In this document: piece by piece, positions 1 to 64,000 of the stretch
How positions within the stretch are numbered: the stretch's first letter is position 1
How the letters are laid out: each line of letters begins with the position of its first letter
Assembly: GCA_030407315.1 (NCBI GenBank)
Contig: JALQPE010000192.1
Coordinates: 62,001 to 126,000, forward strand
Direction: 5' to 3'
DNA length: 64,000 nt
Source of the DNA: Asparagopsis taxiformis
Taxonomy: Eukaryota > Rhodophyta > Florideophyceae > Bonnemaisoniales > Bonnemaisoniaceae
Notes under the pieces: generated by a model
The model's input: only the letters and a program-made list of their open reading frames with translations
The model's database searches: none
What the model was told of the DNA's origin: nothing
Program-made: the position numbers and the translations under genes

Positions 1-1524
1 GAGGGTGGCCAGTGGCTGCCGTGGAGCGCGGAACGCGGCGTCGTAGACTGGGCGCATGGCGCGCTCGGAGTTCACCGACATACGGAGATCCCACACCTGC
101 TGCTGAAGTCGCCGCGCAACCACTCATGTAGCGCGTTCACGCATTTAGAAGCAGGCGACGTCGTCACCGTAGATGCCGTCTTGTCTGAATTTTCCTCTAA
201 CCAGTAGCATGTGATGCGCGCAACGAATTCGCGGGAGTATGCGCAGTACCTTGGGATGGCCGCGTTGTTGGCCGTTGAGCGCCGGCGTTTCCGCGACGGG
301 CGCTACTCGTTGTTTTCCGAGGCACCACGGGCTCCTATCGACGTTACGCAGTTAGATGCGGCGCTGCGGGCGGAGTATGTGAAGGTGTACAACGAATTAC
401 AAGAGCTGAAGAAAGCCACTCAGAGTCAAGGCGCCACAATCATGTCTGGCGAAGCGGGTGCGAGTGCAGCGGCGGTCAGCGGCGCGGCGTCGGGTCCGTC
501 GGTGGTCGGCGAGAGGGCAGAGGCGCCTGCGGCAGTGGTTAGTGACGACACCGGTGTGGTAGCGGGTTCGCCGGCGGCAGAAAAGCTGCAAACTCAACTT
601 TCTTCTGCCGAACAGGGTCGTGATGAAGCGTTGTCGCGCGTGACGTCGGTCGCGCAAGCCCGAGACGAAGCCTTGGGTCGTCTTGACGAAGCCAACCGAA
701 CGCGCGACGAGGCAATCAAGGCGCGCGATGACGCGGCTGAGGCGCGCGACGAGGCCGTGTCGGTCCTGCGTGAGACGCGGAAAACGCTGGCGGAATCGGA
801 GGGTCGCGAGGCCGCGTTAAGGCGCAAGGTCGACGACGACGCTGCGCGTATTGGGCGTATGCATGACGATATCGGGAAGATGCAGAGCCGCGCGGCGGCG
901 TACAGGAAGGAGGCTGAGGATGATCGGGCGGCCCTAGCGAATCTTCAATCTCGCTGTGACGCGGCGATGTCGGCTCAGCAGACGGCGCAACGCGCGCTCG
1001 TCGAAGAGGCCAACTTGGAAGCGGAAAGGGGGCGGTCGTCAGCTCGTGTCGCCGCGGTGCGCGACGAATACCGCGAGCGAGAAAGGGAGACTGTGGGCAA
1101 GGTTCATGATACTATCGAACGTGCGCACAGGTTGGGCTCGGCGTTGAACGATGTCGGTGGCTTCATGCAGCGGTCCCCGACTGGATTCATTGGCGAGAAA
1201 GAGTCGGCCGGCGAAACGCAGTCCGTGAGCGAGTTGCGCGTAGAAGCGGTACGTGGTGCGGCGGGGAGCGTTGGCTCGGGACGCGGCGGAGCACGGCCCA
1301 TGAGGCGTTCGCGCGCGGCCGCAGCTTCGACGGGTCGCACAGGTATCCCTCCACTTCGGATTGGCGTACATGATGGGAGCGTCGTTCGGGTGTTGAATCC
1401 CGAGCGGCGACGCGGTCACCAGGCAGATACGGCTTCGAGCCGAGCTCGTACGCGCAATACGGCCGGTAGTTCGTCAAGCCGTCTCACGCGTCGAGACGGC
1501 GACACGCGCGCACCTCCGTCCTGA
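1..1524 (+). CDS. Antisense ORF of element A, C-terminal part with one in-frame TAG
   Basis: This frame runs against gag-pol and lies between the chromodomain and the missing 3' LTR of A. It is open from the window edge, meets a TAG at 205-207, and continues to a TGA at 1522-1524; the first ATG after the TAG is at 214. From about nucleotide 580 to 1110 it encodes a long charged coiled coil with repeated AxDEA-type heptads rich in Arg, Glu, Asp and Ala. An Arg- and Ser-rich tail follows. I recognise no domain. Position, orientation and coiled-coil C-terminus match the antisense ORF at 38280-41309 in element C, although I see no strong residue-level match. The N-terminal half is off the window; the ORF at 62948-64000 shows what that half probably looks like in a relative. 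An ORF by chance is possible but unlikely at this length and in a repeated position. Confidence 0.6.
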
Positions 1525-3198
1525 TCATCACTCCCTCCAGTTAGTACGCATTACATCTTCCTTTGAAATAAACTCGTCTTGTTGGTATCTACGTGTCGCA
1601 CTTCCCGCCTCTTGATTCCCTTACTCGGTATACGCGCTGTAGTGTGACGCTGGGGGACGGCAGGTGTTCGGCGTGCCAAATCACGAGGCACGTACGCGTC
1701 GGTAGCTCCTTGGTAGGGGCGCGAGTGTCGTGGCTCAAAGCCGTATGTGCCCGCTGTCCACGTCGTCGTTCGGGGGACAACCGGACGAAGTCGTCCATTC
1801 GCGTGCGCCGATATTGGGTTGCGTGTGTTATGGAGTGTGGGAGGAGGATGAAGGAAGTGAGTTGGAGCGGCCAGTCCGTCGAGATGCGATCGTCGCAGCG
1901 CGCTCGCTTCGTCGGTTCGTCGCGCGTGATTCCCGTCGCCGTTGGTTAATTCCATCGCGCATTCGCTCGCGGTTGCGGTGTCGGTTCGTCGCTACGCGCC
2001 TTCGTTTTTCGCCTTCGCGTCGGCTCGCCTGCTACCTACATTCACTTCTCACTACCGCGTGTGAATGCCGCTATATTCTCAGTGGAGACCGGCGTGCGTC
2101 CAGGTGCCTGCGTCTTTCCACCAAGTTCGAGCTGCCCGCTGGAGTCTGCGCGTGTCGTCGTCCAATCAAATGACGGCAGCGAGGGACGGCTCGTCACGGC
2201 GTGGGAGTCAGTCTGGCGGCGGCGCAATCCGGGTGCCCCTTCGCCAACAATTTTCTCGTGGGACAATTTTTGCGGGACGGTCAAATTGCTATTCTGCCGG
2301 GCCAGACTGCGCACCCAATTTCAGAGCCGCTCCCCTATTTTCGCGCGAAAACCATCGCTAGTTCCAGCGCATTGCGCATCTATAGAGTCAGTCAAGGGCG
2401 AGTTGGTGCCGGGCTTGTACGTATTTACCAGGTTGTGCGCCGACGTACGCGGGCGGGAATCTCGATGCGTGCAACAGCACAGCTTAGGCGTGGCGGTAGG
2501 CGGTTATTGGGAGTTACGTGGCGTGAACGACGAGTAGTTGCGTGGCGAAGAAAGAAAGATCGGGGCGTAGGCGAAGAGTGATGCGTGGTGCTTCCTGGCA
2601 ATGTTGGCGCGGCTCGAGCAACGGTTTCCGAACTTCGCACAGGTGGTTAGCAGGCGGTGTCTAGGGGGTAAGCGAGTGGGCTCGATTTCTGCGCGTCGAC
2701 GGTGTTCCACGCGACGCGTGTCGTCAATAGCGGTACAAAACGTTCGTTTGTATGCTCGCGCAAGTGTTCAGATTCCAGCTAGCCTAGCCCAGAGTGGTGT
2801 GCCTCCGTGCGGGTAGTTGACGCGGGTAGTAACACAGCGCGCAAACGACGAATCATGTACGGCCTGCCGGACGGGTGCGAACGCGGCTCGCGAGCGGCGC
2901 CGCTTTATTGCGTACGACGGTAGTTCCAGGTCATTCAGCGGTAGAATGTCAATTGCGCGGAGCGCGGCGAAACTTCGTCTGACGTCGCGGCTTATCGTTT
3001 CCGTGCGGCGCCCCGTTGCCGCTTCGAGAAGGCTGGGCGTCTCGGGTACGCGAAGTTGACGGCAACGATGATGTGTCGGCGCGCTTTTTCGCATGCACGT
3101 CGGAGAGCGTCTCGTGGGCTTGGCTCGTCTTCTCCATGAGCCATGCAGGTGCCATCCTTGGTTCGCGTGTCTCTTCTGGTTCGGCGGTTCTCTGCGAG
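1525..3198. other. GC-rich 3' untranslated region of element A
   Basis: This 1.7-kb stretch lies between the convergent ends of the antisense ORF (stop at 1524) and the chromodomain frame (stop at 3199). Several ORFs of 60 to 160 codons occur on both strands, as expected in GC-rich DNA. None resembles a known family or is repeated in elements B or C. I see no convincing gene. Confidence 0.5.
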
Positions 3199-3627
3199 TC
3201 ATATGCGTAGCGGGCGGTAGTGCGCCCTCTTGTCCGCCAATCGCGAACTTGAGCGGCTGGGGGGCGTCGGACGCGGCTTGGTGACGCTTGTCGTTTTCGG
3301 GGTGAGACTCTTCGGTGGGGGTCCCCGGCGGTTGCGTGACGTAGCGCGGCCGGTCTCGGTGTCGCGTTCGGTGGCGTTCGGAGCGGCTCGCTTTAGGTCT
3401 TTGCGAAAGCGTGCGACGATAGGCGCGGGTAGCGAGCCCACGGGTTCCCAGGTATCATCGCGCGGCGAATATCCTTTCCAACGCACTCGGAAAACGGCCT
3501 CCCCCGCATCGTCAATGCCTTCGGCCATGAGTTTGTCGATCATAAATTCGCGCGTTCCGTACCCAGCCAGGGTACGGAACGCGCGAAAAAATAAAAGTCT
3601 GACACTCTGGGTTAACCTTGCGCGCAT
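3199..3627 (-). CDS. Chromodomain module of element A, in a frame shifted from integrase
   Basis: Residues after the internal GTREFMIDKL stretch form a chromodomain: a hydrophobic strand, then FRVRWKGY and DDTWEP, which supply the aromatic residues expected to hold a methyl-lysine. The tail is basic with Ser, Pro and Thr. In chromoviruses this module is the C-terminus of integrase and guides insertion to modified chromatin. Here it is in another frame from integrase (+1 along the mRNA), and the change falls at a perfect 18-bp inverted repeat (3547-3564 with 3570-3587). It may be a broken fusion, a recoding site or a separate polypeptide. Only the part downstream of about 3550 is homologous; the upstream part of this frame overlaps integrase. 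Confidence 0.82.
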   Translation of the reverse strand: MRARLTQSVRLLFFRAFRTLAGYGTREFMIDKLMAEGIDDAGEAVFRVRWKGYSPRDDTWEPVGSLPAPIVARFRKDLKRAAPNATERDTETGRATSRNRRGPPPKSLTPKTTSVTKPRPTPPSRSSSRLADKRAHYRPLRI

Positions 3628-5005
3628 TTTCAGGGTCGCGTTCGTTGCGTCGCGTCGCGCCGCTAGCGTCTTCCGCTTCGGCAGTATCTTCCTCGTTGCC
3701 CAGCGAGGCCGGCGCGTGCGTCGCGATTCGCGGTGCGAGGCGGAAGCGGTCGGAACTAATGAGCTCAGGCACGCCGTCTATTACGATTTCGTAGGTATGG
3801 CCGCGACAGCTTATTACGGGGAAGGGGCCGGAGACAGGGTAGTCCAGTTTCGACGCGCGCGTTCCCTCGTCTCGCTGCGCTTGAGTCGTCGCTCCCTCAC
3901 GGGTATCCAAGTATACTTGGTCGCCAACCTTGACGTCCTTGTTCACTGCGCGTACGCCGCGGTCAAAGTCTCGTTTGTAACGCGCTTGCGCTTTCTTCAA
4001 CGAGCTCGCTGCGCGCGCGTAGGCGTCCGATAATCGCGCTAGAAATTCCATACGAAGGTACGGCGTGCTGCGAATCGTGTCCAATTGTTCCGTCCCCAGC
4101 GATACGGGGTAGCGCGTGAGCGTAAGTTCGAATGGAGACGTATTCGTCGAGCGGTGTATCGCGCGGTTATAAGCGTACGCTAGCGCGTCTAAATGCTCGT
4201 CCCAATCCTTTCGTTCTTCATCTACGTAATGGCGCAGCGTCGCGACGATGGTGCGGTTCATGCGCTCTACCTGTCCGTTCGATTGCGGGTGGTACGTCGT
4301 TGTTAATATGTTCCGCGTACCCATCAGCTCGCAAGTCTCCTGAAACAGCTTCGAGCGGAATTGCGGCCCGTTGTCCGAAAGTAGCGTACGCGGAGGTCCG
4401 TAAACTAAAACCCAGTCTCGACAAAACGCTTTCGCAATGGAGAGCGCGGATACGCGTCCGAGCGCAATGAGTCTGCAAAGCTTGCTGTAGCGGTCGGCGA
4501 TTACGAGTACGAAGCGGCGTTGGCGCGGAGTCTCGGGCAGCGGTCCCAAAATATCGATAGCGACGTCTTCGAGCGGGCGCGTTGCGGGAAATAGCTTCAG
4601 GGCGTTTGTGTGGCGATATTGCGTAATGCGGTTACGTGCGCACGCATCGCATTGTCTCACCGTAGTGTAGAAGTCTACGCTCATCATCGGCCAATAGTAC
4701 GCACGTCGGATGGCGTCGTATTTGCGTCGTGCGCCCGGGTGTCCTGCAGTTACCGCGTAATGGTTAGCTCGCAAAATGCGCCCCTTAATCGCTTCGGGCA
4801 CGACTATCTGCGTGGCGTCGTCGAGCGGCGCGGTCCTCATGAGTATCCCATCGGGGGACAGATGAAAACGCGATTGCTGCGCGGTTTCGACGTCGCGTTT
4901 CGCGTTTTGGCAGAATTCGTCCTTCGCTTGCTCGCGTATCCACTCGTCAGCGGATACGGGTGGTTCGATACATGCTGGAGATGTCAGCAGAAAATCCAGG
5001 GTAGG
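3512..5005 (-). CDS. Integrase of element A
   Basis: This is the Gypsy-type integrase that inserts the cDNA copy into chromatin. It shows the zinc-binding region with the pattern H-x4-H...C-x2-C (AGHPG and CDACARN), then the core with the first Asp in AIDILGPL, the second in LLSDNGPQF and the Glu in NGQVERMNR, spaced as in DD35E enzymes. A GPY/F-like module (SGPFPVI) follows. The frame is continuous with RNase H upstream except for one TAG at 5006-5008. It runs on past the start of the chromodomain in the wrong frame and ends at 3512. Catalytic residues are all present, so only the stop and the frame change argue against function. Confidence 0.9.
   Translation of the reverse strand, partial: PTLDFLLTSPACIEPPVSADEWIREQAKDEFCQNAKRDVETAQQSRFHLSPDGILMRTAPLDDATQIVVPEAIKGRILRANHYAVTAGHPGARRKYDAIRRAYYWPMMSVDFYTTVRQCDACARNRITQYRHTNALKLFPATRPLEDVAIDILGPLPETPRQRRFVLVIADRYSKLCRLIALGRVSALSIAKAFCRDWVLVYGPPRTLLSDNGPQFRSKLFQETCELMGTRNILTTTYHPQSNGQVERMNRTIVATLRHYVDEERKDWDEHLDALAYAYNRAIHRSTNTSPFELTLTRYPVSLGTEQLDTIRSTPYLRMEFLARLSDAYARAASSLKKAQARYKRDFDRGVRAVNKDVKVGDQVYLDTREGATTQAQRDEGTRASKLDYPVSGPFPVISCRGHTYEIVIDGVPELISSDRFRLAPRIATHAPASLGNEEDTAEAEDASGATRRNERDPENARKVNPECQTFIFSRVPYPGWVRNARIYDRQTHGRRH
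3547..3587. repeat. Perfect 18-bp inverted repeat at the integrase/chromodomain junction
   Basis: The arms 3547-3564 and 3570-3587 are exact reverse complements around a 5-base loop. The repeat lies inside the coding region of A, where the open frame changes from integrase to chromodomain. In the minus-strand RNA it would form a stable GC-rich hairpin, preceded by a run of U. Confidence 0.9.
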
Positions 5006-7342
5006 CTAGTATTCTCCGTAGTCGCATAGTAGCGCGGCGTCGGTCCGCGCGGGCGCGTTCGCGTGCGGTTCGACCGTCGTGACGATATTCGCTGCGCCGA
5101 AGCAGGGTATCTCGTCCGGTATTTCTGTTTCTTCGCCACTTCGCGTGGCCATTCGCGAGAGCGCGTCGGCGATAACGTGGCGTTTTCCCTTCTTGTATTC
5201 GACGTCGAATTCGAACTCGGCGAGTCGCAACCGCCAGCGCGCGAGTCGTCCTTCCGCAGAGGTCATGTTTAGAATCCAGCGCAGCGAATTGTGGTCCGTG
5301 CGAACCGTGAACTTCCGTCCTTCCAAATATGCGCGTAATAACAAAACTGCCCATACTACTGCGAGGCATTCGCGTTCCGTCGTCGAATAATTGCGCTCCG
5401 CGTCGTTAAGCGTACGCGACCAGTATCCGACTGGATGTAGTACGTCGTCGTCCGCGTCTAAATGCAGTAATGCGCATCCGATTTGTCCCTGCGACGCGTC
5501 GGTATCGAGCACGTACGGGTGAAATTCGCGCGGTAGGCGGAGAATAGGCGGAGACAGCATCGCTTGTCGCAATGATTCGAACGCGAATTTTTCGACGAAT
5601 CGGCGGTAGACATTGCAAGTTCCTAGAAAACTGCGCAGCTGCGTTTTTATCGTCGGGTATGTCGCGTCGTGCAGCGCGTCGCATTTCGTCGTCGGCATGG
5701 ATAGCTTCCCCGGCGAAATAGTATGCCCCAGATAGCCTACCGAGCGCTTGAAGAACTTGGTCTTCGCGAACTTTAGCGAAACGCCAGCGCGTCCGAGGAT
5801 TCCCAGTATTTCGTCGACGTGGTGCACGTGCGCGTTTAAGTCGGCGGAAAAGATGATTACGTCATCCAGGTAGACAAGGCAATGCTGCCATTTCACGTTC
5901 GCTAGCAAAATATCGAGCGCGCGCTGAAATGTCGCGGGCGCGTTCGAAAACCCGAAGGGCATGCGGCGGAAACGGTACGTACCAACGTGCGACGTAAACG
6001 TAGACTTATCGCGGTCTGCGTGCGCTACTGGGATTTCCCAATATCCCGAATTGCAATCCAGCGAAGTGAAAACCGTCGCGTTGCCGAGCGAGTCGACGCA
6101 ATCGTCCATGCGCGGAATCGGATACGCGTCCTTCACGGTGGCGGCGTTTAGGCGGCGGTAGTCGATGCAGAAGCGGGAGGTCCCGTCCTTCTTGGGTACG
6201 ACTACGACCGGGCTTGCCCATTCCGACGTAGCGGGCTCGATTACTCCAGCGCGGAGCATCTTCTCCACTTGCGTACGGATAATTTCGCGCGACGTGTGTC
6301 CAGCGCGGTACGGCGGTTGGTTGACGGGGGTCGCCCCCGGAACCAGTTCGATGCGATGTTCCGTCGCGTGGATGGCTCCAAGCGTGCCGTTCCACATTTG
6401 CTCGTGCTTGCGTAGCATCTCGATAATCTGCGCGTGTAGGTCGTTGTCTACTCGCTCGTCGCGTAGCGTCGCGCGTAGAAGATCTTCCCAATGCGACGTC
6501 GCGTTCGCAATTCCGTCGGCTTCGCGCGGTTCCGGCGGTCTCGTAGCGTTGCGTCGCGTTGCATCGTCGGGCGGTTGGTCTTGCGGGGTCGGCGCCTCTT
6601 GTGCAACCTGTAGGCAACCCACGGGGTTGGGCACTGCGGCGCCCACATTCCTGCCTTTGGGCAATACCTGTAGGCGGGTACCGGCGTTGTGCACATGCAC
6701 ACTGAAGGGCAAGTTCCTTTTAACCTGCGTTTCACCATTGGCTAGACGCAGCAACTTCTGCCCATAGAGGTTGGTCGCGGGTATCGTAATGCAGCGTCCG
6801 TCAGCGCCCGTGGTGACTTCGATAGCTCGCGTCGCGTGCGGTGGAATCGACTTGTGACGCGCGACGCGGATAGGCGCGAAATCTGCTGGTCGGGTAGTCT
6901 TGGGGGTCGGTGCGCGGCGCGGTTTCGTCGGCGTGCGTGGGAGCATCGGAACGTGGTCCCCATAGTGGGTTCGCAGCGCGCGCTGCGGTCCGGTATAGAT
7001 CTTCCGAACCACACGGTCGATGAAGTCTGCTCCCAAAATGCAAGGGAAGGATAGGCGCGGCATCACCAGAAAAGTTTGAAGGTGCACGCGGGCACCTAGA
7101 AGAACGCTAAGTCGCAGCGACGCGTTCGGCGCGAGTCGTCGTCCATTCGCGTCGATAATCGCGCAGCGCAGTGTCGGCGGCGTAGCGTGGCGCTTCCAAT
7201 CAACACCTAATACGTTCTCGCGAATGAGGCTCGGGCCCGCGCCGGTATCAAGTACGGCGGTCACCGCGGTGGCCGTACGTAGATTATATCCGACGCGGAC
7301 TTCGAGTTTGAAGTTCGCGGTAGGGGTCTGAAACAGGACCAC
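5006..7342 (-). CDS. Protease, reverse transcriptase and RNase H of element A
   Basis: The polyprotein begins with an aspartic protease (LDTGAGPSLI, Asp about residue 32). The reverse transcriptase follows, with FCIDYRRLN, the MPFGFSNAPATFQR motif and the catalytic YLDD at about 491-494. RNase H has the TDAS active-site strand near 614 and the TERECLAVVW motif. Compared with C, about 28 residues are missing between RT and RNase H, an in-frame deletion in the connection region. The frame ends at a TAG (5006-5008), but integrase continues in the same frame immediately after. The pol frame is -1 relative to gag and is open back through the gag stop at 7435, so a -1 ribosomal frameshift is a plausible expression route. 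The first Met-like codon at 7342 is GTG and is probably not the true start. Confidence 0.93.
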   Translation of the reverse strand: MVLFQTPTANFKLEVRVGYNLRTATAVTAVLDTGAGPSLIRENVLGVDWKRHATPPTLRCAIIDANGRRLAPNASLRLSVLLGARVHLQTFLVMPRLSFPCILGADFIDRVVRKIYTGPQRALRTHYGDHVPMLPRTPTKPRRAPTPKTTRPADFAPIRVARHKSIPPHATRAIEVTTGADGRCITIPATNLYGQKLLRLANGETQVKRNLPFSVHVHNAGTRLQVLPKGRNVGAAVPNPVGCLQVAQEAPTPQDQPPDDATRRNATRPPEPREADGIANATSHWEDLLRATLRDERVDNDLHAQIIEMLRKHEQMWNGTLGAIHATEHRIELVPGATPVNQPPYRAGHTSREIIRTQVEKMLRAGVIEPATSEWASPVVVVPKKDGTSRFCIDYRRLNAATVKDAYPIPRMDDCVDSLGNATVFTSLDCNSGYWEIPVAHADRDKSTFTSHVGTYRFRRMPFGFSNAPATFQRALDILLANVKWQHCLVYLDDVIIFSADLNAHVHHVDEILGILGRAGVSLKFAKTKFFKRSVGYLGHTISPGKLSMPTTKCDALHDATYPTIKTQLRSFLGTCNVYRRFVEKFAFESLRQAMLSPPILRLPREFHPYVLDTDASQGQIGCALLHLDADDDVLHPVGYWSRTLNDAERNYSTTERECLAVVWAVLLLRAYLEGRKFTVRTDHNSLRWILNMTSAEGRLARWRLRLAEFEFDVEYKKGKRHVIADALSRMATRSGEETEIPDEIPCFGAANIVTTVEPHANAPARTDAALLCDYGEY

Positions 7343-7434
7343 TGTTTCGGGTGGTAACGGAGGCGGTTTTTCGCGCGGCGGTTGTGTCGTCGCGCTTCGC
7401 GTGTCCGTTGGGTGAGGAGGAGTCGGCCCACCCG

Positions 7435-9372
7435 CTACGATTCCTCGTAGGCGTTTCCCGGGTCTTCTGCGAAGCGAACCGAGTGGGGCGTGAGCTGCTC
7501 GCCGTCGAGCGCCTCGTTTTCGCGCGTGCGTTCGCTTTCGCGCTCGCCCGCGTCATCGTCCGCGGAAACTTCGAAAACCTGAACGTTGCGCTGCAGGTTC
7601 AGTTCTTCGAGCGTTAGGCGCGCGTGGCTATGCATCTCGCGAATCGCGGCCTGTTGCTCGGATGAGAGCAACGGACAGCTCTCCATGGGGTGTCCGAACT
7701 TCCGGCATATCAGACATCGGAACGCCGCTGTGCGAGACGTGTCGGCCGGTGCCGTCTGTCTCACGATAGGCGGTGGGTAAGTTGCGCGCGGTATGTGCGC
7801 CGTGTACGGTCCCGTGCGTTCGCGTTCTCGGTCGTCTTTATGCGCAAAGCGGCGCGGGCGGTCGGCAGGCGACGCGTCGCGAGAGCGTGGCGTGCGATAA
7901 TTCGACGAGAGGGTGCCAAGCGAGGTTGGACTTCGCATGGGGCTCGGGGTCGAGAACTTCCGTTCGCGCGACGCGTGCGGCGTCGCGGCGGGAGTTGAGA
8001 CGTTTGGAGATGGGAGGCCTGAAGGGGGGGTGTGCCCCACGGTCAGCGCTTGCATCGTCGGTGTCTCGTCCTCTTCCACGTAGAGCGCAGGCGTTCGTCG
8101 CAGTAGCGGTCGCGGGCTCGTCGTCGGGGTCATCGCTCGGTGCGTGTCCCCGTGGCTCTGCGCCATAGAGACTAGCTCTCGAAAAGTATATCGACGCGGG
8201 TCGCGAGACAGCGCGTCACGTACGAGGTGTTGCGCGTAAGGGCGTAGACCGTCGACGAAAATAGAAACAAGCGTTCGATCGCTAAATGCATCGCCGCAGC
8301 GCAACGCGCGGCGTCGTAGTCTAGTAGCGAACTGCGTCTCGGTTTCCTTCGGGTCTTGCGTTTGTTGCGCCACGTCACGGTACGCTTGCGCGACGTCGCC
8401 TTCGCGCGCATAGGTTAGCAGGAGCCACTGAACGGCTTCCGCGTAGCACGTAATCGAATCGACGCCCGCGCGCGCTCCTCGGAACGTTCGTCCCACGTAC
8501 GTTTGGAACGTGTCGCGCGCCTCGTCGGCCAGGAAATACTTGAGAATCGGCAGCGCTGCGCCTTCGGATACGCCGGTGTCGTCGCATGCGCTCTTGAAAT
8601 ACTTCAGCAACGATAGCACGGCGATTCCATCAGCGCCCGTGAAATTCTCTCCTTGCATCGAATGGCGCACCATTTTCGCGGTGTTAGATTACGCAAGAAA
8701 TACGTGCGATACGAAAACGCGCGCGTGAACAGCTCGTTCAACGGCTGGATTTCTACCAGCCCGGGATGCGCGGGTCCGTCGACGCTATCCGAACGCGGGT
8801 GATCGTCGAATGACAGGTCCTGGCGCGCCAGTTCCAGCCACCCTTCGGGATCCGCATTGCGCGCGTAGTTCGTAGGAGTCGCGCGCGTTGCGGTTCGCGT
8901 TCGGTTTTCGCGCGCAGCGAGGTTCGCGCGGTCGGTATTATGCTCCTCGCGGGAGTCCATCGTAGTGACGATTAGGTTGCGGACTTGCGCCCTCATCTGA
9001 GCCGTCAATCCACGTGATTGGCCCTTTATGGCGCAATCCACCGCAGCTCGTACTTCAGCCTGGAGCATGCATTGGAACGCAGGGTCGTCCACTACTTGTC
9101 GAACCAAGCTCGGAAGCGTTGCGAACGGCGTAGCGTGCACGTCGGAAACGTGTAACTCGGCCTCGCGCTTCGTTGCGGCGCCATCGTCGGACGTTTGCGC
9201 GTCGTCATCGATACTCGCGAGCGCTTGCGTCGGTAATGGCGGCCAAGGGGGAGCGGTAGGGTCAGGGGTCAGGGATATGTGAAGCGACCAGTGCGTCGAC
9301 TGCGTGCGTTTGCGACGCGACTGGCGGCGGTTCGGTCGGCGCGTTCGATCGCTCGCGCGCGGAGGGATCCAT
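7435..9372 (-). CDS. Gag of element A, with two frameshifts
   Basis: Gag forms the virus-like particle and binds the RNA. The capsid-like region at about 8670-8150 aligns with gag of B and C (LLKYF, TGVSEG, DGLRP stretches). A CCHC zinc knuckle follows, CLICRKFGHPMESC, at about 7730-7690. The likely start is the ATG at 9372, because an N-terminus with acidic and Pro-rich residues follows. That frame is lost near 9265, where a 7-bp tandem duplication (CCCTGAC repeated) shifts it. The second segment (to about 8660) and the third (8673-7435) are also in different frames. The gene is therefore broken in this copy. It ends at a TAG just before the protease. Confidence 0.88.
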
Positions 9373-9761
9373 CGGCGCGGTTTCGTTCGATCGTCGCTTA
9401 GGGAAAAAGGGAAAAGGGATGATGGGAAGGGAAAAAGGGGAATTCGGCGCGCGTCAAAATCGAGCGTCGGCGCGCCGAAAAATTGGCAAGTAAAAAGGGA
9501 AGCGCTTCCCGAAAATTGTCTGCGTATCGGGCGCGCGTATTAGGGGTGAGGGGGACGAGTTCGCTCGCAGGAGGGCTTCTTCCTCCCTCGGAACGCGTGA
9601 GGACGGGTCTCGATCGTCCGCGAACCCAATATTTTCGGCACCGCCGAACCCGCGTTAGGGTTGCGAACTAGCGCGCGCACGCGCGGCGTATTTGATCGCG
9701 TCGTTCCGCGCGGCGAATCGTCGTAGTAGAGATAGGGTAGTTGTACAAAACCAGAGAGGCT
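9373..9761 (-). other. Leader of element A (part; the rest is 58627-58799)
   Basis: This is untranslated sequence between gag and the primer-binding site of A, cut by element B. It contains short A-rich runs (for example gggaaaaagggaaaaggg near 9400). The last five bases, AGGCT, are the target duplication of B. I see no gene. Confidence 0.75.
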
Positions 9762-10419
9762 TGTCATACCACGGAGTGGTCTGCCCTTGTGGGGTCGTGT
9801 CGACATCCTATTGGACGACCCCGGTTCCGGAATAACCAATGGAAACGGCCTCGCTGTACATCAGACCAGTGAGGGAGAGGGACCCATTGGGACAACTAAA
9901 GACCCCACAAGGGGCAAATTTTAACTAAGCTGACTCAGCTAACTTTACACTGTAACACTAACAGTCGGTGATCTCGCGGGCTCCCGCAGTCGCCATAATC
10001 AGGGATCTGATTGGTGCACATAAGGATATTTATTCCTAACTGTCTACCTACCCTAACTGTTTACAGTAACTTAGTCTAGTATAAAATGCCTCTGGATTAG
10101 CCAGAGTGCTTAACCTTTAGAGGTAACGTAAACTCGCGTGGAATTTACGACTCCACTGAACAGTGTTTGCATTGCTCAATTCTATCCTTCCAGGACGAAT
10201 TAGCTTTAGCTATACAGCTCGACGGGTTACGTCTTTTGCTCCATCAATACGCACTTCGTGCGTGAGCACCCTCAACCTTCACCCGGCATTACCGGAAGAC
10301 CTTTCGTGGTATACTCGCTATTGGCAGTTGACGCAAGATTCACTTGCTCTACCACACTACCGAGGCTCGGGACACCTGTAGGGTGGTTTTGCCGCTTTGC
10401 GGATTTTCTACCTACTACA
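9762..10419 (+). repeat. 5' LTR of element B
   Basis: This 658-bp terminal repeat starts TGTCATACC, ends CTACTACA and is repeated at 57969-58626 without any difference that I could find. A TATAAAA box at 10080-10086 is the probable core promoter. It is followed directly by the primer-binding site. Confidence 0.96.
10080..10086 (+). promoter_or_regulatory. Probable TATA box in LTR of B
   Basis: TATAAAA lies in the middle of the LTR. An equivalent box is at the corresponding place in the LTR of C, which supports a shared promoter. No transcription start can be fixed from sequence alone. Confidence 0.55.
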
Positions 10420-10420
10420 T

Positions 10421-10438
10421 TGGTCTCTCGACCTAGAA
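10421..10438 (+). promoter_or_regulatory. Primer-binding site of element B
   Basis: TGGTCTCTCGACCTAGAA starts two bases after the LTR end. The TGG start fits pairing with the CCA end of a tRNA. The same 18 bases occur in C (16218-16235) and, on the minus strand, in A (58800-58817). The tRNA is not identified. Confidence 0.8.
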
Positions 10439-10535
10439 TCTTACCGTCATCTCAGCCGACTGGCAACACACCGAAACCACTCAAGAAGAGTAAACTCGTC
10501 GTTAGACGTGAGATCATTGAACAAGAGTATAAGTG

Positions 10536-12466
10536 ATGCCATCGGACAAGTCTCCGGAACATTCTGACTCCGAGTCAGACCCCATCGGGGGAGGTTCAAC
10601 CCAAGAATTCGTCACTGAGGAAGGAGTCTTCTGACTTATGCATGAACATGCAGACAAGATTCTCAATGATAAATTGAAAGAGGTTCGGGATGAAATCAGC
10701 CAAGCTGTTGAGGACACCCTCGCTGACCGACACGGCGATCTCGTCTCAACTCTCGTGGATAACACGATTGATTTGCTTGCACCCAAGCTGAAAGCCATTT
10801 GCCACGAAGTGGTAGATGAGAAAGAAGTAGAAGTCTTCACGGGAACGTGGAAGTCTATCCGTGTGGATTTTCTACAACGGGTTATCCGGCTTGAGAAGAA
10901 GTTCACCGACCTACAAAGGAGAAGCTACGCTAGCTCTTCTTCCGGTGATCAGCACCAAGGGCTTTGGAACCAACAAGACGGCACTGCCGAGAACAGCGTA
11001 GCTGTGGAAGCCGAGAAGCTCGACAAGGTCATTGACGGCACCAGACGTTTATCTGATCGAGTGGACTTACTCAGCGAGTCCCTCACCCGTCCGCTACCAA
11101 GTCGAAATCCCAACGTGGGTGACCCAGTCTTTGGGTTTGGTGATAAATCTTCGAATCCATTCGAAACAGAAGAAGGACCCTTGGAACCAGGCTTAACTCC
11201 GTTAAGAGCCCGCGAACCCGCGTTTGATCGTGTAGTATCCTACCGATATTACCGGTTACAAGACAAGTCGTCATCGACAGAAGCTCCAAACGTAAAGAGT
11301 AGAAGTCTCTACAAGATAACGGAAAAGATTCGGAACTTCAATGCGTCCTTGACGCCGTTCGATGGAACGCAACCAATCGATATAATTCGATTCCTCGCCG
11401 AGTACCAAGATGCTTGTGACTCCTGCGGAGTATCAGAAGGAATTGCAACAAAGTTGCTACGTTATTTCCTTGAAGGAGATGCGCAACGATTCATCGCGTC
11501 CGAATCTCGGAAAAGGAAGTTGCTAAATCAACTGCACCAGCAGATAACGTGGCCACAGGCCGTCCATGCTTTACTTTCTCGTTATGCAACGGATACAGTT
11601 TTGGCTGACGCCTACGACACGGTCACGCGTATTAAACAAGAACCTCACGAAGATGAGACAGAATACGCCGACAGACTGCAAGAGGCCGCACTGTTGTGTG
11701 CTAATGTTTTCTCTGAAAGAGACCTGGTAAACTACTGCCTCAAAGGGCTACGCCCCGGGGTAAAAGACACTGTGAAGGTCACTGTTGGCCGAGACGGCGA
11801 AGATTTCCGTGCTGTGCGCAATCTGGCAAAAGGACTCGGGGATTCCCTAGGAGCCACCACAGCCGACACGGCTAAGCCCAAGATGTACCCCAGTAGGGAA
11901 CTCGCCGAACGGAAACGCAAAGCGTTATTAGCTACCATGGCTAATGAAGACCTCGGAACGAGGAGAGAATTGTCTACGTCGCAGACGTTACAACCATTGA
12001 CAGTGGGACCGAACGCGGAGGCACCGCTGATGGAAGTACCGCCCCTCACGGAGGAACATGTGAATCTTGCCGAGTCCATGATTCCGAAGGGTGCGGTCAA
12101 TTGGCGCTGCTCCGGATGCCGGCAACCCGGTCACGTTCTGTACACATGCCCGTACCTCTCCCGTTCCGTAGGAATGTATTTCGCTTTCGCGAACTATGCA
12201 TACCAGCAAGAACCGGAACAAGTCATGCGCCGACAGCAACGGCAATTCGACAAGTTCAAGAAGAAGCAGGTCCCTGCAAAGACGATTCTCCAACGGCAGA
12301 AACCGTTTCCACGCATGGTCGCGTTTGCCGAGGACGGCCCGTCGCTGACCAAGCCAATCCGGTTTCCGGACTTCAACGGAGCATAGGTTCGTCTCTCTCG
12401 GCAGAAACCGCAGTTGGTGCCCTGGCATCTTCAGATGAATCATCCGACACGTCGTCGGAAAACTAA
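10536..12466 (+). CDS. Gag of element B, with an in-frame TGA and a frameshift
   Basis: The frame starts at ATG 10536 with an acidic Ser-rich segment, as does gag of C. It meets a TGA at 10632-10634 (codon 33) and continues in frame from the next Met at 10638. A coiled-coil-like segment is followed by the capsid-like region (KITEKIRNFNASLTPFDG, CGVSEG) and a zinc knuckle CSGCRQPGHVLYTC at about 12110-12155. Near 12370 the frame shifts: the current frame stops at 12386, while the frame matching the end of C gag (SSDTSSEN) runs to a TAA at 12464-12466. Gag would assemble particles and package RNA; this copy could not make the full protein without recoding. Confidence 0.9.
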
Positions 12467-15400
12467 CCGGGGGGAGTGAGGTGTCGCGCTCCCGCCAGGA
12501 GGTGGAACAGCTTAGCTGTAAGGTGGACATCTCACCATCCACACCTCCACAGGGTGGAACGAAGAAACCAAAACGGTTGAACCGTACTATCCAGACACCA
12601 ATAGGGGATATCCCTTATCCCCTCCCCTCTCAGCCAAAGGCTGCATGTCTTTTGAAGGCAGCCCACTACGTGGTTTTAGGTTCTATCGGAATATCCGAGA
12701 CACTTCTAACTCCTATGCGTATGGTTATGGACACAGGTTCAGGCCCTTCTGTCGTCCGAGAATCAACCTTACCCAAAGGATGGAAGACCTATGCCGCGTA
12801 GACCGGGAACATTCGTCAACTGGCAGACGCCAATGGTAATCCTCTCAGGATAACAGGAAGAATCAAGCTGCTAATACAGCTAGTACGTAAGGTTCTGGAC
12901 GCAGAATTCTTTGTAGCACCTAAGCTGGCAGTACCAGTTATCCTGGGAACAAGTATCATGAACTCACATGTAGATGCAATTCGATGCCGCGCTCAGCGCA
13001 TTGATGTACACGATGGAGGCTCGATCGCCATCCTGCTTATGCAGAATGTGAGTAAATTGAACAACTCTTCTTCTTGCTATGTACATGAACCAAACCCTCC
13101 GCAGGGTACCTATCTGGACCACCAGTCAAACCGGATCCGGCTAGCAAGAGAAATCTCAATTCCCCCCATGAGTCAAGTAACCGCATCGGTTGTCTGTGCT
13201 GGGGGCGGACTAAGCCTCCTCGAGGCGGAGGAAAAACTTTTCCACCGACAGCAGATCTCAGTGCCGAACGGCATTGCCGAAATCATTCCTCGAACAGTCT
13301 TCACTGTTATCCTAACGAATTTTGGTTCAGCAGAACGATACCTCCCGAAGGGGACGGTTGTTGGAATTGCTTGTCGAGCACCCAGCACAGCCGATCGAAA
13401 GCTCCCCAGTGAGTTATCCTCTTCCGGCTCATACCGTATCATCAGTCTAACCAACCCGATGACGGGAACCAAGGAGAAAGAGAATCCGCAATGGCGGGAG
13501 GATGTATCCTTGGAACACCTTCAACAACCACAGTTGAAGGAGAAAATTATTGCGATGCTATCGCAACATGAGTCCATGTGGGATGGGTCTCTTGGAGATA
13601 TTAAAGCAACCGAGCATCGGATTGATATAGTCGAAGGAAGTCGACCGCATCGACAGCAACCATACCGAATGGGACCCTTGAGGAGGGAGCTAGCAAGTAA
13701 GGAGATCATCTCCATGCTAGAAAAAGGTGTCATCGAGCCCTCGAACTCTGAATGGGCTAGCCCAGTAGTCCTGGTACCCAAGAAGGATGGTAAGCTACGC
13801 TTCTGCGTTGACTACCGTCGTCTCAACGATATCACCATATCGGACGCTTACCCATTGCCCCGCATGGACGATTGCATAGACTCCTTAGGAGATGCACGCG
13901 TGTTCACCACGCTTGATTGCAATTCAGGCTATTGGCAGATACCCGTTGCCTCCGAGGATCGGGATAAGACGGCTTTCACGTCACATCTTGGAACGTATCG
14001 GTTTAAACGACTGCCCTTCGGGCTGAAGAATGCACCAGCCACGTTCCAACGTGCGATTGACATTATCCTAAGCAGAGTACGCTGGCAAACATGTCTCATC
14101 TATCTTGATGACGTCATCGTCTTCTCACGTAGTGAGGAAGAACACCTCCACCAAGTGGACCAGGTACTCACACTGTTGAGGACGGCAGGGGTAACCCTCA
14201 AGCTAGCCAAGTGCCACTTCTTCGAAGCAAAGGTAGACTACCTTGGACATGTTGTCATGCCAGGTAAGCTGGCGGTCGCCCAAACGGCGACGGATGCTAT
14301 CGCGAAAGCAACTTTTCCAACCACCCCTACGCAAATGCGTTCCTTCCTGGGGAGCTGCTGTGTCTTCCGCCGTTTCGTCAAAGGGTACGCGGATATCTCC
14401 CACCCCCTCAACGCGATGTTGACCAAGGAAAAACTACCGAACTTCGGTTCAAGTCCTCCAACGGCGGAACAACGCCACGCGTTCGATAAACTTGAAGAAT
14501 CTCTGGTGCAACCACCGATACTGGCTCTGCCCAAGGTGGGTAAACCCTACATCGTAGATACAGACGCCTCTGCGTATCAGATAGGGTGTGCGCTGTTGCA
14601 ACAGCAGGATGACGACGACTATCGTCCTGTAGGATATTGGTCGCGGACCTTGACCAAACCCGAACGGGGATATTCTCCGACGGAACGCGAGTGTCTCGCC
14701 GTAGTATGGGCAGTCACTACCCTTAGACCGTACCTAGAACAAACAAAGTTCGTTGTGAGGTCCGATCATAAAGCGTTGCGTTGGTTGATGAATATCACTG
14801 ACCCGTCAGGGCGCCTGTGTCGTTGGCGGCTCCGCCTGTCGGAGTTTGACTACACTATAGTCTATCGTCCCGGAAGGGTTCATCAAGTACCAGACGCGTT
14901 ATCGCGTGTCGAAACGGAAGGGGTAGACCCCCATCCAGTGGATGACGAAATACCCACGCTCTTCGCGTATGACCTGCACCAGGAAATACCTGTTACCGAT
15001 GAGATGAACCCGTGGTTCTTTGATGTACTCATTGCGCGGACTCCCGCTGACACGTCCCTGATGGATGAAAACCAAACTGTCATGACGACACATCCTCAGA
15101 CACAATGTTCCGAACCAATAACACTCAACGAGTGGATAGAGGAGCAACGCTCTGATGACTTTTGTCAACAAATATTGACAAGTCAGAAGTCTGACACTGT
15201 CTTCTTCGAAGATGTCCAAGGTGTCTTGCGACGTAAATCCACCCTTGACAATTCCCACCAAGTGGTTGTACCAAGAACACTCAGATCCCGCCTGTTGAAG
15301 ATGTGTCATCACGACATACTCGCGGGTCACCCCGGACAAAACCGAATGTATGAGACCATGTGTCTCTCGTACTACTGGCCAGCCATGGCCGTGGGTATCA

Positions 15401-15530
15401 CCGCTACGGTTGAACGTTGTCAGCCTTGCGCTAGAAACCGACTCAAGTTGCGTAGATACGCTAACGCCTTGAAATTATTCCCAGCTTCAGCACCGCTGGA
15501 AGAAGTCTCTATAGACCTACTAGGCCCTCT
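12467..15530 (+). CDS. Pol of element B, first part: protease, RT, RNase H and integrase N-terminus
   Basis: The pol frame is -1 relative to gag. C has an ATG overlapping the gag stop, but B has changed bases there and lacks that ATG. The protease has MDTGSGPSV, but a TAG at 12799-12801 follows a few codons later; the same frame is then open to 15530. RT has VDYRRLN, LPFGLKNAPATFQR and YLDD. RNase H has the TDAS and TERECLAVVW motifs. Integrase begins with AGHPGQNRMY and CQPCARN. The coding sequence is cut right after the LLGPL of the integrase core by element C, and resumes at 42501. Confidence 0.93.
15526..15530. repeat. Target-site duplication of element C, left copy
   Basis: CCTCT here and at 42496-42500 flank element C exactly at its TG and CA ends. 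Five base pairs is usual for Gypsy elements. Confidence 0.93.
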
Positions 15531-16216
15531 TGTCGTACCGCCTGGCGGTCCTCGCCGATCGAGGCGTGTCACTTCCCTATTGGGTACCCACTTAAGGGGT
15601 GTGCCAATCACAAGGCACCAGCCAACTGGCGTGTTTCCTATACTTGGGACAAGCTAAGGCTGACAAATAACCCTATCCGGGCCCATCGACCCCGGCCAAG
15701 ACCCCACAAGGGGCAAATTTCTAACTTAAGCTAACCAGCTGTACATTACAATGTAAGCCTAACTGGCAATAACCTCGCGGGTAGGCGAGTGCCGTTAACT
15801 GGGCTCTGGTTGGTCAATAACTGGATATTTATTCCTAACCACTAACCCTAGCTTACAGTAGACTTAGTATAAATACGCCACTGGAATAGCCAGTAGGCAC
15901 GGTTTCTAGAGTAACGTAAACTCAAGTGGAATTACGACCCATTGGAACAGTGTTCGCATACCTATTGTTCAACCCCTTCCCGGGAAAACCTTAGGGTTAG
16001 CCAACAGCTCGACGGATTACGTCACTCGCTGTATCCATACGCCTCTCGCGTGAGCACCCCTTTGTCGCACAACCTCCTCCGGGTAACGACACCTTCTCTC
16101 TTACGAGACTACCCGCTGGGTACCTATAAGGTTCCTCTGCTCTACCACTTTCTCTACCGAGGCTCGGGACAGCTGTCGGGTGGTTTGCCGCTCTAGCGGA
16201 TTTTCTACCTGCTACA
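15531..16216 (+). repeat. 5' LTR of element C
   Basis: This 686-bp repeat starts TGTCGTACC and ends CTGCTACA. The copy at 41810-42495 differs at three bases by my reading (near 15561, 15598 and 16171). It shares short blocks with the LTR of B, including the CGAGGCTCGGGACA stretch and the final ATTTTCTACCT segment. Confidence 0.95.
15868..15875 (+). promoter_or_regulatory. Probable TATA box in LTR of C
   Basis: TATAAATA occupies the same relative place as the TATAAAA of the B LTR. It is a probable core promoter element for the retrotransposon transcript. Confidence 0.5.
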
Positions 16217-16217
16217 T

Positions 16218-16235
16218 TGGTCTCTCGACCTAGAA
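16218..16235 (+). promoter_or_regulatory. Primer-binding site of element C
   Basis: The 18 bases starting TGGTCTCTCGACC are identical to those of elements B and A and start one base after the LTR. Confidence 0.8.
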
Positions 16236-16293
16236 CCTTGTACCCTCGGGTAAGTCTCTTCGAGAGAAATTTTCCTTCACAATCATCTTCACG

Positions 16294-18219
16294 ATGCCTC
16301 GTAACCCTACAACGGGACCCTCTAGTGAGGACATAGCGCCTGCCAGCGACTTATCCGATTCGGATCTGATCGCCGAAGAAGGCGTGGTGATTAACACCCT
16401 GCAAGACCGAGCCGACCGAATCTTCAACGAACGGTTGGAAGAGTTCAAGGCTGAATTCAGCACTGTCGTCGAGAAGACTGTTCAAGACCGCAGGGCGGAA
16501 ATCGTAGACGCTACGGTCGAAACCGTCATGGAACTGGTCGAGCCAAAGCTGATGGCCGCCAGCCGAGAAGCCACCCAAGATCGGGACGCCGAGTTCCTAG
16601 CGGAAACCTGGAATCAGGTCAAAGCCGAATTCGCTAAACGCGTATCCCTTTTGGAAACTCGTCTGGAGGAGCTTTCGATTCACGGCTTTAGTGCCAGTCC
16701 ATTAGGACAACAGGAGTTTCCTGCTCGCCGCAGCCGATCGGCTGACTTCCCTGACCCTACATCCGGTAGGGAGGAAGAAGAAGATCCCCGATTGGATCAA
16801 GTCGCAGAAGCAACCCGACACCTGTCGGACCGTGTCGACGCCCTCGCCGAATCACTATCCCAAACAGGGAATATCTCTCGCACGAGACAGCACACTCGTG
16901 CCACCGGATCTGCACCGGAAAATCCCTCGTGAGATGATGAAGAAGGACCCCTTGAGGGAGGTTTAGTGCCCTTGAAGGCCCGCGAACCCGCATTCGACCT
17001 AGTGGTCTCCTATCGGTACTACCGACTCAAGAACAAGTCCCTAACGACTGATACCCCAATGGGTAAATCAAGAAGCTTGTATAAGCTAACGGAGAAGATC
17101 CGTAATTTCAACGCGTCATTCACGCCGTTCGATGGTACGGAACCCATCGATATCCTCCGGTTCCTCGCGGAATTTCAAGATGCATGTGATTCATGCGGAG
17201 TCTCGGAGGGAGAAGCTACCAAGTTACTCAAGTATTTCCTAGAAGGAGAACCTCAAAGGTTTATCGCCGCCGAGGCGCGAAAGCGCAAACTTCTCAACCA
17301 TCTGCATCAGCAGATCACTTGGCCGCAAGCCGTTAACGCCCTTCTGGCTCGCTACGCAACGGACAATGTCCTAGCGGACGCTTATGACGCGGTAACGCGT
17401 ATACGGCAAGGGCCGGATGAAGATGAAGCTGCATACGCAGACAGACTGCAGGACGCTGCTCTCCTGTGTGCGAACGTCTTCTCGGAAAGAGACTTGGTCA
17501 ACTACTACCTCAAGGGCCTACGCCCAGAGGTTAAACACACCGTCAAGGTTACAATCGGCCGCTCCGGCGGGGAAGATTTTCTCGCTGTCTGTAACCTTGC
17601 TCAAGGACTCGGGGACTCTCTAAGAGCTTCGCTGCCCGCAAAGCCGAAGGCTTACCCTACCCGGGAAATTGCCGAACGCAAACGCAAGGCGATGCTCGCC
17701 ACCCTACCCGGGGAGCCGTCCGCAATACCACGGACCCCACCGCCGACATTACCTATCCCTTCTGGGAACTCAACGGGCGCGCCAATACAGGCCCCTACCC
17801 TAACGGGAGAACATCTTAAACTCGCTGAGAGTATGATCCCTGAAGGGGCTGTTACTTGGAGATGCTCTGGCTGTCGCCAACCGGGGCACGTGTTATACAC
17901 TTGCCCTTACCTACCACCCTCAGTGGGAACTTACTTCGCCTTTGCGAACTACGCTTACCAGCAAGAACCGGAACAGGTTATGCGCCGCCAACAGCGCCAG
18001 TCCAATCGGTTCAACCGAAAAGGGGATTACCCTAAAGCCGTGCTCCAACGGTCAAACCCTCCAACACGCATGGTTGCGTTCGCCGATGACGAAAATCATC
18101 CCAACAGCGGCCCAGTAAGGCGAGACGTTTTAGAACGTAACGGATCTTCCGTAACGGCTCAAGACGTTGCCGACGCCCTAGACACCACCGACGACTCCGA
18201 AACGTCGTCGGAAAACTAA
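16294..18219 (+). CDS. Gag of element C, with an in-frame TGA
   Basis: The ATG at 16294 begins an acidic, coiled-coil-rich N-terminus. A TGA at 16930-16932 (codon 213) interrupts the frame, which is then open without shift to TAA at 18217-18219. The capsid-like region (KLTEKIRNFNASFTPFDG, CGVSEG, YYLKGLRPEV) and the CCHC knuckle CSGCRQPGHVLYTC (about 17863-17904) are after the stop. The protein would form the particle shell and bind RNA. The final A of the stop overlaps the ATG of pol (TAATG). That arrangement fits either reinitiation or -1 frameshifting. Confidence 0.92.
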
Positions 18220-21200
18220 TGACGGGGAGTGAGGTGTCGCACTCCCGTCAGGAGGTGGAGCGATTACGCTACTCGGTGGACATCTCACCACAACCACCTC
18301 CGCAGGAAAAGGCTGCAACTCCCTCTAGGGACCAAAGTCTTTCCCAGACACCAACCCACTCGGGTTCCCCCACTGGGACTCGAACACCAAGGCCGAAAGC
18401 CTCATGCCTGCTTAAGGCCGCCCATTACGTAGTAATGGGTTCCATCGGACTCGATCCGTCAGTTCTCACGCCTATGCGTATGGTAATGGACACCGGGTCC
18501 GGACCATCGGTCATCCACGAAAGGAGCCTACCCCACAATTGGGAACAATTCCAAGTCCCTACGGGGAAAGTTCCGCAACTGGCCGATGCTAACGGCAATC
18601 CTCTTCGGATAAAAGGCAAGATAATACTGTCATTACAGTTAGGCCACAAGTCCTTTGAGGAAGAATTCTTCGTCGCGCCTAAGCTGGCCGTACCCCTCAT
18701 CTTGGGAACTGGGGCAATGAACACTCACGTAGACGCAATTAGGTGCCGGGCCCAACGAATTGATATTCACGACGGCGGGTCGATAGCTATCCTAGTGATG
18801 TCGCCTACGCGTAAAACATCCCCCACCCTTTCGTGCTACGTGGATGCCTCACGACCCTCTAATGGGATTAACTTAGACCGCCAGCCTCATGGCATTCGAT
18901 TGTCACAAAGTGTGAATGTTCCTCCGCGGAGTCAAGTGACAACTACTGTTGTCTGTGCCGGTGGCGGCTTGAGTATACTCTCACCGAGAGATCGGATCCT
19001 TCACCGACATCGTGTCTCTATCCCGAATGGGGTTGCGGAAGTCATCCCGCGACAGGAATTCCTGACTATTTTAACTAACTTCGGTACATCCGACAAGTAC
19101 CTCCCTAAAGGGACAATTATAGGCTATGCCCTTCGGGCACCCGAACGGCCAATGCGCCCCATGGCTCTCAGCCGTTCTACCCCTTCCTCCCAAGAGGCCT
19201 CCATTATGGTGACTACTCTCCATCAGGAGCAAAAGGCCGAGGCCACCCAACCATCAAACTAGAAGCAAGAAGTCTCTCTGGACCACCTTGGTCAAATCCC
19301 GTTGAGGGAACGCATCCTTAGCATGCTATCTCGACACGAGTCTATGTGGGATGGATCCCTAGGGGACATCCGCGCTACGGAACACCGAATCGATATTATC
19401 GAAGGAAGTAAGCCTCGACGGCAACAACCCTACCGGATGGGACCCGCTCGTCGAGAGATTGCCCGTAAGGAAATAACCAGCATGCTGGAAAAGGGAGTGA
19501 TCGAACCGTCGACCTCCGAATGGGCTAGCCCAGTGGTACTGGTTCCGAAGAAGGATGGTAAATTACGCTTTTGCGTCGACTATAGGGGTCTGAACGACAT
19601 CACTGTCAATGATGTGTACCCCCTTCCACGAATGGATGATTGCATTGACTCCCTCGGAGATGTTCAAGTATTCACCACATTGGATTGTAATTCTGGCTAT
19701 TGGCAGATCCCTGTTGCACAGGACGACCGTGACAAAACGGCTTTTACCTCCCATTTGGGAACATATCGCTTTAAGCGTTTGCCCTTTGGCTTGAAGAATG
19801 CACCGGCAACGTTTCAACGTGCCATCGACATTATTCTTAGCAGCGTTCGCTGGCAGACCTGTCTGATTTACTTAGACGATGTGATCGTATTCTCTCGGGA
19901 CGAGGCCGAACATCTCCACCATGTGGACCAAGTACTCTCCCTCCTACGGGAAGCAGGTGTCACCCTGAAGTTGACAAAGTGTCATTTCTTCGAAAAGAAG
20001 GTTGACTACCTGGGACATGTCGTGATGCCAGGAAAGCTAGCTGTTGCACAGAACGCCACTTCGGCTATCGCTGACGCGATCTTTCCGCAAACGCCTACGC
20101 AAATGCGATCCTTCCTCGGAAGCTGTGGCGTCTTTCGACGATTCATCAAAGGGTATGCCGCAATTGCGCATCCCTTGAACGAAATGCTGACCAAAGACAG
20201 CGTCCCTAAATTCGGGAAAGAACCTCCTACCGAGGACCAACGCCGCGCGTTCAACGCTCTCAAGGAGGTCATGACCAAGCCGCCGATACTGGCTCTACCC
20301 AAGTTGGGTCAGCCCTACACCGTAGACACGGACGCTTCCGCATACCAAATAGGATGCACTCTGGTTCAGCAGCAAGGGGAAGAGAACGATCTCAAGCCAA
20401 TTGGCTATTGGTCGCGCACCCTGACTAAACCTGAAAGAGGTTACTCCCCTACGGAGCGTGAATGTCTAGCCGTCGTATGGGCTGTCACTATCCTACGTCC
20501 ATACTTGGAGCAAACAAAGTTTGTAGTCCGGACGGACCATAACGCGCTGCGTTGGCTCATGAATATCAACGACCCTTCAGGGAGACTGGGCCGTTGGCGC
20601 CTCCGACTTGCGGAATTTGACTATCAAATAGTCCACCGACCCGGCCGGGTTCACCAACTACCAGACGCCCTTTCGCGTGTTGAAACTAACGGCGAGACGC
20701 CCGTCACTATTGACGATGAAATACCAACTCTGTTGGCCACGCACGCACCGCTAGGTGGAACATCCTTGGATGATGACACGGATATATGGTTCTACGACCT
20801 TTCTCTAGCAAGAGACCACGCCAAAGAGGCGCCTAATCGCAACGGTACACCCGTCTTAACAACCCATCCGCAAACGGAAAATTACTGCCCGATAACTCTC
20901 CAAGAGTGGCTCGAAGAGCAACAATCTGATGACTTCTGTCAACAGGCTCTAGCCTCTCAGAAGTCTGACTCGCTCTTCTTCGAAGATGAAGACGGTGTCC
21001 TTTGTAGGAAGTCCAAACTGGACGGGTCATCCCAGATTGTGGTACCCGAAGCCTTACGGCAACGTCTATTGACGATGTGCCACCACGGCATCTTGGCAGG
21101 ACATCCTGGTCAGAATCGTATGTACGACACGATGCGCCTATCGTACTACTGGCCTGTAATGGCTGCGGACATAACCGGAACGGTTGAACGCTGTTCAGCG

Positions 21201-22244
21201 TGCGCGAGAAACCGATTACGGTTGCGCAAACATGCGAGTACTCTCCAGCTGTTCCCAGCTACCACACCATTGGATGACGTTGCAATTGACCTCCTCGGTC
21301 CTCTACCTCGTACCAAGGAGGGTAACGTGCACCTACTGGTGATATCGTGTCGCTTTACCAAGCTAACCCAAGTGGTTCCCCTGCGAAGCATCACGGCTTA
21401 CCATGTGGCTGTAGCCTTTTGTACACATTGGGTGTTTAAGTACGGTCCCCCACGGACATTATTATCCGATAACGGTCCGCAATTTGCGTCGAAGTTCTTC
21501 CAGGCTGTCTGCCTCCAGTTGGGAACGAAGAACGTCTTCACGACGGCTTACCATCCCCAGACAAATGGGCAAGTCGAACGGTATAACCGTACTCTGTTGA
21601 GCATGCTACGTAATTACGTCAATGATAACCAGGATGACTGGGATGTCTACGCATCAGCGTTAACCTATGCGTACAATACGCACGTGCATCGCACAACGGG
21701 AACCACACCCTTCGACCTCATCCTAAGCCGACCTCCACCGCCATATGCGACTCACCATTCGGTGAAAAGGAGGGCAACGCCAGACGCGTTCACGAAGCAA
21801 AACTTCTTACGCCGTATTACGGACACCATCGATCGATGGCAGCTCGAGCTGGCAGGTAAACGCCTTCACAGCGCGCAAGCACGTTACAAGCGTAACTTCG
21901 ACCGGTCAATACGGAAGTCTAAACGACTCATCACTACCGATGATTACGTTTATCTGGATAACCCAGAAGTCCGTGAACGGAACAAGCTAACGCCAGTAGC
22001 TCAAGGTCCCTACAGGGTTATCCGTGCAGGACGGCGAACGGTTTACATCGACCGCGATGGTATCACCGAAAAGGTTAGTCTCGATAGAGTTGCGCTCGCC
22101 CCGCGTCCAACCGAGGAACCCACCTTGCCACCGAGGCCACATTCCGCCAACGCACAAGCATCACCATCAGGTGCAGACGCCCTCGCGCCGAGTACGCAAA
22201 CACAACAACCACAGGGCAACGGCCAACAACACGCACAAAGCTAG
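18219..22244 (+). CDS. Pol of element C: protease, RT, RNase H, integrase, with an in-frame TAG
   Basis: The ATG at 18219 overlaps the gag stop. Protease has MDTGSGPSV with Asp at residue 91. A TAG at 19260-19262 (codon 348) separates protease from RT, and the frame then runs unbroken to a TAG at 22242. RT has VDYRGLN, LPFGLKNAPATFQR and YLDD (near 19870). RNase H has TDASAYQIG and TERECLAVVW. Integrase has a zinc-binding HHGILAGHPG...CSACARN region and Asp, Asp and Glu in AIDLLGPL, LLSDNGPQF and NGQVERYNR, with 35 residues between the last two. B has no stop where C has the codon-348 TAG. In C the chromodomain lies in the same frame after the final TAG, interrupted by a DNA transposon. Confidence 0.95.
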
Positions 22245-22429
22245 TCACTTCCGCCAACTCCTACTAAGGAACTTCCCACCACGGGTCATCCACCGCTTTC
22301 GCAGCAACCTACAATTAGGACAAACGAAGAAGATAGTGGTTTGGGACAAACCACCCTTCAGGAGGGGGCCCCAGACGCTATGCGCGTAAGCCAAAATTTT
22401 GCAACTCCCTCTAGGGATGAACCTAGTAG
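22245..22429 (+). CDS. Integrase-chromodomain linker of C, first part
   Basis: This stretch is open in the pol frame after the TAG at 22242-22244. It is rich in Pro, Thr and Ser, like the corresponding linker in B. The transposon at 22430 cuts it. Removing that transposon with one AG would join codon AGC to CGT ACC at 36886 and restore the frame into the chromodomain. A purine run identical to the 3' polypurine tract occurs at 22360-22368. Confidence 0.7.
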
Positions 22430-22445
22430 CACTACGGTGTTGGGA

Positions 22446-22800
22446 ATGAAAAAAGACAGTAAATTTACTGTCTGAGACAGTAAAAATTACTGTCTGGCCA
22501 AGACAGTGCGCGGAGACAGTAAAATTTACTGTCTGGAAATTTCAGAATACTGCTGCAGCAATAAACTGGCACGAAATCTGGGCAGTACCAAAAACAGTAA
22601 AATTTACTGTCCAGAACAGTAAATTTTACTGTCCGGAAGTGTTGCCGCCAGACAGTATGTGCAGACAGTACATTTTACTGTCTGAGGCAGTGCATTGTAT
22701 TGTATTACTGCACTGTCTGGGTAAATCTGTAGACAGTAGTGTAGATAGCAAATTGTATTGTCTGCGGGTAGTACCGTGTATTGGTTCACAACACTGTCTC
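22446..22800. repeat. Left subterminal repeats of CACTA-like transposon 1
   Basis: At least eight copies of a short palindromic motif of the form GACAGTAAATTTACTGTC, complete or as half-sites, are spaced irregularly. The same motif recurs near the right end (36660-36860). Confidence 0.85.
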
Positions 22801-23651
22801 GTGGAGTGGACTTGAGAGGAAATATGGAGCATAGTGTTGGTGTGAAGGTAAATATTGGAATGGTGTAATGGTGTGTGGTATACGAAGATAGTAATTGTGG
22901 TCGAGCTTTACAGATATTTGTAGGTAGCGAAGTTAGTACGAGGGAGGATAAATGAAAGAGGATAGCAGATCGACCGACCTAGAATGGGATTGAGGTTTCT
23001 AGTCTCAGTGAAGCCTATTCTGCCAATAGAGAATAGAATCATGTTTATGTCAGTTGGGATAGGAGATGACACTATCGATTTTAGTGCGATGACAATTAGA
23101 ATCGTGCTGAAGGGCCTGCAATCGCTGAGGAATGTGACGTCATATTCCTCAATTTCCGAACGGAAGTTGGGAATAAATAGGAGTTCACGAATGGGAGCAG
23201 CGATGCACAAAATTGGTGCAGAAAGAGCTTTTCGAGCTAATCACTGAGGCTTCCGTGAAGGAACTGAAACAGATACGGAAGAGTGTTCCATAGTTGATTA
23301 CTTTCTCAATTCGAGAGCTATTTGCGATCATAGTCGCGATGCGCCGAGTGAACCAAAGCGTAAACAGCTGTTATCTCCTCTGGTGCCGTCTCCATGTTGA
23401 ATCCTGCGACTTGTACATGTGTGAGAGATGCTGACAATGTGAACATCGCCGGTATGCGAAACAGCCAATTGTCGAGCAGAACGTGTGTTGAGACAGCTGT
23501 TCGGAAATGGGTTTTTCTGGCGCACAGAAAGGCTGATTGCAAGATTTTCCAAACGCCTCACACCACAAAACACACGCTTTCAACAATATATCCAACAAAA
23601 AATTTCATGGATCAAGCCGCCAACCACAATTCATGACAACCAATCATCAGT
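22801..23651. other. Interior of CACTA-like transposon 1 without a recognised gene
   Basis: This stretch has only short ORFs on both strands with no family resemblance. I see nothing else in it. Confidence 0.5.
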
Positions 23652-24333
23652 TCACTCTCGCCAATGTGCAAGTAGCATTAATGCTAGTGTGGTCAATTGA
23701 CCACACTCGACCGTGGCAAACAAGTATCGCAAGCGGATCGTTATCTCATCGCCTTGCGTAGTTGGCAATCCGCACAGTCCATACGCACGCAATTGATTGA
23801 CACCAATGCGACGCCACACGCGCTTCTGTTCGTCGCTACCACGCTGCATCGTCGCTTCCAAACCGATTGGTTGATGTTCACCGATGACGCACAGCGCATT
23901 GACGCCTTTTGAATCCCGCTTCTCGCGCTCGCGCTCCCCCTTCACCACCTCCGGGCTCTTTTTCTTCGCGCACGCGTGCCACTTTGCGATGGCAAATGTG
24001 TGATCGTCACTGCGCGACTCTAGGTGGCTCGACCTCCGTCGCGTCTTCTCTGAGGAACACGTGCACATTTTTCACGTCATGTCGGCGGTCGTGCTCGAGT
24101 TTCGACACGCCGAGACACAGCTTTTGCACCGCTTTTGTGCACAAAATGTCCACGTTGTTCTGCAGACCTCCCTGTTTATGCTGGCCATTTTGCATGTCAA
24201 TCTTCCCGCCTGTCTCAACCGTGCGGCGTTGCGTAATGCGCGTGCCGTTCTCACTTTTTTGCAAGCCTGGAAGGCCTATTCGAGCGACCCGGCAGTTCTT
24301 CCAACTGTCATTGCAATCCGTTTGTACATGCAT
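23652..24333 (-). pseudogene. Possible broken gene of unknown function inside transposon 1
   Basis: On the minus strand two open frames overlap near 24010-24068 and look like one coding sequence with a frameshift. The upstream part (24333-24007) is polar, with a Leu-rich helix-like stretch (CTKAVQKLCLGVSKLEHD). The downstream part (24068-23652) has a charged Lys/Glu run followed by a hydrophobic Leu-rich end. Residue composition looks protein-like on this strand, whereas the plus strand gives Ser/Cys-rich frames. I recognise no domain. It could be a piece of a host gene carried by the transposon, or chance open frames; additional exons may lie further right up to about 25840. Confidence 0.3.
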
Positions 24334-24339
24334 CTTTAC

Positions 24340-26940
24340 TGGTCACACCATTAATCTCACACGTGTTATTTCAACGATATGATTACGATGTCACTAGTTA
24401 CGGAAAGATTGATACGTCTGCTCGCTTTCTCACGAGTCAATTCACCCATTTCGGTCTCGTGCCTACTGCCGAAGAGGAGCCTAGCTTTATGGACAAACAT
24501 TAGGACTGAAAAATGTATCTAATTCAAGTAAGCTTCCTAGAATTTCACAAGCTATGCTCGATACTAAGCGAGGGGATGGCGATGAGCTCTACACAGTCAA
24601 CTACGATGACCCCCGATGTGGTTCACATTCGTCACAGTACCAGTCGGGGAGACTCCTACCTCTCAGATGGTGTCCCGGTGACTCCAAGACGCCACTGCTT
24701 TGTCCAATCCTGGTCCTAAGAAGATGACGGGTTACGCTATGTGTGACGTACATGAGTACCATGGAAACGTGAGTGGGAATGGTGATAGTGGGATTACTGG
24801 AGTGATGGGAGATGAGTCTGGGGAGAAATCATACAGTTTCTATACACCTGACGGGTATTGGTGGAATATAATTGAATGGAATGATGTGTGATGTCTGCAC
24901 CACGTCGACCTCCTCTCTCGCCCCAACATCGCGCAGCACTCTCAATGCAACACAGTGTGCATCTTTGTTGGCGTTACATGTGCGCCTAGTTCTTGCATCG
25001 CTGCTTCCCTCACATCATCATCTAACCGTCTGTAACGCAACAACATGCCACCGCATGTCGCTCACAGTCACATATGTATTTCTTAATACGCTTGTTGAAA
25101 CACGGAACGCTCTTATTCACCACAGCGGCAGCTCTACACAAACTAACACTGAAACCAAGATGGAGGCAATATATCGGTGGCATTTCATTACAAATGTACT
25201 TTTTCTTTCTGCTGCTGGTGTGGCCTTGTGTTTGAAACTTGCTTGCAGGTCCTTTCCAACAGCTTAGTGTCGTAACCATTGCAGATGCGTTGCTGCTAGA
25301 ATCACCCGGAGAGCTTCAATCAAATGGTTGTTGTGGACTAGTTGCGCTCGTTGTGAATCAATCGCCAGTGCGTGCATCTGTATTTGTGCGTTCGTGTGCG
25401 CGCTTACTAGATGCGATGCAATGCAATGCTCACGTACACTGTATACTACTGACTTTTACAAATATAGCTTTGTATGAGAAGCGTCGGTATGTATCCGACA
25501 CCTTACCATTGCCTCACTCTGTAAAGCTTCTTTCCCAGTAGCAATTTGTATCGCATTGCACCATGACGCAGGGCAGACTGCGAGTGAAAGCAACGAGTAA
25601 ACAAACTTTTCGCTCATCATTCACCACACGCTGTTGTCGTTGAAGTCATAACCATATCCACATCCCATTCTGGAAACTCTTGGAAGACAGACGAGCCCAG
25701 TCCACCACTGGTGCTTGTAGATGTAGCATTTTTAAGCTGTTCGTTTAGATAGTAAGGGATAGATGGTGTAGTGCGCAACACTAGAGAACAACGCTGTGCA
25801 GGACAACATGTTTGTTCGGCGTAAATCGTCATATGTTCCATTTGGACTATTTTGGCAGCTCACATGCATCAACCTGAATATTAAGACTCTGGACTGGCAC
25901 ACTCAAGTATCTGGATACGCTTGAGCAGTGGCAGGGGCGCAAGAGCCGGTCCAAGTTTTTGTACAAGGCACGTTGACACACTGCATTCACTTGATTGACA
26001 CCCGAGTGCAACGACTGGCTCGCTGTCCAGGGATGGGGGACTGCTGTGCAAGTGTTCAATACATCTCAAGATGCAGTTCAAGAATAAACATTTCAACGTT
26101 ATCCGGCTCACGGTCTCAGTTGGTCAAGTCATGGATCACAGGGTGTGGTGAAAAACCTCTTTGTTTACATTGTCTCAATAGCGAGGTCGACGATATTGCG
26201 ACCTCGTTACTGGGACGGATTGGCATCACCGAGTGTGACAGACTGGAAGATGTGATTGGGCAGGAGCGAGGTGTGTGTGAAGGATAGTAAGAAACAGCGA
26301 GGTGGGTGTGTGGAAGGTGCGAATGGCGTCAAGTGATTGGCACAAGGGAGTTGAGCTCATCTGCGGACAGAGTATGGATGGCATCGTATGCCCGTTGGGA
26401 CAGCCCGGGCGGAAGTGATCATGGGAAGCTCGTTTATGTATGTGTGCGGCAGTTGGGATTGGGCGCGACTGGACGGCGAATGTGGTCGAAGAATGGGCGC
26501 GGCGACTATGGTCATGCTAAGTGGACCAACGCGGTGCGAGTCGAACCAGTTGATATATGAGGGATGTCAAGGCAAGGGGGCATTTAGACGGGCGAAAGGG
26601 TGCGTGTGACGCGAGTGGAAGGCGGTGAGGGAATGCATGCATGAATTGAGCGTGTGGGCGGACGAGGATTTGAGAAAACCTAATATGACAGTACATTGCG
26701 TGTGTGGTAGGCGCGTTGAAGTGTTACGGCGCATAAATCATCGGCGCCGATGGCTACGTCACAAACGGTGTAATCACCGCTGTAATCGGCGCCAACAGCA
26801 TGTTATGGCTGCAGACGCGACAGAATGTCGACTTCATCCTTAGAATGAAGTACGCTAATTAGCCATTCTGCCCAGCACCAGGTACGAAACTTGGGACTGG
26901 GCACGTCATTAGAGCTCTAGGGTAGGTAACAGAATATAAA
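24340..26940. other. Interior of transposon 1 without a recognised gene
   Basis: Several ORFs of 60 to 130 codons occur on both strands (for example 24872-25267 plus, 25617-25841 minus, 25928-26287 plus). None has a recognisable motif. Some may be exons of decayed host genes. A short inverted repeat is present around 26830 (tcatccttagaatga). Confidence 0.4.
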
Positions 26941-26956
26941 CTTATGTGGGAGGACG

Positions 26957-27170
26957 GGTTTTCAGGACAAGCTGTCGGAACTGTAATTACTGTGTTTTCT
27001 TACAGCAAAGTCATCGTTAAGGCGGATTTGCTTTCTCAGGACAAGCTGTCAGAACTGTAAGTACTCTGTTTTCTTACAGCAAAGTCATCGTTAAGGCGGA
27101 TTTGCTTTCTCAGGACAAGCTGTCGGAACTGCTATTCAGTTTTCTTACAGCAAAGGCAGTTTACCCCGGT
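26957..27170. repeat. Three tandem units of about 75 bp
   Basis: Units begin CAGGACAAGCTGTC near 26963, 27041 and 27111 and contain half of the 39-bp palindrome found next to them (TTACAGCAAAGTCATCGTTA). Confidence 0.8.
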
Positions 27171-27172
27171 TG

Positions 27173-27411
27173 CTTACAGCAAAGTCATCGTAACGATGAC
27201 TTTGCTGTAAGAAAACAAAACATTACAGCAAAGTCATCGTTAAGATGACTTTGCTGTAAGAAAACAAAACATTACAGCAAAGTCATCGTAACGATGACTT
27301 TGCTGTAAGAAAACAAAACATTACAGCAAAGTCATCGTAACGATGACTTTGCTGTAAGAAAACAAAACATTACAGCAAAGTCATCGTTACGATGACTTTG
27401 CTGTAAGAAAC
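27173..27411. repeat. Five tandem copies of a 39-bp palindrome
   Basis: Each copy is a near-perfect palindrome with 19-bp arms, starting CTTACAGCAAAGTCATCG and centred on a single A or T. Copies repeat about every 49 bp, separated by AAAACAAAACA. The same palindrome occurs, often in pairs, at 29110, 29253, 29394, 30178, 30293, 31526 and 31639. Each could form a hairpin in single-stranded DNA or RNA. Confidence 0.95.
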
Positions 27412-27529
27412 CATGGTAAACCAACTTCTCTGTAAGCATATGAGAGGGACTGATGTTTCTCACTCGGGAAGAAGGAGACGATTTCGGACCTCGCGAAAAA
27501 GGCTGCAAAGTGGTCTGAAACGGTTGGGG

Positions 27530-28215
27530 TGGTTCTAGGGAGCACTAAAACTTGTTTTAATTGCACTCAAGCTTTCTCGCTTGCGTGGAAGGGTTGGTAT
27601 AATTCATCGATTTTTGGTCATCAGATTCTCACAACTGGAGATGTGATGGTCAAAATGGAACTTTGTCCGAATGATGTGCAAGTGGTCTGTAAGGGTTGGA
27701 GTGGGTCTAGGGAGTACGGAAAAGTGTTCTATGAGTTCGTAAAGCTGCTGGCTTGCGCATTAGGGCTGACAGAATGCATCGAGTTTTGGTCACCAGATTC
27801 CCACAACTGAAGATGTGATGGCCAAAATTGAACTTTGTCGGAACGAAGTGCAAGTGGTCTGTAAGGGTTGGAGTGGGTCTGGGGAGTACTGTAATGGGTT
27901 TTATTTGCCCTGAAAGCTGGTGGCTTGCGAGGTACAGCTTCCGGAGTTCACTAATTTTTGGTCACCAGATTCTCACAACTGGAGATGTGATGGCCAAAAT
28001 TGAACTTTGTCGGAACGAAGTGTAAGTGATCCGTAAGGGCTGGAGTGGCTCTAGGGAGTACGGAAAAGTGTTTTATGTGTCCGTAAAGCTGTTGAATTGC
28101 GTGGTAGGGATTCCAGAATGCATCGACTTTTGGTCACCAGACTCCCACAACTGGAGATGTGATAGCCAAAATTGAACTTTGCAAGAACGAAGTGCAAGTG
28201 TTCTGGATGCCTTCA
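27530..28215. repeat. Tandem repeat with a unit of about 175 bp
   Basis: Four to five diverged units are marked by the phrase TTTTGGTCACCAGATTC near 27604, 27783, 27957 and 28129. Each also contains GGCCAAAATTGAACTTTGTC. A further related unit is at 30655-30830. Open frames in it are short and not conserved between units. Confidence 0.85.
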
Positions 28216-29079
28216 AGTGGCCTGGAAGCGTACTCTGGACAAGTTTTCGGACCTTGAAGAGGCTCAACTGCACAATGCTGATATTGAAATGAAACATTCA
28301 TATAGTCCATTTTTAACTAGAACTGCTGGAATGGATTGCGTAGCCTATAGAGGAGCAATGTAGTTATATAATAGAGCTAGAAGCATGCCTCAACAACCTA
28401 TCTCTCATGCCTCTAGTTCTCCTTCATCATTCCAGTCTTCCTTCCTGTGACGCACCGCGCCTCTGGTGTCACTTCACACGCCCCTCCTGTGCATTAAATA
28501 CCTGTCTACCACTTCCGTATTCTACTCATACCACCACCTTCATTTTACCCCATGCCTACCATCCTATCCTTTACCTTCTGTCCTTCAGTCCTAGGCTAAC
28601 CTACTTCATAACCATCGATGTAAGGTGAATATCTAGATTCCTACCTACTTGAGAGTATAGTTTATTATAACGGAAAACGGACGGTTTTGTATAGTCAATG
28701 TGCTACACAGCACCAGGAGTAGATTTTGCGCACCGATAATCTATGCTTGATATTGGAGAGACCGGCTTCTTGTAGCCTCGGAAAATGTGCAGGTAGTACC
28801 TTTCCAGAGGTCCTGGAGGTGTTCACACCAACTCTAGTCCATTTTAACGAGTTTGAATTTCGACCGCCAGAATCTCTGTCGTGAGAAAATGGTGGTCGAA
28901 ATTTACCGTGCTGCTCTCCCAATACTGAACTTTTTAGGTAGTTCAGCCCGGGTGAACAAGACACAGATTGCTCTTCAAAGCCGCCCGAAGCCGTCGAAAC
29001 CATCCTTCCACAATGTTCCCGACTTCAAAATTCCTATCTCACCCTTCCCAAAGTGAGAGAGGGACCAAGGTACCAGACG

Positions 29080-29458
29080 CTTACAGCTGAGGCAGTTTAC
29101 CAGGGATGCTTACAGCAAAGTCATCGTTACGATGACTTTGCTGTAAGAAAAGAAAACATTACAGTGGGCGAAGGATTTTACCGGGTGAAAAAATCACCAA
29201 GAATTTTTTTACCGGGTAAAAAATCGTGGCTACTGTAATGAAACGTTTTCTTACAGCAAAGTCATCGTAACGATGACTTTGCTGTAAGAAAAGGAAACAT
29301 TACAGTAGGCGAAGAATTTTTACCGGGTAAAAAATCACCAAGAATTTTTTTACCGGGTAAAAAAACGTGCCTGCTGTAATGTTTTCTTTTCTTACAGCAA
29401 AGTCATCGTAACGATGACTTTGCTGTCAGCACCCGCGGTAAACTGCCTCAGCTGTAAG
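29080..29458. repeat. Fold-back (MITE-like) repeat, copy 1
   Basis: The 379-bp unit is bounded by inverted copies of CTTACAGCTGAGGCAGTTTA. It contains three of the 39-bp palindromes and four copies of a TTTTTACCGGGTAAAAA palindrome. The inverted repeat continues imperfectly into the flanks. Confidence 0.85.
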
Positions 29459-30147
29459 CGGTCTGGCTTCACCCTCTCTCTCATGTCTCTTGTCTTCCTT
29501 CATCCCAGCCTATCCCAACCTCCCTTCTATGTCGACTCCGGTGTCACTCCAGCCGACCCTTCAGTGAGTGCAATCCTTCTCTACCACCGCCATAATCTAC
29601 TCATACTATCCCCTTCATGTTGCTGCATACCTACCCTCCCATCCTTCCTGATTTTCCTACAATCCTAGGCTAGCCTACTTACCAACTATGTTGGTATTGA
29701 AGGCAGCTAGATTCCTAGTAACTCAAATCTATAGTCTGCTAAAAAGGGCGATTTGGTGTGGTCACTGTGCCACACGGCACCAGGAATAGAATCTGGCCAC
29801 GGATACTCTATGCTTGATCTCAGAGAGAACAGCTGCGCCAATGCTCCGAAAATGTGCTGTCAGTACCTTTCCAGACGTCCTGGAGGTGCTCATGCCAGCT
29901 CTAGTTCATTTTAGGGAGGTTGAGTTTCGACAATCAGAATTTCACTCTTGAGGAAATTGTGTTTGAAATTTTGTGCACTCCTCCCGCCGTACCAGGCAGG
30001 GCACCCAGCCCAGACTGGGTTAGCACGACGCAGAGTGCTCCCCAACACCGCTAACAGCCGTCCAAACCATCCCTCTGCCATGTTTTACGGCTTCACAATT
30101 CCTTGCTCACCCTTCCCAAGGTGAGGGAGGGACCAAGCTCCCAGCCG

Positions 30148-30357
30148 CTTACAGCTGAGGCAGTTTACCAGGGATGCTTACAGCAAAGTCATCGTTACGA
30201 TGACTTTGCTGTAAGAAAACGTTTTCATTACAGTGGCCAGGAATTTTTTACCCGGTAAAAAAATCATGGCTACTGTAATGAATTGTTTTCTTACAGCAAA
30301 GTCATCGTAACGATGACTTTGCTGTAAACATCCCTGGTAAACTGCTCCGTCTGTAAG
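30148..30357. repeat. Fold-back (MITE-like) repeat, copy 2
   Basis: The 210-bp unit has the same CTTACAG...CTGTAAG ends, two 39-bp palindromes and one TTTTTTACCCGGTAAAAAA palindrome. Confidence 0.85.
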
Positions 30358-30594
30358 CCGTTGGTCTCAACCCTCGATCTCATGTCTGTTGTCCTCCTTC
30401 ATCATCTCCACATCCCTTCCTGCTAAGCATCACTTCTCTAGTGTCACTCTACCAGTCCTTTTCGTGCATGAAATACTTTTCTACCACTGCGATAGTCTAC
30501 ACATACTATTGCCTCTATACTTCTGCATGCCTACGCTTCCATCTTTCTCTCCCGTGCTAGGCTTAGAGAATATCCTACTTCCTGAAGATCATTG

Positions 30595-30661
30595 TACAGT
30601 GAGGCAGTAAAAATCACTGTCTCACCGTACTGTCTGAGGCCCTCTTTTCAACACCGTAGTG
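30595..30661. repeat. Internal copy of the right end of CACTA-like transposon 1
   Basis: The sequence from the CAGTAAAAATCACTGTCTC block through CTGTCTGAGG to CAACACCGTAGTG nearly repeats the true right end at 36825-36883. I find no matching left end for it, so it may be the remnant of an earlier or nested insertion. Confidence 0.75.
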
Positions 30662-31497
30662 TATAAGGGCTGGAGTGGCTCTGGGGATTACAGAAAGGTG
30701 TTTTATCTGTCCGTAAAGCTTCTGGCTTGCGCATTAGGGCTGGCAGAATGCATCGATTTTTGGTCATCAGATTCTCACAACTGCAGATATGATGAATTTC
30801 GGCCATGGCCAAAATTCAGCTTTGTCGGAACGACGTAGATTTGGACTGGATGCCTCCAAGTGCATGCACTTGAAAGTGCACTTAGTCCAAAAAATTGTCC
30901 AGAGTACGCTCCCAGGCGATGGCCTGGAAGTGTACTCTGGACAAGTTTTTGGACCTGGAAGAGGTTGAATTGCACAATGCTTGTGTTGAAATGAAACATT
31001 TATATGGCCCATTCTTTACTTGGACAGCTGAAATCCTATCTACTCGAGAGTAAAGTATATAAAAACTGGAAACAGACGGTTTTGTATTGTCAATGTGCCA
31101 CAAGGCACCAAGAGTAGATTTTGCCCTCCGATAATCTATGGTTGATTTCAGAGAGGATAACCGCGTGCAGTCACAGGACATGTGTTACCAGATCCTTCCC
31201 AGAGGTCCTGGAGGTGTTCGCACCAACTCCAGCCCACTTTAACGAGTTTGAATTTCGAAAGTCAGAATCTCTGTCGTGAGAAAATTGAACCATTTCCGAC
31301 CACGTGGTAGAAATTTCGTACACTCCTCCAACCATACTAGACACAACACCCAGCTCAAACCGGGTGTAAACAACACAATGTGTTACCTAATGCCGCCTAC
31401 AGCCGTCCATACCATTCCTATACCCTGTTTCCTGTCCTGACTTCATAATTCCTTCCTCACCCTTCCCTAGGTCGGAAAAGGACGGAAGTCCCTGCCG

Positions 31498-31707
31498 CTT
31501 ACAGCGGAAGCAATTTACCAGGGATGCTTACAGCAAAGTCATCGTTACGATGACTTTGCTGTAAGAAAATAAATCATTACAGCAGCCATGATTTTTTACC
31601 CGGTAAAAAAATTCTTGGCCACTGTAATTGAAACGCTTTCTTACAGCAAAGTCATCGTAACGATGACTTTGCTGTAAGAATCCCCGGTAAACGGCTTCCG
31701 CTGTAAG
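31498..31707. repeat. Fold-back (MITE-like) repeat, copy 3
   Basis: The 210-bp unit has diverged ends (CTTACAGCGGAAGC), two 39-bp palindromes and one TTTTTTACCCGGTAAAAAA palindrome. Confidence 0.85.
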
Positions 31708-32099
31708 GGGCTGAGAGTTCCGTCCCCCTCCCACCTAGGGAAGGGTGAGCAAGGAATTGGGAAGTCAGGAACATGGCTCAGCAGAACGTTTGTACGGCTG
31801 TGAGTGGCTTCCAGGAGCATTCTGTGTCATGTGTTATCTCAGCAACGTCTCTTATAGTCGAACCTCACGGGTTGTCAAGGTCTAAAACTAGTCCCCCCTA
31901 CGGTCTAGCTAGTTAAATCATGTAAAGTTGTAGACTAATACAAAAATGTAGCAATCAATAGGCTTAGTAGCACTAAACTATGACATGAAGGTCAGATGTA
32001 TAGATGAAAATAGAAAGGTGGGCTAAGCGAATAATGTTGAGATGAGAAAGACAGAACTTCATAGCAGGGAACAATAGCATAGGTTTTAATACTTCTCGT

Positions 32100-33523
32100 A
32101 TGCTATCTATTGCTCCTGTCATACTTTTAATATTCGACGGTGTGGATGTGGTCCGTGAGGACGTCCTTCTCAGTCTTCAAGTAGATGTGGCCGCGCGTGG
32201 GCAGACCATAGACTAAATTCTGCTCCCACAGGAAGATCTCCTCACCTGAAGCCGACCCCGTAATGGTAAAGGTCACCGCGATCAACTAAGACGGAATAGG
32301 GTGGCACATAAAAGTGGTTAACGGGAACCTTCCACATGTCGGCGTCCGTATGGACCAGGCATACATGACTATAAGGTGCAGCTACTATAAAGAACCCATC
32401 GGATCCGCTCGACATCATGAAATAGGATGGGGATTGGGTAGGTCCGACTCCTCAAAATTGGGATACTCAGAAGTCCGTGTGCCCATCCTGGTCCGCAGCC
32501 CCATCTGTTTTAAGAAGCAGCCGTAATCCTGTCTTCGGGAAAAAGACAGGATCCTCACCCTCCATTCCCAACTTCAAGAAATCCGCACAAACACCAAGAG
32601 CAAGCTCTGCCACCAACTTGTTCCTGTACATATCCAAATTCCCCTCCTCCAGCTTGTCGCACAATTCACACCGCGGCAGGGGGAGTCGCCCACGACCACC
32701 ATCTATGCGGTCCTTCGCAGCACCCACGTTGTGGATGAAATGCCACGGCGAAGGATCAAAACCGGGCTTGGCGAAATCTGGGGGCTCGTCCTGTGGTTTC
32801 CTGTCTTCATAATCAGAATCAGACTGCTGGGAGGGTTTCTGTGGCTTTTCAACCTCCTCAACCAGCTGGAACTGTCGAGAAAAGTGACTGAAGAGGTCAT
32901 GCGTCGCGCTACCAGCCGTGGACGACTGCAAGAGGCCTTCCACAACAACCACCCCCATGTTGTCCAGCAACGCCGCTTCACCGCAAAGTACTATTCCACC
33001 ACCGAGTCCTCAGCACCTGGCGATGCAGCTGCCAGGAATGCTGCCGCCTTTATTTCCGCCCGCACCGTCTCTACCGTCGTAATTTCCATGTAGTACTTCA
33101 TCGGGCTACCAGACGCAATTGCGCTGGGGAGAACGGCGGCCACATTCTCATCGACGATACTGTCGGGAATAGGATTTTCATGGGCGTCGTCGAACTGGAG
33201 AATCGGCTCCCGAGAACGTCCTCTGGAAGCCGACTTGGATTTCTTTGACGACGACTTTGATGAAGTCTCACTGAGCTTCCTCTTTTAAAAGTACCAAATT
33301 TGGTAGAGGGCTCGGGCGTCGCAGAAGCGGTTTCCCAGTTGCGCTTCCCAAGGATGGAGCTTTTACCCGCATCCTTGGGTGCGCTCTCCAGCTCGACGAC
33401 CTGAACAGGGCTCGCACCACCCGCCGTCGCTGTTCCACCACGACCGGAACGACTCTCTTTCAGGCAGGTACTCCTTTTGGGCATCACTTTCCCAGAAGTT
33501 TCCACTCCGGACGATGCAGACAC
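32100..33523 (-). pseudogene. Broken 2OG-Fe(II)-oxygenase-like gene carried in transposon 1
   Basis: Reading right to left across several frames gives one protein-like sequence. A Ser/Lys-rich linker (KRKLSETSSKSSSKKSK) leads to an ITTVETVRAEIKAAAFLAAAS helix. A TAG and a frame change occur near 33000-32985, and the next frame (32970-32467) has an acidic linker and a Cys pair (CELCDKL). It ends with LLKTDGAADQDGHTDF. After two more frame changes come a strand ending in APYSHV and then VPPYSVLVDRGDLYHYGVGF. The HTD plus a later His in HYG fits the iron ligands of cupin-fold 2-oxoglutarate oxygenases, but the order is only a resemblance. At least three frame disruptions make it a pseudogene, unless some are introns. 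It is likely host sequence captured by the transposon. Confidence 0.5.
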
Positions 33524-33874
33524 GACAGGGGTAGTGGCAGAAACAGAGGCAGCCTCGGAATAGCTGGAAGAATCTAATTGAGGTGGTACTACCTAAATTG
33601 GATTCTTCAAAGGCAAAGGAATGGAGGATGAAGGGATGGTCAGGGAAATGGAAGGGGAAGGGTTGGCGGAATCATGACCACATGTGACTGGGAGCGCAGC
33701 ATGTGGGATGTGTGGGTCCACCACGTAAAATTGTTTCCGCATTTACATGTCGCGGTAGCCAGTTACGCGCAGGAGCATTTTCCTGGCGTCCTTTCAAAAC
33801 ATAGACTTCCGATTGGGAAAGATGTTCTCAAACTTGGAGCCATTGGGAGGGCCTTCCTTGGGATGTAAGTCCGC

Positions 33875-34455
33875 TCAGAACCCCTTCTTGGGCACCATCA
33901 GCGCAAAAACTTCGACTACGCGTGAGTGAATGTCGAAGCTCTTGCTCGGGTCACCCACGCTGGGAATGGAGCCATCCAGCATCCTCAACACATCCGAAAC
34001 GTTCCAATACTCGGCCACCTCCTTCACGTACCCGAAGATTTCCAACAAACCAGCAATCCATTCCTGCCCAATGGTACCAACCGAGTTCGGTTTCAGCCCG
34101 GCCCACCAACGGCTACAAGTGTAGTACGCCGTCATCTCGAGGTTGACACAATTTTGGACGTCCGGAGCACCCCTAAACGATCCGTTGAACAAAAATTTCA
34201 CCGTACACCCAGCCAGATTCTCCGTCGAAGAGAACTGCACGAACTCTGGCCTGTTCGGAATAGTTTTCTGCAGCCAAATCCGTTTTCAAGAATTGCTCCA
34301 TCGTTGCAGACTTCTTCAACCACTAGCCAACGACCTCTGATATTCACTTTGCGAGGTTCAACTTGCACTTCAGACGAACTATACTGGGCAATATTGATGC
34401 ATGTCTCGCTTGCTGAAGGAGATTTACTCTTTTCCGCTACTTCTCCGCTATAGTG
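33875..34455 (-). pseudogene. Broken gene of unknown function carried in transposon 1
   Basis: Two minus-strand frames join near 34240-34250 by a 1-base shift. The upstream part has an acidic Ser-rich start and IRGRWLVVEEVCNDGAILENGFG. The downstream 121 codons have FLFNGSFRG, YYTCSRWWAGLKPN and a Trp- and Ile-rich helix (GQEWIAGLLEIFGYVKEV). This composition looks like real coding sequence. I cannot assign a domain. It lies just upstream, on the same strand, of the 2OG-like remnant and may be an earlier part of the same gene or a neighbour captured with it. Confidence 0.4.
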
Positions 34456-34459
34456 CAGA

Positions 34460-36170
34460 ATTATATTTCTCCGCCACTAAATTCAACCATTAAGAAACCT
34501 TTCCTGGCTTTCATTCGATCCAATGAACTGTTTCACCACAATGATTTGTCCTATGCTCATTACTTTATGCACAATGATTGCTATTTCATCCGGGCTCGAC
34601 CTACTCAATATCGTTTTGCTATCTTGTATCGCATTCCCTAAACACCATCCTGGCCAAGACGTATCCACTTCCGTTTGTTACGCAGTGATGCTCTAAGCAC
34701 TAATACTGAATCTGATTTTCTCATGCACGTAGTTCCTACTCGTATACTCTACCATATTCTCGGCCCTATTCACAAGGTGAAAACACGATGTCTCGTTGAA
34801 TCGTACTCGGTGTGATATCTTAAATTAGGATACATTTTTATATTGCAATGCAGACTCACTGCTCGCTTGAAACATGAAAATTATAAAAATTCTTCGACAC
34901 TGCTGTTTCCTAACCGCCACCATCCACGTGGCCCGCTTTGACTGCCTGCCAAGTGTACTCGGAGCATACAATGACGTTATCGATATATACCATCCACATC
35001 ATCACTGGAAGCGCGGACTCCTCGTCCAGGAAAGTGCGCCATTTTTCTTACTCTTCACCTCCGCCTGTCCTGTAGGCCCCATATGCTAGTGTTTTTCCTA
35101 TATTTCTGTAGTGATGACGTCATTCTAGACAATAAAAGGCGGTAGAAGATACGATAATGTGCGCCTCCTCTGCCAGATCATGTGCTTCCAAGCGTAATTC
35201 GCAGCCTAGGTATCGTTTTTCTGGGCCTCCCATCGCACCGCTCCGTTTCAAACTCATCCCTCTATTGTTCTCCTACACGTCATTTCCGCCCGTAGAGTAC
35301 TACTTAAACGAAAGATTCTGGAAATCCCTGTTTCCATCTTCATATCCGTCGGAAACAAAGCAACAACCCTGGCCGTGGAAGCCGTATAGATCATCTAAAC
35401 TGCTTCCAAAGCGTAAGTTTTAGATCATCAATACGGCTTCCAAGGCCAAAGTTGTTGCTTTGTCTCCGACGGATATGAACCATGATGGTACGTTTCCACA
35501 ACTCACGCCACTAACCCAGTTTTCTATTCGTTTTCTCTTTCTCAGGTTTCCAGTCGGTGAGTGTTCCACTTCTACTTTCATTTATCTTTCTCTCTTACCA
35601 CTTCTCCACTAATTTTCTTTTCTGCCTGTGAGTACATATCTCAATTTGGGATGCAATGGTATTTGTTAAGGTACGTTAGTCTCCTAATCACCATCAATTT
35701 CCCTCTCCAATTCAACGTCACTAACTTGTTTCCTTTCTATACATCATTTTTTCTTCTTCTCTTCATTTCCTAGCTTATTCATGCAGCTCAATCAGTTGAT
35801 AGATTTCTAGACTTTTCTAGTAGTTTTAGTTTTACTCGTCGGAATAGTGTTAGTTGTAGTAGCATTTTTAACATAGGGATTGTTTATTCTCAATGTAGCC
35901 TGCGCAAATAAACAAATCCAGAGTGAAGCTTCCCATATCGCACCCTCTTAGATTGCTACCTATCCTACCGCGTATACCTCTCGCTAGCTCATAGTCACTA
36001 CGAAATAAAAATTCCTAGCCGTACTATTCTGTCCATTCCCATATGAATACCGTCCATGCCCCATCCTCATAGCGCTAGAACTGCCTTCCTCTACCCCAGA
36101 AAGATGCCCACGACAGCGTGACGCTCCATCTCATCCACCACTCCCAGACACCGAATTTTACTATATCAGG
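34460..36170. other. AT-rich part of transposon 1 with a large fold-back
   Basis: I see no gene. ORFs are short, hydrophobic and T-rich by composition. The stretch contains the inverted repeat at 35341-35477. Confidence 0.5.
35341..35477. repeat. Imperfect inverted repeat with arms of about 60 bp
   Basis: The left arm starts CATATCCGTCGGAAACAAAG. The right arm ends with its reverse complement, apart from small differences. The middle is about 20 bases. It resembles a fold-back element or a microRNA-type hairpin. Confidence 0.8.
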
Positions 36171-36177
36171 ACACTAC

Positions 36178-36525
36178 TTTTACTGTCTCCAGGTGCTGCC
36201 CAGGGCAGCACGAAATACTGTCTCCAGGTGCTGCCCAGGACAGCACAAAGTACTATCTCCAGGTGCTGCCCAGGGCAGCACAAAGTACTGTCTACAGGTG
36301 CTGCCCAGGGCAGCACGAAATACTGTCTACAGGTACTGCCCAGGGCAGCACAAAGTACTGTCTACAGGTACTGCCCAGGGCAGCACAAAGTACTGTCTAC
36401 AGGTACTGCCCAGGACAGTGAAAATCACTGTCTCCAGGTACTGCCCAGGACAGTGAAAATCACTGTCTCCAGGTACTGCCCAGGACAGTGAAAATCACTG
36501 TCTCCAGGTACTGCCCAGGACAGTG
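36178..36525. repeat. Tandem repeat of about 36 bp near the right end of transposon 1
   Basis: About ten units contain CTGTCTCCAGGTGCTGCCC followed by AGGGCAGCACAAAGTA or variants. Each unit includes a small inverted repeat (TGCTGCCCAGGGCAGCA). Later units change to AGGACAGTGAAAATCA, which is the subterminal motif type. Confidence 0.92.
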
Positions 36526-36659
36526 CACCGTGTTGGTTCCATCTATTGTCCCAGGCAGCGTATTTCACTATCCGGCCATGTTGCCTTGGCCAATACAAAA
36601 CACTATCCGCCAACACTGCCCAGTACAGTAAATTACATCATATCCAACTATTGAATAAA

Positions 36660-36883
36660 TCATTAATTTTTACTGTCTCCATTCACTGCCTCAGACAGTA
36701 CTGTGAGACAGTGTTTTTTACTGTCTGCAGACAGTGTTCCGTACTGTCTGCCAGACAGTGCAAATCACTGTCTCCAAGTGTGGCATTAATTTTCATTTGC
36801 CGCATAGTGATTTTTACTGTCTCAGACAGTAAAAATCACTGTCTCGCAGTACTGTCTGAGGCCCCCTTTTCAACACCGTAGTG
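36660..36883. repeat. Right subterminal repeats and terminal inverted repeat of transposon 1
   Basis: Several copies of the CAGACAGT...ACTGTCTG motif precede the terminal CAACACCGTAGTG. Confidence 0.88.
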
Positions 36884-37720
36884 AGCCGTACCCCTTTCGG
36901 TAACTCACCCACAATTGGGAGCGACGCACGCGACCCAAGTCGTTCACCCATGCACCAGGTGCCAACCGACCGCGACCGCACACAATTGCGAAGAAATATA
37001 CGAAGTAGAGAAGCACGCGCTGCCCAGGCAGATGCGGACCAAAGTCGCAACCCTGATAGGGCTCACCCATCGCACAAGCGAACAACTGGCAAGAGTGGGG
37101 CACGCGCTGACACCACAGACTCAGCCCAAAGGCATCCAACTCGCGGAAACGCGAACAAGCGACGCTTAAGCGATGCACGTCCACAGACGCCGACCCCTCC
37201 TCGACGAGAGGCAAACCCTTTAGCGGGAACGAAACCGCGCACTGCGAACCGAACAAGACAAGCACCCACCCGGGTGGCAAACCCCAAACAGGGTCGAAAC
37301 ACTCGCTCAAAGGCGACGGCGAACCCCATAGGGTCATGGGAAACCACTCCCAATGGAGAAGAAGAAAAAGCGCCACCGGGCACCCGACCGAACTCCGAAC
37401 AAGCATCACTCCCTGAAGGGACGAAGGAAACCCCAGAGGGAAGTTGTGATGCCAAATGCACAACCTCGGATGAGGAGTATCCCATCGATGATCTTATAGA
37501 CTACGTCACTGACGACGATGGGGAACAATGGTTCCTTGTGAAGTGGCATGGCTACCGCAAGCCAACATGGACGCAACGAGCGAGTGTTCCCCCCGAATGG
37601 GCATCACGGTACTTCCGTCGTACGCAACACCGTAAGGGTGACAGGCCACCGCGCCGAACACGCACGCGCACACCCAGAAGTGGGAAGAAGTTGCATAACC
37701 CCTCAGGGACGAGAACCTAA
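36884..37720 (+). CDS. Linker and chromodomain of element C
   Basis: This is the second part of the linker after the transposon, then the chromodomain and a basic tail ending at TAA 37718-37720. The linker is rich in Arg, Thr, Pro and Asn and looks disordered. The chromodomain (about 37478-37640) shows YPIDDLIDYV, EQWFLVKWHGY and PTWTQ; the aromatic residues are those expected to cage methyl-lysine. Chromoviruses carry it at the end of integrase to target insertion. A TAG (22242) and the transposon separate it from integrase, but the frame is continuous once the transposon and one AG are disregarded. Confidence 0.88.
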   Translation, partial: SRTPFGNSPTIGSDARDPSRSPMHQVPTDRDRTQLRRNIRSREARAAQADADQSRNPDRAHPSHKRTTGKSGARADTTDSAQRHPTRGNANKRRLSDARPQTPTPPRREANPLAGTKPRTANRTRQAPTRVANPKQGRNTRSKATANPIGSWETTPNGEEEKAPPGTRPNSEQASLPEGTKETPEGSCDAKCTTSDEEYPIDDLIDYVTDDDGEQWFLVKWHGYRKPTWTQRASVPPEWASRYFRRTQHRKGDRPPRRTRTRTPRSGKKLHNPSGTRT

Positions 37721-38279
37721 CAAGGCATCCACCGGGTGGAGCTACCGAGCCTCGGAAGGTCAACCCAGAAAGGGCGCACTTTATCACCGCCAACCGGAGC
37801 CAGTGTGGAAATTGAGATTTTTCGAAAATGAAATTTGGCCAATAGGGGTTCAACAAACAAGTTCACACGTCATCGTGATGATGTATCTTTAATGTACCTC
37901 AGAGGTGCCTCAGGACTACCTGATGAACAAAGGCGCAACGCAAAAGCGTGTTCAAACTACCCTTAGAGGTTTGTGTGGAGGCAATTGCCTGTCCCTAGCG
38001 ACGATAATGGCTCGAAGGCCGAGGCCGCTGAGATGCGGAGGGTGCCGTAGGGGCAAACGCACGCACGTTCGTCGATGGACGAGGATGGCGGGGTGGAACC
38101 CTAGCGTACGTGGGATTGCGACGCAAGCCGCGCTGCGGAACAGCACCGCTACCCCGACGACGGGCAGGCACAGGGCCATGCGAAGGCGCGACCGCAGGTG
38201 CGGGTAACACAACTACAGGGACGGACGCGGAACGCGGAGAAACATCTGGCGACTCAGGCGACCCTAGACGGGCATCCAA
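37721..38279. other. Region between chromodomain and antisense ORF in C
   Basis: Here the sense genes and the antisense ORF converge, leaving about 560 bp. No gene is apparent. Transcription ends or polyadenylation sites for both strands would lie here. Confidence 0.5.
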
Positions 38280-41200
38280 TTACGCAAGCAAAGAAGTACG
38301 AGCGGCAGCAGCACCCTCAGGGGAACGAAGCCGAGTACGCACATTGCGGTCGGGAATACCCTCATCGGGAGACCTAACACGACGACGTGAATAACCAGGC
38401 TGAGCCGCCTCTTCTTCACCCTCCCCGGGAATAACGCGCGAGGCTGAAGCCGCTTGCTCCAGCAGACGCCTGGCGTCACCCAACTCGCCTTCTAGTTCCC
38501 CAATCCGGGTACGCAATTCTGCGGCTTCAAGGCGTGCAGCCTCTATCTCCTTATCTGCCACGCGGCGTCGTTCTCGCTCTTCGCGAAGGCGCTCCCGGGC
38601 GGCATTACGCTGCTCGCGTCCGTGCTTGTAGCGATTAGCCAACGTGACACACGTAAGCGCAAGCGTGTCCAACGCAGAATCCACGAGGAAACGCCCATTG
38701 GCCGAGACGAAAACGGAAGCGACCGTACCATCCCCGATCTCATTGGCCAACCGCCGCACCTCTGGGAGTGACATCAATTCCCGACCGGATAATTCCCCAC
38801 GTAGGATGTTCACAGCGGAAGGCTGACGCGGAGTACCGTCATCACCGGTTACGGATGGCTCAGAGCCTTTGTCGGACGTTAGAAACGCCTCCATGGCAGG
38901 ACCCATCTGGGATGACGGAGCAGCCACAGGCTGAGGGGCTGACGCGGTAGGCGTGGTATCCATGGGGACCGAACCTTCATACAAGTCATCAGAACCACTG
39001 GGTGGTAAGGGAGCAACAGGAGCAAAGCTCCGTCCTGCATAAGGAGAGCGACCGCTCGGGCCTCCCATCTCGGAATTCCACCACGGACGCGGCAGAAACG
39101 CTTCGCCAATAGGCTGATACTTGTACGACTCAGGATCACCGTCAGAATAATGGCCAGGCTCCAAGCCGTAATAACCGTCTTCGGTGAACTCACCATCCCT
39201 ACGATAGGGAGGCAGCTCTGCGGTCGAACCTTCTCGGTGGTTTAAAACGTTGATACGTAACGCCCTTATCGGCAGGTCCACCGTCGTATAGACAACCACC
39301 TTCTCCGGTGCCACTCCTGTGATGTTGGTACTGACCATCTCTTGAGGATAATCATCACCCCCAAGGGCTACCTTAAACAGGCGACGCACTACTGTGCCAG
39401 GTAACTTCCTGCTATGGGGAACCACGTCCGACAGCGGCACCTCCGCGAGACCGTACCAGGTACGACTTACTCTGTTGACGAGTTCCTCAGCCATCACCGG
39501 CACGAAGCCCCGCGTTTCGACGATACGAGCCAACTCGATTCCTATTAGGATATCCCTCTCCAACTCGAGGTACGACCGGAGTCTATTCAACCGCCATGCG
39601 GGCGCTTCGCGAAGAGCGGAATGGTGTAAATACACCAACGACGGAGGGTCGGCGATAGGCAAGCACATCGGCGGAGCCAACTGCCCTTCCCAAATGGGAT
39701 CATCCCATAACGGGTCTAACGCTTCCCTCGATACCCTCATGGGTCTAGTGACCGTCTCAACAGAGCTACCATTACGGTGCGCGAATACGCGATAGTCATT
39801 CGCCGTCACTTGACGCCCCATCATTCGGGAAGTCACCCTAGCGTGAAGTCGCATATGATGCTCATAGTTACCCGTATCGGGACGAGGGGGATACGCGAAC
39901 CAGCGAGACCGAATCATCGGCATGTCCTCTACGGTACCTTGGTACGATTCCTCTTGGAACAAGCGGCGGTTCATACGTTCGACGTAAAGAGCATCCCCGG
40001 GATGAAGGAGAAAAGTCCTGTCGCTACAAAGCGTATGAGGAACACGGAAGTGACGCATCGGGCGACTCGAAGGGAGACGGGCATACGCCGACCAACATTC
40101 ATTTTGCACCTGGTGGCTTTGACCCCGGAGGGAACTCATCAAGAGCATATCGCGACGTAATTCGCTTCGCGGGCGGTCGGTAAAATCCCTACGAGGGAGT
40201 CGCGCGAATGGGTAGTGTTCCCAGGGAGCAGCCAGCTCACGCCTAAACGGCAATGCTTGTGAATCAAACACCATGAGCTCGTCAGCATTAGCTGGATAAA
40301 ATTCCCCCGAGGAACGCCAATTGGCAGTTGGCTTAGGCGCCCGAGGAGGGGTATCATGCGATGGAACCGCCGGCGCTGGCGCGGACGCAACAGCGTAAGG
40401 ATCAACTAGGGCGGTGCCCGACGGCCTCACGCCTGCTGATGTATTAACGGGAACAGGACCAGCCCCACTCCGGGTAACTTTGCCAGAAGAGGCGTACGGG
40501 TCTACAGCCGACTCGACAAGCTGAGCATTAGCTCTTTCGGCCTCTGCCCTTTCGGCTTCTGCCTTTTCGGCTTCCGCACGAGCGGCTTCGCGACGCAACT
40601 CTTCTTCCCTACGCTTACGAGCGTCCGCCAAAATCTGCTGATTGCGGCGACCATAGTCCTCGTAAGGATTCGCAGAAGCGTCACGACCAGAAGAGGTACG
40701 AACCGCAGGAGCGGAGGGACGAGCCAACGACGGCCGGGAGCTTGGCGAAGGCCTAACATTCGACTGCCTCAATGGCTTGGGCGTAGCGCCCCCCTCGGCA
40801 ATAACTTCAACGACCTCTTCGGCAGCAGCCGACATAGCTCCTTTTGGAGACGGCCCGGTGGCCTTAACGGGTTCGCCTTCACGCGATGGCGGATTGGCCG
40901 ATGACGGCTTGGCAGTGGCCACGGGTGTGGACGGCTTCGGGGAAGCAGGGGATTCGGTTGGACCGACGTTGCCACCTTGTGCACTTGCCCTAGCGGGAGG
41001 AACCGACTTCTCGGAGTGCGAAGGAGTCCCGACGACTTTGCCGGAAGGCAAGGCTGTCTCAGCCGAAGCCTTGGCGGCAGTCGAACGAGTTCGCGTTTGC
41101 GATGAAGCCGCGGAGACGATCGGCGCGCTTGTCGCGGGAGTCGAAGAGGACTTGGCCGGCGTTGGCGTGGCCCCGGTGCGGGAAGAGGACGCCTGGTGGC

Positions 41201-41309
41201 GAGTGGTTGGGTGGCGAACGCTTGAACGCGTGGTTGGACGGTTGGGTGAACCCATATTGTCCCCTTCCTCTTCGGAGGATTCGAATTGAATCGGAGCGCG
41301 AGGGGGCAT
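38280..41309 (-). CDS. Complete 1009-codon antisense ORF of element C, unknown function
   Basis: The ORF starts at ATG 41307-41309, about 500 bp inside the 3' LTR, and runs against gag-pol to a stop at 38280. It is uninterrupted, unlike gag and pol of the same element. Residues 1 to about 200 are low complexity (Ser, Pro, Thr, Ala). About 210-270 form a charged helix (EELRREAARAEAEKAEAERA). About 320-800 are a folded-looking core with Trp, Tyr and Pro motifs such as WEHYPFARLPRR, RSRWFAYPPRP and DPLWDDPIW. About 880-960 form a second coiled coil, followed by an Arg/Ser-rich tail. I see no signal peptide, membrane segment or zinc motif. I recognise no family. An env-like, regulatory or RNA-binding role is possible, but none is shown. 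Related ORFs sit at the same place in A, B and D. Confidence 0.8.
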   Translation of the reverse strand: MPPRAPIQFESSEEEGDNMGSPNRPTTRSSVRHPTTRHQASSSRTGATPTPAKSSSTPATSAPIVSAASSQTRTRSTAAKASAETALPSGKVVGTPSHSEKSVPPARASAQGGNVGPTESPASPKPSTPVATAKPSSANPPSREGEPVKATGPSPKGAMSAAAEEVVEVIAEGGATPKPLRQSNVRPSPSSRPSLARPSAPAVRTSSGRDASANPYEDYGRRNQQILADARKRREEELRREAARAEAEKAEAERAEAERANAQLVESAVDPYASSGKVTRSGAGPVPVNTSAGVRPSGTALVDPYAVASAPAPAVPSHDTPPRAPKPTANWRSSGEFYPANADELMVFDSQALPFRRELAAPWEHYPFARLPRRDFTDRPRSELRRDMLLMSSLRGQSHQVQNECWSAYARLPSSRPMRHFRVPHTLCSDRTFLLHPGDALYVERMNRRLFQEESYQGTVEDMPMIRSRWFAYPPRPDTGNYEHHMRLHARVTSRMMGRQVTANDYRVFAHRNGSSVETVTRPMRVSREALDPLWDDPIWEGQLAPPMCLPIADPPSLVYLHHSALREAPAWRLNRLRSYLELERDILIGIELARIVETRGFVPVMAEELVNRVSRTWYGLAEVPLSDVVPHSRKLPGTVVRRLFKVALGGDDYPQEMVSTNITGVAPEKVVVYTTVDLPIRALRINVLNHREGSTAELPPYRRDGEFTEDGYYGLEPGHYSDGDPESYKYQPIGEAFLPRPWWNSEMGGPSGRSPYAGRSFAPVAPLPPSGSDDLYEGSVPMDTTPTASAPQPVAAPSSQMGPAMEAFLTSDKGSEPSVTGDDGTPRQPSAVNILRGELSGRELMSLPEVRRLANEIGDGTVASVFVSANGRFLVDSALDTLALTCVTLANRYKHGREQRNAARERLREERERRRVADKEIEAARLEAAELRTRIGELEGELGDARRLLEQAASASRVIPGEGEEEAAQPGYSRRRVRSPDEGIPDRNVRTRLRSPEGAAAARTSLLA

Positions 41310-41797
41310 CTTAAAAAGCCAGTAGAGGCGAGGAAGGACGTTGCTAAAAACCCTGAAGCGGGATAGACAAAATGGCCTATTGGCTTAAATCTCCAAGAGG
41401 GAGCCGCGGTACGCAACCCTGAATGGGATTCGCAAGGCGATTGGCCGGGAGATGAATTCAAAGCCTCGATTTGGCACCGCTCACGCGATCGCGCGGTAAA
41501 CTATCTTGCAGAGGGAGGCAAAACCCTTTGAGGGATAACGGAAGGGACACGAACTCTCGTACACTGTGGACACCGAAGGGGTGAGTACGCTCTTTCGCGT
41601 GGGATCGATAAGAAACCTGCAACAGGTGTTGATTCCAATGGGAAACGGTCGGTGGACCACCGGAAGAGTCGGATGGACTAAACGAATTTATCGAACACGC
41701 GCCGCGCGCGGGAAATTTTGAATTGCACAATGCAACGGCCACAGCCAAAAATTGTAATTTTTATTTGATCAAATTTTGTCGGGACGACAAATCTCTC
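41310..41797. other. Untranslated region between antisense ORF start and 3' LTR of C
   Basis: This region must hold any promoter of the antisense ORF, unless the LTR supplies it. No TATA box stands out on the minus strand. A short inverted repeat, TGTCGGGACGACA, lies just before the polypurine tract at 41777-41789 and also in B at 57937-57949. Confidence 0.5.
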
Positions 41798-41806
41798 AGG
41801 AGGGGG
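41798..41806 (+). promoter_or_regulatory. 3' polypurine tract of element C
   Basis: AGGAGGGGG, followed by CCA, directly precedes the 3' LTR. It primes plus-strand DNA synthesis in LTR retrotransposons. Confidence 0.88.
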
Positions 41807-41809
41807 CCA

Positions 41810-42495
41810 TGTCGTACCGCCTGGCGGTCCTCGCCGATCGAGGCGTGTCGCTTCCCTATTGGGTACCCACTTAAGGGATGTGCCAATCACAAGGCACCAG
41901 CCAACTGGCGTGTTTCCTATACTTGGGACAAGCTAAGGCTGACAAATAACCCTATCCGGGCCCATCGACCCCGGCCAAGACCCCACAAGGGGCAAATTTC
42001 TAACTTAAGCTAACCAGCTGTACATTACAATGTAAGCCTAACTGGCAATAACCTCGCGGGTAGGCGAGTGCCGTTAACTGGGCTCTGGTTGGTCAATAAC
42101 TGGATATTTATTCCTAACCACTAACCCTAGCTTACAGTAGACTTAGTATAAATACGCCACTGGAATAGCCAGTAGGCACGGTTTCTAGAGTAACGTAAAC
42201 TCAAGTGGAATTACGACCCATTGGAACAGTGTTCGCATACCTATTGTTCAACCCCTTCCCGGGAAAACCTTAGGGTTAGCCAACAGCTCGACGGATTACG
42301 TCACTCGCTGTATCCATACGCCTCTCGCGTGAGCACCCCTTTGTCGCACAACCTCCTCCGGGTAACGACACCTTCTCTCTTACGAGACTACCCGCTGGGT
42401 ACCTATAAGGTTCCTCTGCTCTACCACTTTCTCTACCGAGGCTCGGGACACCTGTCGGGTGGTTTGCCGCTCTAGCGGATTTTCTACCTGCTACA
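41810..42495 (+). repeat. 3' LTR of element C
   Basis: This is the partner of 15531-16216, with TG and CA ends. The CCTCT target duplication follows at 42496-42500. A TATAAATA box is at 42147-42154. Confidence 0.95.
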
Positions 42496-42500
42496 CCTCT

Positions 42501-43652
42501 GCCTAAAACAGAGAAGGGTAACCTTCACCTTTCAGTGATTACCTGTCGCTTCACGAAGCTTACACAGGTTGTACTACTACGCAGTATCACTGCTTACCAT
42601 TTGGCTGTCGCCTTTTGCACCCACTGGGTTTTCAAGTACAGTCCCCCCAGGACGTTGCTCTCAGATAACGGACCTCAGTTTGCTTCCAAAATTTTCCAGG
42701 CTGTTTGCCTGCAACTTGGAACAAAGAACTTGTTCACAACAACCTACCACCCTCAGAGCAACGGTCAGGTGGAACGGTATAACCGTACGTTGTTGAACAT
42801 GTTACGCAACTACGTAAACGAAAACCAGAATGACTGGGACGTGTACGCACTAGCGTTGACGTACGCGTACAATACGCACGTGCATCGCACGACAGGGACG
42901 ACACCCTTTGACCTTATCCTAAGTAGACCACCACCCCTTATTCCCTTCATCATTCGACGAGAACTCAGCAAAAAACGGACGCTTTCTTGAAACAGGACTT
43001 CCTGCAAAGGATTGCTCAAGCAATTGAGAAGGCCGGTCAAAGACTACACGCCACGCAAGTGCGTTATAAACGAGACTTTGACCGGAGAGTCCGGAAGACC
43101 AAACGACTCCTCCAGGAGAGCGACTACGTCTACCTTGACAACCCCGAGGTACGGGAACGAAACAAGTTAACGCCACTGGCGCAAGGACCTTTCAAGGTCG
43201 CGAAAGCCGGTAAGCGAATCGTTCACATCGAACGGGATGGACTTGTCGAACAAGTTAGCCATGACCGCGTGACGTATGCGCCACAACCTGAACAGGAAAC
43301 ACCGCACTCACAGTTAACTGCCGACGGTTCATCCGCACCTGCGGTGGGAACCGACGACCAAACCGCCAACACGGTGCCGAGTAGGGCGGAAGAACACCTA
43401 CGTCGTGATGCATCAAGCCCGCAGCGCGTACCTCTTCCAACCGGACAACCCCCAGGTCACCCTGTAACCAAGCCATTGTCAGCCCGCTCCGCGGTTGAAG
43501 GTGATTCCGTAACTAACACACCGAGTATCGGTCCGAGACGAACCGTCTTTGAGGAGGGGGCCCAGGCCGATATTCATCGTCAGGATAATGCTGCTTCACA
43601 GCAGATGTCCACTCAACCTGACCTCAACGAGGATGACACTCCCAATCCAACG
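42501..43652 (+). CDS. Pol of element B, second part: integrase core and C-terminus
   Basis: The integrase of B resumes after element C. It has the second Asp in LLSDNGPQF and the Glu in NGQVERYNR. A 1-base frame change occurs near 42945 in a run of C (CCACCCC); the frame before it stops at 42990, and the frame starting before 42987 continues through KRLLQESDYVYLDNPEV and the GPF-type module (AQGPFKVAKAGKR). A Pro- and Ser-rich linker follows, to a TAG at 43653-43655. The catalytic residues agree with C. The copy is broken by C, the frame change and the stop. Confidence 0.92.
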
Positions 43653-43655
43653 TAG

Positions 43656-44141
43656 GAACCTGCTTCCCAAGACGCCAACAAGACGTTCTCCCGGCTACGC
43701 CGATCAACCCAGAAGGCACCAACCGGAACAAGTCCGAAGAAGAATACTCACCTTCATCGACAAGCAAGAAGCCGGCAACACGGCATGGAAATATCTCAAG
43801 AAGTCACTTCGGCTGAGCCGCTTACCCCTCCGGATGACACGGCTAACACCGGAAGAAGACGACGCTCGTCGAGTCAAGATGTTCCACCCGAACAGGGAGC
43901 TGTCTCCCAGAATCTGGAACCACCTGAAGAACAGGAATTCGCCATAGACGACTTGATCGACCATGTCGTCGACGACGATAATGAGGAATGGTTCCTCGTA
44001 AAATGGTACGGGTACCGTGACCCCACGTGGACGCAACGGCACAACGTGCCTGACGAACAAATCTCCCGATACTTCCGTAAGCGGGACCGCCAAGCGGGTA
44101 AGAAATCGTCTAAAAGAAGAATGGCTAAGAAGCGCCGATAA
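43656..44141 (+). CDS. Linker and chromodomain of element B
   Basis: The frame is continuous with integrase across the TAG at 43653-43655. A linker leads to a chromodomain (about 43938-44092): FAIDDLIDHVVDDDNEEW, FLVKWYGY and PTWTQ. A Lys/Arg-rich tail ends at TAA 44139-44141. It is nearly the same as in C and would bind methylated histone tails to guide integration. An ATG at 43785 could start it as a separate protein. The stop in B is not at the place homologous to the stop in C, so the two arose separately. Confidence 0.9.
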   Translation, partial: EPASQDANKTFSRLRRSTQKAPTGTSPKKNTHLHRQARSRQHGMEISQEVTSAEPLTPPDDTANTGRRRRSSSQDVPPEQGAVSQNLEPPEEQEFAIDDLIDHVVDDDNEEWFLVKWYGYRDPTWTQRHNVPDEQISRYFRKRDRQAGKKSSKRRMAKKRR

Positions 44142-44370
44142 GTGAGAAGATAGAGTTGCCCCACAACGACGCTGTCGCACGCATACGCGTAAGTAAGAAC
44201 GGCTAGTGATGGCGGCGTCACCGCTGGGGACCACAAAGTAAACCGGGTAAGGTACCATGTCTGCAGGGCAGCAATCTTCACAGATGGTTTTCCCTCTTAC
44301 GCACGTCGCAGCGCTCAAGGACAAGCCGTTTCCGGTCAAATGTTGCATACCCAATAGGGTGGATGGTGAA
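44142..44370 (+). other. 3' untranslated region of B before transposon 2
   Basis: This short stretch follows the chromodomain and ends in the AA that is duplicated by transposon 2. No gene is apparent. Confidence 0.6.
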
Positions 44371-44389
44371 CACTACTGAGTTTGAGATC

Positions 44390-44760
44390 AAAAAATGTAG
44401 TAAATTTACTGCCTGAGGCAGTAAAAATCACTGCCTGAGCAATGTAGTGCCTGAGGCAGTAAAATTACTATTTTAATTTTTTCAGTTCTAGTGCCGTAGG
44501 CAGTAAAATACAAAATTTCCTGGCAGTACGCTATGTAGCAGAATGCAGTGCTGTAGGATAGCAAATTCTAGTAATTTTTGCTGGTACCACTGGGCAGTAG
44601 TGCAATGCAGTGATTTTTGATGATTTTTGCAATGGAATGTACTGCCATACAGTACTGCCCTGGCAAATAACCTGGCATTAGAATCAGGCAGTAAAATATA
44701 CTGGCTCCGGCAGTGAATTGTACTGCCTGCAAGTACTGCCTTGATAGTAAATGGTGATTG
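44390..44760. repeat. Left subterminal repeats of transposon 2
   Basis: Many copies of GCCTGAGGCAGTAAAA and its complement, complete or partial, lie within the first 400 bp. The matching set is at 55490-56215. Confidence 0.85.
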
Positions 44761-45072
44761 GTATTTTCTGAGATTCAATATTGCAATAGTTGTCCAGGAT
44801 AGGGTCGTTGTGCAATGTGTTCGCATGTGAGTTCAAGTAGAGAAGAGAGGAAACTATTCTGAAGCTACTAGTAGTGAGAAGTGTAGAGGATGCATGGTCA
44901 CATGGAAATGACCGTTACAAAAAAGGTAGGAGAAAATCGGTCGTTTTCCGAGGATATGAGTAGAGTAGTTGGCATTATTTGTTACTATTGTTAGCAATTA
45001 GCATTCTCGTTGTACGGAAAGCGTTGAGAGGGACACACTGTGATTGGAACGAGAGGCGAAGTTTGACAGAAG

Positions 45073-46596
45073 ATGGAATCTCAGCGTCGTGAGGAAAATC
45101 CAAATGACTGCCTAGCAGGGATTATTCGAGAGGGATTCAGGACAGTGACTGGGGAAGTTCGTCGTATTGGGGAGAGGATGGATGAGATCGACGATGATCG
45201 AACGTCCCAACGCCAGCAAATCGAAAAGCTGATGAGTCGCGTCGAGTTTATAGTAACGGAACTGCAGGGTGTGAAAGACATCTGTGATGGTTTATTACAG
45301 CAGAGTCAGGGCACTTCGAAGAAGGGGATGACCGACAAGGACAGGGACCGGTTGCGCATCTCGCAGTCAGCAGAACTATCGTTTTCTTACAATTTTCTGT
45401 GTGCAGTATTTGGAACTGTTGTACCTTTGCTGGTCGACAAGATTGGTGCTGGAGCGACAATTTACACCAACCAAGGAATCTACGACCTCCGTGGGTGCAG
45501 GCTGCTCTCTGCAATGATGTTTGCAAAGCAGAGCAATGACAAGAGAGATGTGTTCCAATCCAACACCGGGAAGAACAACATCGAGCTTCGTTTCCAAGTG
45601 GTAATGTCTCTCCTGCGGAACATTCAGAAGGAAAAGTCGGGTACAGGCCGTACAGTGGAAGGCTCGAGCTCTGGACGCGATTCGAATGCGTTCAACGTCT
45701 GGAAGGAGAACAAGTACATTCCGGACAAAATAATCGAAGAAGTTGTTTATGGTGCCACTGGCGATGGCCGAAACCAGCCTGCAGGAAGCATTGACGGAGG
45801 AGCTAGGAAGCGGAGGAAAACAGATGCAGATGGTGGACAATTGAGCAAGCGCGAAATATCTTTGGCTGTTACGAAAGTTGCGCTGACAAAGGTGCTCGGT
45901 TTCCTGAACAAGTCTAGAGAGCAGGTGCGCCATCGATTCCTTGTCGAACTGGGGTTCGCTCTAGTGTTGGAAAATGACGCATCTATCACTTTCGAGTTTC
46001 CAACTCACGATATCATTCCAGATATGGACATTATCCCCGATACCCGTGTGACCAACGGAAATCTAAGGCCTGAGGAACGGAAAGTTGTGGATGACAAGAA
46101 TTCCGAGATCATGGTACAATTCATCACTGAGCGGAAAGAAATGGTTGTCATCATTCAGTACGAAGTCGAGATATCGGGATGTATGCCCAAAAGGATGATT
46201 CGAAGGAGAATCAATATCCTGGAGGTAGCCCTGAACACTGCAATTGCTTTCCTTCAATGCACGAGTAGAACGGTTTTCCTGCGACGTTCCTGCAATTCAC
46301 TCAGATTTGTCTATGCAATCGCTTCTGGGATTCTAGGAATTTTCAAGGTGCAATCAGGTCAGACCTTCGAAGAAAGTGTACAAGACGAGCTCAAACAATT
46401 AGGAAAGGCGATGTTGCCGAGTGACCGAATCTGTAAGAGGCATCTCTGTGAAGATGTACTGACAATTACTAACGAAAAATTCGATGAACAACACTTGGAA
46501 CAGCGTAGTACCGCGTTTGAGGAGGATAGCGGACATGGAAATGAAGAAGATGGGAGTGAAAGCTACGTTGAGGTTTTCCTTGATGAGGAAGATTGA
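45073..46596 (+). CDS. Intact 507-codon ORF of unknown function in transposon 2
   Basis: The ATG at 45073 opens an uninterrupted frame to TGA 46594-46596, about 700 bp from the left end of the transposon. Residues about 20-80 look like a coiled coil (EVRRIGERMDEIDDDR onward). A hydrophobic segment, LCAVFGTVVPLLVDKIGAG, is near 109-127. A basic RKRRKT cluster at 245-250 could be a nuclear localisation signal. The second half is an alpha/beta-like region with MVVIIQYEVEISG, and the tail is very acidic. I recognise no domain, DDE triad or zinc finger. In CACTA elements a second protein, beside transposase, binds the subterminal repeats; this ORF is a candidate by position only. A captured host gene is equally possible. 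Confidence 0.65.
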   Translation: MESQRREENPNDCLAGIIREGFRTVTGEVRRIGERMDEIDDDRTSQRQQIEKLMSRVEFIVTELQGVKDICDGLLQQSQGTSKKGMTDKDRDRLRISQSAELSFSYNFLCAVFGTVVPLLVDKIGAGATIYTNQGIYDLRGCRLLSAMMFAKQSNDKRDVFQSNTGKNNIELRFQVVMSLLRNIQKEKSGTGRTVEGSSSGRDSNAFNVWKENKYIPDKIIEEVVYGATGDGRNQPAGSIDGGARKRRKTDADGGQLSKREISLAVTKVALTKVLGFLNKSREQVRHRFLVELGFALVLENDASITFEFPTHDIIPDMDIIPDTRVTNGNLRPEERKVVDDKNSEIMVQFITERKEMVVIIQYEVEISGCMPKRMIRRRINILEVALNTAIAFLQCTSRTVFLRRSCNSLRFVYAIASGILGIFKVQSGQTFEESVQDELKQLGKAMLPSDRICKRHLCEDVLTITNEKFDEQHLEQRSTAFEEDSGHGNEEDGSESYVEVFLDEED

Positions 46597-48380
46597 TAAT
46601 GGAAGCGTAGAAGTAAAGTTTCACATCATTTGAAGTAAAGCTATTACTACGAGAGAGACTTGGGAGAAATAAAAACCTTTAGATATGAAACTGTCTAGGA
46701 TATGAGTGGAAAAGGTGCACCCTAGCATGCTACGTACTACCTGGTGTACTGGAAACAATAGATATCATTCCAATTTTCCAACTCACTCTGCGACTAGAAA
46801 GCGTCATGTCTACAACGGTTAAGAGTTTTATCCTGTCATTGAGCACGCCTCTAGTGGCTTCGGGGCCTGTGCAGTCCCATCCAATGCCGTAGCTCCACCT
46901 GGCAGAGTAGTGCGGAAAATAATACCGGGTATTATTTCGAGGGATATTTTGCCAAGTGGCGGGCAATCATTGGTACCGACTACAGGCGATCCCTGGACGA
47001 AACCTAAGAATAATACCCGGTATTATTTTCAGGGATATTTTGCCAAGTGGAGGGCAATCATTGTTACAGAATGCAGACAGTCCCTGGACGAAGAAACAGG
47101 CAAGAAAGATATGGAGCATGTATCGATCGATACCATCGACGTAGTCGAGGTTGACTAATTCTGAACAGTCGTGTAGAATCATTTAGAAAAGATAGAACAA
47201 CGTACGTTGAGTAAAACGTTTTACTCAGAGGCGACATCGTGTACGGTAGGATGGGGTACGTCTACAGGAGAACTACTCTGTCCAACAATAACATCATGCC
47301 CAATTCTGTCTAGCTCGCTGCAGATGGTGTGTCCGCTGAAGATGCAGGCTGGGAGGTTCAAGTATGCGGTTCCCAAAAAATGTTCCTAGGAACTCGCTCG
47401 AAAGTTCTATATGAAAGAGGGCCCTGAACAGGTTTCCATGTCAATGTGAACGAGTCCGAATAGTTGAAATTGTTTTTGTCCGGCAGCTCAAAGTTCTCCA
47501 TCATTGTGCTACTTTGAAGTACGCGAGCGTCCAGGAGTAAGAATATCTATAATTGACATAGTCTTACTCTTCAGATTCTCGAATCAGAACGATGTTGTTA
47601 CTCATTTCTCCAGATTACCTGTATACAGAGGACCCCACGAGAACAGCCTTTGCAGATGAAACTGACTCTTAGTGAGCACCGTCTGGTAGAGTCCCCAAAA
47701 TTATTATGACAGAGGACCCAGAATCTTGTCGTGTTTTCTTCAACTTGGAAATAGTATATTTAGTGAATGTAGACATGGGAGGGGCTTCAGTAATGCATAG
47801 GTCGTAGTATTTTCCAAAGCGGATTGATAGCTCTTTCCTCTCCCGATTGAAAGTATATTAAGAGGATTTTGAGGTCATTAGGGGCACGCAATGGTCCATT
47901 ACATATCGATCCATTCAGGATCGAAAGATATGTTGAGATTCGCGAAATCGACTACAGGCTCGTAGACGTCATTAACGGGAGTATTCTAGCCTACAGCTAT
48001 TCCGAAATCAACCCTAATACGGGTTGGATCATTGAGGGAGAGATAGAGATAATATTATGTCATATTCATATTCATATGAATAGTTAACACCCTCCCAGAA
48101 CTGTAATCATACTCATAGTAGATGATGGGCTTCCGGAGGACTATACAGTTCCTATGATTTAGTTGGAGTTCGGCATGTTTCCAACTACAAATGCATCTTT
48201 CCTTCTGGATACTGTCAAAGTTTCAATCCCAAATGAAATAGTATCCAAGCAGGAAAACATGACTCTCTCTTCGAACCTTCATCTTACATGAAGATGAACA
48301 GGATACTACAACCAATGACCGTCATGCACCCAAGCTGGATAGTTTCGACTTTTCTCGAATACTAGACTGCACTTAAATTG
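46597..48380. other. Interior of transposon 2 without a recognised gene
   Basis: Only short ORFs occur (such as 47869-48087). The part at 46916-47110 holds two copies of a roughly 90-bp unit with the AATAATACCGGGTATTATT palindrome and GGGATATTTTGCCAAGTGG. Confidence 0.5.
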
Positions 48381-48389
48381 ACCTCGAAC

Positions 48390-48990
48390 TCGGCCATTGG
48401 CCAGAGACGGCCAGCCGACCGGGAGCCAATGACACTGCTGCACCTGGCTTTTGGTATGCCAAAATAATACCCGGTATTATTTTGGGTATGCAAAATCCAG
48501 GTGCAGTACTGTCATTGGCCAGAGGCGGCCAGCGGACCGGGAGCCAATGACACTGCTGCACCTGGCTTTTGGTATGCCAAAATAATACCCGGTATTATTT
48601 TGGGTATGCAAAGTCCAGGTGCAGTACTGTCATTGGCCAGAGGCGGCCAGCGGACCGGGAGCCAATGACACTGCTGCACCTGGCTTTTGGTATGCCAAAA
48701 TAATACCCGGTATTATTTTGGGTGTTCAAAGTCCAGGTGCAGCATTGCCATTGGCAAGAGTTTGTCTGCTGACCGGGAGCCAATGGCAGTGCTGCACCTG
48801 GCTTTTGCCATTGCAAAACTATACCCGGTATTATTTTGGGTGTACCAGGTCCAGGTGCAGCAGTGCCATTGGCTGAAGGTGGCCAGCAGTCAGCCAACCA
48901 ATAGCAGTGCTGCACCTAGCTTTTGCTATGGCAAAACTATACCCGGTATTATTTTGGGTGTACCAGGTCCAGGTGCAGCACTGCCATTGG
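48390..48990. repeat. Tandem repeat of about 118 bp, five units
   Basis: Each unit holds GCCAATGACACTGCTGCACC, then a palindrome AATAATACCCGGTATTATT (ACTATACCCGGTATTATT in the last two) and GTCCAGGTGCAG. Units become more diverged to the right. The central part is itself an inverted repeat, with CCAGGTGCAG arms on both sides of the palindrome. Confidence 0.92.
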
Positions 48991-49720
48991 CCGAACGAGG
49001 AACGCCAACACTTAGCGATTGAGGGTGCATAGATCGTTAAGATGGAAAGGATGAGGTTTGATGTTTGTCAAGTGGCTTTAGGGTGGGTCTACCAATCTTT
49101 GTATTGCGACGGTGTGCCAGGACGTTGCAGTACATATCGCTTCGTGCGAGCCTTTCTTTTCACAGGAGATGAATGGCGGCCTTGGTGAGGAGACATATGA
49201 CGTCACAATTGAGGCACGGCAAGGCGTTGCATTGGTTGAGGCGGTTTCTAAACGGAAGGGTGTGAGTGGTTTTGGAACATTGCTAATGGAATTTTGTTTG
49301 CTGAAGGCAATTGTGCGAATAGGTGTTGTACTATGATACTTGTTTATTGGACTGTATACAGATAAACGTGTAGATTGTACGTCGAAGCTAATTCAGTTTC
49401 CTCATACGCATTTTCTCGTCCTGAAGGACGAGAAAAGGCGAGATCAAAGCGTCTATGTCTTCCTCTTCTTGTGATCTGGGTGAAGGAACCATCCGAGTAC
49501 AGCCAGCCTTCATTGTGCCCGCAAACACTGTCATCCCGTCACCTATTGTCCCTGCTTACCGCAGCTACTTGGCTTGCCACTTTCCTCTCGAGGCAACCCT
49601 TTCGACACATCACCGTTGCCTGTGCAGACATTCATCCTCTTCGCTTTCACATATTGTTATCATGCTCACCTGGAGCTGGCTTGGCAAATGTCGCTCCTTC
49701 GTAGCTTCTTTGCCGTAGGA
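48991..49720. other. Interior of transposon 2 before the glycosyltransferase remnant
   Basis: ORFs are short. One at 49455-49718 (plus) begins with a polar segment and may be a decayed upstream exon of the next gene. A perfect hairpin with 12-bp arms, TTTTCTCGTCCT and its complement, lies near 49411-49436. Confidence 0.4.
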
Positions 49721-49721
49721 G

Positions 49722-51554
49722 TCGTGCGCAACTGTTCTGCTACCCCTCCCGCCCCATCAACGAAAGCTTGATACTCCCAATCCTTACTCGCGATTATCTC
49801 GCAGATTTATTGCCTTTATCAAGCGCGAATTCAGCACTGCCGTCACTCACGCCGCCGCTGTCATCACTGTCGTTCTAGTTCTTGTGTTCTTGCTTGGTGC
49901 CCAATCTTCTCTTCACCCTACAATCCTCCCTGATTTGTCATTCACAACCCACCAAACTGTGCAATCCAACAACTCACTTCATCATGATCCCAATCTTTCT
50001 CCGCTCAACCTCCAGTTGCATGATATGCATGAAGTTCCATTTCGATACTTGAACGAAATTGGTATGGACCAAAAAGAACGTCTCAAACACCTGCTCTCAA
50101 CTCGAGCTTCCAACTCTTCCCTCGCGCATCCGACAAGACGTGCTGTTTTCGCTCATATTTCGCAATGTCACTTGTATTCTTGTATTCGAGCTGTCGCGAG
50201 TGCTGTCGTTTACGCTCAAACAACAGCTCGAGTGGCCGTCATTTTCGCACAGCCTATCGCTGAACACCATTTATCGGAATTTCTCATCGCCGACCACAAT
50301 ACTGAGGGCGATTTAGTGAACCATGTTATCATCATACCGGTCTCCGAAAAGTTTGAACGTTTCTCTTCGGATAATCATTCGGCCATCACCGATTGGGCTG
50401 AATTTTCTGTTGTAGACGCTGCCTTACCATCTGATGTGGTTTCTTCATCGCAAAATACCGAAAGTACATTCACAGCGGCAAACTCAATGCATTTTCCCAC
50501 TGCAAGCACCAAATTTGGTGCGAATATTGGTGCTGTCTTCTTAAGAAGACAGCACCAATATTCGCGTCATTCAAAACACAGACAAAGTAGCTTCGCTGGA
50601 CAACTTGGCTGCCATTGATGCGCATGTTTCAATGTCGTTGACCGGAGTGATTTGGTCCAGGTATGTTCCTCGTATGATGCAGGAGCAAATCTAGTCCCAT
50701 TTTGTTGAGAGGGCACCACCTTCAAAAAGGCATATCATTGCAAAGGCTTCTGTGATAGGGCGCCACCCAGAAACGCAGAAGGTGGAAGTTACAGATAGCG
50801 TCCTCTATTCTGATTTCCACACCCCCAAAATGTTACTTCGCGGTATGTCGCCAATCGCAAGAAAGCTGTTGCTACTCAAGTTGATCAGAAAGCGGAAGAC
50901 CGGAATACGTAATCCCAAAATTGTTTTCATTCACGCTCAGTACGGACTCGGCAACCGATTGCGTGCTCTGGGATCTGCGATGGCGTTTGCTAGGCGAACA
51001 GATCGAGTTTTGGTTCTGATCTGGGTGCCAGATCAGCATTTGAACTGCAAGTTTACAGAGTTGTTTGTAAGTAATGATGAATTTGTGGTGAGTAACAGCT
51101 TCGAGCCTGGTGAGGGATGGCCGTTTGAAAGCAATCTACGTAATGATGCACAAATGGCACAAGTGAAATGGTACAACTATATGAGAGTAAATGGAAAGAA
51201 GGTACATACGTCGGATGATGTTGTTGAGGATGACATAGCACATCACATCTACTTATCCACGTGTTACGTCGTACAGTCACCTGTGACGCCATTCATACTG
51301 CGAACGCAGAGTACATTAAGAGTATGACGATGGCTCGATCCTGAGTCTCATCGCGTTTTGCGCATTTTAACCGACAATCTGACGCGGGAGGGCGTTTCAA
51401 TAGATACAAAGTACAGAAATATAATCCTTTGATATCTACACGGTTCACAAGGGAGCATCCCAAAAATGAGTCGCTGTACATCACTCCCCTTCCTCAGATG
51501 TGTCCAGACCTTCCATCTTCGGATCCCGAAGAGGCGCCACATAATACTATGTAA
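49722..51554 (+). pseudogene. Broken membrane-anchored glycosyltransferase-like gene in transposon 2
   Basis: An open frame from about 49722 to 50618 encodes a basic segment, a single membrane helix (AAAVITVVLVLVFLLG at about 49848-49895) and a lumenal-type region. This is the plan of a type II Golgi enzyme. A second frame (50752-51327) contains VFIHAQYGLGNRLRALGSAM and RVLVLIWVPDQH. The GLGNRLRAL...W pattern occurs in fucosyltransferase-like (NodZ/O-fucosyltransferase-type) proteins, where the loop binds the sugar nucleotide. Two more frame changes lead to a tail that ends at a TAA near 51552. A 46-bp perfect palindrome (50520-50565) interrupts the sequence between the first two parts. No Met start is clear. 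I infer a host gene fragment captured by the transposon and then decayed. Confidence 0.5.
50520..50565. repeat. Perfect 46-bp palindrome
   Basis: The 23-base arms are exact reverse complements with no spacer; the left arm starts GCGAATATTGGTGCTGTCTT. It lies in the glycosyltransferase-like remnant at the end of its first open frame. Confidence 0.97.
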
Positions 51555-51789
51555 GATCATATGATCTTCAAAACTCAACAGCGTACGCGACGTCGCGTAC
51601 GATACGTCGCACAGGCCAAAATTGTGGTTAACGGCGATCGCCGTTAACGCAGTCGACTGCGGAGCGCAGCTCGTCGGCGGTCTGGACAGCGCGTTCGAGT
51701 AGGCCTCCGCCGCACGCGTCACAGTCATGACGGCTGCATCCGCGAGCGGCAGACACGGGGTAACGGGGAAGGTCGGTTGCAGAGAGCGT

Positions 51790-52266
51790 TAGGCGGCAGC
51801 CTGAATCCGCTCAGCCAGCGCGGTACTGATACATGATCGCGAATTGGAAGCGTCCTGACTGGCATGCGGCATGCCGACGACGCGCGCAGGCATGAGCGGA
51901 GGGGCCAGTAGCGAGTCGCGCTTCTGGATTTGGCGCTGCAGCTTTGGCGAGCAATTCGGACGGCGTCGGGCTGAAGGTGGTGTAAGGCGAGACGGGAGAC
52001 ATAGCTGCACGCGGGCGGGCTCGCCTGGGCGGGAGAAGTGGAGGGTTGTTTGCAGACGTCGGCTGGGTGTCTCGCGACGACGCTTGGGCGGCGGGGAGGG
52101 CGTGCGCGGTGGCGGCGCTGCAGTGCGTTTGGATCGGGAATGGGGTGTTATTGTTACCTTGACGCAACGACGGAGCGGACAATTGTTGTCCATGGAGGAG
52201 CTCCAGAGGGAGGACTCTTTGGGCGGGGGAGTTAGTAGGTTTAGGTCGTTGGTGAGAGCGGGGCAT
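51790..52266 (-). CDS. Possible short gene or exon, Pro/Ala/Ser-rich, unknown
   Basis: This GC-rich island within AT-rich transposon 2 has overlapping frames in several phases. On the minus strand a 151-codon frame (52266-51811) starts MPRSHQRPKPTNSP and is rich in Pro, Ala and Arg. An overlapping plus-strand frame of 194 codons (51871-52455) is also open, so coding sense is uncertain. A further minus-strand frame (51728-51348) begins with TRAAEAYSNAL. No domain is recognised. The sharp change in base composition suggests a different origin from its surroundings. Confidence 0.25.
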
Positions 52267-52539
52267 GGCGGGAGGCTGGAGAGCGTGGTTGGACTGGGCG
52301 GGAATGGAGATAGGGCTGTGAGGAGGGCTAGAGGTGGGGCGGGGGTAGAGAAGGAGAGAGTTAGTGAGGCAGCTAGAGGGAGATCTGTTTCGGTGATTGC
52401 TGGATCGAGCGGCTCGCTGCAGAAGAGGTTAGTTTCGAAAAGGGAATTGAGTTGAGTGTGGAGCGATTGCGGCTCGATGGAACCTGTTAGAAGGTCTTCA
52501 TCCTACTCTGAGCGACTCCCACCAATGGCAGTGCAACAC

Positions 52540-52930
52540 CTGGACTTGGCAAACCAAAATAATACCGGGTATAGTTTCTGGGTTCCAATGTCCAGGTGCA
52601 ATGCGCTCATTGGTCGGCAGAGCTGGCTGCTGTGCGGCCAATGAGTTGACTGCACCTGGTTGGGTGAAGTGAGAATAATACCGGGTATAGTTTCTGGTTT
52701 TCAACGACCAAGTGCATTGCGCTTATTGGCCACACCACAACCATCTCATCCGACCGATGAGTGCAATGCACCTAGTTTGGCAAAGTGCGAAAAATACCGG
52801 GTATAGTTTCTGGGTTCCGATGGACAGGTGCACTGCGCTCATTGGTCTGCTAGGCTGGCTGCTGTTCCACTAATGAGTGCACTACACCTGATTTGGTGAA
52901 ATAAAAATAATAGCGAGTGTTATTTCTGGA
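52540..52930. repeat. Tandem repeat of about 118 bp, related to 48390-48990
   Basis: Three to four units share an AATACCGGGTATAGTTTCTGG block and CCAGGTGCA-type arms with a CATTGG stretch. They are diverged relatives of the units further left. Confidence 0.82.
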
Positions 52931-55480
52931 TTCCATCAACCAGCTGCATACAGCAGGTCATTTGCCGATAGCTAATCCTTTTGTTGTCAAAAAGTGCTTA
53001 GCGCATGCATGCATGTTCTCGTATTGCGCTTGCGCATAGTACCATCTCAACAGTCCCAGGCAGCACAATACTATGCGGGTAATGAGTCCAAAACCAGTTG
53101 AAACGAATAGAGCCAAAGCTGTGATCCCATCTCTGTCAGCCATATGGCTGACAGAGATGGGGTCATATGATTAGAGGTCTCAAATGAAACGACATTCATT
53201 CTGCTGATTTGCTACAAAGATATAACAATGTGATTCGTTTTATTTTCATCTCTCTTTCGCACCGTGGTGATTTTGAAACAGAACAGCCTTGCAGTAGTGT
53301 CACTGTTTGGTCAGGCCACTAAGTTTAAGGGGAGAGCACTTTCTCGCGCTACAAAAGCGTTGAGATTCATTCTCCAGGGAGTGTGAACGGTGCTATTCAT
53401 CCAAGATAGACAATGATTTTCCTCTAAATTCACAACTCTTCTCAATTGGACTCAGTACGCAGTCATCTCAAAACCGTCCCTTCTCGCATTCACAATCCTT
53501 CATTTTTGTTCGTCGAAGTTATTGCTAGTCTCCAAGGGCCTACTAGACAGACCGCCAAAGCCCACCTCGCAGCTCCCACCAATAGTGTACGGATTTTTGC
53601 CTATCACCTACAACTAACTATCACTGTTTTATATCTGTTTAACCTTCAATGACTACAACTGGACACAATCCGATGCACTTTCTCAAAGTTCAGCTTCCCC
53701 ACACGTACTCAAGACTGCCGAACATTTTTTGTAGCTTCCAGCGTTTTTCCGCCACAAGTTTCGCCGACACAACGATAGTTGAAATTGAGTTACTGTCCAG
53801 ATTGTTCAATAAATCCCTATAATTCAACCGTATTCTGCACGCAGACAGACTCTTTTTGATTCAGTATTGAAAAAAACAGTGCGATCAAATTGCTCAAATT
53901 ATGGTAGAACTGTTCAGATATAAACTGATCACGTTGAAACAATTATGCTCCATATGAACATTACTCCACTCATACGTGAAAAGGAACTTTCACAAGAACA
54001 AGACATGGTGAAATTCTGGAAGTAATCAGCGTAGAACAAAAATATGTATGCGATATATGGCCTGCCGCCTAATGGTAGGCGGTAAACTGTACAGTTTGCA
54101 ATTCAAGCATCCATACCTCTAATCTCTTCTCTTTGGATTCGAGAGAATCTTGCAAAAATTGTTGATTAATATTATCTCCTACGCAACGAGTAGGACGAAA
54201 TACGTATTTATCTAGATAGGAAACTTTAATAATTCTCGTTACTTATATTTTCTTACTGTTGCATCGTATCGAAAACATGATGGTTTCCAATTTACCCAAG
54301 GAACAGGTGACTAGTTATCCTATGATCCCATGCTGGGTTCAGCAGCAAGGTTTCATGACTTCATAGATTCTTGCTTACCCCCCATGCATATGAAATTACT
54401 ATGCTCATATCGTTTCCATAAACGTCACTAACGAAAAACTTATGATCGTGCTTCAGTATATCGCACTTTACGTCGCATTAGTTGTCTCATTACGGTGGGA
54501 AATGGTCTATTCATGAGCAGAAAGCTGTAACTCTCCATGGAATGGTCTGATACTACATTCTAAAGCATTTATTAGCTGAATCTTCTTCGGTATACGCCTG
54601 GGAATCATCACCAAGAATTTTAGGTTGGTTTTAAAGGGCCTGATTTCAATTACTGTTAATTTCCCGCGTCCAGAAAATTTGACAGATCATCCGCTGCCAA
54701 ATCATCTGCCAAATCATCTGCCACATCATCGTCTGCCGAATCATCTGCCTTCTGGTTACGACGAGGCCATTATGGGTGGATGACCTGCCTATTTAAGGCT
54801 GTTTATGCGTGATGTATAGGACGATTTCATCATCCGAGTATCATGAACAAGACAGGTAAGTCAGGTACGTTGTCGTAGATGTATCTTTGCCCTCTCTTAT
54901 TTATTTCCACATGTTTTCCATGAAAGATAGTGCTCTAACCATGAATATCGTTCTGCAAAGATCCTATTCTAGTCTATTGATTCGAAATGCTTCTGGTATA
55001 GGAATCGGTTAACCACACTGCAATCTTGTTCTCATCCTTCACAATAATTTTCTTTATCTGATTGCTAACCTGTTGCAAATCATCTATGGTGGTGTTTATT
55101 TCTTTTCTGTCTGAACATGAACTGTCATTTTCAAGCAGCAAGGAACTCGAGTTGCATGCAATTAGTCCTAGTTGTAGAGATGGTAAGATTATGGATACGA
55201 TAGTTCAATTTGATGAGTAGTCTAGTCTAATGATAGAACTGAAACAGTCTTTCAGGCATCGTTATCCTTGCTACATAAAACATTTGACGTCCTTTTAGAT
55301 CACACTTGGTTATCCCTATATATTTCTATGAAGACCACCGAGAGAGATACTCCATTCTGCCCGACATTTCGTAGCTGTATGCCTGAACATGCGGCTGGAA
55401 TTGCATTTACACCTGGTTTTATCGTCCTGAACATCAATTGGAGCCACTAGAAAGTATTACCCTAGGCATCAGATTTTACT
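52931..55480. other. AT-rich interior of transposon 2 without a recognised gene
   Basis: No ORF longer than about 70 codons stands out and none has a motif. A repeated phrase TCATCTGCCAAATCATCTGC lies near 54690-54750. A 36-bp palindrome is at 53126-53161. Confidence 0.5.
53126..53161. repeat. Perfect 36-bp palindrome
   Basis: Two 18-base arms meet at CATATG; the left arm starts CCCATCTCTGTCAGCC. Three more bases pair beyond one mismatch. Confidence 0.93.
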
Positions 55481-55489
55481 ACTTTACTG

Positions 55490-56236
55490 TTCTGTCCGAG
55501 TCAGTACCGCTGGGCACTACAATATACCGGTTCAGTATAGACTTCCCGGCAGTAAATTGTACTGTCTCAAGCACTAGTTCCAGGTAGTGAAATGTACTGC
55601 CACAGGTATTACTTCCAGGTATTACTCTGCACTGGCACAGGCAGTAACTGGTACTGTCCCATGCCCCTGCCGAGGACAACACTACCAGACAGTAATTTAC
55701 ACTGATTTGGAAAGCCCATTTCTCTGCCTCTGGCATGACGTGCAGGCAGTACTATACAGTACATCGGGGCTCTGTCTAAATATAGCAAAATGTGCTGCCG
55801 TCATTCGCGCCTGCAGCCAGCACAGCACGCTACCGGAAACATTAAATTCTACTACCACACGGTGCATTGCCCGCCAGGTAATAATTCTGCCCTGGGCCAC
55901 ATTCGTGGACAGAACATTTTACTCCCTCTCCGTGCTGCCCAAGTCAGCACAACATACTACTTTATTTTACAGGCCAATCTAGCACAAATCACTGCCAGAT
56001 AGACAATCTAAATCCAGCATCTATCACTGCCTCCCACCACTGCCTCACTTCATACATCCAGGCAGTACTTTCTACTGCCGTCGGCAGCACTTGGCCACTG
56101 CCTCCGGGCAGTGCACTGTACTGCCGGTAAGTAGGGCATTAATTTATACTTTTACAGTACTAAATTTCACTGCCTCAGGCAGTAAATTTTACTGCCGTAC
56201 AGTACTGCCCCAGGCCCGATTTCAGACACAGTAGTG
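55490..56236. repeat. Right subterminal repeats and terminal repeat of transposon 2
   Basis: Dozens of CAGTA and TACTG half-sites, many as GGCAGTAAAATTTACTGCC-type inverted pairs, precede the terminal repeat ending CAGTAGTG. Confidence 0.85.
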
Positions 56237-56238
56237 AA

Positions 56239-56990
56239 GGATCATCGGCAAATACCGGAAGGTCTAGGAGTACAGATTCTCCACGAGGTGGAATACGCCA
56301 TGGGTAAGGAACTGCGACGCAGTGAAAGGTCGAAACCCGATCGGGTTTCACCCTTCGAAGGGTGCTCACGCGGAACGCGCACTCGCCAAAATATGGTTGC
56401 ATGATCACCGCTGGCCGGGAGCCAAAAATTGCAATATTTTGATCAGCCGATGCCGGCCAGAAATTGGAAAATTTTATTCGGCCGCCGGCGCCAAAATTTG
56501 GCTAGAGGCCGAAGGCCAGAAATTCTAAAATTTTGATTTTCTTGTGGCGCGACGGCAATGGAACGCAGCGGCGCGTTGATCAACTCAAGTGCAATGCACA
56601 CCATGGAACCGCAGCATCGCTGGCATCAGATCTCATGCCCAACGCCGCCGGCGTCTACCAAAGGACCAGGCGGCCCATGTCGAACCCATTCGGACCACTT
56701 TTAGGGACCATTCGGACCACCTCTGGACCACGTGGTCCTATATTTGGACCGCTCGGACCAATTTTTTTAGTTGTCTTTGATAAGCACAGATATCCAAGTT
56801 CTGGCTATTGCAGGTTATTTGGGCTTCTTCCAAAGCGGAAACGGGAGAAGACTACCTTCTTCAGACCACAATGTGGTACGCATCAGCGATGCAAAGGTGC
56901 AGCACTTGACAGTCAACTGAAAAGGAACATCAAACCGATCCTCTGCATGCCAATTAACTTCCCGCACAGCGGTATTTACTATCAAGACTT
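56239..56990 (+). other. 3' region of element B after transposon 2
   Basis: This stretch resumes element B. It contains several AAAATTTT-type and GCCGGC-rich short inverted repeats and no gene that I recognise. A 156-codon plus-strand frame at 56533-57003 has no family resemblance. Confidence 0.5.
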
Positions 56991-56999
56991 GCAGCACTG

Positions 57000-57437
57000 C
57001 TGATCATCGGCTATTGCCTCCGCAATCTCCTCCGGTTTCGGTGTCTGGCGAGGCGAACGGGGGGAACCCTGCTTGTCGGTTGGCGGTGAACGCGGAGTGT
57101 TCCGTTGGACTTCTACCTCGGGACGAGGACCGCTGGCAGACACAATTTCCCTTGACGGCGCCGCCGGTTGACTTGACTTGGCCTTGAGAGGCGTCCCCTT
57201 CGGCGAGGGTTCCGTGGAACGGCGAGTGGATGAAGGCGACTTAGCCTTTTCTTGAACATTCCCTGAAGAGGGCGGGACTTGAGAACCGGTAGCCGGCGGC
57301 TACGCAGATGATGCAGGGGCTGCAGCGGCGGATGCCGAATGGTTTGTTGACGGCGTGGCCGGAGTCGCAGTCGCACGAGACGCTTGATGGCGTGTTGTTG
57401 GTCGGCGAGAAGATGCCCGGGTTGAACGGGGAGGCAT
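57000..57437 (-). pseudogene. Remnant of the antisense ORF of element B (N-terminal part)
   Basis: On the minus strand an ATG near 57437 starts MPPRSTRASSRRPTTRHQAS, which matches the start (MPPR) and a RPTTRHQAS-like stretch of the antisense ORF of C. A TAG follows near codon 46. The frame then continues open with a Ser/Pro/Lys-rich sequence (KAKSPSSTRRSTEPSPKG) to about 57000, where it ends in two stops. The central and C-terminal regions present in C are missing, so this copy has an internal deletion of about 2.5 kb. It sits, as in the other elements, between chromodomain and 3' LTR on the opposite strand. Confidence 0.65.
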
Positions 57438-57956
57438 GTTGCCTTGTGGGCTATTACCGTGTGCAGCCATGCTGATTATCTTCCGTCCTTATATACACTC
57501 CACTGGAGTTAGTGATCGCCACTGAAGAAAACAACGGACAAGCCGTACGGTCGCCGCAGGCGTACGCCTTTTTCTTGGAAACCGAAGGGACGGCGCAGGA
57601 GCGCGCAAAACGGGTGTTACCCTTAACGCAAGAATGGTCCCGTATCAAGCGCGCAAACCTCCGCGAGGTGCAAAATTCAAATCGCCTGGCGCGAGATCGC
57701 TTCGCAAACCGGAACGCCGGCTAGGATCCGATATTGGAAAGGACGGCAAAGCCGATGAACGGATGGAACCCGAAGGGTCGTGAGTCGGATGGATGAGCGA
57801 TACTCGGGGTGGAACCGTGTGCACGGGTAAATATATCAGCCAATTTTTGGCGCGCAAAAGTTTATCCCGGCTGGCCAGCCACGGCGGGGGAAATTATTTG
57901 GGAATTTAAAATCAACGGATTTTTGGAATTTTAATTGTCGGGACGACAGTTGGCTT
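57438..57956. other. Untranslated region between antisense ORF remnant and 3' LTR of B
   Basis: This corresponds to 41310-41797 in C and includes the shared TGTCGGGACGACA inverted repeat. No gene is apparent. Confidence 0.5.
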
Positions 57957-57965
57957 AGGAGGGGG
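57957..57965 (+). promoter_or_regulatory. 3' polypurine tract of element B
   Basis: AGGAGGGGG, followed by CGA, lies directly before the 3' LTR. Confidence 0.88.
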
Positions 57966-57968
57966 CGA

Positions 57969-58626
57969 TGTCATACCACGGAGTGGTCTGCCCTTGTGGG
58001 GTCGTGTCGACATCCTATTGGACGACCCCGGTTCCGGAATAACCAATGGAAACGGCCTCGCTGTACATCAGACCAGTGAGGGAGAGGGACCCATTGGGAC
58101 AACTAAAGACCCCACAAGGGGCAAATTTTAACTAAGCTGACTCAGCTAACTTTACACTGTAACACTAACAGTCGGTGATCTCGCGGGCTCCCGCAGTCGC
58201 CATAATCAGGGATCTGATTGGTGCACATAAGGATATTTATTCCTAACTGTCTACCTACCCTAACTGTTTACAGTAACTTAGTCTAGTATAAAATGCCTCT
58301 GGATTAGCCAGAGTGCTTAACCTTTAGAGGTAACGTAAACTCGCGTGGAATTTACGACTCCACTGAACAGTGTTTGCATTGCTCAATTCTATCCTTCCAG
58401 GACGAATTAGCTTTAGCTATACAGCTCGACGGGTTACGTCTTTTGCTCCATCAATACGCACTTCGTGCGTGAGCACCCTCAACCTTCACCCGGCATTACC
58501 GGAAGACCTTTCGTGGTATACTCGCTATTGGCAGTTGACGCAAGATTCACTTGCTCTACCACACTACCGAGGCTCGGGACACCTGTAGGGTGGTTTTGCC
58601 GCTTTGCGGATTTTCTACCTACTACA
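57969..58626 (+). repeat. 3' LTR of element B
   Basis: This 658-bp copy matches 9762-10419 without a difference that I found. The AGGCT duplication follows at 58627-58631. Confidence 0.96.
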
Positions 58627-58631
58627 AGGCT

Positions 58632-58799
58632 GTAGCACCGCTTCCGGGATAGCGATACGCGCGCACGCGTCAATCGCCCTCGCTGTCGCGCACGACGAAC
58701 GGAAAAAGGAAAAATTAGAGTAAGCGATAGGTTTGGCGTCCCGTGTTTCCCCAAGCGGAGTTTCTGTTCTTCGCTGAGTTCGCACGTCGGTTCGCGCAA
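58632..58799 (-). other. Leader of element A, part next to the primer-binding site
   Basis: This is the untranslated leader continued from 9373-9761 across element B. No gene is apparent. Confidence 0.7.
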
Positions 58800-58817
58800 T
58801 TCTAGGTCGAGAGACCA
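58800..58817 (-). promoter_or_regulatory. Primer-binding site of element A
   Basis: On the minus strand this reads TGGTCTCTCGACCTAGAA, the same 18 bases as in B and C, two bases after the LTR end. Confidence 0.8.
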
Positions 58818-58819
58818 GT

Positions 58820-59608
58820 TGTAGGACCAGCCGGGATGGCGATCGCTAAGGGAGTTCTAGAACTGCAACCGTGTCAGGGCGAGGTGAACCGGATCGCGCT
58901 GGTTGAACTTGCGTTTCGCACGTCGCTCGTTCGCGGTGGCGATCGGGTGGTACAACGGCGGAACGCGTAGGGAACGCTCGCAACACGGGATTCGCGGGCC
59001 GGCGCAAGCCGTGATCTCAGGGTGAGATCACCGAGTAAACTCGAGCACAACGCGATCCACACAGGGGTCGTAAATCCCTGGCCTAGTGGTATGCGACGCA
59101 ACGCGCGCTATCGCGGTGCGACGCAGTTCGACGATCGGTTTACGTGCAGCGCGCACGCGAACGTCGGCGATCGTGAGAAACCCCGCACGCAACGTTTCAA
59201 CGCAATCGGTCCTCGCGATTCGCGAAACGCTTAGCTCGTAGCTGCGAAGATGCTGACTGTTTATTGGTAAAGTGCGAAGCGGTGCGACCACTAATAGCTA
59301 ACTTACTTGGGACAGGCTGTCCTTGTGCGGCCGGCGGCCGCACGCTCGCACGCAAAAAAGGGAAATATTTGGGAAAAAGACTTTCGTCATAAAAAACCCA
59401 AAAAGGGAAAACAAAGGGAAATTCGTAGAAAGCGCTACACGTGGCGCCGGGCTCGCAATCGCACGCGTTCGCGCAGGCGCGCCGTGACTCGTACTCGTAT
59501 CGCCACGCGTACGCTCGCTTCCTAACTAACTACACCCGGATGCACGCGGACCCAACTCGACGCATCGCTTCGACCCGCGCGCGCACTCGCAACATAAATT
59601 GCATCACA
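58820..59608 (-). repeat. 5' LTR of element A
   Basis: The 789-bp repeat reads TGTGATGCAATTT...GGTCCTACA on the minus strand. It aligns along its length with the LTR at 61952-62760 but differs at many sites. It holds an A-rich block (gggaaaaagactttcgtc) and GC-rich ends. It is the 5' copy because the primer-binding site adjoins it. Confidence 0.88.
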
Positions 59609-60283
59609 GGTTCGGCGCTTCCTGAGCGACTTGTAGACAACCCACAGGGTTGGGCACAGCGGTGCCCATCTTCATGCCTTTGGGCAATACCTGTAGGCGG
59701 GTACCAGCGTTGTGCACCTGTATACGGAAAGGTACGTTACTACGAATCTGATTTTCACTATTAGTTAGACGGAGTGGTTTTTATGCATAGAGGTTAGTAG
59801 CGGGCACCGTAATGCAGCGCCCTTCAGCGCTCGTCGTAACGTCGATCGCTCGTGTCACGTTCGGCGGAATCGATGTGCGTTGTGCGACGCGGATTGGCGC
59901 AAACTCTGCTCGTCGGGTAGTCTTGGGGGTCGGTGCGCGACGTGGTTTCGTCAGCTTGCGCGGGAGCATCGGGACGTGGTCGCCATAGTGGGTTCGCAGC
60001 GCGCGCTGCGGTCCGGTATTGATCATCCGAACCACACGGTCGATGAAGTCTGCTCCCGAAATGCAAGGGACGGATAAGCGTGGCATCACCAGCAAGGTTT
60101 GGAGGTGCGCTCGGTCACCAAGAAAAACGTTAAGTTGCAGCGACGCGTTCGGCGCGAGGCGTCGTCCGTTTGCGTCGATAATCTCGCAGCGCAGCGTCGG
60201 TGGCGTAGCGTGGCGCTTCCAATCAGCACCTAATACGTTCTCGCGAATGAGGCTCGGGCCCACGGCAGTATCAAGTACGGCGG
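59609..60283 (-). pseudogene. Protease-region fragment of another A-family pol
   Basis: The minus strand encodes the same protease and linker as 6590-7258 of element A, with clear substitutions. A 161-codon frame (60263-59781) starts MGPSLIRENVLGADWKR and ends at a TAA where A has GlnLys; homology continues to 59609 (HNAGTRLQVLPKG). The catalytic LDTGAG triad lies at or past the right break, where similarity stops near 60283. It is a truncated remnant of an older copy. Element A adjoins it at 59609, so A probably inserted in this gene, but the matching piece left of A is outside the window. Confidence 0.85.
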
Positions 60284-60880
60284 CCTCCGAGCAGTAAACC
60301 TGACTGCTTGGTTGCTGTTATGAGTGCAGGTGCACAATACACGACCAACTTGAAATGGACGCCCGGTGGATGTCCAGCTCAGTTGCATTGCTGTCTAGCC
60401 CAGAAATTCTACAATTTCGGGCACAAAAAATCTTGCAAAAATCAACGATTTCGGCGGGTCGATTGTGCCGTACGGCACACCCCCATCTCAAAAACATATT
60501 CACATGTGCATGTTTTTGAGAATAGCCCAAATTTTAATTCAAATAAGGACGTCCCCCGGATAAAGGGGTGCTCGCAGCCGCCCCCAAAGCCGCCTAGCAT
60601 GACAGCTGTAATTCCAACACATTACACATCAAGGACACTGCTTGCTTCACGCCACTTCGTCAGGTTTCGAGAGCCCGAACGGACACTCACATCTCGATTG
60701 CCTCTCTTGCATGCCAGAGGTCACGATAGGTGTGTACCTAACAAAATTTCGGTTGTATTGTATTATTGTTTCCAGCGATTGGCGTTCACGACCATTATTC
60801 AACGCAACGTGAAACATACCATCCACATCACTCCAATACGTCAACGTCAACCATCTCTTTTCCTTTCCAACTCAACAACC
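60284..60880 (+). other. Sequence upstream of the ParB-like gene
   Basis: This stretch follows the break in the pol fragment. The frame of the next gene is open through it, but its composition is not protein-like. It includes a short inverted repeat (AAAACATATTCACATGTGCATGTTTT-like, near 60490-60515) and may hold the promoter and 5' leader. Confidence 0.4.
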
Positions 60881-61951
60881 ATGGCGGATACGCATTTCAG
60901 CAGTTTGTTTTCAACGGTTTGCGGCGATCAAGTGAGCGCGTCAGCGGAGTTTCGCGGACTCAAGCGCGGCGTCGATGTCAATTTGTTTGCGGACGTGGAC
61001 GGTGCAGCTGTGCATATTGGGACGGCTTCGGTGAGCACTGCTGGTGGCGATGTTGGCCTTCCGCGCACGCTGCACAACCACAAGCTGCCGGAAACCGACG
61101 AGGCGGACTATATCGTCGTGCGCAACATTGCGACTAAGGACAAGTTCAAGGACCTCCCGTTCCCGTACATGTTTGATGGCGCCGAGGGACCGCCGGAGAC
61201 GATGGGTGGAGCATACGCCGCGGCGTTTTACCCTTGGGATACTCGGATGATGCGCCCCGCTGCGGAGGATGGCTCTAGCGACATTCGTACCCCTGCTGCA
61301 GCGTCAAACTTCAAGGCAGCAACGAACCAGGCCAGCTCGGGACGGATGCCCAGTACCGGTCCCGCAGGCGAAATCACTGGTTCGGGGGGTACGAAGCATC
61401 CAGCACGCTCCGTCCCGGTTTCCGGAGGCACAAAGCACCCTTCTCGCTCTGCCAGAGCCTCCAGTGGAGGCACGAAGCACCCTGCTCGCTCCAACGTCAC
61501 CGAAGCTACTACGCAGGACGTAACCGAGGTGGACGACGAACCGGAGGTGGCGGAAAGCATTCGTGAACAGCAGGGGACGCAAATTACGGTGCCCAAGTTT
61601 GTGACGTCGGATTACGTCGGAGAAGGAGCGACTGTGTTGGTGAGGCAGCTAGTGGAACCGGCCGTGACCCTTCGGGATGTGAAAGAAGACCACGTGGAGG
61701 ACCTGCGCAAAAATATGTTGGCGGTGGGGTATGTGAGCTCTTCGCGTATCACTGTGACGGTGCTGAGGTCGCAGAACACGCATCTGTCCGCCGACACGCG
61801 TCTGTTCCAGAATGGCATATTCCATGCCAATGCGAACGTGACCGTGATCGACGGACTGCATCGTCTGAATGCTAGGCATAGCATTGCGGATGACTTCACG
61901 CGCCTCACCCGTATGCACACAACCAAGCTGCCAGAGGAGGCAAACCGCTTG
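60881..61951 (+). CDS. ParB-like-domain protein gene, truncated by element D
   Basis: I choose the ATG at 60881 because the sequence becomes protein-like there (MADTHFSSLFSTVCGDQ) and a CAACC context precedes it. The first 140 residues are a compact domain I cannot name. A linker has three copies of a GGTKHPARS-type repeat, followed by an acidic stretch. The C-terminal part reads EDLRKNMLAVGYVSSSRITV and, after an insert, VTVIDGLHRLNARHSI. The spacing of a helix, G-x-x-x-S/P-I/V and V-x-DG-x-HR-x-x-A resembles ParB-like nuclease or sulfiredoxin-fold domains, with the DGxHR as active-site motif. Element D cuts the gene after ANRL; the few codons beyond are LTR. This is probably a host gene, inactivated unless its end is dispensable. 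Confidence 0.6.
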
Positions 61952-62760
61952 TGTAGGACCAGCCGGGATGGCGGTCACTAAGAGAGTTCTAGAATCGCTT
62001 GCCTTGTCAGGGCGTGTTGAACCGTAACGCGCTCGTGAACTTGCGTTTCGCACGTCGCTCGGTCGCGGAGGCGATCGGGTGGTACAACGGCGGAACGCGC
62101 AGGGTCGATCGCAACACGGGATTCGCGGGCCGGCGCAAGCCGTGATCTCAGGGTGAGATCACCGAGTAAACTCGAGCTCAACACGATCCACGCAGGGGTC
62201 GTAAATCCCTGGCCTAGCGGTATGCGACGCAACGCGCGGTCTCGCGGTGCGACGCAATTCGACGGTCGGTAAACGCAGCGCGCGCGCACGTACGTCGGCG
62301 ATCGTGAGCAATCCGCACGCAACGTCGTAACGCAATCGGTCCTCGCGACGCGCTCAACGCTTAACTCGTAGCTGCGAAAGTGCTGACTGTTTATTGGTAG
62401 GGTGCGAAGCCATGCGACCACTAATAGCTAACTTACTTGGGACAGGCTGTCCTTGTGTGGCCGGCCGGCGGCGGCCGCACGCTCGCACGCAAAAAGGGAA
62501 ATATTTTGGGAAAAAGACTTTCGTCATAAAAAACCCAAAAAAGGGAAATAAAGGGAAATTCGCGGAAATCGCTACACGTGGCGCGGCTCGCGGTTTCGTG
62601 GCAACGTACGCGCGCACGCGCTCGCTTTGACGCTCCGTGACACGTAATCAAGGCGCCACGCGTACGCTCGCTTACTAAACTAACTCAAACGGATGCTTGC
62701 GGACTAACGTAAACGCGCGCGCTCGCATCGGTTCCATCGACCAACTTAAATTGCACCACA
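61952..62760 (-). repeat. 3' LTR of element D
   Basis: The 809-bp repeat starts, on the minus strand, TGTGGTGCAATTT and ends GGTCCTACA. It is a diverged relative of the LTR of A. Confidence 0.88.
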
Positions 62761-62768
62761 CTCCCCCC
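62761..62768 (-). promoter_or_regulatory. 3' polypurine tract of element D
   Basis: On the minus strand GGGGGGAG directly precedes the LTR. This shows that the LTR is the 3' copy. Confidence 0.75.
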
Positions 62769-62947
62769 GACTAACTTCACAGCGCGTCCTCGCGCGAAAC
62801 GTTCTTGTGCACACTTTCAACTTTCTCCTGTCTTGTTCTCTTCTTCCAATCTTCTTCTTCTCTTCCATCCTTCTGTCTCCATTCCATCCTTCTTCTCCAT
62901 CCCGCGTGCGTTCGTTCCGTTATCGCTGCACGCGCTCGCGCTTCGCG
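62769..62947 (+). promoter_or_regulatory. Pyrimidine-rich leader of the antisense ORF of D
   Basis: About 100 bp just before the antisense start is almost wholly C and T on the plus strand (CTTCTTCCAATCTTCTTCTT and similar). Such tracts are common near transcription starts of TATA-less genes. A promoter is inferred, not shown. Confidence 0.35.
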
Positions 62948-64000
62948 ATGTCGCGCGATAATAACGCTCTGCCGAGTTGGCTTCGCGCCGGCGCTGCACC
63001 TCGCGACGAACCGTCGACGCCCACGAACGCGTCTCCTCGCCCTGCGCGCATCGCGTTTCCTTCTCTTTCAAGCCCGGAGAGTCCCTGTTACATGTCCATG
63101 GCGCAAGCATCCTCCTCCACCGTACCCGTAACCGCGAGCAGCCGTGGCGGCAGTGGCGTCGTCGCTTCGTCTGACGTTGTCGCTACGGTGGATGCGACCG
63201 CGACTCCAACTTCTGCGTCTGCTGCGCGTTCTGGGAGCGGCGTCCCGCTTCGTTCGGTTCCTGCGCCAGCGTCCGTTTCGCTTCCGTCGGCCGCGCAAGA
63301 CGCTCCCGAGTCGATTCCGTGCGCGCGCTACGACGACCCGATCGCGTTCCGTTTCATGCCACGCCCTATGCCGACGTGGGCGGAATTGGGCCGCCGCCAC
63401 TTCTACCCGCAGCGCTTTCAGTGGACGCGCATCGCTGATGTGTCACGCTATGCCGTGTTACCCGGCCATAAGGATGCGCAAGCGGTGTGGGACGCGCGGC
63501 GCGAATCGGCGTTGTGCGATTTGGCGGTCCCCGCGAACTTACCGTGCGACGCGTACTTCCTCGAAGACGAAGCCGACGAACGGCTCGTACGCCACTTGGC
63601 TCTGTTGCGCGTGATGCGTCGCGACGAATTTGCGCGAGTCGATCCATGGGCCGCGGCGCCCAGTGCGGGCTTCTTACTTGACGGCGGCGTTCCGTGGAAC
63701 GAAGTCGAACACGAAGGGGAGGCGAGCGTGCCATGGTTCCTGAACGCGGATATGCGCCCGGAAGCGCGGCGCGAGTTGCGTTTGCGGCGCACGTCGGGCT
63801 ACTTCGTTACGTATCGCGATATCGAATTTCGCGAGTTTCCTGATGACCGCGTCGCCGCTTTCTTCCCGCGATACGATGCGCGCGATTGGCCGGAAGCGCC
63901 CGACTCGTTGTCGGTGCCGCTTCGTCTGTGTTCTCGGAAATGGACGCGGACGTCCACAACCTCTAGTACACCTAGTATTACTAGGCGGACGTCCATGTTC
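62948..64000 (+). CDS. Antisense ORF of element D, N-terminal 351 codons, open at the window edge
   Basis: The ATG at 62948 (MSRDNNALPSWLRAGAAPRD) opens a frame with no stop to the window end. Residues 1 to about 115 are low complexity, rich in Ser, Ala, Thr, Val and Pro, as in the antisense ORF of C. A core follows with Trp, Tyr and Pro motifs (ARYDDPIAFRFMPRPMPTWA, VPWFLNADMRPEARREL). Codons end strongly in G or C. It lies on the strand opposite to the element, just inside the 3' LTR, exactly as in B and C. I recognise no domain. With the A fragment at 1-1524 it suggests a protein of low-complexity head, folded core and coiled-coil tail. Other frames here are short shadows. Confidence 0.7.
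   Translation, partial: MSRDNNALPSWLRAGAAPRDEPSTPTNASPRPARIAFPSLSSPESPCYMSMAQASSSTVPVTASSRGGSGVVASSDVVATVDATATPTSASAARSGSGVPLRSVPAPASVSLPSAAQDAPESIPCARYDDPIAFRFMPRPMPTWAELGRRHFYPQRFQWTRIADVSRYAVLPGHKDAQAVWDARRESALCDLAVPANLPCDAYFLEDEADERLVRHLALLRVMRRDEFARVDPWAAAPSAGFLLDGGVPWNEVEHEGEASVPWFLNADMRPEARRELRLRRTSGYFVTYRDIEFREFPDDRVAAFFPRYDARDWPEAPDSLSVPLRLCSRKWTRTSTTSSTPSITRRTSMF

What the first reader, a model, noticed from the sequence alone, without database searches (positions are those of the whole stretch)
38280..41309. Long antisense ORF shared by four chromovirus copies, with no recognised family
In A, B, C and D a long frame lies on the strand opposite to gag-pol, always between chromodomain and 3' LTR, with its start towards the LTR. 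In C it is complete (1009 codons), in D the first 351 codons are open, in A the C-terminal part ends in a long coiled coil, in B a remnant shares the start and a RPTTRHQAS stretch. The common plan is a low-complexity head, a Trp/Tyr/Pro-rich core and a coiled-coil tail. Antisense ORFs are known from some plant Gypsy elements (for example Retand/Ogre-type), but I cannot link this protein to those. It could be a regulator, a packaging or movement factor, or an env substitute.
Basis: partly seen in the sequence, partly recalled or inferred. Interest (0 to 1): 0.88.

Follow-up and report, generated by a model that had tools for sequence, protein, structure and literature searches.

The report
Antisense third gene in algal retrotransposons
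Jumping genetic elements in what looks like a red alga carry, on the strand opposite to their usual genes, a large extra gene of unknown family that selection clearly keeps as a protein, so it probably helps the elements survive, though how is untested.

Summary
The antisense ORF is real and protein-coding. The window copy (38280-41309, minus) is cut short by an early stop; five full frames read from the same 141-Mb genome encode 1088-1104 aa. It lies between the chromodomain and the 3' LTR of Ty3/Gypsy chromoviruses. Elements B and C carry homologous versions (39% identity). A and D carry a second group (934-945 aa in three copies) with the same position, orientation and plan but no demonstrable homology to B/C. 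The host is inferred to be a red alga, from light-harvesting and phycobilisome-linker genes. Coding evidence: between-type omega 0.15-0.26 (C family) and 0.07-0.13 (A type), stable after mutation-class stratification; ORF indels are all multiples of three, flanking ones are not; pol omega is 0.09-0.34. No Pfam, PHROG or significant PDB match; 5.8 billion proteins gave six relatives, four of them this genome's own (96-99.6%). Antisense genes at this place are known in plant Gypsy elements and in fungal Boty, so this is a new variant of a known kind. Best guess: a nuclear, self-associating, nucleic-acid-binding regulator of the element. Env or movement roles lack support; A-type has one borderline hydrophobic segment. 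Transcription is untested.

The parts
38280..41309 (-). Antisense ORF of element C, 1009 codons, ended early compared with relatives
37998..38279 (-). In-frame stretch after the early stop that still matches the C-terminus of relatives (P0001 residues 477-570)
41310..41809 (-). Leader between the 3' LTR and the ATG; presumed antisense promoter region; purine-rich tract beside the LTR (by eye)
   Evidence: promoter role inferred
41810..42495 (+). 3' LTR of element C
15531..16216 (+). 5' LTR of element C; 3 differences in 686 to the 3' LTR; 5-bp target duplication CCTCT
16966..18219 (+). gag of element C
   Evidence: Retrotrans_gag 25.0 bits (cut-off 24.1)
18219..19262 (+). Protease region of element C (RVP 19.4 bits, below cut-off 20.7)
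19302..22244 (+). RT, RNase H and integrase of element C
36860..37720 (+). C-terminal pol part with chromodomain of element C (17.3 bits, below the Pfam cut-off 25.1)
9762..10419 (+). 5' LTR of element B, identical over 658 bp to 57969-58626 (3' LTR); 5-bp duplication AGGCT
10638..12386 (+). gag of element B
12958..15657 (+). pol of element B (RT, RNase H, integrase zinc region), interrupted near 15530 by element C
43785..44141 (+). Chromodomain part of element B (23.5 bits, just below cut-off), same as in family copies L032/L033
57021..57470 (-). Remnant of element B's antisense ORF (residues 1-153, 88% identity)
57969..58626 (+). 3' LTR of element B
1..1524 (+). C-terminal half of element A's antisense gene; frame 208-1521 holds the coiled coil; the gene starts before the window
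3199..3627 (-). Chromodomain of element A (30.7 bits, above cut-off)
3512..8673 (-). Integrase, RT/RNase H, protease and gag of element A
   Evidence: gag 20.8 bits, below cut-off 24.1
61952..62704 (.). LTR-like repeat at the start side of element D's antisense gene (86% to 58820-59551)
62948..64000 (+). First 351 codons of element D's antisense ORF, running out of the window

Best explanation
It is a third, antisense gene of chromodomain Ty3/Gypsy retrotransposons, here in an apparent red alga. Shown: it is a protein-coding gene kept by purifying selection between element lineages, at a fixed place and orientation, convergent with gag-pol and starting near the 3' LTR. Inferred: it is transcribed from a promoter in the leader or the 3' LTR; its protein self-associates through the helical tail, binds nucleic acid through Arg-rich, Lys-poor parts, and works in the nucleus to regulate or protect the expression of the element that encodes it, a role like that proposed for plant antisense retrotransposon proteins and known for HTLV antisense proteins.
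For: Coding: between-type omega 0.152-0.256 in 11 of 15 C-family pairs computed, the 4 others being close pairs; 0.074-0.126 in 3 of 3 A-type pairs; stratified by mutation class and CpG 0.163-0.216 (6 pairs) and 0.075-0.112 (3 pairs); ORF indels all multiples of three in 6 of 6 pairs (one pair had none) against many 1-2-nt indels in leader and LTR. Fixed layout: opposite-strand chromodomain in 31 of 45 C rows and 62 of 69 B rows, none on the same strand within 2.5 kb; opposite-strand integrase in 33 of 96 A rows and 20 of 56 D rows. Anatomy: 80- and 196-residue helices in the tails, heptad signal in the 3 A-type tails and in L009, C-ends with 16.7-18.2% Arg and 0-0.9% Lys. Precedent: Grande gene23 is nuclear with its own promoter, and a regulatory role is suggested for Retand proteins (PMC7264820 parts 1-2 of 3; PMC11963269 passages).
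Against: No transcript, protein, localisation or binding data. Both structure models are poor (mean pLDDT 37.7 and 41.5). Heptad signal absent in B (830 of 2000 shuffles reach it) and weak in L022 (155 of 2000). No bZIP pattern (0 of 9 proteins) and no shared nuclear-signal-like cluster; two of the three A-type proteins have none. A freely diffusing trans regulator would not be expected to be kept intact copy by copy, so some cis preference is needed. Chromodomains of B and C are below Pfam's cut-off.
Confidence: 0.45

Rival explanations
1. Replication or particle co-factor: the protein joins the gag particle or preintegration complex (packaging, nuclear import, assembly chaperone) rather than regulating expression.
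For: Constraint comparable with pol; Arg-rich ends and a coiled coil also suit an RNA or capsid partner; selection acts on the carrying element, as for gag-pol.
Against: It needs a separate antisense transcript, unlike gag-pol; no capsid, nucleocapsid or zinc-knuckle match.
Confidence: 0.25
2. Partner of the chromodomain in choosing the integration site, inherited with it as a 3' module.
For: Chromodomain and antisense ORF are neighbours and differ together between types while RT is nearly the same: L019 against L027, RT 0.9%, chromodomain 18.7%, antisense segments 13.8-23.0%.
Against: Neighbouring position alone predicts joint inheritance; in L021 the chromodomain is unlike both parental antisense types, and L019 against L009 differs 3.1% in the chromodomain but 5.6-10.7% in the ORF.
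Confidence: 0.15
3. Env substitute or cell-to-cell movement protein.
For: Position between pol and the 3' LTR; A-type has one borderline hydrophobic segment in the core (Kyte-Doolittle 1.77-1.87 over 19 residues).
Against: Antisense orientation, no signal-like N-terminus in 6 of 6 proteins, B/C maxima only 1.05-1.37.
Confidence: 0.06
4. Only the antisense RNA matters, or the long frame is a by-product of base composition.
For: Close pairs have omega 0.17-0.70, three of the four on few changes; GC-rich third positions lengthen frames; leader and convergent gap are also rather conserved.
Against: Low omega after stratification, triplet-only ORF indels, Markov control at most 348 codons.
Confidence: 0.03

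Closest known systems
Retand-lineage elements with TRP28 (PF04195) antisense ORFs, flowering plants (PMC11963269, passages read)
   Same: Long pol-3'LTR region with antisense ORFs; partly coiled-coil (Smc-type) proteins; function unknown, regulation suggested
   Different: Non-chromovirus lineage of flowering plants; TRP28 domain, which was not found here at E up to 10
Maize Grande gene23 and rice RIRE2 antisense ORFs (PMC7264820, parts 1-2 of 3 read)
   Same: Antisense gene between pol and 3' LTR; for Grande an own promoter and a nuclear protein are reported
brtn of Boty-like elements in Botrytis (PMC7264820 and PMC8365987, passages; Zhao et al. 2011 seen only as a reference)
   Same: Antisense extra gene in a non-plant element
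   Different: Fungal host; sequence not available here, so homology is untested
HTLV antisense proteins such as HBZ (recalled; HTLV antisense proteins mentioned)
   Same: Antisense gene starting towards the 3' LTR; coiled-coil regulator (works-like comparison only)
   Different: Much larger protein, no bZIP pattern, unrelated host and element

Membership tests
Chromovirus (Ty3/Gypsy with chromodomain) | Gypsy-type pol with RT, RNase H and integrase | tested here: met
   A, B and C over Pfam cut-offs for RT and RNase H; integrase parts in all three, B's split by element C
Chromovirus (Ty3/Gypsy with chromodomain) | Chromodomain at the integrase C-terminus | tested here: inconclusive
   A 30.7 bits, over cut-off 25.1; B 23.5 and 19.3 (L032), C 17.3, below it but at the right place
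[quoted passage not shown]
   Position and opposite strand, coding selection; 'most copies' only within capped lists
Retrotransposon antisense aORF between pol and 3' LTR (aORF-3R) | Antisense transcript | not testable with these tools
   No RNA data
Retand-type antisense protein | TRP28 domain PF04195 | tested here: not met
   No PF04195 match at E up to 10 in 6 of 6 proteins
Boty brtn | Sequence homology to brtn | not tested
   brtn sequence not fetched
Retrotransposon env-like protein | Signal peptide and transmembrane segment | tested here: inconclusive
   No signal-like N-terminus in 6 of 6; B/C hydropathy maxima 1.05-1.37; A-type one borderline segment 1.77-1.87
HBZ-like bZIP antisense regulator | Basic region plus leucine zipper | tested here: not met
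   Recalled bZIP and L-x6 repeat patterns absent in 9 of 9 proteins; tail profile against C/EBP-beta E 0.099, not significant

The most novel reading that the evidence does not exclude
Red-algal chromoviruses inherited one ancient antisense third gene, common to at least two element groups whose pol is only 48-54% identical. It changes faster in sequence than gag-pol, yet under constraint comparable with pol, and works with the chromodomain as an exchangeable 3' specificity module on a shared pol backbone: an algal counterpart, of independent origin, to retroviral antisense regulators.
Probability: 0.15. Interest if true: 0.75.

Novelty: new variant of a known kind. Interest (0 to 1): 0.56.

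Why it matters
Antisense genes of LTR retrotransposons have been noted in plants and in one fungal group without a known function (PMC7264820, PMC11963269). Here two protein groups without a known family, in over 250 scored matches, with clear coding selection and natural recombinants, extend the phenomenon to chromoviruses of an apparent red alga. They give material to ask whether such genes arise repeatedly or once, and whether they travel with the chromodomain, with the LTR or with neither.

Tried and rejected
Fungal host: assumed at first from the look of the elements. Hydrophobin and Fungal_trans searches gave 0 matches but had no positive control; light-harvesting proteins (10 rows) and phycobilisome linkers (13 rows) were all over cut-off, and contig C1598 carries both and an antisense ORF.

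Homology between A/D and B/C proteins: hhalign, BLOSUM45 local alignment with 200 shuffles per pair (9 pairs, z -0.3 to 2.0) and HMM profiles both ways with shuffled decoys did not show it; a short VP..L.CD..FL resemblance remains a lead only.

Weak Pfam and PDB matches of the coiled coils were judged coiled-coil noise. No fold search was run, because both models have mean pLDDT near 40. Viral contigs: no A-type relative; the B/C search could not run. PHROGs: none. The worry that CpG or GC-rich third positions inflate dS was tested by stratifying and changed omega little.

Rows dropped before a count: I used 136 of the 143 rows, leaving out seven second fragments of copies already listed; the lists were used whole.
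Full report
WHERE IT IS. The window is contig C192:62001-126000 of an unnamed 141.5-Mb genome in 3156 contigs. It holds nested Ty3/Gypsy elements. Element C (LTRs 15531-16216 and 41810-42495, 3 differences in 686, target duplication CCTCT) sits inside the integrase region of element B (LTRs 9762-10419 and 57969-58626, identical over 658, duplication AGGCT). Both look young. Element A lies on the minus strand at the left, D at the right edge. RT and RNase H are over Pfam's cut-offs in A, B and C; gag is over the cut-off in B and C and below it in A; protease is over it in A and below it in C. A chromodomain is over the cut-off in A and below it in B and C, at the expected place.

HOST. Six-frame searches found 10 Chloroa_b-bind rows and 13 phycobilisome-linker rows, all over cut-off. 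Contig C1598 carries one of each and a copy of the antisense ORF. Phycobilisome linkers together with light-harvesting proteins point to a red alga. This is an inference from general knowledge; the species is unknown.

THE ORF. The 1009-codon minus-strand ORF exists as described. Order-2 Markov sequences of the same stretch gave at most 348 open codons in 200 trials. In the genome 45 matches were scored (a lower bound, best candidates only), 41 of 45 without an internal stop in the matched stretch, at 100 down to 81% identity. Five C-family frames read from the conserved Met encode 1088-1104 aa, so the window copy ends early; the rest of the reading frame is still visible at 37998-38279. The Met and the following stretch (M[PT]PRAPIQFESSEEEG) are shared by the copies that keep that end, while the codons upstream differ between types (by eye).

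FAMILIES. P0002 is 99% identical to copies here; it is element B's version, because its neighbouring chromodomain is that of window B. B and C antisense proteins share 39% identity over 1121 aligned positions. A's version was read from three other copies (L034-L036, 934-945 aa, 74-82% identical to each other). D's version is P0006, 99% identical to copies here. The A-type and D-type searches gave 96 and 56 rows without overlap. In all, 266 rows were scored for the four queries (45, 69, 96, 56); a few are two pieces of one copy, and some contigs may be alternative assemblies of one place. A/D and B/C proteins show no detectable homology. For comparison, B against C is 73% identical in gag and 76% in pol, A against C 33% in gag and 54% in pol, A against B 48% in pol. 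The antisense protein thus diverges faster than gag-pol, so loss of detectable similarity between A and C would be expected even with a common origin. A single origin is possible but not shown.

CODING SELECTION. Nei-Gojobori omega between C-family types was 0.152-0.256 in 11 between-type pairs out of 15 pairs computed; the four others are close pairs (0.173, 0.306, 0.617, 0.698). By region, for five pairs: core 0.066-0.169, head 0.094-0.271, tail up to 0.221, a 60-codon linker up to 0.82; one pair had no synonymous change in tail and linker. A-type: 0.074, 0.101 and 0.126 in 3 of 3 pairs, core 0.024-0.041, with dS near saturation. Stratified by mutation class and CpG context: 0.163-0.216 (6 C-family pairs) and 0.075-0.112 (3 A-type pairs). 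In 6 of 6 C-family pairs every indel inside the ORF was a multiple of three (one pair had none) on a nucleotide alignment, while leader and LTR showed many 1-2-nt indels. In the other five frames there were 17-61 stops; omega was above 1 in four of them and 0.19-0.25 in the fifth, the opposite-strand frame whose codon positions mirror the coding frame. Pol in eight of these elements gave 0.088-0.336 over 28 pairs. The leader (about 15%) and the convergent gap (14-16%) differ between the C type and the L022 type less than dS of 0.61 in the ORF would suggest, a hint of constrained regulatory sequence that was not tested further.

LINKAGE AND MODULES. An opposite-strand chromodomain match lies 566-818 bp beyond the query end in 31 of 45 C-type rows, and 338-1891 bp in 62 of 69 B-type rows; none lies on the same strand within 2.5 kb (136 of 143 rows and 110 of 110). 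For A and D, opposite-strand integrase lies 2.0-3.0 kb away in 33 of 96 and 20 of 56 rows; 53 of 95 integrase rows pair with a listed antisense ORF, and one same-strand neighbour was seen. Unpaired rows were not explained one by one; all lists are capped and some copies lie at contig ends or are broken. Of the 136 chromodomain rows used, 31 had a listed antisense neighbour, the antisense list holding only 45 C-type and 69 B-type rows. Of 20 fetched C-family loci, 18 show an opposite-strand pol-side frame of at least 445 codons; L014 and L017 do not. Types share a nearly identical RT but differ in the 3' block: L009 against L022, RT 1.8%, LTR 7.0%, chromodomain 18.4%, antisense segments 14.8-21.9%; L019 against L027, RT 0.9%, LTR 9.4%, chromodomain 18.7%, antisense segments 13.8-23.0% (16 copies; the window copy's pol could not be compared there because of its insertion). 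L021 joins an L022-type head and most of the core to a C-type leader and tail, with a chromodomain unlike both (15.1 and 22.0%). So the types recombine on a shared pol backbone.

ANATOMY AND MECHANISM. Head rich in Pro, Ser, Thr and Ala; core with most Trp and Tyr; helical tail; C-end with 16.7-18.2% Arg and 0-0.9% Lys. The tail helix has 80 residues in C (10-residue means up to 88 pLDDT) and 196 in A (59-80). The heptad signal is reached by 3, 5 and 4 of 2000 shuffles in the three A-type tails and 2 of 2000 in L009, but by 155 in L022 and 830 in B. Otherwise the models are poor (mean pLDDT 37.7 and 41.5), so no fold search was made. Hydropathy maxima over 19 residues are 1.05-1.37 in B/C and 1.77-1.87 in A-type, the latter one segment inside a predicted core helix; no N-terminus looks like a signal peptide. 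No bZIP or leucine-zipper pattern in 9 of 9 proteins. I favour a nuclear, self-associating, nucleic-acid-binding regulator acting on the element that encodes it; everything after 'protein under selection' is inferred. Because its transcript would overlap the 3' end of the gag-pol RNA, double-stranded RNA could also form; that too is untested.

COMPARISON. Antisense ORFs between pol and the 3' LTR are a known kind. PMC11963269 (passages): Retand elements, a non-chromovirus lineage, 97% of clusters with TRP28 antisense ORFs, regulatory role suggested. PMC7264820 (parts 1 and 2 of 3): Grande gene23 nuclear and with its own promoter, others in RIRE2, Retand, PvRetro13 and fungal Boty, functions unknown. 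PMC8365987 (passages): brtn of the Boty-like BcGypsy1, citing Zhao et al. 2011, which I saw only as a reference. No PF04195 match here in 6 of 6 proteins at E up to 10. The listings of searches showed no paper that by title or abstract start treats such genes in red algae; that is not proof of absence, as listings were cut and most subscription papers are not held. In 5.8 billion proteins three searches, each scoring only about 8000 candidates, found P0001-P0006; P0001, P0002, P0004 and P0006 are 96-99.6% identical to copies in this genome, P0003 (81%) and P0005 (72-74%) are not close to any fetched copy and may be further subfamilies here or come from a relative. I therefore file it as a new variant of a known kind.

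Noticed in passing
L031:1655-4465 (+), contig C192, about 10 kb beyond the window's right end: A 937-aa ORF joining an N6/N4 DNA methylase domain (PF01555, E 2.4e-15) with a SET domain (PF00856, E 7.6e-7).
   Followed up: partly
window 60251-61978 (+); L030:4317-8525 (-); L029, upstream of the window: Repeated large ORFs (up to 1403 aa) that by eye recall a ParB-like stretch and a 2OG-oxygenase-like H-x-D...H stretch; Pfam matched none of the two tested.
   Followed up: partly
window 26959-31832: Dense direct and inverted repeats built around a short palindrome (TTACAGCAAAGTCATCG...), inside the insertion that splits element C.
   Followed up: no
window 36146-36600, 48277-48995, 52517-52949: Tandem arrays with 35-bp, 118-bp and 116-bp units.
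   Followed up: no
window 45073-46596 (+): A 507-codon ORF without a Pfam match over cut-off, between B's chromodomain and its 3' LTR, where B's antisense gene would be expected.
   Followed up: partly
L021 (C1673:31820-41819): Natural mosaic element: L022-type head and most of the core, C-type leader and tail, a chromodomain unlike both.
   Followed up: yes
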